A stretch of DNA of 49,209 nt from Bacteroidota bacterium (GTDB lineage: Bacteria > Bacteroidota > Ignavibacteria > SZUA-365): the NCBI GenBank assembly GCA_029907355.1, contig JARYLZ010000014.1, forward strand, positions 1-49,209. The letters run 5' to 3'. The notes beneath the pieces are model-generated. The model was not told the DNA's origin. It worked only from the letters and a program-made list of their open reading frames with translations, and did not search any database. The position numbers were made by a program, and so were the translations under genes. Position 1 is the stretch's first letter, and each line of letters starts with the position of its first letter. Positions 1 through 49,209 of the stretch are shown in pieces.

Positions 1-1
1 T

Positions 2-844
2 GTCGCTCCAGAGGATATCGATCTCGTCAGCGCCACGCAGGGACCGGGTCTCATCGGTTCCCTCGTCGTCGGTTTGAATTTCGCCAAGGCATTCGCTGCG
101 GCACGAGATATCCCCTTTCTGCCCGTCCATCATGTCGAGGCGCACATGTTCTCGGTGTTCCTTGAACGACCGTACCCTGCGTACCCTTTTCTGTCCCTGG
201 TCGTTTCCGGCGGGCACACGCTCCTTGCAGCGGTCGAGTCGCACGACCGGTATGCGATCCTCGGCTCGACGATCGACGATGCGGCGGGGGAAGCGTTCGA
301 CAAGGTCGCGAAAATGCTGAAGCTCGGTTTCCCGGGTGGTCCGGAAATCGAGAAGCGGGCGCGTTCCGGCCGGAACCAGGCGATCCCCTTCCCCCGGCCG
401 ATGATCGACTCGCCCGATGACAATTTCAGTTTCAGCGGCTTGAAAACCTCGGTCCTCTACTATCTCCGTCGGTACTATCGACCCTTTCTCGATGGTGAAC
501 AGGCGTTGCCTGCCGAAGACCTCGCGGATATCTGTGCAAGTTTCCAAGCCGCCGTCATCGACGTCCTCTGCGGGAAGACACTCCGCGCGGCGCAGCGGAC
601 AGGAATCCGGGACATCGCGTTGTCCGGCGGCGTCTCGGCGAACGGGACACTGCGCTCCCGCATGGGGAGCATGGCTGACACACACGGGCTCCGTGTCTAC
701 CTCCCCTCGCGGGAGTTCACGACGGACAACGCTGCGATGGTTGCGAACCGTGCCCGCCTGCTCGCCGAGAGAATCGACCTTCGGACGCTCATCGCACCCG
801 CCTTTTCCCGTATCGTCGGCTTGCGGCGGCATGAGCGCTCGTAA
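2..844 (+). CDS. tsaD: tRNA N6-adenosine threonylcarbamoyltransferase TsaD (5' end cut by window)
   Basis: Catalytic subunit that transfers the threonylcarbamoyl group from TC-AMP to A37 of ANN-decoding tRNAs, acting in the cytoplasm with TsaB/TsaE (known for the family). The frame is open from base 2 and 280 residues are visible, so roughly the first 50-60 residues lie upstream. Seen: the metal-binding HHVEAH motif, the ASKHA-fold segments VSGGHT, FSFSGLKT and ALSGGVSANG, and the C-terminal TTDNAAM. A TTG at 74 is an internal codon, not the start. The 3' end overlaps mltG by 14 bases, so the two are probably co-transcribed. No frameshift or missing residue is seen in the visible part. Confidence 0.97.
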   Translation, partial: VAPEDIDLVSATQGPGLIGSLVVGLNFAKAFAAARDIPFLPVHHVEAHMFSVFLERPYPAYPFLSLVVSGGHTLLAAVESHDRYAILGSTIDDAAGEAFDKVAKMLKLGFPGGPEIEKRARSGRNQAIPFPRPMIDSPDDNFSFSGLKTSVLYYLRRYYRPFLDGEQALPAEDLADICASFQAAVIDVLCGKTLRAAQRTGIRDIALSGGVSANGTLRSRMGSMADTHGLRVYLPSREFTTDNAAMVANRARLLAERIDLRTLIAPAFSRIVGLRRHERS

Positions 845-1832
845 CATCGTCGTTATCGCGTCCGGATGCGCCGTCCTCTGCGTCGGTTTCTTCCTGTTCG
901 CTCTTTTCGGTCCACACCGATCCGACCCGGTGCGCGACATCCCGATCCCCCGCGGTGCTTCGCTCATCGATATCGGCCGCATCCTCGAAGACAGCGGTGC
1001 CATCCATAGCGCTCTCGTGTTCACCGTTGCGGCGAAACTCTCCGGTAAAGGAGGGCATTTGCAAAGCGGCACCTACCGTTTCCCGGCGCGCGCGACGACG
1101 GCGGAAATCCTCGATGCCCTTGCCACAGGCCGATGGATCGTGGACGTCTGGGTCACCATCCCCGAAGGGAGCACAATCAGGAACATCGCCGTTATTCTCC
1201 GAAAGCACCTCGGCCTCGATTCCGCCGCCTTCGTCCGTGCGACTCAGAACCCGGCTTTGCTTCGGCGATGGGAGATACCGGCATCCTCGATGGAGGGGTA
1301 TCTTTTCCCCGACACGTATCAAATCCGGCTGGGTACACCAGCCGACCGGATCATCGCGAGAATGTACACCCGCTTGATCAACAGTATCCCGCCCGCATTC
1401 CGCGAACGCATGGTCCAGCAGGGGGTTTCTCTCCACGAGACCCTCACGATGGCTTCGATCATCGAAGGTGAAACGCGTAAGCCCGAGGAACGAGCCAGGG
1501 TCGCCGGAGTGTACTACAACCGTCTTCGCAAAGGGATACCCCTCCAAGCGGACCCGACCATCCAATACATCATACCCGACGGCCCCCGCCGCCTCCTGTA
1601 CCGGGATCTCCGGTTGAAATCGCCCTATAACACGTACCGTCGCAGAGGGCTGCCCCCCGGTCCCATCAACAGCCCCGGCTTGGCGGCCATCGAAGCTGCC
1701 CTGTATCCTGAACGGCACGATTACCTGTATTTCGTCGCGGACGGCAGCGGAGGCCATCGGTTTTCGCGAACCTCCGCCGAACATGAGACGGCCGTGCGCG
1801 CATACCGACGTTTCCTCGAGGGAAAGGAATGA
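831..1832 (+). CDS. mltG: endolytic murein transglycosylase MltG (YceG-like)
   Basis: Cleaves nascent glycan strands inside the periplasm to set peptidoglycan chain length (family knowledge). The ATG at 831 gives 333 residues; upstream in-frame codons overlap tsaD and carry no family sequence. Seen: one N-terminal membrane segment (about residues 5-27), a LysM-like region (about 35-100), and the YceG domain with YLFPDTY, TMASIIEGET and ADPTIQY. Glu212 in IIEGET aligns with the catalytic Glu of the family. The first bases overlap tsaD, and the stop overlaps the next start (ATGA at 1829-1832), which suggests translational coupling along the four-gene plus-strand block. Length is normal for the family. 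Confidence 0.96.
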   Translation: MSARNIVVIASGCAVLCVGFFLFALFGPHRSDPVRDIPIPRGASLIDIGRILEDSGAIHSALVFTVAAKLSGKGGHLQSGTYRFPARATTAEILDALATGRWIVDVWVTIPEGSTIRNIAVILRKHLGLDSAAFVRATQNPALLRRWEIPASSMEGYLFPDTYQIRLGTPADRIIARMYTRLINSIPPAFRERMVQQGVSLHETLTMASIIEGETRKPEERARVAGVYYNRLRKGIPLQADPTIQYIIPDGPRRLLYRDLRLKSPYNTYRRRGLPPGPINSPGLAAIEAALYPERHDYLYFVADGSGGHRFSRTSAEHETAVRAYRRFLEGKE

Positions 1833-3412
1833 CTCCGCCAGGGGATCCCGTAGACCGGAAACAGCTCCGCGCTCTCGTTTCGCTCTCGGTGAAACTCCAC
1901 ACACGAGGACGAGCGGGGCGGACCCGATACGGGCGCATCCTTTCGGTCGCGGTTTCCTACGGACTGGCTTCCTTCTACCTTTCCTGGACATTGAGCCGAA
2001 ATTTTCACGAACCTTCCTTCGTAGCCATCGGAACCATCGTCACGATGTACCTCGCCTGCTACACGGTCCTGACATCGTATTCCATTCTCTTCCTCGACCC
2101 TGAAGAACGCCGCATTCTCCACCTCTTCCCGATCTCGCGCCGAACGATTCTCTCCAGCCGTATCGTCAACCTGTTCTTGTTCGCCTTACTGCTCAGCGCG
2201 CCCTTCGTGATTCCGCTGGCCGTCTTCCATTTCCTCTACAGCGGTTCCGCTGCGCACGCCGTTGCATTCTTCGTTGTTCTCACCGCATCCTTCCTCTGGG
2301 CTACGGCGGGAAGCCTTATCATCTACAACAGTCTCATCCTCCGCTTCGTCTCTTCCTCCCGTCTCCTTGCCCTCGTTCAGTCTGCCTTCGTTTTTCTCCT
2401 GCTCTTTTTTTACCAAGGGCTTCCGTCGTTCGCAACCGCGTATCAGTGGTGGGAAGGGTTTCTCGCCTCGAAAGCCGCGCCGCTGTCTCCCGCCCACTGG
2501 TTCGTCGCCGTCTATGCAGAATGGACCGGCCGCCTCTCTCTCCCCGCCGGCAGACTATTGATGGTACAAGCGGTTATAACGTCCCTCTTCCTCATCCTCC
2601 TCGCCCGCAGCAGGTGGCTCCTCCTCCCCGATATCGCCTTGTCCCCCGACATGCCGGTCGCCGGACCATCTACCCCTGCAACAGGTCCCGGTCTCCTCGA
2701 CCGCCTCCCCATACGAAAGGCGGAAACCCGGGCGGGGTATGAACTCTTCAACCGTCTCATCGCCCGAGACCGTACCCTGCGTTTCCAGGTGATCCCGATC
2801 CTCATGATGCCTCTGGCGGTGGCCGTCTACGGACTCCTCACCGGTGGTCTCGCTTCTCCTTTCATGGGTCGAATTTTCTCGCCGGAATCGAAAGTCCATA
2901 TCCCGATTCTCGTTTTCTTTCTATTCGCCTCACGCCACATCGACCAAACCGTTCTGAAGGCGTTGCAACCGTCCAGCGTCTGGCTCCTCCGCGCGCAGAC
3001 CCACCGAGCCCTGATCGATTACGCCCGCGGCGTCCGGCGTGCCGTCGTTACGCGGTTACTCCTCCCTCAGGCTCTTCTTCTCGCCGCCGTGTTCATCGCC
3101 GTCATGCCCCCTGCAGAGGCTGTCCTTCAGGCGGGATTTCTCCTCTCCACGGCACGCTTCCAAACTTCCTTGCTGACATATCTGCGTCCGCGCATTCCCT
3201 TTTCCGCCGTCGAGACGCATCTCGATACGATCCACCGCTTTTCCCAGTTATTCGTCATCCTCCCGTTCATCATCGGTGCATTGTTCCTGCATCTCGAAGG
3301 ATCGCACTCACCGGCGGTGTTTGCCACGGCGCTGATATCCATGGAATGCGTGAATGCCATTCTCGGCTCCATGCCGCGCAAACTCCCCGCTTCCGCCATC
3401 ACGACAGGATAA
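1829..3412 (+). CDS. polytopic membrane protein, ABC-2-permease-like
   Basis: A 527-residue integral membrane protein of unknown function. The start is fixed by the ATGA overlap with mltG. The N-terminal ~35 residues are basic and probably cytoplasmic. After them come about ten to twelve hydrophobic stretches (clusters around residues 40-60, 70-90, 110-160, 180-205, 235-255, 315-340 and 400-510). The general look (long hydrophobic blocks, a DPEERR(I/L)L turn and a soluble middle loop near 265-300) resembles ABC-2-type exporter permeases, but no ATPase partner lies in the window and no diagnostic motif is seen, so transport is only a guess. It is followed after 6 bases by the Ig-like lipoprotein. 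Confidence 0.8.
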   Translation: MTPPGDPVDRKQLRALVSLSVKLHTRGRAGRTRYGRILSVAVSYGLASFYLSWTLSRNFHEPSFVAIGTIVTMYLACYTVLTSYSILFLDPEERRILHLFPISRRTILSSRIVNLFLFALLLSAPFVIPLAVFHFLYSGSAAHAVAFFVVLTASFLWATAGSLIIYNSLILRFVSSSRLLALVQSAFVFLLLFFYQGLPSFATAYQWWEGFLASKAAPLSPAHWFVAVYAEWTGRLSLPAGRLLMVQAVITSLFLILLARSRWLLLPDIALSPDMPVAGPSTPATGPGLLDRLPIRKAETRAGYELFNRLIARDRTLRFQVIPILMMPLAVAVYGLLTGGLASPFMGRIFSPESKVHIPILVFFLFASRHIDQTVLKALQPSSVWLLRAQTHRALIDYARGVRRAVVTRLLLPQALLLAAVFIAVMPPAEAVLQAGFLLSTARFQTSLLTYLRPRIPFSAVETHLDTIHRFSQLFVILPFIIGALFLHLEGSHSPAVFATALISMECVNAILGSMPRKLPASAITTG

Positions 3413-3418
3413 CAGCGC

Positions 3419-5092
3419 ATGTCCCGCCGACCGCTCCCTGCCCTCGTCGTTCTCACCGCCCTCCTCGTATCCTGCGCGACGCAGAGACCTCCCTCCGGCG
3501 GCCCCCCGGATACGACACCTCCGCGCATCGTCGCCACCACACCGGCCGACGGCACAACGCATTACCACGGTGACGTACTCGTCTTCCGCTTCGACGAGTA
3601 TGTGGACCGACGGTCTTTCGAGCAGGCGTTCCATATCACTCCTCCCCTCCAACCGCCGCCGACCTTCGCGTGGAGCGGGAAAAAGGTCACCGTCCGTCTC
3701 CACGCTCCCCTCCAACCGAACAGGACCTACGTGGCGACCGTGAACCCGACGGTACAGGACATGCGGGCAGGCAACCGCATGGCGGAAACCTTCACCCTTG
3801 CCTTCTCGACCGGGAGCATACTTGACCACGGCCGGCTGTCGGGCAGGGTCTTCGATGATAAACCCGGCGGGGTCAGCGTCTTCGCGTATGCCCTGAGCGG
3901 GAAAAACCCGGATACGCTCGACCCACGATATCATCTTCCCGATTATGTCACGCAGACTTCGGACGACGGTTCTTTCCGCCTCACGAACATGGCGGACGGC
4001 ATGTACCGCATCATCGCCTTACGGGACAAGCAGGGAAATCTCCGCTACGACCAGGAAGCCGACGCGTTCGGCGTCCTCCCTTCCGATATCGCAGTTCGGC
4101 AGCACGACACCTTGTCCCCGCCGGTCGCCATGCGGCTCGCGATGGAAGACACCACCGCACCATATCTTTTAAGCGCAGCGGCCGAGAGCCGATACGCCGT
4201 GATCGCGCGTTTCTCCGAGCGACCGATTCCCCCGCCTCCCCAAACAGCCTCGTTTCTCGATTCCACAAACGGTACGCGGATCGGTGTCGGGGATGTGGTC
4301 GAAACGCCGGACACGCGTTTCGGTCTCCTGTATTTCCCGACGTCGACCCTCCGCGAAACAACGTATATCTTCGATCCTGGCGACATTACAGACGAGGCCG
4401 GCAACCGCATACCGCAGACGTGTCGCTCGTTTCGCATTCGCGGCAGTGCTTCCGATTCACTCCCCGTGCGTCTCGTGCGCAGCAACCCCCTCATACGGAT
4501 GACGCAGTTCCCCGTCGATTCCCCTTTTACGTTCGTATTCTCGCGGCTGATGAAAACGACCTGTGCCGTCGCACTCCTCGACAGTTCCGGCGGTACCGTG
4601 CCCGTCGAGACGGATTGGTCGACCCCCGTCACACTCACGATGAGGCATCGACCACTCCTTCCGCAGACATCCTACACGCTCTGCCTCGACCTCCGCAAGA
4701 TGGCGGATTCGCTGAGCGGGTTACCCGCAGGGGACACCTCTCTCTGTCTGCCTTTCCGGACAGGTACTCCGTCCGTCCCCGGTTCCATTTCCGGCACGAT
4801 CGAAAACCTCGAAGGGATACATGCACCGGTGCGGGTCCGTGCTCGCCATGTGGAGAAACAGCATTCCGATCGCATCACACAGGCTGTCGGCACGACGTAT
4901 ACATTCCCCGAAATTCCGGAAGGTCGCTATATCCTCGACGCGTTCGAGGACCGCGACGGCAACGGCGTCTATTCACCGGGAAAACCCTTCCCCTTCATCC
5001 CGTCCGAACGCTTCGGCACGTCGGCGGACACGGTACGTGTCCGGGCGGGTTGGGAAACGAAGGGACCGGCCACACGTATCGTCTTTCACTGA
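3419..5092 (+). CDS. lipoprotein with N-terminal bacterial Ig-like (Big_5/SbsA) domain
   Basis: A 557-residue predicted lipoprotein: the signal peptide ends in LLVSC with the lipid Cys at residue 19. The segment from about residue 30 (SGGPPDTTPPRIV, then TPADG) to 130 (FTLAFSTGS) matches the Ig-like domain widespread as a first domain of Bacteroidota surface lipoproteins. Two later stretches (about 135-215 and 455-550) contain G-x-Y-x-(I/L)-x-A-(L/F)-x-D-x-(D/Q)-G-N patterns, like carboxypeptidase-regulatory/transthyretin-type folds. Probably on the outer-membrane periplasmic or surface face. Last gene of the tsaD-mltG block, 6 bases after the previous stop. The actual role is unknown. Confidence 0.85.
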   Translation: MSRRPLPALVVLTALLVSCATQRPPSGGPPDTTPPRIVATTPADGTTHYHGDVLVFRFDEYVDRRSFEQAFHITPPLQPPPTFAWSGKKVTVRLHAPLQPNRTYVATVNPTVQDMRAGNRMAETFTLAFSTGSILDHGRLSGRVFDDKPGGVSVFAYALSGKNPDTLDPRYHLPDYVTQTSDDGSFRLTNMADGMYRIIALRDKQGNLRYDQEADAFGVLPSDIAVRQHDTLSPPVAMRLAMEDTTAPYLLSAAAESRYAVIARFSERPIPPPPQTASFLDSTNGTRIGVGDVVETPDTRFGLLYFPTSTLRETTYIFDPGDITDEAGNRIPQTCRSFRIRGSASDSLPVRLVRSNPLIRMTQFPVDSPFTFVFSRLMKTTCAVALLDSSGGTVPVETDWSTPVTLTMRHRPLLPQTSYTLCLDLRKMADSLSGLPAGDTSLCLPFRTGTPSVPGSISGTIENLEGIHAPVRVRARHVEKQHSDRITQAVGTTYTFPEIPEGRYILDAFEDRDGNGVYSPGKPFPFIPSERFGTSADTVRVRAGWETKGPATRIVFH

Positions 5093-5591
5093 GGGGACTG
5101 AAAACCTCTCTGCGGGATTAACCGGCGATACCTCTTCCATTCCGGCATCAACGGGCTTGAAGATAATCCATTCTCTGCAGGTACGGCGGAGACGAGGAGA
5201 ACGATCTTCCCTGTTCACATCCCTGCCTACAGGAACGGGATTCCGGCGAAAAACACGACTGCCTTCGACGGTGTATCCCGGAATTGCCTTTCTCGTGCTT
5301 GGATCCGCGCACGTATCAAAGCCAAAGGCACACAGGCCGTTGGATTCGAGACGGAAAAAGCGTGTCTCAAGCGCCGGACTCACGTGCCCTCTCGTTCCAC
5401 TTTCTCCGGAATTTCAGAAGGAGGGGTCTGAGAGAAAGTCCCATCTCTGCAAGTCACATGCCCCAACAATCGTCCGTTCGCTTGTCTCCCTGACTCGGAT
5501 ATTTCCGTTTCTTCTTCCCCCGTGCAGCACGTTCAACCGCTCCCACGACGATTCCATCCTTCCCCGACGCGTACCGAGAAACCGTGGAATA
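5093..5591. other. 499-base gap between convergent genes
   Basis: No supportable gene. Open frames here have scattered base use in the third codon position and no family resemblance. No strong stem followed by a T-run was found, although the flanking genes converge and a terminator would be expected. Confidence 0.5.
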
Positions 5592-6092
5592 TCAACGGTA
5601 CACTTCGACGATAAAGGCGTCCGGGTATCCCCGCTGGATGACTTCTTCCTTAAATCGCGCTGCTTGTTCACGGGTTTGGAACGACCCGACGGTGATCTTG
5701 AAAAGACCCGATACCGAGTCGTAGTCCTTGTACACGGGGACGGAAAATTTCGTTCGCGCATCGGTGAAAAGCTGATCCGCACCGCTCTCCGCCCGAAACG
5801 CCCCGATTTGCACGCTCCACATCACCGCACCCTTTTTCGGCAGATCGCTGCGAACGGGGGGAGGGAGATCCCGACTCTCGGATTCCCTCGCCGGGACTTT
5901 TCCTTGTTGCGTCGCCACGCTGTCCGTCGGCTGGTCTGTCGATGGGACAACCGTCTGGGTGTCATCGGTCTTCTTGAACTCCTCGGGCGCGCGTACCGCC
6001 TCGCCGGACACCGTCTCCTCGCTTGGGCTGCATCCTACGAAGCAGAGCACCCACGCAGAAAGGATAACCATGCTCAAGATTCTGTGTCTCAT
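5592..6092 (-). CDS. SPOR-domain lipoprotein
   Basis: A 166-residue lipoprotein. The signal peptide ends in CFVGC, with the lipid Cys near residue 21. A low-complexity Ser/Thr/Pro/acidic linker (about 22-88) precedes a C-terminal SPOR domain (about 90-166): WSVQIGAF at its start, a second half with FKITVGSF-QTREQA, and a final G-Y-P-D-A-F. SPOR domains bind denuded glycan strands at the division septum (family knowledge), so an envelope/division-site role is likely. It follows deoC by 12 bases on the same strand and is probably co-transcribed with it, although a functional link to deoC is not evident. Confidence 0.92.
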   Translation of the reverse strand: MRHRILSMVILSAWVLCFVGCSPSEETVSGEAVRAPEEFKKTDDTQTVVPSTDQPTDSVATQQGKVPARESESRDLPPPVRSDLPKKGAVMWSVQIGAFRAESGADQLFTDARTKFSVPVYKDYDSVSGLFKITVGSFQTREQAARFKEEVIQRGYPDAFIVEVYR

Positions 6093-6104
6093 GTCGTACT
6101 CCGT

Positions 6105-6854
6105 CTATGCAAGTCGTACAATCGAAACGCCACTGCTCGTGCCGATCCTGTCGGCACCCGCCTCCAGCATGCGGAGGGCCTCTTGGCGCGTTCGAATCCC
6201 CCCGCTGGCTTTGACGCGAATCGCATCCCCCGCTACGAAGCGAAGGAGAGCGACATCGCCCTCTACAGCCCCCTCCGGGCCAAAGCCCGTGCTCGTCTTG
6301 ACGAAATCCGCACCCGCCTCGCGGGCGAGCAGGACGGCGAGAATTTTTTCCCTCGTGTCGAGGAAACACGTTTCCACGATGACCTTCACGCATGAAGCGG
6401 GGGCCGACGATTTCACCGTCCCAACCACCCCGCGGATATCATCCAACACCGCCTCGAGACGCCCCGATTTCAGGTGGCCGATGAGCATGACCATATCGAA
6501 CTCGCATGCCCCATCCTCCAGAGCCCGGCTTGCCTGTTGAATTTTCGTCGAAGGCGATACCGCGCCGAGCGGAAAACCGATCACGGTGCATACACGCACA
6601 GCACTTCCCGCAAGGAGATCCGCGCAGAGAGGGACCCAGACCGGATTGACACAGACGCTCGCGAACCCATACTCGAGACCCTCACGGCAGATCCTTCGAA
6701 TATCCTCCTCGACCGCATCGGCCTTCAGGAGCGTGTGATCGATGACACCCGCGAGCGACCGCTGAGACTCCTCGACGTCAACGCACTTCCCTACGCGCTC
6801 GCCTCTTATCCAATCGGCGAGCAGGTGCGTTGCCTCATCCAGGATGTGTTGCAT
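6105..6854 (-). CDS. deoC: deoxyribose-phosphate aldolase
   Basis: Class I aldolase that splits 2-deoxyribose-5-phosphate into acetaldehyde and glyceraldehyde-3-phosphate in nucleoside salvage (family knowledge). It has 249 residues, with about 30 extra N-terminal residues before the conserved IDHTLLK. Seen: SVCVNP, VIGFPLG, EFDMV (Asp120), the Schiff-base segment FVKTSTGF (Lys186), VKASGGIRT (Lys215) and the phosphate-binding GTSSG. All three catalytic positions are present. The ATG at 6854 has a GAGG about ten bases upstream. First gene of a two-gene minus-strand unit with the SPOR lipoprotein. Confidence 0.96.
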   Translation of the reverse strand: MQHILDEATHLLADWIRGERVGKCVDVEESQRSLAGVIDHTLLKADAVEEDIRRICREGLEYGFASVCVNPVWVPLCADLLAGSAVRVCTVIGFPLGAVSPSTKIQQASRALEDGACEFDMVMLIGHLKSGRLEAVLDDIRGVVGTVKSSAPASCVKVIVETCFLDTREKILAVLLAREAGADFVKTSTGFGPEGAVEGDVALLRFVAGDAIRVKASGGIRTRQEALRMLEAGADRIGTSSGVSIVRLA

Positions 6855-7699
6855 CTTTACGGAACCTCGCCATGGGAAAATACATCAGTACGCGGGAAAT
6901 CCGAACACAGAGTAAGCAACCGAATTCGCCACGTTTATCATATGCCAGTGATGGCGGGAATCAAGCTCGTGCGAAATGACAACACAAAGGACCCTGGTGA
7001 ACAGACGAAAAAGCATGGTTCACCGTTTGTTCTCCCTATTGATTCGGAACCGATACGGAGCAACAGGCCGTGAACCGACTCCACCATGGCGTTCGCCGGG
7101 TCATCATTCTCCCCGACACTCACCACGGGCCATGTGATCGAACGTACCTTTTCACGCCCGCGCGACCAGTTCTCAAGCCGTTTTATCCTTGAAGTCGACC
7201 CGATCAACATGTTCGAATACAAGGGGCTGCAACGGTTCTCTTCATCCGATCCATCCCTATCCTCCATGACGAATCCCAGCACAGACGTTCATGGACACCT
7301 CACGAGCTATCGTAAGCGATTCCATGATCCACGGATCGAAGGCACCACATTTCTCCTTGTGCTTTCACACGATACGATAACTCGACACCCTGAATCAACG
7401 AGTTATTTGTCTCTTTCGGCGTCCGAGAAAAGACGGCTTTCGCATCGTGGCTCTTGGAACTATATCCCGAAACCGGGGGCCGATCACCCCCGCGTACCCG
7501 TACTTTCATTCATCGAAAAAGGTGGATGGGGAAACCGTCTTTTCTCCAGAGAGGGATACATGCACGAGAGCATCCCCTGTAACTCTTCCCCATCCTATGA
7601 AAACCCGTTCATCGGTATCGTGAGTTCTTATCGAATCATTTCCACCACATTCTCACCCCCATGTTGCTCATCCTCTAGAGAAGACGAAATTTTATTAGT
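6855..7699. other. long AT-richer non-coding stretch upstream of deoC
   Basis: About 845 bases without a gene I can support, visibly poorer in G/C than the flanking genes. A plus-strand frame at 7086-7703 (205 codons) is Ser-rich, has no signal peptide or motif and shows no coding bias, so I do not call it. The stretch should contain the deoC promoter, but I could not pick a convincing -35/-10 pair. Confidence 0.45.
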
Positions 7700-7740
7700 T
7701 TGAACAAGAAAAACGGCGGAAAGGATATCCTTTCCGCCGT
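7700..7740 (-). terminator. intrinsic terminator of tRNA-Met
   Basis: Perfect palindrome at 7713-7740 (ACGGCGGAAAGG and its complement around a short AT centre), read on the minus strand directly after the tRNA and followed by TTTTTCTTG. Classic rho-independent structure. Confidence 0.9.
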
Positions 7741-7746
7741 CGCTCG

Positions 7747-7819
7747 TAGCGGGTGAGGGACTCGAACCCACGACACACGGATTATGATTCCGTTGCTCTA
7801 CCAGCTGAGCTAACCCGCC
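7747..7819 (-). tRNA. tRNA-Met (CAT anticodon), elongator type
   Basis: A 73-base cloverleaf read on the minus strand. The acceptor is GGCGGGT/ACCCGCT with a G1-U72 wobble. The D arm is GCTC/GAGC, the anticodon stem is ACGGA/TCCGT with loop ATCATAA, the variable loop is GTGTC, and the T loop is TTCGAGT. The discriminator is A and CCA is not encoded. The T stem GTGGG/CCCTC carries a T50-T64 mismatch. CAT could also be a lysidine-modified Ile2 tRNA, but the loop and overall form fit elongator Met better than initiator (no GGG/CCC anticodon stem). A TTGTTT-N17-TAAGCT pair just upstream is a weak promoter candidate. Confidence 0.93.
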
Positions 7820-7948
7820 GGTACGGATAAGCTTATGGAAAATCCGTTTTCGAAACAAGCTCTTGACTTCCCCATCACCCGGACTCGCCCAGATTTCCAT
7901 CACGCAGCCGCTCTTTCTCGATAACCATACTCCGTAGCTGGAACTGAA

Positions 7949-8581
7949 ATGGAAGAAAAACAACCTGCGAAAAAAGGTCGAAGCTTGGAAACGATATCCG
8001 TACGGCGCCGCGCAAAGCTTGAGGCGGTTCTTCGGAAAAGGCAGCCCGATCTTACGATCGTCATCGAAAACATCTGGGACCCTCACAACGTCGCGGCAAT
8101 CCTCAGAACCGCAGATGCCGTCGGCATTGCGCGTATCCATCTCGTTTACACGATCGAGGACCCACCGGATCTTCGACGGAAAGGAAAGCAGAGTTCGGCC
8201 AGTGCAAACAAGTGGGTGGATATCGTTCGGCACCGAACCATGCGTGAATGCATCGACGTATTGCACGGGGAAGGGTTTCGCGTCTATGCCTCCCGCCTCG
8301 GGACGTCCTCGCTTTCCCTTTTCGACATCGATGCGACGCATCCCAGCGCTTTCGTTTTCGGGAACGAACACCGCGGCGTCTCCGACGAATGCCTCGCGCT
8401 CGCGGACACAGCGTACATGATCCCGATGGCAGGGATGATCCAAAGCCTGAACGTGTCCGTTGCCGCTGCCGTCACCGTCTATGAGGCGTTTCGGCAGAGA
8501 ACTCGTGCGGGGTTCTACGATGCCCCTCGCCTGGACGAAGCGACCATTCGCGAACGGCTCGAAGTATGGGCACGGCGATAA
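7949..8581 (+). CDS. trmH: tRNA (guanosine-18-2'-O)-methyltransferase TrmH
   Basis: SPOUT-class methyltransferase that 2'-O-methylates G18 in the D loop of tRNAs using SAM (family knowledge). It has 210 residues. Seen: RKRQPDLT near the N terminus, typical of TrmH rather than TrmL/RlmB; motif 1 PHNVAAILRTADAVG with the catalytic Arg; motif 2 FVFGNEHRGV; and motif 3 IPMAGMIQSLNVSVAAAV, which forms the trefoil knot. Transcribed divergently from the neighbouring tRNA-Met. No strong Shine-Dalgarno site precedes the ATG. No anomalies. Confidence 0.95.
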   Translation: MEEKQPAKKGRSLETISVRRRAKLEAVLRKRQPDLTIVIENIWDPHNVAAILRTADAVGIARIHLVYTIEDPPDLRRKGKQSSASANKWVDIVRHRTMRECIDVLHGEGFRVYASRLGTSSLSLFDIDATHPSAFVFGNEHRGVSDECLALADTAYMIPMAGMIQSLNVSVAAAVTVYEAFRQRTRAGFYDAPRLDEATIRERLEVWARR

Positions 8582-9325
8582 CGCGCCCCCTCCCGCGCCG
8601 TGGATAAAGAGAGTCCGCAATATTCGGCCGTCTACAAAGACCCTCTCGCTGTCTGCATGAAGAGTCGGGATTCGAAACAAGGGGTGTACTGGGCGACGGC
8701 ATGGCAAAGTGACCGACGGAGTTCCCGCAACAGCGGCAACCTCCTCTTCCCCTGAGCGACGGCACAGAGGAACAGCGAGCTTCCCCCGAATACACCGGTT
8801 CGCAAAGAGAAGGAACGGCTGTTGGATCCCGGCGTCGGAGGAATCGAAGGGCAAGGGAAAACAGGAACGGCAGGAAAGGAACGAATAGCGGAATCGCTTC
8901 GCGCACGGCAGGAAGAAGTGCACAGCTCGATCGTCCCCCCTTTTCTCACGAAGGGAAATGACGCGTATATCCTTTTTCGAAAGCGGGTACAAGAAGAACT
9001 CCCGCTCGATTCCCCTGCTAAGTTTTGCGATGTGGCACTGCTTGTACACGTGAAATCGCGTAGCATGGTCGAGTGCCACCGACAGGGAGAACCCGAAAAG
9101 AGCGAAACATCTCCTCGGATGTGGGGGCCGAATATTTCGCCTTCGCGGGGTGCTACTTCGAAGCGGAAAGTATCTCCAATCTTTGGAGCAGTGCTGGAAG
9201 CCGGAGATCTTCGTTCGGCCGATGCGGCCGTCCCACTTCGATGATCCAGCGCTCGAGAATTTTCCCGTCGGCCCCATGAAAATGTGAACCGGCGAAGGAC
9301 ACACCCGATGCGCAACGCATGGGGG
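8582..9325. other. 744-base stretch without a supportable gene
   Basis: Lies between trmH and the end of the VWA gene, which converge. Frames at 8632-9315 (-) and 8822-9244 (+) start at non-ATG codons, match nothing I know and have mixed third-position bases, unlike the C/G-ending genes nearby. It could be a decayed gene. I see no terminator stem with a T-run. Confidence 0.45.
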
Positions 9326-11407
9326 TCATTTGAGCACGACGACTCTCATCGTCGCGGAAGATCCCTCTCCGTCGAGCCTGCATAGATATGCGCCAGCCGG
9401 CAGGTTATCGGCAGGCAAGGCCACCGTGTGCATCCCTTCGTCAAAGAGACCTTCGGCGATGAGGGTGATCACCTTGCCTTCTACCGTCGCCAGATCGATG
9501 CGTGCATGGGTCGTCCTCGGGATGAAAAACTCGATTCGAAGGATGTTACCCGAGGAAGCATCGACCGGGTTTGGAGATATCGATTCTATCCCCACCGCGT
9601 TCCGTCTCGCGAGAAGGGGTTCGCACCAACCGTCGAGGAAAACATGATCGCCGGAGAATTCGACAGTGGGGACGCAGGACTGTTCGATATGGATATTCCC
9701 CACGACGATGGGCACACGCATCGAACGCGCCCACTGGGTGGGTGAGTAGACCATCGTGATCAGAGTGCCGGAGGCACGAGCAGGTCTGCCCCAACCTGTG
9801 GAAACGGTGAGCCGGCCCGCGACCGGTTCATCGACGGTGACGGGAACAGCGGCCGATACGGTCCCTGCTGTGGAATACCCTTCGAAACGAACTGCACCGG
9901 TGTCGTAATCGCACGAAAAGGAAAAGCGGAAATCCTGGAGAAGATCCACGGGATCATGGAGGAGAATCGGTATCTCCAGGTGGTGCTTCGTGGAACAGAC
10001 GAGGGTGGTGTCGATCCCGAGCCGAAGATAGGCGGGACAACCTTTCACGATAAAGGCCGTTTCCGATCCTTCGGAGAGAACATCGCAGAATTGTCGCCAG
10101 GAAACGGGGGAAACCGTGAGTGCAGTGGCGGTATTGCCGGCATGGTAGGGAACGGCGTAGCGGAGGACGAGGATGGTATCGGGGTGGTGATACGTCACCC
10201 CTCGGTTCGGGACCGCCGAAACACAGGAAACGCGAACGAGACCGGGCGTTTCTTCCCGTGCATCGATCGTTGCGCCTTCGAACACCGTCCCCGACGCGAG
10301 GACATCGAGAAAGGAACAGTGCGACGGGTCGTGGCGAGCGAGGAGGTCGAAATTCGCCGCTTCGCCGGCTCGTATTTCCCCTTCTGCGATGATAGGGACG
10401 GATACCACTGTTTCGTCGACCACCGTGTCGGGGATTGCCGCGATGAGCCTGATACGGGACCGGAAATCCTCCACGGAGTAATCGACGGCCCCGGAATCCG
10501 ATAAGGTCCCCAAATCGACCCGGACTTCGACAAGGCGCGTCGTACCGCCCCGGCACGTGTCGGGGGTATGATAGCTCAAGATGCAGTCATTCTGCACGAT
10601 GCTGCGCATGATGCGTTCGAAGATTTCGGAAAGGACATCGGATGTCGGTGCCGGGACGTATTCCCCTCCCGTCCGTCGTGCCAGGAGTTCCATTTCGGTT
10701 ACTCGTTCATCACGGACATCGAGGCCGATGATGTAGACGGGTACCCCAAAAGCGCGGGCCGCCTGGATGGCATCGTCGAGGGACAAGATCGAGCTCTGAT
10801 CCGCCCCGTCGGTGAGAAGAATGATGACCGTCTTTCCGGTATCTATCTTGCAGAGGGAAAGCGCGTGTACGATGGCGTCGTATATGGCTGTCCCCGAACG
10901 AAGCCCCAGGCCCGCGATCGCGTCTTCGAGGAGTCTTATATCGCGGGTGAAACCTTGTCCGAGTTTCGAACCGGCGGCGAAAGAGATGAAAGCCCCGTAA
11001 TCCATCGGCCGGAGGCGGTGGAACGATTCGATGAACACTTCTCGGGCTCTCCGCCATTTCACGCTGTCTTCGTCGTACTCCGTCGTCCCTTCCACGTACC
11101 CCATGCTGAGGCTGACATCGAGGAGGAACATGAAGTGAACGGTCCGGACCATGGAATCCGCCGTGCAGGACACCGAGACCGGTGTCACGGCTACTGCATT
11201 TTCTCGGACGGTGAACATACCCGCGTCCAATTCCCGAACGGTGGAGGCATTATCCTCGACGCGAAGGGGGATGCGGATGCAGGGGAACGAATCGACGAGC
11301 GGCCGTTGGAGAAACAGGCGGACCTGCGCATGTATCCCTTCGATAGAGAGGGAAAGGAAAAAGAGAATGCAACCGCACCTGGCGGCTTTTCGGAAGGGAA
11401 CGCCCAT
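9326..11407 (-). CDS. secreted von Willebrand A-domain protein with T9SS-type C-terminal sorting domain
   Basis: A 693-residue secreted protein with a signal peptide of about 28 residues ending in IHAQ. The VWA domain (about 91-275) has a full MIDAS: DVSLS (97-101), Thr in SGTAIYD and Asp in LLTDGAD, so it should bind a metal ion and a protein ligand. The middle (about 280-600) is beta-rich and unrecognised. The last ~80 residues (ISPNPVD onward, ending MRVVVLK) look like a T9SS type-A domain, implying export across the outer membrane and cell-surface anchoring. Last gene of the minus-strand cluster CoA-transferase / barrel / PD40-OmpA / VWA, 41 bases after the OmpA gene. A paralogous module lies at 27.5-33.3 kb. 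Confidence 0.88.
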   Translation of the reverse strand: MGVPFRKAARCGCILFFLSLSIEGIHAQVRLFLQRPLVDSFPCIRIPLRVEDNASTVRELDAGMFTVRENAVAVTPVSVSCTADSMVRTVHFMFLLDVSLSMGYVEGTTEYDEDSVKWRRAREVFIESFHRLRPMDYGAFISFAAGSKLGQGFTRDIRLLEDAIAGLGLRSGTAIYDAIVHALSLCKIDTGKTVIILLTDGADQSSILSLDDAIQAARAFGVPVYIIGLDVRDERVTEMELLARRTGGEYVPAPTSDVLSEIFERIMRSIVQNDCILSYHTPDTCRGGTTRLVEVRVDLGTLSDSGAVDYSVEDFRSRIRLIAAIPDTVVDETVVSVPIIAEGEIRAGEAANFDLLARHDPSHCSFLDVLASGTVFEGATIDAREETPGLVRVSCVSAVPNRGVTYHHPDTILVLRYAVPYHAGNTATALTVSPVSWRQFCDVLSEGSETAFIVKGCPAYLRLGIDTTLVCSTKHHLEIPILLHDPVDLLQDFRFSFSCDYDTGAVRFEGYSTAGTVSAAVPVTVDEPVAGRLTVSTGWGRPARASGTLITMVYSPTQWARSMRVPIVVGNIHIEQSCVPTVEFSGDHVFLDGWCEPLLARRNAVGIESISPNPVDASSGNILRIEFFIPRTTHARIDLATVEGKVITLIAEGLFDEGMHTVALPADNLPAGAYLCRLDGEGSSATMRVVVLK

Positions 11408-11448
11408 GATCAGTTATTCCGCGTTCCCCGAGAGGGGATGTTTCCCGA

Positions 11449-13041
11449 TCACTTCACCGGTTCCGAGCGGACGAACACCTCGACGCGCCTGTTGAGCTGT
11501 CGCCCTTCTTCGGTATCGTTCGGGGCGACCGGCCGTGTCTCGCCATATGCATTCATGACGATGACGGACCTGGGAACGCCCTTGGAGGAAAGATACTTGC
11601 TGACCGCTTCCCCGCGCCTGCGGGAGAGAGCGATGTTATACTCTTCCGTGCCGTAATCGTCGGTATGCGCATCGAGCTGCACCTCGAAGTCCACATTGCC
11701 GGCGATAAGTTTCTTCAGGACATCTTCGAAAAGGCGATCGAGTTGCCGTGCATATTCCGGTCGCACATCCGCCTTGTCGAACTCGAAGTAGACCGTCGGC
11801 ACTTCGGCAGGCTTTTTCCCCTCGACGCGGGGTGTATCCGTTTTCACCGGTTGAAGGACAACGGATACCCGGTATTCTCCAGGATCCATCTGGGGTACTT
11901 TCACCGCTTGAGCGGTTTCCAGATAATTCGGGGCCGAGACCGATACCCGATATCGCCGGTTCGGGTTCGTCGCGATGCGTACCCTGCCGTCACCGCCGCT
12001 TCGGAGTGTGTCCGGTACTTCGCCCTCCGGCGCGATGACGAGGCGCGCGCTCGAAACCGTGCGTTTGTTCACCGTGTCCCTCACCGTAATGAGGAGATAC
12101 CACGTGTGCCTCGCCGGATTTTTGAACATGTGCTTGGTGACGGCGTACAAATCGAGCCCCCCGTAACCGCCGTTGCGATTGGATGCGAGGAGAACTGTAT
12201 CCTCCGAACCCGTCACCCGGAAAAAGAGATCGTCACCTGCGGAATTGAACGGGCGCCCGATATTGACGGGCGGTTTCCACCCTCTTTTCGCGTCCCGTAC
12301 GCTGACGAAAATGTCGAAACCGCCGAGACCCGAATGCCCATTGCTCGCGAAGAACAACGAATCGCCGCTGATGTGCATGAAGGGGGATTTTTCGTCCCCC
12401 GATGTGTTGATGGTCGGACCGAGATTTTTCGCGGGACCCCACGCCCCGCTCCGCAATCGGCGGGACACCCAAATATCCGTACCGCCGTGTCCCCCCGGTC
12501 GGTCACTCGCGAAATAGAGTTCGTTCCCGTCCGGCGAGAGGGACACATGAGAGTCCCAGTACTTCGTGTTGACCCCATCGCCGAGATTCTTCAGTTTTTG
12601 CCAATCAGCGGGCGCCTCGACCGCCGCGGTATAGATATCGGCGTCCCCCTTCCCGTCTTCCCTCCAGCATCGCGTGAAGAAAACCGTTCCACCATCCGGC
12701 GTAAAATGAACGGCGCCTTCATCGTTCGTGGAGTTGATCGTCCCGCCGAAGTTAAGCGCGGGAGTATAGGCTCCCGCTTCGATGTCGCTGAACCAGATAT
12801 CGTCTCCCTGGATGTACCCTTCGACGGTCGGGCGGTTCGACGTGAAATACAACCGATTCCCGATCGGAGCGGGCGCATAATCGTCGTATGGGGAGTTGAC
12901 TTGGGGACCGAGATTGTTCACAGCGCATTCCTCGCACGACAACATCTCCCGCTTGAGCGAAGAAGCGCAACCCGAAACGATCCCTGCCGCGAGAATGGCG
13001 AAAAAGAGAACTGCGCCGAGGGTTACTCTGTTGCTGTTCAT
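11449..13041 (-). CDS. PD40 propeller / regulatory-like domain / OmpA lipoprotein (PorE-like architecture)
   Basis: A 530-residue lipoprotein (IVSGC, lipid Cys25). About residues 45-310 hold PD40/WD40-like propeller blades, with repeated LYFTSNRP, ELYFASDRPGG, SLFFASNG-GLGGFDIFVS and LLASNRNGGYGG units. About 318-405 is a carboxypeptidase-regulatory-like beta fold. About 415-527 is an OmpA-like peptidoglycan-binding domain (VYFEFDKADVRPE, DAHTD, ALSRRRGEAV, RRVEVFV). This is the domain order of PorE, a T9SS-associated lipoprotein, minus its TPR part, so tethering an outer-membrane machine to the cell wall is plausible. A CEEC motif sits at residues 36-39, and its neighbour barrel also has CEEC. 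Seven bases separate it from that barrel. Confidence 0.92.
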   Translation of the reverse strand: MNSNRVTLGAVLFFAILAAGIVSGCASSLKREMLSCEECAVNNLGPQVNSPYDDYAPAPIGNRLYFTSNRPTVEGYIQGDDIWFSDIEAGAYTPALNFGGTINSTNDEGAVHFTPDGGTVFFTRCWREDGKGDADIYTAAVEAPADWQKLKNLGDGVNTKYWDSHVSLSPDGNELYFASDRPGGHGGTDIWVSRRLRSGAWGPAKNLGPTINTSGDEKSPFMHISGDSLFFASNGHSGLGGFDIFVSVRDAKRGWKPPVNIGRPFNSAGDDLFFRVTGSEDTVLLASNRNGGYGGLDLYAVTKHMFKNPARHTWYLLITVRDTVNKRTVSSARLVIAPEGEVPDTLRSGGDGRVRIATNPNRRYRVSVSAPNYLETAQAVKVPQMDPGEYRVSVVLQPVKTDTPRVEGKKPAEVPTVYFEFDKADVRPEYARQLDRLFEDVLKKLIAGNVDFEVQLDAHTDDYGTEEYNIALSRRRGEAVSKYLSSKGVPRSVIVMNAYGETRPVAPNDTEEGRQLNRRVEVFVRSEPVK

Positions 13042-13048
13042 GGCAGAC

Positions 13049-13846
13049 TCACAGGATCCATTTCAAAACGAGTGCTGCGGAAAAGGATTCCGATTTCCAA
13101 TCCTTGTCGGAGGAAGAGATCGTGGTCAACGGGTACGCGTACATCGCCTGAGGTGCGAGAATGACGGAACGCCCCACTTTCACGTTGAAACCGATCCCCG
13201 CTCGAATGTCGAATCGCAGAGCGGTCTCATCCGGGACGGCGGTCCAGACTTCGCGCCCAATCACCTTCTCGTTCGTGTTCGTTTCGTAGTACACGAACGA
13301 TTCGTCGAGCAGCCGCTCGACCACCCGGTACCGAGAACGGAGAGGGAAGCCGACGGCCGGCCCGGCGAAAAGGTACAGGTTTCGGAACATGAAGAGTTCA
13401 ACCGATGGATTCACGGTGAGGTACGGAAGCTCGACATCCATGGTCCGCTCGACATCGATCGTCGCAAAGGTACCGTCGGATACCTGCCTCCTCTGACCGG
13501 TCAGCGTCTCCGTGTAGCTTGCGCGATAGTCGTCATAAAGCACTCTGAGAGCGACGCCGAGGGAAGGTGGAAGAATCCGCTCCACCTGCAATCCGGCGAG
13601 GATTCCGGTACCGGAACCGTCATGGAAGGAACATTCTTCGCACTCCGGCAAGAAATCCCCCCTGTGGCGGTTCATGTCCGCCCCGACGATGACGCCGAGC
13701 ATCCACGGCCTCGGTTCCGGTGACAAGACATCGGGGGGCGGTGCGAGGGAAAAGGCGTATTGGGCGCGGAGCGTCAGGGAGAACGCAAAGATACCGAACA
13801 GAACGAGAGAAGCGCGGCGCCCCAAAGGAATGGCGGGCTTGTGCAT
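13049..13846 (-). CDS. small outer-membrane beta-barrel protein
   Basis: 265 residues with a signal peptide ending near LTLRAQ (residue 29), followed by alternating hydrophobic strands typical of an 8-10-stranded barrel, ending in ALVLKWIL. A CEEC pair (Cys69/Cys72) is followed by a SFHDGSGTG turn. The gene at 29327-30094 has the same layout: paired Cys then F-D/H-x-G, and near the C terminus P-x-x-x-Y-x-x-P-L-T followed by D/E-W-K. The two are clear paralogues. It sits 14 bases after the CoA-transferase and 7 before the PD40/OmpA lipoprotein, so a barrel-lipoprotein partnership is likely (compare PorP/PorE gene pairs), but it is not an obvious PorP. Confidence 0.85.
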   Translation of the reverse strand: MHKPAIPLGRRASLVLFGIFAFSLTLRAQYAFSLAPPPDVLSPEPRPWMLGVIVGADMNRHRGDFLPECEECSFHDGSGTGILAGLQVERILPPSLGVALRVLYDDYRASYTETLTGQRRQVSDGTFATIDVERTMDVELPYLTVNPSVELFMFRNLYLFAGPAVGFPLRSRYRVVERLLDESFVYYETNTNEKVIGREVWTAVPDETALRFDIRAGIGFNVKVGRSVILAPQAMYAYPLTTISSSDKDWKSESFSAALVLKWIL

Positions 13847-13860
13847 AGTCTGGGATGGAA

Positions 13861-15174
13861 TTAGATGTAATGGTTTTTCTTCGCGTACGAACGGAGCTCA
13901 TCCCGAAAATCCGGGTGCGCGATGTTGATCAGTTCCTGGACACGCTGGCGGATCGTTTTCCCGAAGAGGGATGCGACACCATACTCGGTGACGACATAGT
14001 GGACATCGGCTCGGTTCGTCGTCACCCCTGCCCCGGGGAGGAGGTGCGGCACGATTCTGCTGACGGTCCAGTTCTTCGCGGTAGCCGGCAACGCGATGAT
14101 GGGCTTGCCTCCCTCCGAGTGAGACGCGCCGCGGATGAAATCCACCTGTCCCCCGAAACCGGAGTAGAACTTCGGGCCGATGGAATCGGCGCAAACCTGC
14201 CCGGTGATGTCGACCATCAGGGCGGAGTTGATCGCGACCATCTTCCTGTTCTTCGCGATGGTGCAGGGGTCGTTGACGTAATGGCTGGGGTGAAACTCGA
14301 CGAGCGGATTGTCGTCGATGAAGTCGAAAATCTGTTTCCCGCCGAGGACGAACGAGGCGACCATTTTCCCGCGGTGCAAGGTCTTCTTCATGTTCGTGAT
14401 GACGCCGTTCTCGACGAGGGGAATGACGCCGTCGGAGAACATCTCCGTGTGGATGCCCAGGTCGCGCTTGTTCCCGATGAAGGAGAGGACGGCGTCGGGG
14501 ATGCTCCCGATCCCCATCTGGAGCGTCGACTCGTCCTCGATCAGATCCGCGATGTATGCACCGATGTTTCGGTACATTTCCGCTTCGCGCGGATCCGTTA
14601 TCGGATCGACCTGCGGGAACTCGCGGATCGGTTCGTCGATCTCGACGATGTGGTGGATCTTGTCGACATGGATAAACGAGTAGCCGTGGACACGCGGCAT
14701 GCGGGGGTTGACCTGTGCAATGATGGTCTTCGCTTTTTCGCATGCGGCTGTCGTCATCTCGACGCCTACTCCGAAACTGCAGTACCCGTGCTTGTCCGGG
14801 GGCGAGACGTGGATGAGGGCCACGTCGATGGGGATGATGCCCAGTTCGAACAGCGATGCCACTTCATGCAGGTAGATGAGTGTCGTGTCCGCGAGCCCAT
14901 CGTTGACTGCTTTGCGGACATTGGAACCGATGAAGAGGGCATTGTGGCGGAAATGACCCTGCATCTCCTCGGAAACATACCCCGCTTCACCGATCGTCAA
15001 GATATGATGGACCGTGACGTCCCGCAGTTCGGGTCCTCGTGCGATCATGGCGCGGAGGAGGACTTCCGGTATCGCACATCCGGGATGCACGTAAACGTTG
15101 TCGCCCGATTTGATGACCTTTACCGCTTCCTCCGCGGAGGTGCATTTGTTCTTGTACCGGGAATGCCACTGCAT
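13861..15174 (-). CDS. acetyl-CoA hydrolase/transferase family protein (4-hydroxybutyrate/butyrate CoA-transferase-like)
   Basis: Cytoplasmic family I CoA-transferase of 437 residues that moves CoA between acetyl-CoA and short carboxylic acids (family knowledge; the exact acceptor cannot be read from sequence). Seen: the N-terminal domain with IKSGDNVYVHPG, the C-terminal acetyl-CoA hydrolase domain, the catalytic-Glu segment IHTEMFSDG (Glu244), the oxyanion-loop region GIGSIP, and GGQVDFIRGA-S-SEGGKP. The start is supported by GAGG seven bases upstream. It sits first in the same direction as the envelope genes that follow by 14 bases; co-transcription looks likely but a functional link is unexplained. 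Confidence 0.93.
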   Translation of the reverse strand: MQWHSRYKNKCTSAEEAVKVIKSGDNVYVHPGCAIPEVLLRAMIARGPELRDVTVHHILTIGEAGYVSEEMQGHFRHNALFIGSNVRKAVNDGLADTTLIYLHEVASLFELGIIPIDVALIHVSPPDKHGYCSFGVGVEMTTAACEKAKTIIAQVNPRMPRVHGYSFIHVDKIHHIVEIDEPIREFPQVDPITDPREAEMYRNIGAYIADLIEDESTLQMGIGSIPDAVLSFIGNKRDLGIHTEMFSDGVIPLVENGVITNMKKTLHRGKMVASFVLGGKQIFDFIDDNPLVEFHPSHYVNDPCTIAKNRKMVAINSALMVDITGQVCADSIGPKFYSGFGGQVDFIRGASHSEGGKPIIALPATAKNWTVSRIVPHLLPGAGVTTNRADVHYVVTEYGVASLFGKTIRQRVQELINIAHPDFRDELRSYAKKNHYI

Positions 15175-15197
15175 AATCTACCTCTTTTTCGTGAAGA

Positions 15198-15227
15198 GTG
15201 ATATGACGGGTATCCTATCGGATGCAA
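15198..15227 (-). promoter_or_regulatory. candidate sigma70-type promoter for the CoA-transferase cluster
   Basis: On the minus strand, TTGCAT (15222-15227) is followed after 18 bases by TATCAC (15198-15203), about 24 bases ahead of the start codon. The same TTGCAT box is used before tRNA-Pro. Spacing is good and the -10 match is moderate. Confidence 0.35.
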
Positions 15228-15648
15228 AAAACATGTGGACTCATTTTCATGCGGTGTCTCGTCTCAGCCGATTCCCACCGCCTGTTCGAGGGGATACATC
15301 GGCATAAGACCGTTTCCATTTCTCCTTTGTCGACACACGTTTCGGTACCCATCCTTCCCGGATAAGATCTTCTTGTTCCCGGTTTCATTCGTTATCGTCA
15401 ACCTCCCGGAGGTCGTCGGAAACGCCTCGCCGATACACTCCCGGCAATGTTCATCACCTGTGGTTCCTACCGGGAATATACGATATCACACCTTGCATGG
15501 TGAAATTCCCCTTTCCGGAGATCTACCATACCACCCACGACCGTGACGAGATGCTTCCCCATCATCGTTACGGATGGATTATGGAACACTTTCTCGCGTC
15601 ACAATGTTCGAAGCCCTTCTTTCGCGGTAGCGCGTCACGGGAATATGC
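15228..15648. other. gap upstream of the CoA-transferase cluster
   Basis: Together with the promoter segment this makes about 470 bases without a gene. I see no frame with coding bias, no repeat and no T-run terminator for folD, although folD ends here. Confidence 0.45.
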
Positions 15649-16563
15649 CTACCCTTTCCTGCTCGCAGGGCTATCGTTTGAGCCCGTCGCGCGGTATGCG
15701 GCCTGAAGGGTATTCCTCATGAGCATGACGATGGTCATCGGGCCCACACCGCCTGGAACGGGGGTCATGGCGGATGCTTTGAGCCGCACAGGTTCGAAAT
15801 CCACGTCACCCTGGATACGGTATCCTTTCGGTGCGTCCGGGTCCGGCACGCGGTTGATCCCGACATCGATCACGACGGCCCCCTCGCGGACCATGTCCGC
15901 GGTGATGGCTGCCGGTTTCCCGATCGCGACGATCAGGATATCCGCAAGGCGTGTCACGGAACCGAGATCCTGTGCCGCCGTATGGGCGACGGTTACGACG
16001 GCGTTCGCGCCCGCGGCTTTCTGCATGAGCATGATCGCCATCGGTTTTCCCACAATATTGCTCCTCCCCACGACGACGACATGCCTGCCGGAGATTTCCA
16101 CGCCCGAGCGGATGAGCAGTTCCTGAATACCTGCCGGTGTACACGGGCGGAAACACTCCTGGCCGAGGACGAGCTTTCCGAGATTGACGGGATGGAAACC
16201 ATCCACATCCTTTCGCGGCGTGATGGCATTGATGACCCTTTCCTCCGAGATGTGTGCGGGGAGAGGGAGCTGGACGAGAATGCCGTGCACATCCGGGTCG
16301 ATGTTCCACGCGTCCAGGTATTCGAGAACGTCACTGAGCGATGACGTCGCCGGGAGGCGAACGGTCCGGGAAGAAAAGCCGCAATGTGCGCATGCGCGCT
16401 CTTTCGAGGCGACATATGAGAGAGCGGCGGGGTTGTCGCCGACGAGGAGGAATGCAAGACCCGGCCGGATGCCGGTTCGTGCAGTAAATGCCGCCGTCTC
16501 ACGGCGGATTTCCTCCTTCATGACTGATGCGATGGCAGATCCGTCAAGAATGGTTGCCGACAT
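15649..16563 (-). CDS. folD: bifunctional methylenetetrahydrofolate dehydrogenase/cyclohydrolase
   Basis: Interconverts 5,10-methylene-, methenyl- and 10-formyl-THF in one-carbon metabolism using NADP (family knowledge). The ATG at 16563 gives 304 residues; in-frame upstream codons would run into the ymdB-like gene and carry no family sequence. Seen: Y50-VASK54 (catalytic Tyr/Lys), VQLPLP, KDVDGFHPVN, the nucleotide-binding GRSNIVGKP and the signature PGGVGPMT. The C-terminal tail after TLQAAYRA is slightly long. Its start overlaps the end of the phosphodiesterase gene by 20 bases, so the two are one transcription unit. Confidence 0.96.
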   Translation of the reverse strand: MSATILDGSAIASVMKEEIRRETAAFTARTGIRPGLAFLLVGDNPAALSYVASKERACAHCGFSSRTVRLPATSSLSDVLEYLDAWNIDPDVHGILVQLPLPAHISEERVINAITPRKDVDGFHPVNLGKLVLGQECFRPCTPAGIQELLIRSGVEISGRHVVVVGRSNIVGKPMAIMLMQKAAGANAVVTVAHTAAQDLGSVTRLADILIVAIGKPAAITADMVREGAVVIDVGINRVPDPDAPKGYRIQGDVDFEPVRLKASAMTPVPGGVGPMTIVMLMRNTLQAAYRATGSNDSPASRKG

Positions 16564-17362
16564 GGCGGGAAAATTCCGGATATATGATCGGTTCGATAGA
16601 GAGCGCCTTTCCGCTGACCGCGTCGACTGTGACAACGACGGCAGCCAAGTGGACATCGTCGGTAGCCGGTTCGAACTTGCTCGGTGTCTGTCGCATGAAA
16701 CGCCGCAGGGCGACCTCTTTCCGCATCCCGACAACGGAGTCGTACGGGCCCGTCATCCCGACGTCGGTGATGTAAGCCGTCCCCCCCGGGAAGATGCGCG
16801 CATCCGCCGTTTGGACGTGCGTGTGCGTCCCGATGACTGCCGAGACTTTCCCATCGAGGAAAACGCCGAGGGCGATTTTCTCCGCCGTCGCTTCCGCGTG
16901 GAAGTCGACGAGAATGACCCGGCATTCTTCGTTCAACTTTTGCAGGGCCGTTTCGGCCGCGTGGAACGGACAGTCGATGGGACTCATGAAGACGCGGCCT
17001 TGGAGGTTGATCACGCCGACTTTTCCGAGCGCTCCGAGGTTCACCGTGCAGAATCCACGCCCGGGATTCTCGCGCGGGTAGTTGAACGGACGGAGAAGGA
17101 ACGGTTCGTCGGCGAGCAGTTTCTGGATGTGCCAATTTTCCCAGATATGGTTGCCCGAAGTGATCACGTGAACGCCGAGATCCTTGAGGCGGGCGACTTG
17201 CGTTTCGGTGATGCTCTTCCCGTCCATCGCGTTTTCGCCGTTCAGAATGACGCAGGCGGCGCCGTAGCGTTTGATGAGCGAGGGGAGGAACGCTGCCACC
17301 GCCTCCATGCCGGGTGTCCCGACGACATCACCGACGAAGAGGACAGGAAATGAGGAAGGCAT
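16544..17362 (-). CDS. YmdB-family metallophosphoesterase (2',3'-cyclic-nucleotide phosphodiesterase)
   Basis: A 272-residue member of the TIGR00282/YmdB family, dinuclear metal enzymes acting on cyclic nucleotides (family knowledge; the physiological role varies between bacteria). Seen: GDVVGTPG, LNGENA, SGNHIWE, VDFHAEAT, IGTHTHVQTADARI and YITDVGMTGP, which supply the metal ligands. I chose the ATG at 17362 because family members begin a few residues before the first strand (here PVLFVGDVVG). A TTG at 17386 with GGAG just ahead of it is the alternative and adds 8 residues. It overlaps folD downstream and is divergent from the sigma-factor gene. Confidence 0.92.
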   Translation of the reverse strand: MPSSFPVLFVGDVVGTPGMEAVAAFLPSLIKRYGAACVILNGENAMDGKSITETQVARLKDLGVHVITSGNHIWENWHIQKLLADEPFLLRPFNYPRENPGRGFCTVNLGALGKVGVINLQGRVFMSPIDCPFHAAETALQKLNEECRVILVDFHAEATAEKIALGVFLDGKVSAVIGTHTHVQTADARIFPGGTAYITDVGMTGPYDSVVGMRKEVALRRFMRQTPSKFEPATDDVHLAAVVVTVDAVSGKALSIEPIIYPEFSRHVGNHS

Positions 17363-17433
17363 GCAGGGATTCTCGATGGAATGCAACGCTCCGCGAAGTT
17401 AAGACAAGAGGCCGGGAAGTCCAATCCGCCTCT

Positions 17434-17464
17434 TTTGTTCGAGCGTGGCGGAATCGTACTTTTG
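17434..17464 (+). promoter_or_regulatory. Bacteroidota-type -33/-7 promoter of the ECF sigma gene
   Basis: TTTG at 17434-17437, a 19-base spacer, then TACTTTTG at 17457-17464, an exact match to the TTTG / TAnnTTTG pattern known for Bacteroidota. It would start transcription about 20 bases before the ATG at 17492. Confidence 0.55.
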
Positions 17465-17491
17465 GGTATCCTCTGCACGATCCTTCGACCG

Positions 17492-18097
17492 ATGTCCCGG
17501 ACGCTTGAAGAACGACGCGAACAATCCCGCGCGGAGGACAGGGAGTTGATTCGTCGCGCCGTAGCCGGTGAACAGGATGCGTATGCTCGCCTCATGGAAA
17601 AGTACGAAGCCATGATCCGACGCCTCGTTTCCCGGATGACGGGAACATCGGCCGAAACGGAGGACATCGTCCAAGAAGCCTTCATCAAGGCTTTTCAGGC
17701 TCTGTCGTCCTTCAACGACGAATTCTCCTTCTCGACATGGCTCTGCAAGATCGCGACGAACAACTGCATCGACCACCTGAGGAAGAGGAAACTTCATACC
17801 GTTTCTCTCGAAGGCAGATGGGATGAACCGGACCACGAGCGTCTCGAGATCCCCGACTCGAGTGCGCTCCCGGATGTGCGTATCGTCGAGCGACAGCGCG
17901 CCCAGGCCATCCAACGGGCTATCGATGCTCTCCCGGAGAAGTATCGCATCGTTATCGTACTCCGCCACCAGCAGGAGATGCGCTACGAAGAAATCGCCGA
18001 GGAACTCAAGATCCCCCTGGGCACGGTCAAAGCGCACATCTTCCGAGCTCGGGAGCTCCTCAATAAATACCTGCGAGGCAGGGTCGACCCCGAATGA
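17492..18097 (+). CDS. ECF-type RNA polymerase sigma factor
   Basis: 201 residues from the ATG at 17492. The longer open frame begins inside the opposite gene's leader and includes the promoter, so it is not used. Seen: the sigma2 region with YARLMEKYE, EDIVQEAFIKAF and FSTWLCKIATN-IDHLRKRK; a short variable linker; and sigma4 with LPEKYR, RYEEIAEELKIPLGTVKAHIFRARELL (helix-turn-helix for the -35 element). No anti-sigma factor gene follows: tRNA-Pro comes 55 bases downstream. In Porphyromonas an ECF factor (SigP) drives T9SS genes, so a link to the envelope clusters here is an attractive but unproven idea. Confidence 0.94.
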   Translation: MSRTLEERREQSRAEDRELIRRAVAGEQDAYARLMEKYEAMIRRLVSRMTGTSAETEDIVQEAFIKAFQALSSFNDEFSFSTWLCKIATNNCIDHLRKRKLHTVSLEGRWDEPDHERLEIPDSSALPDVRIVERQRAQAIQRAIDALPEKYRIVIVLRHQQEMRYEEIAEELKIPLGTVKAHIFRARELLNKYLRGRVDPE

Positions 18098-18110
18098 CGA
18101 CTTCGACGGA

Positions 18111-18139
18111 TTGCATTTCTCCTCTCATTCTCTTATACT
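18111..18139 (+). promoter_or_regulatory. sigma70 promoter of tRNA-Pro
   Basis: TTGCAT (18111-18116), 17-base spacer, TATACT (18134-18139), about 13 bases before the tRNA 5' end. Near-consensus and well placed. Confidence 0.7.
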
Positions 18140-18152
18140 TCAACAGTGTCAT

Positions 18153-18226
<74 letters not shown>

Positions 18227-18232
18227 CACAGT

Positions 18233-18262
18233 CGAGGAGTCGGCACGACTCCTCGTTTTTTC
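18233..18262 (+). terminator. intrinsic terminator of tRNA-Pro
   Basis: Perfect 10-bp stem CGAGGAGTCG / CGACTCCTCG with a GCA loop (18233-18255), followed by TTTTTTC. Confidence 0.92.
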
Positions 18263-18605
18263 TCCGCGGAAAATCCTCTGTCGGAAAACGATGAAACCCT
18301 CCCTGGCCGTGTCCCGGGATAGAGGGAAAAGAATGTTCGTTTCGCCGTGAAACGAATACGCTCGCAGCCTCGGGTCCGAGGTCTCGCGGGGAGAGCCGCG
18401 GGCTGAGGTTCGCCGGTTTTTTCCTCCCGTGTGACCCACTCTGCCCTTTTCCCAGTGTCATGTGTCCATCCATCTCTTCCGCCATCAGTGCAGGCGGGTT
18501 CCGACGAAAGAGGGTTTCTCTTCGCCTCTCCCCTTCTCGCTGTTTCATCTCCATCACGGCAACGTGCAAAGACTCCCCCATCTCCCAGCCGCCACCCATA
18601 CGTCG
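18263..18605. other. non-coding stretch with two hairpins and a T6 run
   Basis: No gene supported. It holds an 8-bp perfect hairpin (TTCGTTTC / GAAACGAA, 18336-18356), then a GC-rich region at 18365-18408 that can fold several ways (CGCGG/CCGCG; CAGCC/GGCTG), then TTTTTT at 18417-18422. It could be a small structured RNA or merely the tail of tRNA read-through; I cannot tell which. Confidence 0.4.
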
Positions 18606-18634
18606 TTGAGCGTTGAGCGGATTTCTCGTAGATT
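18606..18634 (+). promoter_or_regulatory. candidate promoter of the Asp-box protein gene
   Basis: TTGAGC (18606-18611), 17-base spacer, TAGATT (18629-18634), 29 bases before the start codon. Four of six bases match consensus in each box. Confidence 0.4.
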
Positions 18635-18663
18635 GTTCGCATCGAAAAACTCCGGAGGGTCCT

Positions 18664-20805
18664 ATGAACGAAAGATTTTCCTTTCACGGTGCGATATGTC
18701 CGCTCGGGACACTGGCCTGCATCGTACTCCTCGCCGCGACGACTATCGCACGAGCACAGCTTGTGTGGAATCAGTCCGAGAACCCGAAGACAGGGAAAGT
18801 CCTCTGTCTCCTCTCGACGAGCGATGGGGTTCTCTATGCAGGCACGGAACGCGGCGGAGTTTTCCGGAGCACGAACGGTGGCGATGCATGGTCATGCATT
18901 GCTCTCGGCGGCTCGACCGTTTACTCTCTCTACAAGTTGGGTGACGGCCGGCTCATTGCAGGCCTCGACTACGATGTCGTGATCTCGACGGATGACGGGG
19001 GAACATGGACGAAGACCGGCCCTTCAACGGTACAGAACGTCCATGGGATCGTCGTGGACCGCCATGGGAACTGGTACATCGGGAGTTGGGCCGGCATCCA
19101 CAAGAGCACGGACGAAGGCGCCACGTGGACGGAATGTATGAGCGGTCTCCCGAACATCTCCGTGAACGCTCTCGCTGCCGATACGGCCGGCGTGCTCTAT
19201 TCCGCACACCAGAACCTGGGCTTGTACGTATCACGGGACGAAGGGGAAAACTGGGTCAGCGCCGATCCTACACTCGAGCAGGCCACCGCTACTTCGATCA
19301 CCATCGCGGAGAATGGGACCATTTTCGTCGGGACCATGGGGTTAGGGGTTTACCGATCTACGGACGGGGGAACCACGTGGGCCGAAGCGACGACAGGCTT
19401 GACGGTCTTCAACATTTCGAGTGTCTTCACCCGCGACGGGATCAACGTGTACGCCGGGACGTCGAACGGGAGAGTATTCCGCTCCACGAATGGCGGCGAT
19501 TCCTGGACGCAGGTGTTCCTCACGCCGAACGGCAAGGAAATTCTCTCGATCACGAGCGACCGTTCGGGGAAAATCATCATCGGGACGGCATGGGAAGGCA
19601 CATTCTCTTCTTCCGATGGAGGGTCGACGTGGAACAACACCGGCAGCGGTTTCATCAATGTCTCCGTTCCCTCATTCGCCGTCAATTCGCGCGGCTTGAT
19701 TTTCATGGTCAACCAGACTCCCCACGACATCATGGTTTCCCATGACGAGGGGACGACGTGGACGCCTGCGAACGGACAGCAATACCGCAATACCCGGAGT
19801 ATCGCGGTGATGTCCAACGACTTCCTCTATGCGGGGACGAGCCGTGGAGTGTTCCACTCGACGGACGACGGCTTCTCCTGGTTCACAGACACGCTGGGCA
19901 TGTACAACCGTGACGTCCGTGTCATCGCCATCGGGCCGGATCGGAACATCTACGTGTCCTGTTTCGGGAAACGCTTATACCGTTCGAACGATTACGGTCA
20001 GACATGGACATTGATTTCCCAGGGACTCGGCGGTTCCGACGTCATCAGCTTCGCCTTCGCCCCCGATGGAACGGTTTTCGCCGGTACCCTCAATGCCGGC
20101 CTCTACCGATCCACGAACAGCGGATCCACCTGGACGAACATCTCACAAGGCCTGAACCGGCTGCTCGTGACCGCCCTCTGTTACAGCGAGGTCTATGGCT
20201 TGTACGCAGGCAGTTACGGGGAAGTCTACCACTCGACGGACCGAGGTGACCGCTGGACGCGGATCACCAACGACCTCCCCGTCGCCACGGTGAACGCCAT
20301 CGTTCTCTCGCCTTACGGCCACCCCGTCGTGGGGATGGAATACAAAGGCGTATACTTCTACGACCCGGCAGAACGCCGCTGGGCACCCTCGAACAACGGC
20401 CTCTTCAACCCATACGTCCTCGCGTTCCAGCTCACCCGAAGCGGGAAGCTTCTCGCAGGAACCGATGGCAACGGAGTTTTCTCCTGCGTGCGCGTGCCCG
20501 ATGACGCCACGTCCCCCTCCGCCGCAGCAGATGCGGGGTTCCACGTTTCCCTCTACCCCAATCCCGTCGTTTCATCCCGGCACACGACTGCCACCCTCAG
20601 CGTGCGGGAAACACAAGCCGGCGAGCCGGTCCGACTGCAGGTGACGGATGCGCTCGGCAGGACTCGCCATAAGGCAGTCGGGTCTTTCGACGGACGGAAC
20701 GGTTCGTTTTCAATCGGTCTGTCTTCGTGGGAACCCGGAATCTACTTCTACACGGTCCAGAGCGGAGGGACACGCCGGAACGGTTCGTTCGCCGTCATGC
20801 ATTGA
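18664..20805 (+). CDS. secreted Asp-box (BNR/sialidase-type repeat) propeller protein with T9SS sorting domain
   Basis: The ATG at 18664 is chosen for the GGAGG six bases upstream and the signal peptide (about 1-31, ending ARAQ); it gives 713 residues. From about 50 to 590 there are some twelve Asp-boxes of the form S-T-D/N-x-G-x-T-W (STNGGDAW, STDDGGTW, STDEGATW, STDGGTTW and others), each ending a propeller blade. The fold is related to sialidases and the photosystem II assembly factor Ycf48, but no catalytic residues of a sialidase are evident, so this is more likely a binding or structural surface protein. The last ~75 residues (LYPNPVV, GIYFYTV, NGSFAVMH) are a type-A sorting domain. Single-gene unit. 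Confidence 0.92.
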   Translation: MNERFSFHGAICPLGTLACIVLLAATTIARAQLVWNQSENPKTGKVLCLLSTSDGVLYAGTERGGVFRSTNGGDAWSCIALGGSTVYSLYKLGDGRLIAGLDYDVVISTDDGGTWTKTGPSTVQNVHGIVVDRHGNWYIGSWAGIHKSTDEGATWTECMSGLPNISVNALAADTAGVLYSAHQNLGLYVSRDEGENWVSADPTLEQATATSITIAENGTIFVGTMGLGVYRSTDGGTTWAEATTGLTVFNISSVFTRDGINVYAGTSNGRVFRSTNGGDSWTQVFLTPNGKEILSITSDRSGKIIIGTAWEGTFSSSDGGSTWNNTGSGFINVSVPSFAVNSRGLIFMVNQTPHDIMVSHDEGTTWTPANGQQYRNTRSIAVMSNDFLYAGTSRGVFHSTDDGFSWFTDTLGMYNRDVRVIAIGPDRNIYVSCFGKRLYRSNDYGQTWTLISQGLGGSDVISFAFAPDGTVFAGTLNAGLYRSTNSGSTWTNISQGLNRLLVTALCYSEVYGLYAGSYGEVYHSTDRGDRWTRITNDLPVATVNAIVLSPYGHPVVGMEYKGVYFYDPAERRWAPSNNGLFNPYVLAFQLTRSGKLLAGTDGNGVFSCVRVPDDATSPSAAADAGFHVSLYPNPVVSSRHTTATLSVRETQAGEPVRLQVTDALGRTRHKAVGSFDGRNGSFSIGLSSWEPGIYFYTVQSGGTRRNGSFAVMH

Positions 20806-20909
20806 TCAGCGAAGATTCCCCTTCTTCGTACACCGTTGTCCCGTGTAAAAGGGGGCAGCTTATCCCATAGGAACGGCTTCAACCCTGCCGTTACCCTTGG
20901 AGCGCGTTG

Positions 20910-21677
20910 TCAGAATCCGTACGCGCTGAAACCGCCGTCTACCGCTATCACCTGCCCTGTGATATACGAGGAGACGTCCATACAGAGAAAAGCGACGAGA
21001 GCGGCGACTTCCCGCGGCTCACCGACTCGACCGAGGGGCGTGCGGGATAGGACGCGTTGGAGATACTCCTCGTTTTCGAGGAGCTTGCGGACAAGTTCCG
21101 TCCCGATGTACCACGGGGCGACGGCATTCACGCGGATCCCGTCCGGCGCCCATTCGACGGCGAGGTACCGTGTGAGATGGTGGAGAGCAGCCTTCGACAC
21201 CGCATACGGCGCCCCCGTGCGGACCGTAGTCAAGCCGGCCGTGGAGCCGATGTTGACGATCGAGGCCGCCGGGGAACGTTTCAAGCGCTCATAGCAGAGG
21301 CGGCAGAGCGAGAATGCGCTCGTGAGGTTCGTGTGCCAGAGGAACTCGTACTCTTCGTCGGTGTACTCCACGGTACGTTTCCGGATATTCGTGCCGACGT
21401 CGTTGACGAGAATATCGAGCGCCTGTTCGGGGGGGATATCCTGCATGACGTGCGTTCGACCCTCGGGGCTCGAGACATCCGCAGCCGTGCCGGAGCAGGA
21501 AAATCCTTTCGACACCCACGTGTCCAGGGTGGTGCAGATTTCATCTGGGTCCCGCGCCACGATGTGCACGTGTGCGCCCAATTCGAGAAAGAGTTCTGCC
21601 ACTGCGCGTCCGATCCCACGTGTCCCACCTGTAACGAGAGCTGTCTTCCCTTCGAGGTCCCAATGGGAAACCGTCAT
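20910..21677 (-). CDS. short-chain dehydrogenase/reductase, tropinone-reductase-like
   Basis: 255-residue classical SDR. Seen: the Rossmann glycine motif TGGTRGIG (16-23); NDVGTN in place of the usual NNAG, as in tropinone-reductase-like enzymes; the catalytic triad Ser145 (NIGSTAG), Tyr158 and Lys162 (YAVSK); and the C-terminal Y-I-T-G-Q-x-I-x-V-D-G-G. Arg42 in IVARD after strand 2 suggests NADP(H). Substrate unknown. It starts 100 bases after the caspase gene on the same strand and could be read through from that operon, or be independent; no terminator stem is visible between them. Confidence 0.93.
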
Positions 21678-21777
21678 CGTCCCCTTTCCTGTCTTTGTTC
21701 GTACACTGAGGCATCCTTCCGGGGAAACTCTGCCCGATTAGGGAAAATACATCTTGGTGGCGGATGTTCCTTCTCCC

Positions 21778-23307
21778 TCAATGGACGCGGGCAAGGGGGA
21801 AATCCACGCTTTCGCAACCGAAACAACGGGGCGTTTGGCGTCCTTCCGTCACGGCATTCACGTGTGCCGAGACGTATTCCGCCAACTCCCCGAGACGTAC
21901 GAAACCATCGGATGGCGCCGTCTCCGCGAAACCCTTGAGACCTTCCGCAAGGAAAAACGTGAAGACACCGTGGCCGCGGTCCTCGAACTCGAGCGCTTCC
22001 TGGGAGGCATGGGAAGCGGAGAGAATCGCGTAGCCGTTTTCCGCTTTCGCAATTTCGCGGAGCAATTCATTCGCATCCGAGACGGCGCGGGCACCGTCGT
22101 CGGCGGTCGCCCCTGCATGGCAGGCATCGATCACCCAGAGTACTTTTTTCATGCGGCCCTGTTTCCGGATCATGTCGTTGATCTGGCTTGCGGGCACCGC
22201 CGTGGCGCTCAAGCGCGAGGGTTCCGCATCCGAGGAGAGGAAGTAAAATGAACCCGCATCCAGCATGCCGTGACCCGCGAAGTACACGAAAAGCACGTCG
22301 TCTTCTTGGCTGGCTTTCAACAAGTAATCCAAAGCGGAGAGAATGGCTGCGCGCGTCGCCGCGGTGTCGGTGAGCAAACGGATACGCTGGGCGGGAAGAG
22401 CTCCGCACTGCGGGTTCCGCAACAAGGAGTCGACGAGCCGGGCATCCGACACGGCGAATCGCAGGGTCGGGACCGAAATGTCCCGGTACGTATCTACACC
22501 GATGACAAGAGACCATATACGCACCGGCATGCGTTCGCCCGTTTCGAGGAAGTACTCGATTTCCCTCACCTTTCGTTCCGCCCTCCGGAGAGCGGATTTC
22601 CCCGCTTCGAAATCCCGCTCGTCTTTGAGGACCATGCGGAGAAATTTCTGGGCTTCGAGGTAGGCGAGCCGTGCCCTTTCCCAATCCTCCGCACGCTCGA
22701 GTGATCGTGCCGTATCGATAATCCTAAGGGCTTCGCTGTAGGCGGCGAACGCCCGGGGGTTGTTCGGGATCCCCCGACGGATATCCTCCCGTCCTCCTTT
22801 CGGGATCTCGATCAACTTCCCATCCTCGAGGGCTGCCGCGAATTTCTGGGTCAGTTCTCGGATGACGGAGAATACACGGTCCGCTCGGTCGGTCACTTCC
22901 TCCGCTCGAAGGACACGCCCCGTCTCGACTTCCACCATTCGGGCATCCACACGGAGCACGTCTCCGAGTTGGAAGTAACTCCCGAAGAGGAGGACTTGCA
23001 CGCCGAGCAGTTTCCCTAAGCGGCTGCGCGTAGAAGGGTCGGCCATCTCGCTCTGTTGGAGGCGCAGCTCGCGGCTCAGATCGTCGAGACGCTCCCGCTC
23101 GACGAGATCGAGCATAGGCAAACGGGAGAACGCCGTCGTGAAAATGCTCTGGGCAGCGGGACCGAAATATGCGAGATCACTCGTGGGAGGAGCCGCCCCG
23201 CGGAACTCGAGCACGGCGAGGCGGACTTTCTGGGCTCCGGTCTTACCTGCCCAGACGAGGAACATAAAGAGGAACGCGTGGGTAACAATCTTCACTCGCC
23301 CGTTCAT
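21778..23307 (-). CDS. secreted caspase-family (peptidase C14) protein with N-terminal CsgG/LpoB-like domain
   Basis: 509 residues from the ATG at 23307, fixed by the ATGA overlap with the upstream gene and a GGAGG ahead of it. A signal peptide (about 1-26, ending TGAQ) sends it to the periplasm or beyond. About 28-165 resembles CsgG/LpoB/FlgO-type folds (VRLAVLEFRG, VERERLDDL, LGVQVLLFGSY). A helical linker (185-255) leads to the caspase domain (about 262-500): WSLVIGVDTY, catalytic His346 in YFAGHG, and catalytic Cys396 in IDACHAG. The C-terminal tail has a Cys-x-x-Cys. Metacaspase-type enzymes usually cut after Arg/Lys (family knowledge). Last gene of the seven-gene envelope operon. Substrate unknown; it may process an operon partner. 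Confidence 0.92.
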   Translation of the reverse strand: MNGRVKIVTHAFLFMFLVWAGKTGAQKVRLAVLEFRGAAPPTSDLAYFGPAAQSIFTTAFSRLPMLDLVERERLDDLSRELRLQQSEMADPSTRSRLGKLLGVQVLLFGSYFQLGDVLRVDARMVEVETGRVLRAEEVTDRADRVFSVIRELTQKFAAALEDGKLIEIPKGGREDIRRGIPNNPRAFAAYSEALRIIDTARSLERAEDWERARLAYLEAQKFLRMVLKDERDFEAGKSALRRAERKVREIEYFLETGERMPVRIWSLVIGVDTYRDISVPTLRFAVSDARLVDSLLRNPQCGALPAQRIRLLTDTAATRAAILSALDYLLKASQEDDVLFVYFAGHGMLDAGSFYFLSSDAEPSRLSATAVPASQINDMIRKQGRMKKVLWVIDACHAGATADDGARAVSDANELLREIAKAENGYAILSASHASQEALEFEDRGHGVFTFFLAEGLKGFAETAPSDGFVRLGELAEYVSAHVNAVTEGRQTPRCFGCESVDFPLARVH

Positions 23308-24488
23308 TTTCGTCCACCCTCCATGACAATTGCGGTGTAGAGTCGAAAAACCCATCCGTTCACGCTTGCACGGCTCGACCCGATTTCGGCGGTGCCGCGT
23401 GTCATGCCAAGCTGAGCCTTTACTTCCAGAGCATCACGAGGCCGCCACCCGATACCTGCCCACGGGTCCACGATGAATGCGGAAAACCCCTTGGCGATGA
23501 TACCCGAGAAAGGGCGGTATTCGCTTGCCGAGAACCATGCCGCATGAATGGATAGATCCAAACGCCAGGACGAAGAACGCGAAAGGGGGATTTCCGCGCG
23601 GTAGTCGAGTTCCACCTCGGGGCCATGCCGTATTTCGGCGTCCTCAACGGTAAGGACATCGGGAGAAATCCGCACGCGAGCCGATGCGTATGCATCCTGG
23701 AGGACCCCGTTCTCCGCCCTGTGCGTCCATCGCCCTGTACAGGTGAGACGCACGCCCGGTTTGCGGAAGACGAAGAACGACCCAATGGGGACACCCAGCA
23801 CATCGACGCTTTGGAGGCGGTCGCTCCCATAGAAGGTCGACGCGATATCGCATGCGAGGGACGTGCGCCTGTCCGGGCGATATTCGCCCCCGACAGCCGC
23901 CGTCGCCTCATCCCCGGGATCGTACAAGCCGAGCGTGTCGACGGGCTGAAAACGGCCGCGGGACAAGTATACCGCACCCGCGTGGATGATGAAGAGCGTC
24001 GAGATTTCCTTTGCCCACGCCCCGCCGACCTGGATGTTGAAACCTTCCCCGAGAGATTGTACGGGAAAGCCGAAAGCCCGAAGGGTCGTGACGGAAGTCA
24101 AGACTTGCTTCCCCCGTGAAGCGGCTTTTTTCCCCGTTGCGAGATTGGCATCCGCCAGGATCAGGAACGGGGTATCGGGGAAATACCACGAGAGCCCGAC
24201 ATGGGTATCGCTGGGGGAAACGATCGTCCCCAGCGTGTCGCTGCTTGCCAGGTACGGCGTGTTCGCGACACGCACCATGAGCGAAGAACTGAGGGGAACC
24301 ACCGACGCGAGAGGGAAAGCCAGCTGAGTATACCTGTCCCCACCGAGCTTGATTTCCCGCCATACGCTAGCGCCGTGAATGGCCCATCTGTCTTCGAGCA
24401 GGAGACGCGCAGGGGGGATCAACGTCTGCTGGGAAAGGCACACGCCGGGGGCGAGGAAAAGAGACACGAGGAATGCGCGCACCGTCAT
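23304..24488 (-). CDS. outer-membrane beta-barrel-like protein (larger, unrelated to the small barrels)
   Basis: 394 residues starting at the ATG at 24488 (ATGA overlap with the previous gene). Signal peptide to about residue 19 (VCLSQ), then many short alternating strands with Gly/aromatic turns across the whole length (e.g. VGLSWYFPDTPF, FNIQVGGAWAKE, GVRLTCTGRW, WRLDLSIHAAWF). That pattern fits a 14-16-stranded outer-membrane barrel. No family name recognised; FadL/porin-like is possible. It does not carry the paired-Cys motif of the two small barrels. The stop overlaps the caspase start, implying coupled production. Confidence 0.75.
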   Translation of the reverse strand: MTVRAFLVSLFLAPGVCLSQQTLIPPARLLLEDRWAIHGASVWREIKLGGDRYTQLAFPLASVVPLSSSLMVRVANTPYLASSDTLGTIVSPSDTHVGLSWYFPDTPFLILADANLATGKKAASRGKQVLTSVTTLRAFGFPVQSLGEGFNIQVGGAWAKEISTLFIIHAGAVYLSRGRFQPVDTLGLYDPGDEATAAVGGEYRPDRRTSLACDIASTFYGSDRLQSVDVLGVPIGSFFVFRKPGVRLTCTGRWTHRAENGVLQDAYASARVRISPDVLTVEDAEIRHGPEVELDYRAEIPLSRSSSWRLDLSIHAAWFSASEYRPFSGIIAKGFSAFIVDPWAGIGWRPRDALEVKAQLGMTRGTAEIGSSRASVNGWVFRLYTAIVMEGGRK

Positions 24489-26212
24489 CGCTGCACAATG
24501 AAAAAGGAGACGGTCGATTTCCCTTCGGCCGTTCTGGCACGAAGAGCGTAGCACCCCGCGGGGAGAGCCGCCGTGCCGACGACGAGCGGGTGCACGCCCT
24601 CACCGTACCGTCGACCGGAGAGCGATGGAACGACGCGGCCGAGCCGATCGATAACGTCGACGCATACCGTCGAACCGACCCCGACATGGAGAGAGGACCG
24701 GACCGCGTCACGAGCAGGGACGGGGTAGATAGGTTCCAGGTGGAAGCCCCCGGCTGGAACGAAGGCACACATGGATGCACCGACAAAGTTGGTTGTACCG
24801 GCCAGTAACCGGAAATGCGGCATACCGCCCCTCCCGCGGATCACAGCAGGCACGGACGTTACGGTAGCTGTGGAACCTGTTCCATCGGCCAGCGCGATCG
24901 TCCAGCCTTCCGGTGGTGTCCCCTCCAGATCTGCAGAGAACTCCCAGTCTTCGTCGCGGAGGGAGCGGGTGACGACGACATCCCACGAAGCCCCGCTGCA
25001 CGTATCGTGCTCATACGACTCGATCAACGGAGTGTGAAGCGAAACGCTGCGGGGGAGTAAGCCGAGTGCCGCCGCGTCGGCAGGCAGGGGGGGAATCGGC
25101 ACGGCGCTGGGCCCCGATGCAGAGGAACGGACTCCTGCACGGCACTCGCTCGACCATCCGTTCGTTTTCAACCGAAACCGCACGCCCCACCCTGCGGTTT
25201 CTCCACGCCCGGCGTGGATTTTCTCGAACAAAATGACGGGGAGCATGCGAACGGCGGTCGGGTCTGGGTCGGACAGGAAAACGAAATACCCTTCTTCCTT
25301 TCGGATCACGCCGGAAGCGTCCGGCAATGTGAAGCGGCCGTCACGATAAGGATATGGGCCGGCGAATTTTCCCGTCAATTGCATACTCTGTACCGACCGG
25401 AGCCAATCCACATCGAGTGGGTACGGCGATGCGATGAGGTTCCACCCCGGTCGAACGTCCACGTAGAAGTCGTCGATCGACTGGAAGGTCGCAGCGGGTA
25501 GACGCAATTCTCTTTGCATACGCGAAATCATGAAGTACGCCTTCCCCCTTTCGAATGCTACGAACCACGCGCTCGGGTTCTTCCTGTTCCCCGCCGGCCC
25601 CGAGTACTCGACATAGCGGCCCTCCTCGGCGATATAGGAAAAGCACCGCCATTCGGTCACGGAATACGGTCCAAATTCTCTCGCGATCGATGAATCCATC
25701 ACGGTCACCGGTACATCCCTATCCAAGCCGAACAAGAGAAATCTCCCGGCCGGGGCTTCTTCAATGCGGGGCGGCACGACGAGAGGGATACCCGTTCCCT
25801 CGAGATCGACGAACACGTAGGTGCTGTCTTGCACGATGCCTCGAATGTACGTGCGTCGAACGATGACGGCGTCGCCGGTGATGCGACCCGTCGCTCGCGG
25901 GGAAAAGAGGAATCGGAACACGGCCGGCGAGGATGTCGCATCGACAGGGCCCTGCGGTCCGGCGAAACGGAAAACACCCCCGCCGTCATTTCCGAAGGAC
26001 ACGAATTCGGCTTCGTACCGGAACGGTGTCAACGAATCCCCTTTCACGGGAACGTCCCGTTCCACCGTCTCCGTCAGTCGCACAGAACCGAAATCGAGAA
26101 GCACCTGAGCGGAGCCGGTGCATCGACTTGCGCACTGGATGCACAGGAGGGTTGCGATGGAAAGCTCCCATCTCAAAGCGAGGAAACGCACCGGGTTCGG
26201 AAATCGCTTCAT
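24485..26212 (-). CDS. secreted protein with Hydin-like N-terminal domain and T9SS-type sorting domain
   Basis: 575 residues from the ATG at 26212 (ATGA overlap). The first open codons further upstream lie inside the TPR gene and are not used. After a signal peptide (about 1-36, to GSAQ) comes a domain of the ASPM/SPD-2/Hydin (choice-of-anchor D) type: LLDFGSVRLTETVER and FRFLFSPRATG. A GWNLIASPYP segment near residue 265 is a common element of secreted Bacteroidota proteins. The C terminus (IYPVPARDAV, V-x-D-R-L-G-R, LPAGCYALRA, FFIVQR) is a type-A sorting domain with PVPA in place of PNP. Probably surface-exposed. No catalytic motif seen. Confidence 0.85.
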   Translation of the reverse strand: MKRFPNPVRFLALRWELSIATLLCIQCASRCTGSAQVLLDFGSVRLTETVERDVPVKGDSLTPFRYEAEFVSFGNDGGGVFRFAGPQGPVDATSSPAVFRFLFSPRATGRITGDAVIVRRTYIRGIVQDSTYVFVDLEGTGIPLVVPPRIEEAPAGRFLLFGLDRDVPVTVMDSSIAREFGPYSVTEWRCFSYIAEEGRYVEYSGPAGNRKNPSAWFVAFERGKAYFMISRMQRELRLPAATFQSIDDFYVDVRPGWNLIASPYPLDVDWLRSVQSMQLTGKFAGPYPYRDGRFTLPDASGVIRKEEGYFVFLSDPDPTAVRMLPVILFEKIHAGRGETAGWGVRFRLKTNGWSSECRAGVRSSASGPSAVPIPPLPADAAALGLLPRSVSLHTPLIESYEHDTCSGASWDVVVTRSLRDEDWEFSADLEGTPPEGWTIALADGTGSTATVTSVPAVIRGRGGMPHFRLLAGTTNFVGASMCAFVPAGGFHLEPIYPVPARDAVRSSLHVGVGSTVCVDVIDRLGRVVPSLSGRRYGEGVHPLVVGTAALPAGCYALRARTAEGKSTVSFFIVQR

Positions 26213-27531
26213 CGGTTCGGTTCGGGCGGTAATGGGAGAATTTGCGGGCCGTCCCTGCGTGCCGCGCCTGTGTTCAGAAAACCCGCTTCGAGCAGTCGCG
26301 CCCCGGTTTCCAGCAGCGTCTCCCGTGCAGCCGTCGAAATTCTCGGTGCGGGGAAAAACACAAGGAGGAGATTCCGCAAGGAAGGGATGGGTTCGGCGAG
26401 CGTTTCCGCCGCCTCGTACCGTCTTCGCGCCAGTTCGAAAGCAGGGTCCTCCCTGAGGGCGGCGACGAAATATCCGGCTGCTTCCTCGTATCTCCCCGCA
26501 TCCCATGCGCGGAGTCCTCTGCAATACGCGAAGAAGGCAAGCGTGTTTTCCGTCTGGGGGACCTGGATCTCACGCCGTTCAGTCGCCGTCAGGGGAATGT
26601 TCAACTCTTTCAGTAACGAGAGAGCGATTTTCTTCTCGAGGGAGAACAACCGTTCTTCCTTCCCTCGTTCGCGGACAGCTCCCATGATCCGTCCGTCTCG
26701 GACCGATACGGCGCGTGCAGAGAGAACGATCTCGCTCCGCTGGCGTTCCACTCCGGGGTCGATGAGGATTTCCGCTGCGAGGAGGCGGCCCTTTTCCGGC
26801 AGGGTGGCCGGGTCCCATGCCGACGTGTCTCGCTCCAGTTCGATGAGGACCTCCGCGAGACGGGAGCGCTCGACGACAGCGACAGCGGAGGCTTTCGAGA
26901 GATCCGTCGTCAAGAAATCGGTCAAACCGACTGCGGCTAGGGCGAGAGAGGTGTCTTTCCGTCCAGCGGCAACAGGCAGGACGGCAAGGATGCGTTTCCC
27001 TGCCACGGCCTCTATCTTCGTCCCCCCGAAATCCGTTCGAACGACCGAATCTTTTTTCCTGAGGGCTGCGACGACCCGAGCGATTTCACCCCGGTGCGCG
27101 GCGAGCTTTTCGTTGCGCGATGCCCTTTCGTAGGCATCCGCGGCTTCAGCGTACGACCCGACCTGTTGGGCGGCTACCGCCCGTGCGAACGTCTGGGCAC
27201 CGGGGATCGCCGATCGTGTATCGGCGAGGCGTAGGTAAGGGAGCGCATCAGCCCTGCCCCCGAGGAGATATGCGACTCCAATGCCACCGAACGTTTCCGC
27301 TGTGTCCGCCCCAGTTTCGAGTGCGCGCTCGAACGAAACGGCGGCGGATGCGTAATCCCCTTCCGCCAAGAATTCCTTCCCCCGCTCGACGAAGCTTCCT
27401 GCCGAGCACCCTCCCATCAGGCATGCGCACGAGACGAGGACACAGAGGACGGCGGTTCCCTGTGTGATCCACGCATGCGGACAGTCAGCGCCTGAAATCC
27501 TTGTTAAGGTCGAAATCCGTGTCTCTTCCAC
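26209..27531 (-). CDS. TPR / CsgG-like lipoprotein
   Basis: A predicted lipoprotein of about 440 residues; lipobox LMGGC. No ATG fits. The start is the GTG at 27531 or the one at 27552, both inside the end of the previous gene, so the N terminus is uncertain and the n-region unusually long. Seen: TPR-like helices (ERGKEFLAEGDYASAAVSFERAL; SYAEAADAYERA) in the first third, a CsgG/TolB-N-like alpha-beta domain in the middle (KRILAVLPV, GLTDFLTTDLSK, VVERSRLAEVL), and another TPR-like pair near the C terminus (GRYEEAAGYFVAALRED). This is the second CsgG-like domain of the operon, the first being on the caspase. Overlaps its downstream neighbour by ATGA. Confidence 0.82.
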   Translation of the reverse strand: MEETRISTLTRISGADCPHAWITQGTAVLCVLVSCACLMGGCSAGSFVERGKEFLAEGDYASAAVSFERALETGADTAETFGGIGVAYLLGGRADALPYLRLADTRSAIPGAQTFARAVAAQQVGSYAEAADAYERASRNEKLAAHRGEIARVVAALRKKDSVVRTDFGGTKIEAVAGKRILAVLPVAAGRKDTSLALAAVGLTDFLTTDLSKASAVAVVERSRLAEVLIELERDTSAWDPATLPEKGRLLAAEILIDPGVERQRSEIVLSARAVSVRDGRIMGAVRERGKEERLFSLEKKIALSLLKELNIPLTATERREIQVPQTENTLAFFAYCRGLRAWDAGRYEEAAGYFVAALREDPAFELARRRYEAAETLAEPIPSLRNLLLVFFPAPRISTAARETLLETGARLLEAGFLNTGAARRDGPQILPLPPEPNR

Positions 27532-29311
27532 GCGTTTCGTATGCTCCGACACGAGTCATCGTGATTCGGATCCGCCGCTGGGAAGCATAGTCCGTGTTGT
27601 CGTTACTGACATCGCCCCCGACGATGCTGTACCGGATTCGACCGGCTTCCTTGAGATCCAGGTACTCGCGATGGCCTTCCGATGCCGCTTCGCGGAAAAG
27701 ACGGTCGAGGTACAGGTATGAATGCCAAGCGCGAAGCCCGGAGAGCTTGAGGTTGTCGAGTACATCGCCTTTCGATACCGTATGTGTGTTCCCCCTCATG
27801 TCGGCGAACGTGACGGTTTCGTCTTCGAGGTACCTGCCGATGATCGGCTGCGGATCCGCATAGCCCACCACTTTGATCTCCAGGATTTCCGACGGGAGAC
27901 CCTGCGCTGCGAACCGGGGGAAGATCTCCTCGACACCGGCGGTGTACACGGTGCGAAAAATGCTCTCCACCGTCTCGGCGTATGCGATGTACTGCTGGTG
28001 TCTTCTCGACTGCCGAGGGAACCTCTCGATGTACGTGGCGGACGATAGCTCACCCTGCAGGCGCGTGAAGAGGTCCTCGAGGGAAGCGCGCGTATTCGGC
28101 CGGTAATAGCCGGTTACGAAAAAGGGGATATTGTAGCGGCCGAGGTCGAATTCCGCAACCGTGATGGGTCCGAATAGGAGGACGACGCTCTGTTCCGTGT
28201 TCGCGCGCGTCTCGGTGACGTCGGCCGCACGCTTGGGGTAATCCCGGATGACCGCTTCCACCCGGTATGCCCTGTCGGCGGGGAGAATCTCCGTGTACTC
28301 GGCAGCCTGGGTGTTGGTCACGAAGGATGTCAGAACGTTGCCCGTCTCCGCGTCGATGATGGTGACCAGGCTCGGCAAAGGTTTGCGGCTGACCGAGTCC
28401 AGCACGCTGACGGTCAGGCGGAACATACCTTTCCCGAACACGTTCGGCGTCCCGACGTACACGTCGAGGCCGCCGTACCCTCCTCGCCGCGAGGATGCGA
28501 GATAGAAATCCTGGTCCTTCGCGGGAGCATGGAAAAACATATCGTCTTTGTCCGAATTGACGACCGGCCCGAGATTGACCGGATGGGTCCATGTCCCGTT
28601 CTCGTACATCGTCATCCAGATATCGTACCCCCCGTACCCCGCCAGGCCGTTCGACGCGAAATACAACGTCCCGCCGTCGGGGGTCAAGTACGGTGAGCAT
28701 TCGTTCCCCTTGGTGTTGATCCACCGGGGAAGGGGTTTCGGTTCGGAACAATTCGCCCAGTCGTCGCAGGTCACGGCCCAGAGGTCCGTTCCGCCCGCCC
28801 CGCCTGGCCTGTCGGATGCGAAAATGATCGTCCTCCCGTCGCCCGTGACGGCGGGTTGGGATTCCCAGTGCTTCGTGTTGACACGCGGGCCGAGGTTCCT
28901 GATACCCGTCAGGGTGCCTCCCGAGAGGTAGGCAGACCAGATGTCCGTATCGCCGAACCCGCCGGGACGTCCGTCGGATGCGAAGAGCACCCTCCCTTCG
29001 GGCGTGACGACCATGGCACCGTCGTTACCCTCCGTATTGAAATCCGTGCCTGCATTCTCCGCAACGGTCCACGCGTTCCCGACCCGCTGGGTGCGGAAAA
29101 TATCCGCTTCACCCCTGCTGCCGGTTTTTCGATAGCTCGTGAAATACAGGGTTGACCGGTCAGCGGTGACGGCAGGGGCGTAATCGTCGCTCGGCGAGTT
29201 GACTTCCGCTTCGAAGGGTCGGACGACGATGGGGTAGCCGCTGAAATTCTGTGCCGCGGCGGTAAAGGACAAGAGATAAAAAACGATGCTGAAAACGATA
29301 CCGCGTTTCAT
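27485..29311 (-). CDS. PD40 propeller / regulatory-like domain / divergent OmpA-like protein
   Basis: 608 residues; signal peptide ends TAAAQ (residue 21) without a lipobox, unlike its paralogue at 11449-13041. PD40 blades run from about 35 to 290 (LYFTSYRKTG, VLFASDGRPGG, IIFASDRPGGAGG, LYFASNGLAGYGGYDIW, YLASSRRGGYGGLD). A regulatory-like beta domain follows (about 300-390). The C-terminal third is a divergent OmpA domain: VVGYADPQ, then about 35 extra residues, NLKLSGLRA and a final SQRRIRITM. The Asp and Arg positions that hold diaminopimelate in OmpA appear kept. Fifteen bases downstream of the small barrel; no gap to the TPR gene. Confidence 0.9.
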   Translation of the reverse strand: MKRGIVFSIVFYLLSFTAAAQNFSGYPIVVRPFEAEVNSPSDDYAPAVTADRSTLYFTSYRKTGSRGEADIFRTQRVGNAWTVAENAGTDFNTEGNDGAMVVTPEGRVLFASDGRPGGFGDTDIWSAYLSGGTLTGIRNLGPRVNTKHWESQPAVTGDGRTIIFASDRPGGAGGTDLWAVTCDDWANCSEPKPLPRWINTKGNECSPYLTPDGGTLYFASNGLAGYGGYDIWMTMYENGTWTHPVNLGPVVNSDKDDMFFHAPAKDQDFYLASSRRGGYGGLDVYVGTPNVFGKGMFRLTVSVLDSVSRKPLPSLVTIIDAETGNVLTSFVTNTQAAEYTEILPADRAYRVEAVIRDYPKRAADVTETRANTEQSVVLLFGPITVAEFDLGRYNIPFFVTGYYRPNTRASLEDLFTRLQGELSSATYIERFPRQSRRHQQYIAYAETVESIFRTVYTAGVEEIFPRFAAQGLPSEILEIKVVGYADPQPIIGRYLEDETVTFADMRGNTHTVSKGDVLDNLKLSGLRAWHSYLYLDRLFREAASEGHREYLDLKEAGRIRYSIVGGDVSNDNTDYASQRRIRITMTRVGAYETRGRDTDFDLNKDFRR

Positions 29312-29326
29312 GACGAATCCTCCGTG

Positions 29327-30094
29327 TCAGAACGATATCAGGACGCCCAACGTGCCCTGGAGAACGGAGTATTTCCACTCCCCTTCTTTCGACGCGCGTG
29401 TCAAGGGGTGGCTGTAGAGAATTTCCGGGTTGAGGTAAACCCGGTGTGACAATCCGATGCGCGCTCCGATCCCACCGCGGAGGGCGGCACGGAAGGTGCT
29501 CGGGAGAGAGTACGAATCGTCGTACATCACCTGCGAGGTCGTGCCATCGAGATATGTCACGCCGGGCGGGCCGAGGATGGTTTCGCGTTTGAAAAAATGA
29601 TTCCCTAACAAAAAGCCGAAGGAAGGCCCGGCGGCGAGGTACACGCCGGCAAAGGGAAAGACGTAGGCTGCGAACAGGTCCACGGTCAGCACGTGCAAAT
29701 CGACCTCGAGCTTGTTCTCGAGATCCACCAGTTCGATCGTATTGCCGAGACCACGTATGGGGTACCTCTGCAGGAAGGCCGTGAATTCCCCGCGCGGATT
29801 CTCGTACAGGAGACGCGGGGAAAAATCGAAAACCCCGAGGACCGGGAAAAACGCTTTCACACCCAGCGCCGGACCGAGGCCTCTCCCCTCGTCGAAAGCG
29901 CAACAGAGGATGCCGTTTTCCGTCGTGGTGAAACGCCCTTTGTGGATTGCGTTGTCGACACCGCCGAACGGGCCGATGAAGCTCATGCGAGCGGCCCCGG
30001 GGTAGAGAATCCGATCTTCCGGGCCTTCACCTCGCAATGCAGGGGCGAGGACGATCACGAGGAGAGAAACGATGGAGAACGTACGTGCTGCCAT
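29327..30094 (-). CDS. small outer-membrane beta-barrel protein (paralogue of the 13.0-13.8 kb barrel)
   Basis: 255 residues from the ATG at 30094, chosen for GGAGG eight bases upstream and the signal peptide it exposes (to about residue 22). Strand-rich throughout. Cys64-Cys65 are followed by AFDEGRGLG, matching the CEEC-SFHDGSG of the other barrel. Near the end P-x-I-L-Y-S-H-P-L-T and G-E-W-K-Y match its C-terminal strands. Lies 14 bases after the double-VWA gene and 15 before the PD40/OmpA gene, the same barrel-then-PD40 order as the 11-13.8 kb cluster. Confidence 0.84.
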   Translation of the reverse strand: MAARTFSIVSLLVIVLAPALRGEGPEDRILYPGAARMSFIGPFGGVDNAIHKGRFTTTENGILCCAFDEGRGLGPALGVKAFFPVLGVFDFSPRLLYENPRGEFTAFLQRYPIRGLGNTIELVDLENKLEVDLHVLTVDLFAAYVFPFAGVYLAAGPSFGFLLGNHFFKRETILGPPGVTYLDGTTSQVMYDDSYSLPSTFRAALRGGIGARIGLSHRVYLNPEILYSHPLTRASKEGEWKYSVLQGTLGVLISF

Positions 30095-30108
30095 GACGGG
30101 TCCCTCCG

Positions 30109-33100
30109 TTAGCGGACGACCAGCATTTTCATCATGTCCACGGCTCCACCGCATTCCAGCAGGCAGTGATAGATGCCGGGGGGAACGTTCCGCGCCTCGA
30201 AGAGGATTTCGTGATCCCCTTTCACGGTCCACTCGTCCCGCAGGACGCACACCGTTCGCCCGAACGCGTCGACGACGGAAAGCCGAACGTGACAGCCCTC
30301 GGCGAGGTTGTACGCGATGCGCGTGTGCGACCCGAATGGATTCGGCGTATTTCCCTTCAACGTACCCGTGATGCGGCGCGACGGGTCGAGCAAGCGGCGG
30401 TCGATGTAGCAGAGGCTGTCGATCGTGAAACGCGCCGTGCCCGTGACACCTACGCGCGGGTTCCCGTCTGCGAATACGGCGGACATGAGGGCGACGTCCG
30501 TCGTGCGCGCATTCCCGAGGAGGACACGGAAATTCAGGCGCACCAGGACGCTGTCCGGGAACGGGTTTTCGAGCGGCGGCCCCGCGAGATCGAGCATCAG
30601 ATACCCCCGCGAAGCATCACAGGTCTCCGTTGCGTCCGTGACGGTGAGCGGCGCGCTGAGGGACGAACCCGTCAACACCGGTTGCTCACCGGGAGGTGTG
30701 GATTTCCTATCGTTGCCGAGAAGCGTCTTGTTGTACGAGACTACGACGCGGTACGAAGTCACCTCGTACTCGGCAGGGAGCTTGTCGAGAAGGCGGACCG
30801 GTATCACGGTGAGGTTGCCAGGTTTCCCGCGGTATTCCCCTGTCAGAGCAATGGTCACGCTGTCATACCCAATCCCTTGGAGCGGGAGGAGAATATCCGA
30901 TTGCGTGCAGCCGTTGTGAGAGACGGAAAGCGTATCGCGGATGATCCGTAGTCGTGTCGGGGTGAAACATACCTGGATCACTGCCGCTCCTCCCGGCGCG
31001 ATGAGCGGGAGTGTCCCGACGACCGTGAACATCGGGTTCCCGTTCGTGATGCCCGTGACCGTCAGAGGAGCATCACCGATGTTGCGCACCGTCAGGGGGA
31101 GACAGGTCGTCCGCCCGACCTTCGTCGAGTCGAACTCCAGTTGGGAAGGTTGGAGGGCGACGATGGGGGTCACACCGCGCCCGCGCACATGGAACGCCAC
31201 CGCCGTGTTCCGGCTGAGCAGAACCGCAATCTGGCGGTACACCGCTACGAGATCAGTCGTCGAGGTAGCGCTGAAGAACCGCCCACCGGTTTGTTCGGCG
31301 ATGGAAGTCAATGTGGCAGGGTTCGCCTCGCCGATGCCGATGGTGAAAATGGTCACGTTCGCAGCGAGGGCGGCCGCAACGACGTCCGACGGAGTGGCAG
31401 AACCGACATTGTTCTCTCCATCGGTCAAGACGATGAGAACGCGCTTGTTCGTCCTCGTCACGAGCTGCGAGACGGCATCGATGGACGAGTTGTAGAGGCG
31501 GGTGCTCCCCGAGGCGGAAAGCGCCTGGATCGCGTTCGAGAGGAGCACCTTGTCCGACGTGAAATTCTGCCGGACGGAGAAACCGTCGGAGAACGCGTAT
31601 ATCGCCGCCTCATCGCGGACATTCAGAGTGTCGATGAGGCCGGATACGAAATCGTTCCCCGCCTGCTTCGCTGCGACGATCCGCTGAACACCGTCCGACA
31701 TCGTCGTCGACATGCTCCCGCTGACGTCGAACAACATCCCGACGCTCAGCGACACGCGTGTGTCCGCGTACAAGACGACCGACGTGGTGTCGGTCCTCGG
31801 CGCGTCGGGCGGCGTATAGCACACCTGGAATGTTCGGGACTCACCGGGCTGAAGCTCGAACGGCACCGAGATCGATGCGGTGAACGGCGGCGGGATCCCG
31901 GGGAGAGACCGGACGGTGAGCGCCGTGTCGCCGATATTGGAAAAGGTGACTAGTCTGCATTTCGTCGTTCGGCAGAACGTCGTATCGAAATCGATCGTGT
32001 CGGGTACGATCCGCAGGATGGGACCGAGGGCGCTGTTCGTCGCCGGCAGCGCGACGCCGAGAAGACGGATACGGATGTCGGGGTCGGAACAGCTCGTGTT
32101 TTCGATGACCGCCTCGCCGCTTGCGAACCCCCGTGCACGCGGTTCGTAACAGAACATGACGGTATCGTTCCCCCCCGGTGGTATCGTTCGCGGTACGGTC
32201 GTCCTCACCGTGAACGGTGATGGGAGCGTGATCCGGTTGATGTCGAGCGGTGCGTTGCCGTTGTTCTCGACCCGGACAGGAAGGCAGGACGAAGCCCCGA
32301 GAGTGACAGCGCCGAAATCCAGTTGATCCGGCGTGAGCGAGATGCGCGGTTCGGCAGTGACGGCATCCATGCGGAAAGAGAAGAGAATGTTCGTGCTCAC
32401 GAGTGAGACGATGCGCTGGAATGCGAATATCAGCGATGATGGGTCATCCGCCGTCTGGAACACACCCCCTGTGCTGTCCGCCATTTGTCGGAGGACGTCG
32501 ACGGCGACGTGGCCGATGTCGATCGTGAAAATGCGCACGGGGCGTGGACCTTCTCTCGCGAGCGAAATCACGTCCTGGAGACGCGCGGCACTGCCGTTGT
32601 CCTGCCCGTCCGTCAGGAGGATGACGACAGGCGCGTAGGGACGGGTGCGCACGTCATTGATGCATCGGACCACCGCGTCGAAGAACAGCGTTCGCGGTCC
32701 CGGTGCGTCCGTCGGGAGTTTCGCGATCAGCGTGTCGCGGTTGTCCGTGAAATCCTGGAGGAGCACCGTCGTGTCAGCGAAGCGGTAGAGAGCGATCTCG
32801 TCCGGGAAAGCAGGGGAAGAGAGGATGTCCGTGATGAGGCTGTCAGCCGCTTCCCGCGCCGCGAGAATCCGCGTTGTCGTCCCGAAAGGGACAAGCATGC
32901 TCTGGCTGACGTCGATGCACATGGCGATGGACAGCGGGATGCGGGAATCCGCGCGGAAGAAAACCCTCTGGCTGTCGATGGAGGCGGTCGGCCGCGCCGT
33001 GTAGCAGAACGTGTACGCCCGGCTCTGGCCCGGCAACAACGTGCCGGTGGGAAGAGTCCCGCTGAACGGCGGCGCCGCAGTCCCCGCCGACCGGATCGTC

Positions 33101-33300
33101 AATATCGTGTCGCCGGTGTTCCTGAGAACGATCTGTTTGCATTTCACCGTGCCGCAATGGACGGTATCGAAATGCATGGGATCGTTCTGGATCTCGAGAA
33201 GCGGTCCGACAACCTTCGGTTGCGCATGGAGGAATGGCGGGAAGAGAAAGGCAATCCCCAAGGGAATTGAGAGAATGAGCGTCAAGAACCCTCGTCTCAT
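30109..33300 (-). CDS. 1063-residue surface protein: two Hydin-VWA-Hydin modules plus T9SS sorting domain
   Basis: Start ATG at 33300 with GGAGGAG directly ahead. Signal peptide about 1-27 (FLHAQ). Two tandem modules of about 400 residues each contain a Hydin-like beta domain with the motif C-x-T-x-K-C (HCGTVKC; FCRTTKC), a VWA domain with MIDAS DVSQS (about 130) or DVSGS (about 530) and LLTDGQD or VLTDGEN, and a second Hydin-like domain (L-x-P-x-Q-L-x-F). A further beta domain follows (about 840-960), then the sorting domain (NTPNPFG, GIYHCLLE, MLVVR). Likely exported by T9SS and displayed on the surface, with the VWA domains as adhesive or scaffold parts. First gene of the seven-gene operon. 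Confidence 0.92.
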   Translation of the reverse strand: MRRGFLTLILSIPLGIAFLFPPFLHAQPKVVGPLLEIQNDPMHFDTVHCGTVKCKQIVLRNTGDTILTIRSAGTAAPPFSGTLPTGTLLPGQSRAYTFCYTARPTASIDSQRVFFRADSRIPLSIAMCIDVSQSMLVPFGTTTRILAAREAADSLITDILSSPAFPDEIALYRFADTTVLLQDFTDNRDTLIAKLPTDAPGPRTLFFDAVVRCINDVRTRPYAPVVILLTDGQDNGSAARLQDVISLAREGPRPVRIFTIDIGHVAVDVLRQMADSTGGVFQTADDPSSLIFAFQRIVSLVSTNILFSFRMDAVTAEPRISLTPDQLDFGAVTLGASSCLPVRVENNGNAPLDINRITLPSPFTVRTTVPRTIPPGGNDTVMFCYEPRARGFASGEAVIENTSCSDPDIRIRLLGVALPATNSALGPILRIVPDTIDFDTTFCRTTKCRLVTFSNIGDTALTVRSLPGIPPPFTASISVPFELQPGESRTFQVCYTPPDAPRTDTTSVVLYADTRVSLSVGMLFDVSGSMSTTMSDGVQRIVAAKQAGNDFVSGLIDTLNVRDEAAIYAFSDGFSVRQNFTSDKVLLSNAIQALSASGSTRLYNSSIDAVSQLVTRTNKRVLIVLTDGENNVGSATPSDVVAAALAANVTIFTIGIGEANPATLTSIAEQTGGRFFSATSTTDLVAVYRQIAVLLSRNTAVAFHVRGRGVTPIVALQPSQLEFDSTKVGRTTCLPLTVRNIGDAPLTVTGITNGNPMFTVVGTLPLIAPGGAAVIQVCFTPTRLRIIRDTLSVSHNGCTQSDILLPLQGIGYDSVTIALTGEYRGKPGNLTVIPVRLLDKLPAEYEVTSYRVVVSYNKTLLGNDRKSTPPGEQPVLTGSSLSAPLTVTDATETCDASRGYLMLDLAGPPLENPFPDSVLVRLNFRVLLGNARTTDVALMSAVFADGNPRVGVTGTARFTIDSLCYIDRRLLDPSRRITGTLKGNTPNPFGSHTRIAYNLAEGCHVRLSVVDAFGRTVCVLRDEWTVKGDHEILFEARNVPPGIYHCLLECGGAVDMMKMLVVR

Positions 33301-33568
33301 GTCTCCTCCGGGAAAAATCCGGTGCAATGATGATTGTAAAGGAAGATACAAAAAGCAGGACGGGATGCGAAACTACCGTGGAAAAATTCCCAACGGAGGA
33401 GATCAAGGAATAAACGCCGCGAACCGGCAGGGCGTTTTCCCACGCCACTTCATTTCCAACCCTGGACAATGGGAAAGCAGCATTCCCCCGGCGCTGAGCG
33501 ATCTGCATCATGGGCGAGAGTCGACATCCGCCAGCGTCTCATCGATACACCCGATGCGCCACGTGCCA
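33301..33568. other. intergenic region between the divergent envelope operon and sixA
   Basis: Should hold the promoter of the seven-gene operon. On the minus strand TACAAT lies about 45 bases before the ATG at 33300, but without a clear -35 partner. No gene supported. Confidence 0.4.
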
Positions 33569-33598
33569 TTGATTCAAAGTCACGGGAAATCGTATACT
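33569..33598 (+). promoter_or_regulatory. sigma70-type promoter of sixA
   Basis: TTGATT (33569-33574), 18-base spacer, TATACT (33593-33598), 26 bases before the sixA ATG. The -10 box is identical to that of tRNA-Pro. Confidence 0.55.
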
Positions 33599-33624
33599 GC
33601 GTGTACTTACCGAAGCGAATTCCT

Positions 33625-34125
33625 ATGAAAACCCTATACATCATGCGGCATGCAAAATCGAGCTGGGATGATTCCACGCTCCCCGATCATGAACGTCCGC
33701 TCAACGCCCGAGGAGAACGCGACACACCCGTGATGGGGCGTCTCCTGAAAAAACGTGGGATCCATCCGGATCTGATTCTCACCAGCACGGCTGTTCGAGC
33801 ACTTCAAACCGCACGGGGAATCGCACACGAGATCGGTTACCCCCTCCAGGATATTCGAACCGATGAGTTCATCTATCACGCAAGCGGCCTCGAACTCGTC
33901 GGGTTGATCGCGGCACTGGCCGACACGGTCTCGTCCGTCATGCTCGTCGGCCATAACCCGGCCGCGTCGGAGGCGGTGGATTTCCTTACCGGAAAACGCA
34001 TCGGATCGCTCCCGACATGTACGGTCGCCGCTCTCGAAAGCGATGCGGTCCATTGGGACGACCTTGCCGTCCACGGCAGCTGCCGCCTTCTTTTCATGGA
34101 AAAGCCGAAACGCCATTCGAAATGA
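33625..34125 (+). CDS. sixA: SixA-type phosphohistidine phosphatase (histidine phosphatase superfamily)
   Basis: 166 residues from the ATG at 33625; longer in-frame reading includes the promoter. Seen: YIMRHAKSSW (His9 is the phospho-acceptor; RHA replaces the classic RHG, as in many SixA-like proteins), RPLNARGERD, TSTAVRALQTA and the second catalytic His110 in LVGHNP. In E. coli SixA removes phosphate from the HPt domain of ArcB or from PTS proteins (family knowledge); the target here is unknown. Transcribed with, or 97 bases ahead of, the small Spy-like gene. Confidence 0.92.
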   Translation: MKTLYIMRHAKSSWDDSTLPDHERPLNARGERDTPVMGRLLKKRGIHPDLILTSTAVRALQTARGIAHEIGYPLQDIRTDEFIYHASGLELVGLIAALADTVSSVMLVGHNPAASEAVDFLTGKRIGSLPTCTVAALESDAVHWDDLAVHGSCRLLFMEKPKRHSK

Positions 34126-34222
34126 GCCTGCTCATATCTGCAATAAACCCTCCCCTTGTTCAATGTGTCATACAGTAAAATGAAACGCCATGATGTTTTT
34201 TCCTGAAAACAAGGGTTCAAAC

Positions 34223-34615
34223 ATGAAGCATCTTCGATCTCTCCTCCCCGTTTTTCTTGCCTCTTTCCTTTTACTGACTTTGCAGACACTTCCGCTTTCC
34301 GCTCAACCGGGCAGCCGCGGAGGCGGCGGGCGTTTCCTCGAAACCCTCACGGATACCCTTTCCACCCGTCTTTCCCTTACCGAGGAACAAGCCGACTCCG
34401 TCCGTGCCGTCGTTGTGGCTGTACAACGGCAGATCGCAAGAGACCGGGAGGAGTTGCAGGGCGATCGGGAAGCGATGATGGAGATATTCCGCCTGCGGAC
34501 GGACGAGATGTTCGAGCGCATCGCTTCTTTCCTGAGCGAGGAACAGAAAGAAGGACTTCTGCGCTTCCGCGAGGAATGGCGGGAAAGAGCCCGCTCGCGC
34601 TTCCGGAACCGTTGA
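34223..34615 (+). CDS. small secreted helical protein, Spy/CpxP-like
   Basis: 130 residues from the ATG at 34223, which gives a proper signal peptide (about 1-28, ending PLSAQ); the longer reading from 34190 hides it. The mature part is almost all helix and rich in Glu/Arg. Two LT/LS-x-E-Q-x-x-x-x-(V/L)-R units (LSLTEEQADSVRAV and FLSEEQKEGLLRF) recall the LTxxQ motifs of the Spy/CpxP periplasmic chaperones. It may act as an envelope-stress chaperone or metal sensor; weak homology, no better call. Confidence 0.75.
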   Translation: MKHLRSLLPVFLASFLLLTLQTLPLSAQPGSRGGGGRFLETLTDTLSTRLSLTEEQADSVRAVVVAVQRQIARDREELQGDREAMMEIFRLRTDEMFERIASFLSEEQKEGLLRFREEWRERARSRFRNR

Positions 34616-34800
34616 ACGGTATCATCTGCGCAATATCGAATCAGAATACGGTCGAGCGGGAACGCGCCGCGAAGCAAGGGACTCGCCGAATGGATCAGCC
34701 TCATCGGGCATAGCTGCCCAAGAGCATATGGATCCCCACGGTGCGGTGTGTCCTTCGCAATACCGCGCGTTCCACCAAGGGCCGCAGACAGGGGTCTCCT

Positions 34801-35301
34801 TCACTCACGGGGTAGATGGTATTCCTCGCACGAGGCATGGAGCATGAGACTGAACTCCCGCGACAGGTGCGCAGCTTCCTCCAGTTCACGGAGGGCAACC
34901 GCCTCATGCTGGGCGTCCTGCTTTTCCAGCGCTTCGAGGTAGAGCGTAAACGCTGAGCGATACCGCCGCGCAGAGGCAAGATAGGCGTCGTGCAGCCGGC
35001 GCACGTCCGGTGATGCCGGGACGACGGCTTCCGCGTGGAGGAGAAGTTCCCGGAAAAGCGGAAGCACCTCGCTGCGTATCGTCTCATAGAGAACGGCATC
35101 ATCGACATAGTGCTCGCCCGAAACGGTCTCGTACTTCGCAAGGGCGTTCCGCTCGATCTCGCGGAGGGGCGGAAGCGACGACGTCGTGTATTCCCGCAAG
35201 TCTCGTTGCACCTCATTCTTCCCGCACCCGCCGAGCGTGAAAAGGAGCACCGCGAGCGTCAGGGAAACCGTGCCGGAAGGGTAAGAAAAAGGGACGTGCA
35301 T
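34801..35301 (-). CDS. small predicted lipoprotein, function unknown
   Basis: 166 residues; signal peptide ends TLGGC, lipid Cys near residue 26. The mature part is helical and charged, with no recognised domain, and has an even spread of Glu/Arg like a four-helix bundle (e.g. EALEKQDAQHEAVALRELEEAAHL). Convergent with the Spy-like gene (185 bases between the stops). No operon partner is obvious. Confidence 0.75.
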   Translation of the reverse strand: MHVPFSYPSGTVSLTLAVLLFTLGGCGKNEVQRDLREYTTSSLPPLREIERNALAKYETVSGEHYVDDAVLYETIRSEVLPLFRELLLHAEAVVPASPDVRRLHDAYLASARRYRSAFTLYLEALEKQDAQHEAVALRELEEAAHLSREFSLMLHASCEEYHLPRE

Positions 35302-35350
35302 CTTTTATGATGGGAGGGGAATGGATCTCCGCGATAAGGGACTTCCCCGA

Positions 35351-35388
35351 CCGTGTGGTCGCTGCAACCACGATACGGTAATTTTTCT
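35351..35388 (+). other. orphan terminator-like hairpin
   Basis: On the plus strand CCGT-GTGGT ... ACCAC-(GAT)-ACGG can pair (35351-35379) and is followed by TAATTTTTC. No plus-strand gene ends here, so it might end an unseen small transcript or be chance. Confidence 0.3.
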
Positions 35389-35571
35389 TCCCGGCGAAAC
35401 CGGGACAACCGGTGATGTCATGTGTTCGAGTGAGCGAACAACAAACTGCCTCTTTCCATCATGACACCGACCGGGGTACCGATCTGAAACGTAAACCGGA
35501 ACGAACCGCCCCGTTGCCTCCCCTCGGAGCGGTATCGCCCATGCTGTTGTCGCAGGCCGTCGTTCCGGTCG

Positions 35572-36522
35572 TTACCCCCGGCGCGCTTTCTCCCCTTCGT
35601 TGAACCGGGACGAACACGAGACGGAGAGATGGACCAGGCGATCCGCATAGTACAATGCGAACCCGGCATACTCTTCCCCAGAGAACCGTCTCTCTTCCCC
35701 GAGAGACACCCCTGGGTGGGTTTCTTTCGGCAGTTCCTCGACGGCGTCCAGGGTTTCCGCCGTGACGAAAAACGCCTCGGCCGGTGTCAGAGCGCTTTTC
35801 GCACTGCGTGCTGCAAAGACATCGACCGCCGCTGCGCGGACGATTTTCGGAAAGTACGTACGATACACATCGCGCCGGTCGAAGATGTCGATCGCGACGA
35901 GTTTCCGGTCCATGAACACGGCCAGTCCGTTCGCTGAATCGTCGGGTGAGAACCGGGAAACGAACTCCGAGAACTTGCTTTCCCGGCTCGAGATGATATC
36001 CGTGATGGAACGCGTCGGCGATTCGCTTCTCAACGCGCTGTGATAACGCTCGACGAGGTCCCAGATTTCCCCCTGGTCGGAGTCAGGCAGACCGTACATT
36101 CTCAAGTGTTCGCTGACCTGTCTCGACTTCTCGCACCGGAGCGACATCGGTGCCACAGAAGGATAGAAGGTGAAGCCCGACGAAACGAAATGCCATCTCC
36201 CCCGCTCGACGCAGCTGACCGGAATGATGATCTTCGCCTTCGGTGCGAGAAAAACAGATGTGTTGACAACTCGGTTCTGTTTGGCCCCGACGAGAAGGTC
36301 ACCGTCCATCAGAAATACCGGTATTTCGGCGTGGTTGATGACGGTCAAACGGTTCACGTCTCCCGCGCGGTCGACCTCCAGCACCTCGAGCAGGCCTTCT
36401 TTCACCGCAGTTTCCCCGCAGATATATTGCAGGGTGTCTGTGGTTTCCGTGGCAAATTGCGAGATACCGAGTTTTTGTTGAGAATCGAAGACGAGATGCG
36501 TGATGTTCATTGCCGGCTCCAT
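35572..36522 (-). CDS. ARPP-1-domain protein (DUF6569-like)
   Basis: 316 residues with no signal peptide, so cytoplasmic. The central part contains the hallmark segment NHAEIPVFLMDGDLLVGAKQ-NRVVNTSV followed by IIPVSCVERGRW, which I recognise from the ARPP-1 family (found with ADP-ribosylglycohydrolase and rhodanese/phosphatase proteins). No activity is established for the family as far as I know. Two in-frame ATGs five codons apart compete for the start (36522, 36510). Divergent from the WYL regulator, with a perfect inverted repeat between them, so it is probably the regulator's target. Confidence 0.85.
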   Translation of the reverse strand: MEPAMNITHLVFDSQQKLGISQFATETTDTLQYICGETAVKEGLLEVLEVDRAGDVNRLTVINHAEIPVFLMDGDLLVGAKQNRVVNTSVFLAPKAKIIIPVSCVERGRWHFVSSGFTFYPSVAPMSLRCEKSRQVSEHLRMYGLPDSDQGEIWDLVERYHSALRSESPTRSITDIISSRESKFSEFVSRFSPDDSANGLAVFMDRKLVAIDIFDRRDVYRTYFPKIVRAAAVDVFAARSAKSALTPAEAFFVTAETLDAVEELPKETHPGVSLGEERRFSGEEYAGFALYYADRLVHLSVSCSSRFNEGEKARRG

Positions 36523-36569
36523 CGTTGTGCATGTTCGCCCGCAATGTACTGTCGACTCATCGGGGGAAC

Positions 36570-36588
36570 AGTATCATCGCATGATACT
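36570..36588. promoter_or_regulatory. 19-base perfect inverted repeat, candidate WYL-regulator operator
   Basis: AGTATCAT-CGC-ATGATACT lies in the 167-base space between the divergent ARPP-1 and WYL genes, about 50 bases from the former start. On the minus strand TACATT follows it at a distance typical of a -10 box, placing the repeat over the -35 region. The T-run to its right makes a weak terminator a less likely alternative. Confidence 0.5.
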
Positions 36589-36689
36589 TTTTTCGGGGAA
36601 AGAGCCGTCCGAGCGGGCGATGAGAGGAGCGTAATAGAGGGGTTCGGGAAACACGGGGAAGCAGGCCGGTAATTCAGCGCGGGGCGGAC

Positions 36690-37550
36690 ATGCTCGAACA
36701 ACTCGCTAAGATCAAGCGACAAATCGAAATCGTGGGTCTCTGCGCCGAGAGGGATTCGCACCGTTCGGTCGCGGATTTCGCGGACATGTACGGGTGCGAC
36801 GAACTCACGATAAAGCGCGATCTGACCGAGCTGCGAGCCCAGGGCGTAGACATCCATTCCGGCAAAGGCCGTGGGATCTACCTCGCCACACCGCTGGATC
36901 TCCGCCAAACTCGGATGATGGTCGGGCAGTACCTCGCCATGACACTCGCCGACTCCGCCATCGACAAGGCGACGAATGCATTCGTCCAACGTCTCCGCGC
37001 GCGCTCCCTCGCTCTCGCGGTCATGCTCCGTCGCTGTATCGAACACTCACGCATGGCCGTCATCGATTACCAGAAAGAAGCGGGCGAGATCGAGACTTCG
37101 CGCGTGGTGTGGCCGCTCCTGCTTTTTCAGAGCGACGGATTATGGCGCCTTCTCGCCGTCAACGACGGCGTCATCAAGCAATATCACCTCACGAAAGTCC
37201 TTCGCTTCGAAGAAACCGCGAAGAGATTCTCCCCCGTCCCGCCCGAGGAAATCGAAGCTATGTTCCGGCACTCGTTCCGGAGCTGGATCGGCAGGGAATC
37301 CCACAGAGTCCGCATCAAGCTCTCGCCTACCTGGGTCAAGCGACTCAAGCCGCACCTTCTCATCGAGTCGCAGATCGTCCACGAGGATGAGGACGGTTCG
37401 GTCGTCTTCGAGACCATCGTGAACTGCCTCGAGGAGATTGCTGCGTGGATCGTCAGCCGTGGGGAAGGGGTGACGGTCCTCGAACCCGAGGAATTGAAAC
37501 GCAAAGTCCTCGACCTCGCGCAGGGAGCGATGCGGAACTATGCTCCGTAA
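36690..37550 (+). CDS. WYL-domain transcriptional regulator (YafY-like)
   Basis: 286 residues. N-terminal winged helix-turn-helix (about 5-65: SVADFADMYGCDELTIKRDLTELRAQG), a linker helix region, then a WYL domain (about 115-195: IDYQKEAGE, GLWRLLAVN, Y-H-L-T-K-V-L-R-F) and a WCX-type C-terminal dimer domain (about 205-280). The Tyr of the WYL triplet is Arg here. WYL domains sense small ligands or nucleic acids and regulate defence or DNA-damage genes in several bacteria (family knowledge). Likely controls itself and the divergent ARPP-1 gene through the inverted repeat at 36570-36588. Confidence 0.93.
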   Translation: MLEQLAKIKRQIEIVGLCAERDSHRSVADFADMYGCDELTIKRDLTELRAQGVDIHSGKGRGIYLATPLDLRQTRMMVGQYLAMTLADSAIDKATNAFVQRLRARSLALAVMLRRCIEHSRMAVIDYQKEAGEIETSRVVWPLLLFQSDGLWRLLAVNDGVIKQYHLTKVLRFEETAKRFSPVPPEEIEAMFRHSFRSWIGRESHRVRIKLSPTWVKRLKPHLLIESQIVHEDEDGSVVFETIVNCLEEIAAWIVSRGEGVTVLEPEELKRKVLDLAQGAMRNYAP

Positions 37551-37616
37551 CACACGGCGTACGCCGTCCTTCCACGGCGCGTTCGTCGCCTCGAAGGACG
37601 ACCGAAGGCTGATAGA

Positions 37617-39512
37617 TCAGCCGCCCTTTCCCTCGAGAAGCGTTTCCACCTGAAGTTTTACGAGCCGCACGTATTCCCCGACATCGTCGATCTTCTCATT
37701 CCGAAAGCGGATACGCCCGTCCGGGCCGACCACGACTGTCTCGGGGAACTCCGTCACGCCGTATGCCGCAGCGGTTCCCTCGTCGAGGAGCACGGGGAAT
37801 TTCCACTCGTTTTCTTTGAGAAAAGCGCGAATCGATTCCTTTCTCCTTTCACCCCACTCCTCCCATTCGCTCTCGAGCGCAAAGACCCTCGCTTTGTCGT
37901 TTCCCGAAAAGGCGTTGCGGAGCCGGACGAAAGCCTGCATCGTTTTCCGGGAACCATCATCATGCATGGACCAGAAGAGAAGCACCAACGCACGTCCTTT
38001 CCCCGGGGCAAGCGTCACGGTTTTCCCCTCGAGGTCCTGCACCGTGAAAGCGGGTGCCGGAATATCGAGTTGTTCACTCTTGAGTTTTCGACGGATCGCC
38101 GCACTGCCGGCTTTCCGATTCGTCTCGAGTTCCTTTTCGAACCCTTCGGACGTTTTCTTCCATCCCGAATACGCGGTACGATAGAGCGCGACGAGCGTGT
38201 CGTTCTCGTTCCCCGTGCGAATTGCTTCCCTCGCAACCTGAACCGCTTTTTGGTATTTTTCCGTCTTCAACAGGGCTTCCACCAGCGCTGCCGAAATGGG
38301 GGGAATTTCGCTTTTCGTGATCTTGTTCGCCTCCTCGAGGAGGAGAACCGCCTCATCTGCACGGCCGTAGCGGGTCATTCCTTTCCCCAACGTGCACAGA
38401 GCGGATGCATACCGCTTTTCATTGATTCTCTTCCATTCCTCGTCCGAGACGTCATCCGGTTTCTGCATAGGGTCCGGCGAGCGGAGAAAATCGATCCCCC
38501 GCCAGCCGTATTCCACGGCCCTGTCGTAAAGCTCTGGGGAAGTCTCGAAAATCGATTGCGACAAGGCGAGCATCTTTTCCGGCGCGGGGAGACGGGATAA
38601 TTCGATCAGGTGCATGGCACGATCGTACGATCTCGTTTCAAGGCAAAGCTCGAACAAGAGTTCTTCCAGTTTCGCCCGCGTCTGTTCCGAGAGAGAGAAT
38701 TCATTGAGCAGTCCGTCGATAAGCCCCATGCGTTTGAACGGGTCCTTTTCTTTTTCGAGTTCAGCGAGCCAGACGGTTTCGGCTACTTTACCCCTCGGTT
38801 GAGATCCTATCGCTTCGCTCCGTATCGCGGCCGCCCGATCTTGGAACCCGAGTCTTTCAAACCACTTGAGAAGAGCGGCTGTAACTTCTTGATATTCCTT
38901 GTTGTTCTGGTAAAGTTCTTCCAGCTCGTCCGAGATGTTTTGAAGCGTTTCCTGCCCGGGGTTGCGTTCGATTCGAACACGCCACAATGCCAGTCGTGCT
39001 TGCCAATTGTCTTCCCAAAAATGGAGTTCCTGCCGAAGGAGAGATTCGACTTCGGCAAGGTCTCTCTTCAACGGAAAACCGCGCCTACCGCCGTTCCTCA
39101 TGGTAAGGGCAGTTTCGAAACAAGCGTCTCTCAAAGGCCGATCCGCTTCGTAGAGCACGAGATGCCAGACGTTTCCCTCATTATCGTCGACGACCGTTCC
39201 CGAGACGAAACGGCAGAGAAGAGCGAGCGCTTCCGGTGTTTCCGGGATGAACGTTGCCGACCAGGCCGTTCCCTTGGCGGTCATCGGAACTTTGCGCAGG
39301 AGCGGTGTGCGACCTTTGCGCAGCATCAACACTTCGAGAGCGACGGATCCCTTGAGCTTCGCCTTCGCGGCGGAGGTGATATATGTCACTTGAATTTTTT
39401 TCCCCACAGCAGGTTTGTCGGGTTTGAAGACGACACGGTCCGACTGCGCTGCACATGCCGTCATCCCCCCGAACAACAGAAAAACCATCAGCCTTTTCAT
39501 CCGTTTCCTCAT
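37617..39512 (-). CDS. lipoprotein with TPR-like middle and cysteine-less TlpA/thioredoxin-like domain
   Basis: 631 residues; lipobox GMTAC with the lipid Cys near residue 20. An N-terminal beta domain (about 25-125) precedes a long helical TPR-like part (about 150-475) and a TlpA/AhpC-type thioredoxin fold (about 485-631: PAPAFTVQDLEGKTVTL, LLFWSMHDDGSRKT, FPVLLDEG-TAAAYGV, FPETVVVGPDGRI). The position of the CxxC motif (FW-x-x-x-C-x-x-C) reads SMHDDGSR, without cysteine, so redox activity is lost. The cis-Pro before ET is kept. Probably a periplasmic binding or scaffold protein. 108 bases lie between its start and the PUA/DUF3883 gene. Confidence 0.88.
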   Translation of the reverse strand: MRKRMKRLMVFLLFGGMTACAAQSDRVVFKPDKPAVGKKIQVTYITSAAKAKLKGSVALEVLMLRKGRTPLLRKVPMTAKGTAWSATFIPETPEALALLCRFVSGTVVDDNEGNVWHLVLYEADRPLRDACFETALTMRNGGRRGFPLKRDLAEVESLLRQELHFWEDNWQARLALWRVRIERNPGQETLQNISDELEELYQNNKEYQEVTAALLKWFERLGFQDRAAAIRSEAIGSQPRGKVAETVWLAELEKEKDPFKRMGLIDGLLNEFSLSEQTRAKLEELLFELCLETRSYDRAMHLIELSRLPAPEKMLALSQSIFETSPELYDRAVEYGWRGIDFLRSPDPMQKPDDVSDEEWKRINEKRYASALCTLGKGMTRYGRADEAVLLLEEANKITKSEIPPISAALVEALLKTEKYQKAVQVAREAIRTGNENDTLVALYRTAYSGWKKTSEGFEKELETNRKAGSAAIRRKLKSEQLDIPAPAFTVQDLEGKTVTLAPGKGRALVLLFWSMHDDGSRKTMQAFVRLRNAFSGNDKARVFALESEWEEWGERRKESIRAFLKENEWKFPVLLDEGTAAAYGVTEFPETVVVGPDGRIRFRNEKIDDVGEYVRLVKLQVETLLEGKGG

Positions 39513-39620
39513 CGCGAATCGAACAATGTGACGGTACCGCGTTTCATGCGGCGTCGCAAATATACGAAAGAACGCGCTGATGGAGCGCCGGTACCGCGAT
39601 CCGGGGTTCGCCCCTGCGTT

Positions 39621-40565
39621 TCAATCCACTTTCTTCACGGCATAGAGGACGGGTCTCATGGCGAAATCGTCGAAGAACTCTTCCGCCGTAAGCACCGTAA
39701 TCCGCGGTGAGCGAGATAGCGCACCCGTGACGACGCAGAGAACAGCCGAAGGGTCTTCCTCGAGGAGGGTCAATTCCCGATCGGAAAGGAAAAATGCAGG
39801 CTCGATGTCCACGGTTCCTTTGACGATGACGGGAATCCGCTCTTCCCCATCGTAAAACCGGAGATCGTATGCGCCATCTTCATCCTCGAGGGGGCCGTCG
39901 TAACGGTATCCCCTCCCCTCGAGCTCGCGAATGGCCAAGCTACGCGCGACATCGGCTGTGCGTTCGACGATTTCCGCGTTGTCGTACTGCCGCCTGATAT
40001 CGTCGACATCATGTTCATCGAGCGTCGCCTCGTCCTCCTCTTCATCGAACATGTCGTCCGATTCATTCGCGTTGTCGTCGGGCGGGATAAACGGCATCGA
40101 GATGAGTTCTTCGAAAAGCCGGGCCGTGCCGGCGTCGATTTCACGGAAACCGCGGATGGACTTCTTGTCGATACGCCCGTATTCGAGAAAGGACAATCGT
40201 TCAGGCTGTCTCCCGTCGACGAAACGAATGTGCGGGAGGTGCTCGGCGGGAACGACACGAGAGAAGTATAACGGTGTTCCAGAACCTCGCGCCGCGACCA
40301 AGTGTTCATCCGCAGCCCAGGCGCGGTTGCGGAGTTTTTTCCATGCGGCGTTTCGCCCGAGAATGATTTCCCCGACCTGCATGCGGGCGATGACGTAAAG
40401 CTCGCCGCGGTACACGTTGACGATGTAGACCATGTCACCGACGGATACGCCCGAGTCCACGAGTCCCTCGCCCGCCGTGCAATCGAGAAGAGTCCCCTCC
40501 TCCTTATTGTCAAGGGCGTCCTCGATGATGGGGTTGGACCAGTAATGAACGAAGAAACGAGGCAT
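39621..40565 (-). CDS. PUA/EVE-like N-terminal and DUF3883-like C-terminal domain protein
   Basis: 314 residues, cytoplasmic. About 1-110 begins MPRFFVHYWSN and contains GDMVYIVNVYRGELYVIARMQVG, which fits a PUASH/EVE-type fold (domains that read modified bases). An acidic low-complexity linker (about 165-185) follows. About 200-310 has RELEGRGYRYDG, an acidic patch, AYDLRFYDG, PVIVKGT and FFLSDREL: the spacing E-x(n)-D-x-x-F ... V-K-G-T resembles DUF3883, a PD-(D/E)xK-like nuclease-related fold. These two domains are often combined in restriction-type genes (family knowledge). I see no methylase neighbour. The nuclease call is inference; several expected acidic residues are present but the exact active site is unproven. 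Confidence 0.7.
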   Translation of the reverse strand: MPRFFVHYWSNPIIEDALDNKEEGTLLDCTAGEGLVDSGVSVGDMVYIVNVYRGELYVIARMQVGEIILGRNAAWKKLRNRAWAADEHLVAARGSGTPLYFSRVVPAEHLPHIRFVDGRQPERLSFLEYGRIDKKSIRGFREIDAGTARLFEELISMPFIPPDDNANESDDMFDEEEDEATLDEHDVDDIRRQYDNAEIVERTADVARSLAIRELEGRGYRYDGPLEDEDGAYDLRFYDGEERIPVIVKGTVDIEPAFFLSDRELTLLEEDPSAVLCVVTGALSRSPRITVLTAEEFFDDFAMRPVLYAVKKVD

Positions 40566-40756
40566 GCATCTTTCTCGAACGTTCCGTCATCGTAAATCTA
40601 CGGCATCACACACCAGGAGAAAAAACGTTCATTCCCGGCCCCCTTGCCTGCGGAGACGACCCCTTGTCTTTCCGGGATGAGCCGGATGGCCGACAAACGG
40701 TCGCTTTACAAAGGGCGTATCCCGCGACCGAAGAACGGCATGGGTTACCCGGAAGG

Positions 40757-41758
40757 TCAGAAACCGACGTGCTTTTGGATGAAGACGAGGAGAGGGTACA
40801 TCAATGCCGCGAACCCCGCCGACAGTGGGATGGTCAATACCCACGCCCAGACGATATTCCTCGCCACACCCCAACGGACGGCGGAAAGACCCCGTGTGGA
40901 GCCAACACCGATGATGGCTCCTGTGATGGTATGGGTCGTGCTGACGGGAATACCGAGCAAGGTCGCCGTGATGATGGAGATTGCCGCACCGGACTCCGCG
41001 CTGAAGCCGCCGAAAGGCGTGAGCTTGGTCATCCGCATGCCCAGCGTGCGAATGACCCTCCACCCCCCCACCAGAGTCCCCAATGCAATAAAACCGTAGC
41101 ACATGAATATCACCCACATCGGAATGGAGAAGACCGGGCCGAGAAGACCGTTCGTGAAGAGGACGATGGCGATGATGCCCATCGTTTTCTGGGCGTCGTT
41201 CGCCCCATGGCTGAGGCTGTACCATGCCGCCGAAACGAGCTGGAGGCGGCGGAACCATTTGTCCACCTTCCGTGGGGGTTGTTTACGAACGATCCACAGG
41301 GTAGCCGCGGAAAACAGCGACGAGATCACCATCCCGAAAAGCGGCGAGATGAAAATGAAGAGAAGGATTTTCGTGTAGCCGCTGATGATGAGCACACCTA
41401 TCCCCGCCTTTGTGACCGCCGCACCTCCATAACCGCCGATGATTGCGTGCGAGACGCTGATGGGAAGCCCCCGGTGCGTCGCCGTCGCCGTCGTGAGAAT
41501 CGCGCCGATCAGGGACGCCAGAATGACGGTATTATCGACGACGGAAATCTCTACGATGCCGGTACCGATCGTCGATGCCACGTGCACCCCGAAAAAAAAG
41601 GCGGCGATGAAATTGAACGCCGCCGCCCATACGACCGCCTGGAGCGGTGCCAGCACGCGCGTCGAGACGACTGTCGCGATCGAGTTCGCGGCATCGTTCA
41701 TTCCATTGTAGAAATCGAACACCAGCGCGAGCGCGATGATGACAACGACGACCGTCAT
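40757..41758 (-). CDS. pit: low-affinity inorganic phosphate transporter, Pit family
   Basis: 333 residues, about ten transmembrane helices. The ATG at 41758 follows the DUF47 stop by five bases; the longer open frame in the other direction is a shadow of that gene. Both halves of the PHO4/Pit signature are present: FDFYNGMNDAANSIATVVSTR near the N terminus and LSHGANDAQKTMG in the middle, plus GIPVSTTHTITG. Imports metal-phosphate by proton symport (family knowledge). It forms a two-gene unit with the upstream DUF47 protein. Confidence 0.95.
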   Translation of the reverse strand: MTVVVVIIALALVFDFYNGMNDAANSIATVVSTRVLAPLQAVVWAAAFNFIAAFFFGVHVASTIGTGIVEISVVDNTVILASLIGAILTTATATHRGLPISVSHAIIGGYGGAAVTKAGIGVLIISGYTKILLFIFISPLFGMVISSLFSAATLWIVRKQPPRKVDKWFRRLQLVSAAWYSLSHGANDAQKTMGIIAIVLFTNGLLGPVFSIPMWVIFMCYGFIALGTLVGGWRVIRTLGMRMTKLTPFGGFSAESGAAISIITATLLGIPVSTTHTITGAIIGVGSTRGLSAVRWGVARNIVWAWVLTIPLSAGFAALMYPLLVFIQKHVGF

Positions 41759-41763
41759 GTCAC

Positions 41764-42387
41764 TCAGGCGCTCTTTATGACGATGGAGGTGATCGTGCTG
41801 GCGACAGCCTGGCAGCGATCGGAGGCGTTTTCGAGAATTTCCAGGATTTCTTTTTTCTTGATCAGCGTGATCGCGTCGCGCTCCTCCTCGAACAGGCGCG
41901 TGGTGAGGTACTGGTACACGTTGTCGGCTTCGCGCTCGAGATCCTTGACCGTCTTGCATTCCCGCAGGGTATCCCGCTTGTCCTTGATGCCGCGTATCGC
42001 CGACTCGAGTTCCTGGATTTGACGCAGGACGATCCGAGTCAGCTTCTCGGCCCCCTCGATCGGTTCGGTCAACTTGAAGATTTCCACGCGGATGCACGCG
42101 CCCAACAGAGTGTCGCTGATATCGTCGAGGCGCTGGATCAGCGCGAGGATATCCTCGCGGTCGAATGGCGTCACGAACGTCTTGTTCAAATGCTTGACGA
42201 CCTTGTGGTTGATCTCGTCGCAGCGGACTTCGAGAGGTTTCAGTTTGAGGAGAAGTTCCGGGTCATAGGGATGCTCCGAGAGGAAAGCGTGCGCCGCCTC
42301 GGCCATCTCCCGGATGTGCGCGATCATGTCGTTGAAATGTTCGAAGTACTTCTCTTCTTTCGGCAGGAGCTTCTGCAGGAGCGTCAT
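41764..42387 (-). CDS. DUF47-family (PhoU-like) Pit accessory protein
   Basis: 207 residues, all-helical, cytoplasmic. Typical segments: YFEHFNDM near the N terminus, E-x-x-C-D-E-I-N-H-K-V, TPFDREDI-L-LIQRLDDI and KDLEREADNVY, all characteristic of DUF47/YkaA proteins that resemble PhoU. These proteins are encoded next to pit and modulate its activity (family knowledge). First gene of the pair; the stop is five bases from the pit ATG. Confidence 0.94.
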   Translation of the reverse strand: MTLLQKLLPKEEKYFEHFNDMIAHIREMAEAAHAFLSEHPYDPELLLKLKPLEVRCDEINHKVVKHLNKTFVTPFDREDILALIQRLDDISDTLLGACIRVEIFKLTEPIEGAEKLTRIVLRQIQELESAIRGIKDKRDTLRECKTVKDLEREADNVYQYLTTRLFEEERDAITLIKKKEILEILENASDRCQAVASTITSIVIKSA

Positions 42388-42822
42388 CGAAAACCGTGTG
42401 TTGTGATGGGAACCTCGAGGGAACGCGATCTCCCGTCGCGTCCAATCTAACGAACGTCAAGCCAAGGAAAAATTGCCGGCACCGCAACGGCGGGAAAAGC
42501 GGTGTCAAGACAAGCTGATCCTCGAAAAGGATACAGCACATGCTCGGGATGTCCGCATCGACGAAATTCACGGTTGTGGTCATGGCTTCCCCCTCGCACA
42601 TGAGGGGAGCTTGCAAGGGGTCACGTTTCTCAGGGGGTGACTTCAGTTCATCCGTCACACCGGCGCAATGTCTCTCCGCCTTCGAGCTCACCGATAGTTC
42701 ACGTCACAACCCGAACCGTTACGCGATGAGAGTCTAAGATCACCGCCCACCCTTCCCATCGCTTTGGCTTTTGAGGGGGGAAGGGCTGTCTTTCCTTCCC
42801 AGCGGAAATGGGACCGATGGTT
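42388..42822. other. 435-base gap upstream of DUF47/pit
   Basis: No supportable gene. A GC-rich hairpin lies at 42585-42610 (GCTTCCCCCTC paired with GAGGGGAGC with one bulge and a GCACAT loop), without a T-run. The phosphate-controlled promoter of the pit pair should be here; I could not find a convincing box. Confidence 0.4.
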
Positions 42823-43728
42823 TCAACTCGGCTTGTAGGAAGGCTTTTTCCGCCTGTCCCTCGGATGGAGAAAATCCATATGGAAGTGCCGGCACCCGTG
42901 ACAGACGGCGCGATGGGGGACAGGGTGCAGACAGCGACCGTCGGGCAAGACGGATTCCATCGCTCCGGTGAGCGCACAGGGGACGACACGGAGAGCCGTC
43001 TCGACGATATCCTTCCTCCGCGCGACGAGAACGATATGGTTCGCGAGATTCGGGAAGATCCGTGCGAGTGCCGCCTGGAAAAATCGGAGGACGGGGACTT
43101 TGAAACCGGAGCCCGTCCGTTTCTCGACGTCGAACCATGGAGCGAGAAGCCCCGTGAGGGAAGCGGGTGAGTAATGCGCAACATGCCCGAACGCATTGAA
43201 CTCGATCGTGGAGACAAACCCCTCCTCGCCGACCTTGCGGAAGAGCTTGTCCATCCCCAAAAGGGTGGCGAGACGGTTCCCGAGGGAGAAAATATTCGGC
43301 GTGGTGATGACGAGAATCCCGGCAGGCTTGAGAATGCGGGCGAGTTCGGAAACCATCACTTGCGGGAACGTGAGATGCTCGATCACCTCGGTGAAGAGTG
43401 CGAGGTCAAATGTACCGTTCTCGAAGGGGAGATGGTTGGAAGCGCTGCCCTCCTCCGCGAGCCCGTGGAGGTCGAAGAGATGTTTCCGAACACCGGCAGG
43501 GAGACGGTCGAGCACGGAGTGCAAATAGTCGACGGCGTGGATCTCGATGCGTAAGCCGTACCGGGAGGCATGGTCCGCGACATACCGGACCAATTCCCCT
43601 TCACCCGGCCCGATATCCACGACCTTCATCCCATCCTTCACCAAGGGAACCACGAGCCTCTTGACAACCTCGATGTTTTCCCCTGCATCGTACCGTGCCT
43701 GCAACGCTGCCTTGAGGGATCTCACCAT
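42823..43728 (-). CDS. class I SAM-dependent methyltransferase
   Basis: 301 residues from the ATG at 43728 (GGAGG ten bases upstream); longer reading starts at GTG and is not supported. Rossmann-type methyltransferase (UbiE/Methyltransf_11-like): VVDIGPGEGELV (SAM loop, about residue 38), IHAVDYL, FDLALFTEVIEHL, LKPAGILVITTPN. The substrate cannot be read. The last ~45 residues form a basic tail with Cys-x8-Cys-x2-Cys and several His, unusual for the family. The gene lies 162 bases after UPF0173; an operon is possible. Confidence 0.88.
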   Translation of the reverse strand: MVRSLKAALQARYDAGENIEVVKRLVVPLVKDGMKVVDIGPGEGELVRYVADHASRYGLRIEIHAVDYLHSVLDRLPAGVRKHLFDLHGLAEEGSASNHLPFENGTFDLALFTEVIEHLTFPQVMVSELARILKPAGILVITTPNIFSLGNRLATLLGMDKLFRKVGEEGFVSTIEFNAFGHVAHYSPASLTGLLAPWFDVEKRTGSGFKVPVLRFFQAALARIFPNLANHIVLVARRKDIVETALRVVPCALTGAMESVLPDGRCLHPVPHRAVCHGCRHFHMDFLHPRDRRKKPSYKPS

Positions 43729-43890
43729 ACGATCCGTACCTCCATGAGGGCTCCGATATCTCCGGGGTGCATTCTTCCCGTTCCAGACAAAGCAGGCGAA
43801 CGTGGCGATGTACCTGTCGTTCGAGCGGGAACCGAGATACCGGGTTTCCCCCACCTCGTTCTTGGTGAGGTTCGCAACCACGGTGCGCGA

Positions 43891-44568
43891 TTAGAGCTCA
43901 ATGGTTTCCCCGAATGAAAGGACACGGGCGTTCATCCCGCGGGCCCGGACACGCTCCACGAAATCGTTCGGGTCGGCGGCAATGAGGGGGAAAGTGGAAT
44001 GGTGCATCGGAATGGCCAACGCGGGCTTGACGAACTCAACGGCTACGAGGGCATCCTCGATGTCCATCGTGAAATTGCCTCCGATCGGGACGAGCATGCA
44101 GTCGATCCTGTCCCTTTCCCCGATGAGTTTCATGTCGAGGAACAAGCCGGTATCCCCCGCATGGTACACGTTTTTCCCTCCTATCGTCACGACGACACCG
44201 GACGCTTCCCCCATGTACATCCCGTCGGGAGAGGCTGAACCATGGTGGGCGATCGTGAACTTCACCCGTCCGAACGGAAAGGGATGCGCACCGCCGATGT
44301 GCATATTGTGGGCGCGACAGCCTTTCGACGCGAAGTAATTCGCCAGCTCGTTGACGGCGATGACGAGAGCGTTGCAACGTTTCGCGATGGTTATCGCGTC
44401 GCCGAGGTGGTCGCCGTGTCCATGCGTGACGACGAGGAAATCGGCGGACACCTCGGACGCTTTCCTCGGCGCGGTCGGGTTTCCCGTGAAAAAAGGATCG
44501 ATGAGGAGCGTATGCGTGCCGTCGCTCAACATGAACGACGAGTGGCTGAAATACGTGAGGCGCAACAT
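43891..44568 (-). CDS. UPF0173 metal-dependent hydrolase (metallo-beta-lactamase fold)
   Basis: 225 residues. Two adjacent ATGs (44571, 44568); the second sits six bases from GGAGG and is preferred. Seen: IDPFFTGNPTAP, the metal site THGHGDHLGD, NELANYF, HAGDTGLF, VPIGGNFTMDIEDA and IPMHHSTFP, matching the YtkL/UPF0173 family throughout. The metal ligands are all present. Substrate unknown. Divergent from gdhA. Confidence 0.95.
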   Translation of the reverse strand: MLRLTYFSHSSFMLSDGTHTLLIDPFFTGNPTAPRKASEVSADFLVVTHGHGDHLGDAITIAKRCNALVIAVNELANYFASKGCRAHNMHIGGAHPFPFGRVKFTIAHHGSASPDGMYMGEASGVVVTIGGKNVYHAGDTGLFLDMKLIGERDRIDCMLVPIGGNFTMDIEDALVAVEFVKPALAIPMHHSTFPLIAADPNDFVERVRARGMNARVLSFGETIEL

Positions 44569-44792
44569 CATTATCCTCCGGCCGTGTGTTCGGAAGAATG
44601 GTTGTCCCAATGAAATTCGTTTATGGAGTCCCAAAAATCAATGTGAAGAAAATCGAGGGAAAAACCCTCCGGCTATTTCACGAAGGGGGAACACCGATGG
44701 CAATGGGATCGGCGCACTGTCAAGCAGAAGTTGCGCGTATCGATCCACTCCTGAAAGCAGACAATGGGAGTACGACACCAAGAATGATGAAA
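44569..44792. other. divergent control region between UPF0173 and gdhA
   Basis: About 310 bases in total including the promoter segment. No gene is supported; the region is AT-richer than the genes on both sides. Confidence 0.4.
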
Positions 44793-46225
<1,433 letters not shown>

Positions 46226-46272
46226 CGACTCTTTCCCGTCCATTCCTTTTCGATATCACGTTCTCTCACCGC

Positions 46273-46297
46273 ACCGGCGCCCCATCGGGGCGCCGGT
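46273..46297. terminator. bidirectional hairpin between convergent genes
   Basis: Perfect 11-bp stem ACCGGCGCCCC / GGGGCGCCGGT with an ATC loop, 48 bases after gdhA and 55 bases past the end of the opposite gene. No T-run on either side, so termination would be atypical or factor-assisted. Confidence 0.55.
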
Positions 46298-46351
46298 TCC
46301 GTCTCGTCTCGCTCGCTGGGAGATGGATAGGGCATCATCGCGCAGACGATG

Positions 46352-49209
46352 TCAGGGGGACTCCCCGACCGGTCGGAACCAAACTTCGACACGTCGGTTG
46401 CGCCGACGCCCGACATCAGACTCGTCTTCCGTCACGAGGCATGCAGCCCCCATCCCATAGGACCGGGCGACGTGCACGCCGCGTTCCCGGAGTCGGTCTG
46501 CTGCGCGTTCGGCCAGCGTCGCGGAAGCGATCTCCTCGGCCGCATTGCCGCCCATCCGGTCGGTGAAGCCGACCAGGATGACCTCCCCTCGACCTCGATG
46601 CGACTGGGACTTCACGAACGAGGCGATCCTCTCGAAATCCACCCCCGCGCGCGCATCGAAATCCGATGCCGCTATTCTCATGCGGAGATCGGTCGACAAA
46701 CGCGTCGCACCTGCAGTGATTTCCTCCACCGCGGCGGGGAATCGATTTCGGTGCGGAGAACGGATGACGCGAAGACGAAGATCGCACAACCCCCGGCGAC
46801 GAACGATTTCCTGCCCCTCGTCGCTCTCGACGAAACACGCGAACGATTCGGCGATGGAAGTCTCCTCGCCTGCCGGGAGGTACATCATGACAGGGACAGT
46901 CAGAGGGTACGATTCCAGCCGGCATTCCTCATCGCTCGGCTCGCGGTAGCCTGTACCGGCATCCCCCACGGCGACGAGGGCGGTTCCATTCGGCGGACGT
47001 CCGTCCTTGAGCGATGATCGGCGGACGAAACCGAGGGCGGTTCTGTCCTTTCGAACACGGACGACGATTTCGTCGTCCGTCCTGCACGTCGTACCGATGT
47101 TCCCCCCGATGGTATCCAAGGAGAAGGCTTGTTCGAGCATGCGCCTCGTCAGCGTTTCCTCCGCGGGGAGAACGATGGAGACGGGACGTGCGATGGAGCG
47201 GCCATCGGACCATTCCCTCGCCAACCCGGAAAGGATCGAACGGAGTTGTGCAATCGTCGCCCGACGGATGGGATTCTCCGGATGGGCAAGTACAACGAGA
47301 GCATCCAACCCGATCGTTCGTTCCCGGTCGAACCACTCAGGATGCGTTCGGGAAACGGTTTCCTCTTCCCTGGGAAGAGAACAGGCGATGCGAAGATCCT
47401 CTCGCGACTGATCCGCGTGAATGAGAGATGCTGCCTGTGCGAGGGTGAGAATTTCGACGTTGCACGCGGAGTCATTCCCTTTCGCGGCCCTGATGGACCA
47501 CCGATTCTCCCCTTCCGGACCTCGTTCACAGCGCCAACCGGAGGACGACAGGTAACCTTCGACAAGCTCTCCAGCCAACTCGCGGTACGCCGGGTCGACC
47601 TGGACGCGGAAAGTCACACCCCCGCCCGAAAATCCATCTCGGTTCAGAGGGAAAAGGACGTAGAGCAAAGACAGAACGATCAGTGCGAGGAAAGCGAGCC
47701 CTCCCCATTTTTTCCACGCGAACCGCGATGCAATATCCACCGGCATTTCGTGCGGCGGTTCTTCGTTCAGCGGCGCGAACGTCGACCTCGCATGTTCTGC
47801 GGGCCAGGTAACTTCGAGTCTTACCTGGGATGGCTTTACCGGTACTTGCTCGGCAATCGCTTCCTCTGAAGGCACGGGTACGACCTCCTCCCGGGAATCA
47901 TGCATGTGCTTTTCAAACGACTCGAGGATCTTGAGAATTTCGAGATCCATCCCATCAACGGCTTCCTCATCAGGGTCCGCGGGCGAGTCCTCACCTCGTT
48001 CCGCTCCGTCGGTGGATATATCATCACTTGCCTTCCCTTTCGAAGGGGCTTCGATCAAGGAAGACGCCTGGGTGAGAAGAGATATTCCACTACCCTCGTT
48101 CCGCTCGAGAATGTCCCCATCACGGGAAGGAGCCGATTCCTCACCACCACCGACTCGTTCGAGATTTCCCGCTCCCTCCGGCATCCCCATTGCAACGGAA
48201 TGGGAAAAATCATTCCGCTCATCCCATTCCGCTCTATGTTCTCCTCCCTGTGATCGAATCTTTTCTCCGAAACGGGAACGGATTTCCCTTTCGGTTCCCT
48301 TCGGCATGCACCGCTGCTTGTCCTCCCCTTCGACCTTTTCCCCTTCCCTTTGTTCATCGGAATGGGATTCCTCTCGAAGCGGGCGGTCCAAATCTTCGCT
48401 CTCTTTTACCTCCCGTTCCATGTTCAGAATGCCCATCACCATCCGCAGAAGCCGTTCTTCTTCTCCCGACCCTTCCAGCGAGAACTCGTCGCGGAACATC
48501 TGCCCGTTGTCATGCGGTGTCCCGCCATCCTGGCGACCGGAATCGCCGTTCATCCGGGAGTACTGCTTCCCATTCGCCCCGCCCGAAATGGAGCCGAATT
48601 CCTCCTCTTCCACTTCTCTTCCCGTACGCACTTGCCTTTCCATCCCCTCGCGCGCTCTTCGTTCCTTTTCTTTTCCGATGATACGCGCAGCTTCTTCTCG
48701 GGCAATCCGTTCGGCAATCTCATGTGCTCTCTCTTCCACCTCTTGTCGGGCTTGGCGTTCGGCTTCCATGCGAGCGATCTTCGCCGCCTCCTCTCGGGCG
48801 ATTCGAGCGGCGATTTCCTGTGCGCGACGTTCCGCTTCCTCGCGAACTCTTCGCTCGAACTCCTCACGCGCTTTTCGTTCCGCTTCCTCACGGGCTATCC
48901 GCTCGGCTTCTTCGCGTGCTCTCCGTTCGGCTTCCTCACGAGCCCTGCGTTTTGCTTCCTCCCGTGCCTTCCGTTCGATTTCCTCGCGCGCTATCCGTTC
49001 AGCCTCCTCCCGTACGATCCGCTCGGCTTCCTCACGTGCCCTGTGCTCGACTTCTTCACGTGCTTTGCGTTCCGCTTCTTCGTGCGCTTTCCTCTCGATC
49101 TCTTCACGCGCTTTGCGCTCGGCTTCCTCACGTGCCCTGCGTTCAGCTTCTTCGCGTGCCTTGCGTTCCGCCTCTTCTCGTGCCTTACGCTCTGCTTCTT
49201 CGCGCGCTT
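46352..49209 (-). CDS. charged-repeat helix / transmembrane / PstS-like / OmpA-like protein (5' end beyond window)
   Basis: The frame is open to the window edge, so the N terminus is missing; about 951 residues are visible. The ATG at 48769 is internal. The order is: about 24 copies of an 8-residue repeat (AREEAERK and variants) forming a long charged helix; a disordered Gly/Glu/Ser region (about 300 residues); a transmembrane segment preceded by FAWKKWGG (48769 minus about 1060 bases); a PstS-like periplasmic binding domain (about 300 residues: DALVVLAHPENP, LRSILSG); and an OmpA-like domain ending the protein (LVGFTDRMGG, ERAADRLRERGV, NRRVEVWF). Basic residues before the membrane segment place the repeat in the cytoplasm and the rest in the periplasm, with OmpA touching peptidoglycan. 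Function unknown. Confidence 0.9.
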   Translation of the reverse strand, partial: AREEAERKAREEAERKAREEAERRAREEAERKAREEIERKAHEEAERKAREEVEHRAREEAERIVREEAERIAREEIERKAREEAKRRAREEAERRAREEAERIAREEAERKAREEFERRVREEAERRAQEIAARIAREEAAKIARMEAERQARQEVEERAHEIAERIAREEAARIIGKEKERRAREGMERQVRTGREVEEEEFGSISGGANGKQYSRMNGDSGRQDGGTPHDNGQMFRDEFSLEGSGEEERLLRMVMGILNMEREVKESEDLDRPLREESHSDEQREGEKVEGEDKQRCMPKGTEREIRSRFGEKIRSQGGEHRAEWDERNDFSHSVAMGMPEGAGNLERVGGGEESAPSRDGDILERNEGSGISLLTQASSLIEAPSKGKASDDISTDGAERGEDSPADPDEEAVDGMDLEILKILESFEKHMHDSREEVVPVPSEEAIAEQVPVKPSQVRLEVTWPAEHARSTFAPLNEEPPHEMPVDIASRFAWKKWGGLAFLALIVLSLLYVLFPLNRDGFSGGGVTFRVQVDPAYRELAGELVEGYLSSSGWRCERGPEGENRWSIRAAKGNDSACNVEILTLAQAASLIHADQSREDLRIACSLPREEETVSRTHPEWFDRERTIGLDALVVLAHPENPIRRATIAQLRSILSGLAREWSDGRSIARPVSIVLPAEETLTRRMLEQAFSLDTIGGNIGTTCRTDDEIVVRVRKDRTALGFVRRSSLKDGRPPNGTALVAVGDAGTGYREPSDEECRLESYPLTVPVMMYLPAGEETSIAESFACFVESDEGQEIVRRRGLCDLRLRVIRSPHRNRFPAAVEEITAGATRLSTDLRMRIAASDFDARAGVDFERIASFVKSQSHRGRGEVILVGFTDRMGGNAAEEIASATLAERAADRLRERGVHVARSYGMGAACLVTEDESDVGRRRNRRVEVWFRPVGESP
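48640..49209 (-). repeat. 24-base coding tandem repeat (8-residue period)
   Basis: About 24 imperfect 24-base units read on the minus strand, continuing past the window edge, most regular at 48820-49209. Each unit codes A-R-E-E-A-E-R-(K/R/I). Glu at 3, 4 and 6 and Arg/Lys at 2, 7 and 8 place i to i+4 salt bridges along the helix. Units differ at synonymous positions, so the array is old or under selection at the protein level. Confidence 0.9.

Follow-up and report, generated by a model that had tools for sequence, protein, structure and literature searches.

The window, that is, the whole 49,209-nt stretch of DNA analysed here, belongs to a fragmented draft genome assembly of 173 contigs. Seven consecutive open reading frames, g1 to g7, run along its minus strand from position 33300 down to 21778, and are assigned below to two gene sets, module A (g1-g3) and module B (g4-g7). 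The features of the locus are as follows.

30109..33300, minus strand: g1, module A; predicted secreted protein of 1063 aa with two VWA domains, four HYDIN/ASH Ig domains and a C-terminal T9SS-type sorting domain (Pfam/NCBIfam; orthologue in genome G001, 51% identical)
29327..30094, minus strand: g2, module A; small predicted outer-membrane barrel, OMP_b-brl_2, 255 aa (Pfam; neighbourhood in relatives)
27485..29311, minus strand: g3, module A; PD40 propeller of PorE-like type, 608 aa (Pfam/NCBIfam; orthologues)
26209..about 27552, minus strand: g4 (CsgGa), module B; putative lipoprotein with TPR and CsgG domains (Pfam; invariant cysteine in homologues)
24485..26212, minus strand: g5, module B; predicted secreted protein of 575 aa with a T9SS-type C-terminal domain (CTD) (matches to CTDs of relatives)
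23304..24488, minus strand: g6, module B; predicted outer-membrane barrel of 394 aa, from a family without a Pfam model (alignments, predicted structure, Foldseek)
21778..23307, minus strand: g7, whole reading frame; CsgG and Peptidase_C14 (Pfam)
22537..23307, minus strand: N-terminal part of g7 (CsgGb); CsgG-like domain and helical region, a separate gene in most relatives
21778..22536, minus strand: C-terminal part of g7; caspase domain with dyad His (AGHG) and Cys (DACHAG) (Pfam, alignment, Foldseek)
20910..21677, minus strand: SDR oxidoreductase on the far side of the insertion, directly after g3 in G001 (65% identical over 251 aa)
21678..27484, no strand assigned: module B insertion segment, missing at the syntenic G001 locus

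The genes are tightly packed, with 14 nt between g1 and g2, 15 nt between g2 and g3, and exact ATGA overlaps at 26209 (g4/g5), 24485 (g5/g6) and 23304 (g6/g7); the SDR gene starts 100 nt downstream of g7. After the g3 stop codon no ATG, GTG or TTG is found until three codons ahead of the lipid cysteine of g4, and the sole plausible standard starts of this gene are the GTG codons at 27552 and 27531, both within g3. The g4 gene would thus overlap g3 by 47-68 nt. These coordinates agree with the gaps and junctions given in the first-pass annotation, which also correctly recognised an envelope gene set on what is probably one transcript. Every product looks exported, signal peptides having been assessed by eye. 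A scan for promoters and terminators gave chance-level results.

In module A, a CTD cargo gene, a barrel gene and a PD40/PorE-like gene are contiguous, both in the window and in relatives, where g3 orthologues are 43-63% identical and are adjoined by a g2-type gene and mostly by g1 as well. The g1 protein has no listed Pfam sorting-domain match, and its C-terminus matches the CTDs of relatives. The genome encodes a T9SS, as seen from SprA (1047 bits), in line with the initial assignment of T9SS cargo. The g3 product had been described as a PD40/OmpA protein; Pfam confirms PD40 and finds no OmpA domain. It matches the CHU_0125 model below cut-off, and a PDB search with its profile returned no matches. 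Judged from its genes, module A is a putative anchoring trio, in which a T9SS cargo is provided with its own barrel and a PorE-like propeller protein. It resembles the PorE-PorP-type B CTD complex and SprF-SprB described in P. gingivalis and F. johnsoniae (PMC9143113), sharing three roles that are encoded together, namely CTD cargo, outer-membrane barrel and PD40 propeller. It differs in that g2 matches only OMP_b-brl_2 in Pfam and not the PorP/SprF family barrel model, that g3 is without the OmpA match and TPR part and reaches 138 bits with PorE model NF052230, far under the cut-off of 600, and that g1 carries VWA and HYDIN domains.

Comparison with G001, a genome of the same family, indicates how the two modules probably came to be joined. 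There the gene order is g1-g2-g3-SDR-BNR gene, continuing as in the window, and g3 and SDR overlap by ATGA (4 bases) with no module B between them; in the window, module B lies exactly between these two genes. The SDR gene is a member of the old operon. The G001 genome does carry both modules, on different contigs. Homologues of g2 or g3 occur in none of 54 module B loci and module B genes in none of 10 module A loci, and no other module A locus has the caspase. The first-pass annotation had taken the seven genes for a single surface machine, in which a processing protease works alongside pairs of exported proteins, barrels and anchors. The spacing and overlaps that suggest a single transcript, and the exported appearance of every product, would suit such a machine; the consistent separation of the modules in relatives makes it very unlikely. 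It is well supported, from comparison of the gene orders, that the block consists of two conserved gene sets brought next to each other by insertion, although a loss of module B from G001 is conceivable instead.

The ends of the inserted segment show no flanking repeats beyond the shuffled range (longest shared word, 8 nt) and no mobile element was found there, tRNAs being located elsewhere. GC content is flat over the block. GC3 is 0.69 in module B and 0.77 in module A; base composition was rejected as a sign of transfer, since another native trio also has a GC3 of 0.69. An assembly chimaera would need two breakpoints, each restoring synteny on its own side.

Within module B, Pfam recognises TPR and CsgG domains in g4, whose lipid cysteine is invariant among homologues; the matches listed in a PDB search with this protein are TPR proteins. 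The sorting domain of g5 scores 13.9 bits against a Pfam cut-off of 27, many CTD proteins of relatives match this protein at the C-terminus, and in most relatives the same position is occupied by a CTD protein of 500-3100 aa. No Pfam family matched g6, which is a predicted outer-membrane barrel according to its modelled structure (pLDDT 79.7) and generic OMP matches. Foldseek returned generic outer-membrane barrels only, with TM mostly 0.3-0.57, among which the amyloid exporter FapF and polysaccharide pores are ranked.

The core of the module in relatives comprises CsgGa, the barrel, CsgGb and usually a CTD protein, beside a signalling enzyme. The g6-type barrel is present in 51 of the 54 fetched loci, most of which have both CsgG genes if the contig is of sufficient length; a signalling enzyme (kinase, CHASE2-cyclase or caspase) is adjacent in about 37, and most of the others end at a contig edge. 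The kinase form, ordered FHA-PPM-STK/PEGA-CsgGb-CsgGa-(CTD)-barrel, accounts for about 19 loci in 11 families, and the cyclase form, CsgGa-CTD-barrel-CsgGb-p832-CHASE2, for 16 loci in one family. Kinase-phosphatase-FHA signalling sets are known, as in the T6SS threonine phosphorylation pathway and among PknB-type kinases. Module B relatives likewise have STK, PPM and FHA in a row, but tie them to CsgG/TPR lipoproteins, T9SS-type cargo and a barrel, and the window version is without a kinase. Its gene order is that of the cyclase form, the position that p832 and CHASE2 occupy there being taken by the fused caspase. Module B appears as an independently conserved, widespread and apparently undescribed envelope cassette.

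On the phylogenetic tree, the kinase cassettes form a clade that excludes the window (100/100), whose very divergent module B lies on a long branch (2.8-3.6) between the kinase and cyclase groups. This clade tells against a derivation of the window cassette from the kinase type present in its own family, a reading that was rejected; the long branch makes the placement of the window tentative. The window genome contains no orthologue of the G001 cassette kinase, the best match being 32% identical over the kinase domain.

As first noted, g7 combines a caspase, apparently secreted, with a CsgG-like domain; the two domains are confirmed by a Peptidase_C14 match of 56 bits (Pfam cut-off 21.4) and a CsgG match. 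The catalytic dyad is intact in the window and, according to the alignment, in G667, and the best Foldseek matches of the g7 caspase are the MALT1 paracaspase and yeast metacaspase Yca1. It shares the caspase fold and His-Cys dyad with prokaryotic metacaspases and paracaspases (PMC3501461) and with the EACC1/EACC2 systems (PMC8195603), members of which have been linked elsewhere to CHASE2 and kinases; the window caspase differs in its apparent export and in its connection with an outer-membrane cassette. Neither of these two papers mentions CsgG.

Besides the window, two genomes from a different family, G667 and G698, carry a fusion of CsgGb with a caspase; no further loci of this form were present in 391 genomes of the class, 396 of the phylum and 61 of the family. 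The G667 locus encodes CHASE2, FecR-like, papain, CsgGa, barrel, FN3 lipoprotein and CsgGb-Ig-caspase proteins, and in G698 the fusion is on one contig and the CsgGa and barrel genes on another. It had been expected that the caspase would recur with the barrel and PD40 genes. In relatives, caspase, CsgG and barrel genes never stand beside the PD40 trio; the caspase does recur with g4- and g6-type genes in G667, so the g4-g7 half of the original claim stands. A single clade for the caspase domains of the window and G667 is rejected (AU p 6e-6), which implies that the CsgGb-caspase pairing arose at least twice; the third fusion caspase is very divergent. That the fusion is accidental and functionally unconnected with the other cassette parts might be supposed from its rarity and from the long branch of the window genes, but is hardly probable, given that the same domain was repeatedly fused to unrelated caspases and that the dyad was retained in both the window and G667.

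CsgG matches in g4 and g7, together with FapF and polysaccharide pores among the Foldseek barrels for g6, could point to a CsgG-type device for secretion or assembly, in which the CsgG-like proteins and the barrel would export a product, the CTD protein or some other, that the caspase would trim. In E. coli CsgG, the pore-forming part lies mostly beyond about position 100 of the Pfam domain. The matches in g7 and relatives end at about position 100 of 210, before most of this part, and the resemblance of g4 and g7 to the curli exporter is limited to roughly the N-terminal half of the Pfam model; in the predicted g7 structure only short strands follow, with no pore-forming strands evident. Moreover, T9SS already serves CTD proteins, and kinases or cyclases hold the caspase position in relatives. 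A secretion device is therefore unlikely, if less so than an accidental fusion. The word 'processing' for the protease was a guess, and the signalling enzymes found in the same position in relatives favour signal output over processing.

Bacterial caspases have also been proposed to act in conflict and cell-death systems (PMC8195603), and g7 matches the PADLOC caspase model as well as, below cut-off, an EACC1-type caspase model of NCBIfam. A suicide or defence effector triggered by the envelope parts is nevertheless very unlikely: the apparent signal peptide would place the caspase outside the cytoplasm, the generic caspase model is the sole defence-gene match, and the core is common to kinase and cyclase cassettes.

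Module B is best read, on the basis of sequence comparisons, as a trans-envelope sensing cassette with exchangeable output, and the seven-gene block is rather likely to be a composite of the module A trio and such a cassette with a caspase output. Inserted behind g3 and now probably on a shared transcript, the cassette would expose the T9SS-exported g5 protein and the g6 barrel as its surface part, possibly as a physical complex. The g4 lipoprotein and periplasmic CsgGb may relay the assembly state across the periplasm to the output enzyme. In relatives this would be a Ser/Thr kinase, often with PEGA domains, acting with a PPM phosphatase and FHA protein, or a CHASE2 cyclase; in the window, the output itself would be the paracaspase-like protease fused to CsgGb, and clustering or a shape change of CsgGb may lead to cleavage of a periplasmic substrate as the response. 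Whether this extends to a class of Bacteroidota cassettes is close to an even question, and it is suggested tentatively that a constant outer part (T9SS-exported protein, barrel and two CsgG-like periplasmic proteins) is combined with an exchangeable output (CHASE2 cyclase, caspase, or STK together with phosphatase and FHA proteins), and that the variant with a caspase converts a surface event directly into periplasmic proteolysis.

No description of the module B cassette was found in the open-access literature, nor anything relevant on caspase or metacaspase with CsgG, or on CsgG with kinase/FHA in Bacteroidota; subscription journals were mostly outside the scope of this search. To our knowledge, little is known of the route from outer-membrane events to envelope kinases, cyclases and proteases in Bacteroidota, or of what bacterial caspases do. 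A cassette in which one outer-membrane core is paired with output enzymes of three kinds lends itself to direct testing, and the repeated independent fusion of unrelated caspases to one CsgG-like domain points to a definite place beyond the cytoplasm for a bacterial caspase.

The seven genes of the first-pass annotation (g1 to g7) were all found at the places and on the strands it gave. Its domain assignments hold with two exceptions: Pfam searches revealed no OmpA domain in g3, and g6 matches no Pfam family. The g6 product is predicted to form an outer-membrane barrel (pLDDT 79.7), and its structure matches only generic barrels. Intergenic gaps are 14 nt between g1 and g2 and 15 nt between g2 and g3, and exact ATGA overlaps join g4 to g5, g5 to g6 and g6 to g7.

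A tblastn search with the seven proteins against loci of 60 relatives split the block into two sets. The first, module A, comprises g1 (VWA/HYDIN cargo), g2 (barrel) and g3 (PD40), which lie together in the same order in nine genomes; at least g2 and g3 adjoin in two more (G027, G045). In the second, module B, g4 (CsgGa, a TPR/CsgG lipoprotein), g6 and the N-terminal portion of g7 (CsgGb, a CsgG-like domain) recur as a set, at loci apart from g1-g2-g3. Locally built HMMs, run on 54 module B and 10 module A loci, found g2 or g3 homologues in none of the former and CsgGa or the g6 barrel in none of the latter.

Genome G001, from the same family, contains a locus syntenic with the window (51% identity for g1, 51-55% for g2, 62% for g3). 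There g3 is followed by an oxidoreductase gene (SDR, 65%), whose start overlaps the g3 stop as ATGA, then by a BNR/Sortilin gene (48%) and, beyond a tRNA region, further genes. In the window, g4 to g7 sit exactly between g3 and the SDR gene (20910-21677, minus strand), and the simplest reading is that module B was inserted in this lineage. G001 may instead have lost it, which would require precise joining, and modules A and B stand together in no other genome; a module B of its own, markedly different, lies on another contig of G001. An assembly error is unlikely because synteny is intact on both flanks. Neither repeats nor mobile-element marks remain. The start of g4 (at 27408-27558, minus strand) must be GTG 27552 or 27531, within g3, because no usable standard start codon lies between the g3 stop and the lipid-attachment cysteine. 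The resulting stretch of 41-48 residues ahead of this cysteine is unusually long, whereas homologues have ordinary short signal peptides; this stretch and the internal start are perhaps a scar of the insertion.

Profile searches found the g6 barrel in 37 of 391 genomes of the class and 21 of 396 phylum-wide, with neighbourhoods of three forms. The kinase form (about 19 loci, 11 families) includes genes for FHA, PPM phosphatase, Ser/Thr kinase (often PEGA), CsgGb, CsgGa, usually a protein with a T9SS-type C-terminal domain (CTD), and the barrel. The cyclase form (16 loci, one family) comprises CsgGa, a CTD protein of about 1000-1600 aa, the barrel, CsgGb, an 830-aa protein and a CHASE2 protein carrying a guanylate-cyclase-type domain; the 830-aa partner (6594-9092 in one locus, and homologues) has TPRs and a weak transglutaminase-like match. 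The caspase form is represented by the window and G667, of family f21, where a single run encodes CHASE2, FecR-like (labelled by inspection; Pfam gave no match), papain/DUF4384, CsgGa, barrel, FN3 lipoprotein and CsgGb-Ig-caspase. In G698 a CsgGb-Ig-caspase fusion adjoins CHASE2 and FecR-like genes, and CHASE2-CsgGa-barrel-FN3 lies on another contig. Most module B loci that have no output enzyme are truncated by contig ends. The window's genes are arranged as in the cyclase form, with a caspase fused to CsgGb at the position where the output genes would come next.

In a tree of concatenated CsgGa, barrel and CsgGb, all kinase cassettes form one clade (100/100), G667 adjoins the cyclase cassettes (89/91), and the window, which falls outside the kinase clade, has a long branch placed between the kinase and cyclase groups. 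For this reason the window cassette looks like a separate old lineage, with the caution that the long branch demands, and not like its own family's kinase cassette with the enzyme swapped. The window genome has no orthologue of the kinase of the G001 cassette.

The G667 caspase groups inside the f21 Ig-caspases (100/100) and the window caspase falls outside; uniting the two fused caspases was rejected (p-AU 6e-6). The G698 caspase is of a different kind, very divergent, with a DACRNN motif. At least two events have thus joined a caspase to the CsgGb domain. The f21 Ig-caspase is mostly a stand-alone gene, often within a CHASE2-FecR-papain-caspase operon; four loci conserve the order CHASE2, FecR-like, papain/DUF4384, a protein of ~165 aa and Ig-caspase, often followed by a CTD protein.

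In the g7 model (mean pLDDT 78.5), a small CsgG-like alpha/beta domain and a helical region precede the caspase domain; among solved structures, this caspase domain best matches the MALT1 paracaspase and the yeast metacaspase Yca1. A CsgG-type pore is not supported, because the Pfam CsgG match ends near position 101 of 210 and long strand pairs are absent from the predicted structure.

The sequence shows the content, order, recurrence and insertion of module B, as well as the fusion and the intact His-Cys dyad. CTD proteins are exported via T9SS, which the window genome has, as SprA shows. In membrane signalling proteins, PEGA and CHASE2 domains commonly lie outside the cytoplasm, and caspases are commonly switched on by proximity. 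The barrel and the exported protein would detect a state of the cell surface, which the two CsgG-like proteins would relay across the periplasm; the output enzyme would give the response, in the window presumably periplasmic proteolysis. Module B could also serve secretion, with the protease in a trimming role. Trans-envelope signalling sets are of a known kind; the module B core with exchangeable outputs appears to be new. To our knowledge, module B has not been described, and searches of an open-access paper library found no account of it, which is weak evidence as subscription journals mostly lie outside that scope.

Module A resembles the P. gingivalis complex of PorE, PorP and type B CTD proteins (PMC9143113). 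Because its proteins do not pass the model tests for PorP and PorE, it is called similar to that complex, not a member. A second trio in the window (9326-13846, minus strand), paralogous to module A, is closer to classical PorE:

13846-13049, minus strand, barrel
13041-11449, minus strand, PD40+CarboxypepD_reg+OmpA protein
11407-9326, minus strand, VWA protein

The window genome has eight PD40 matches. One protein of the window (46352-48769, minus strand) has a phosphate-binding-protein-like domain and, after it, a weak OmpA-like domain, and an ARPP-1 protein (35572-36522, minus strand, 255 bits) is encoded near a thioredoxin-like AhpC/TSA gene on the same strand. Two more caspase genes, on contig C1 of the window genome, follow a CTD protein gene, an arrangement conserved in G001. 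Another pairing of caspase with T9SS-type cargo occurs at two loci of G031, where CARDB-caspase proteins lie directly upstream of CTD proteins (1296-2472 aa).
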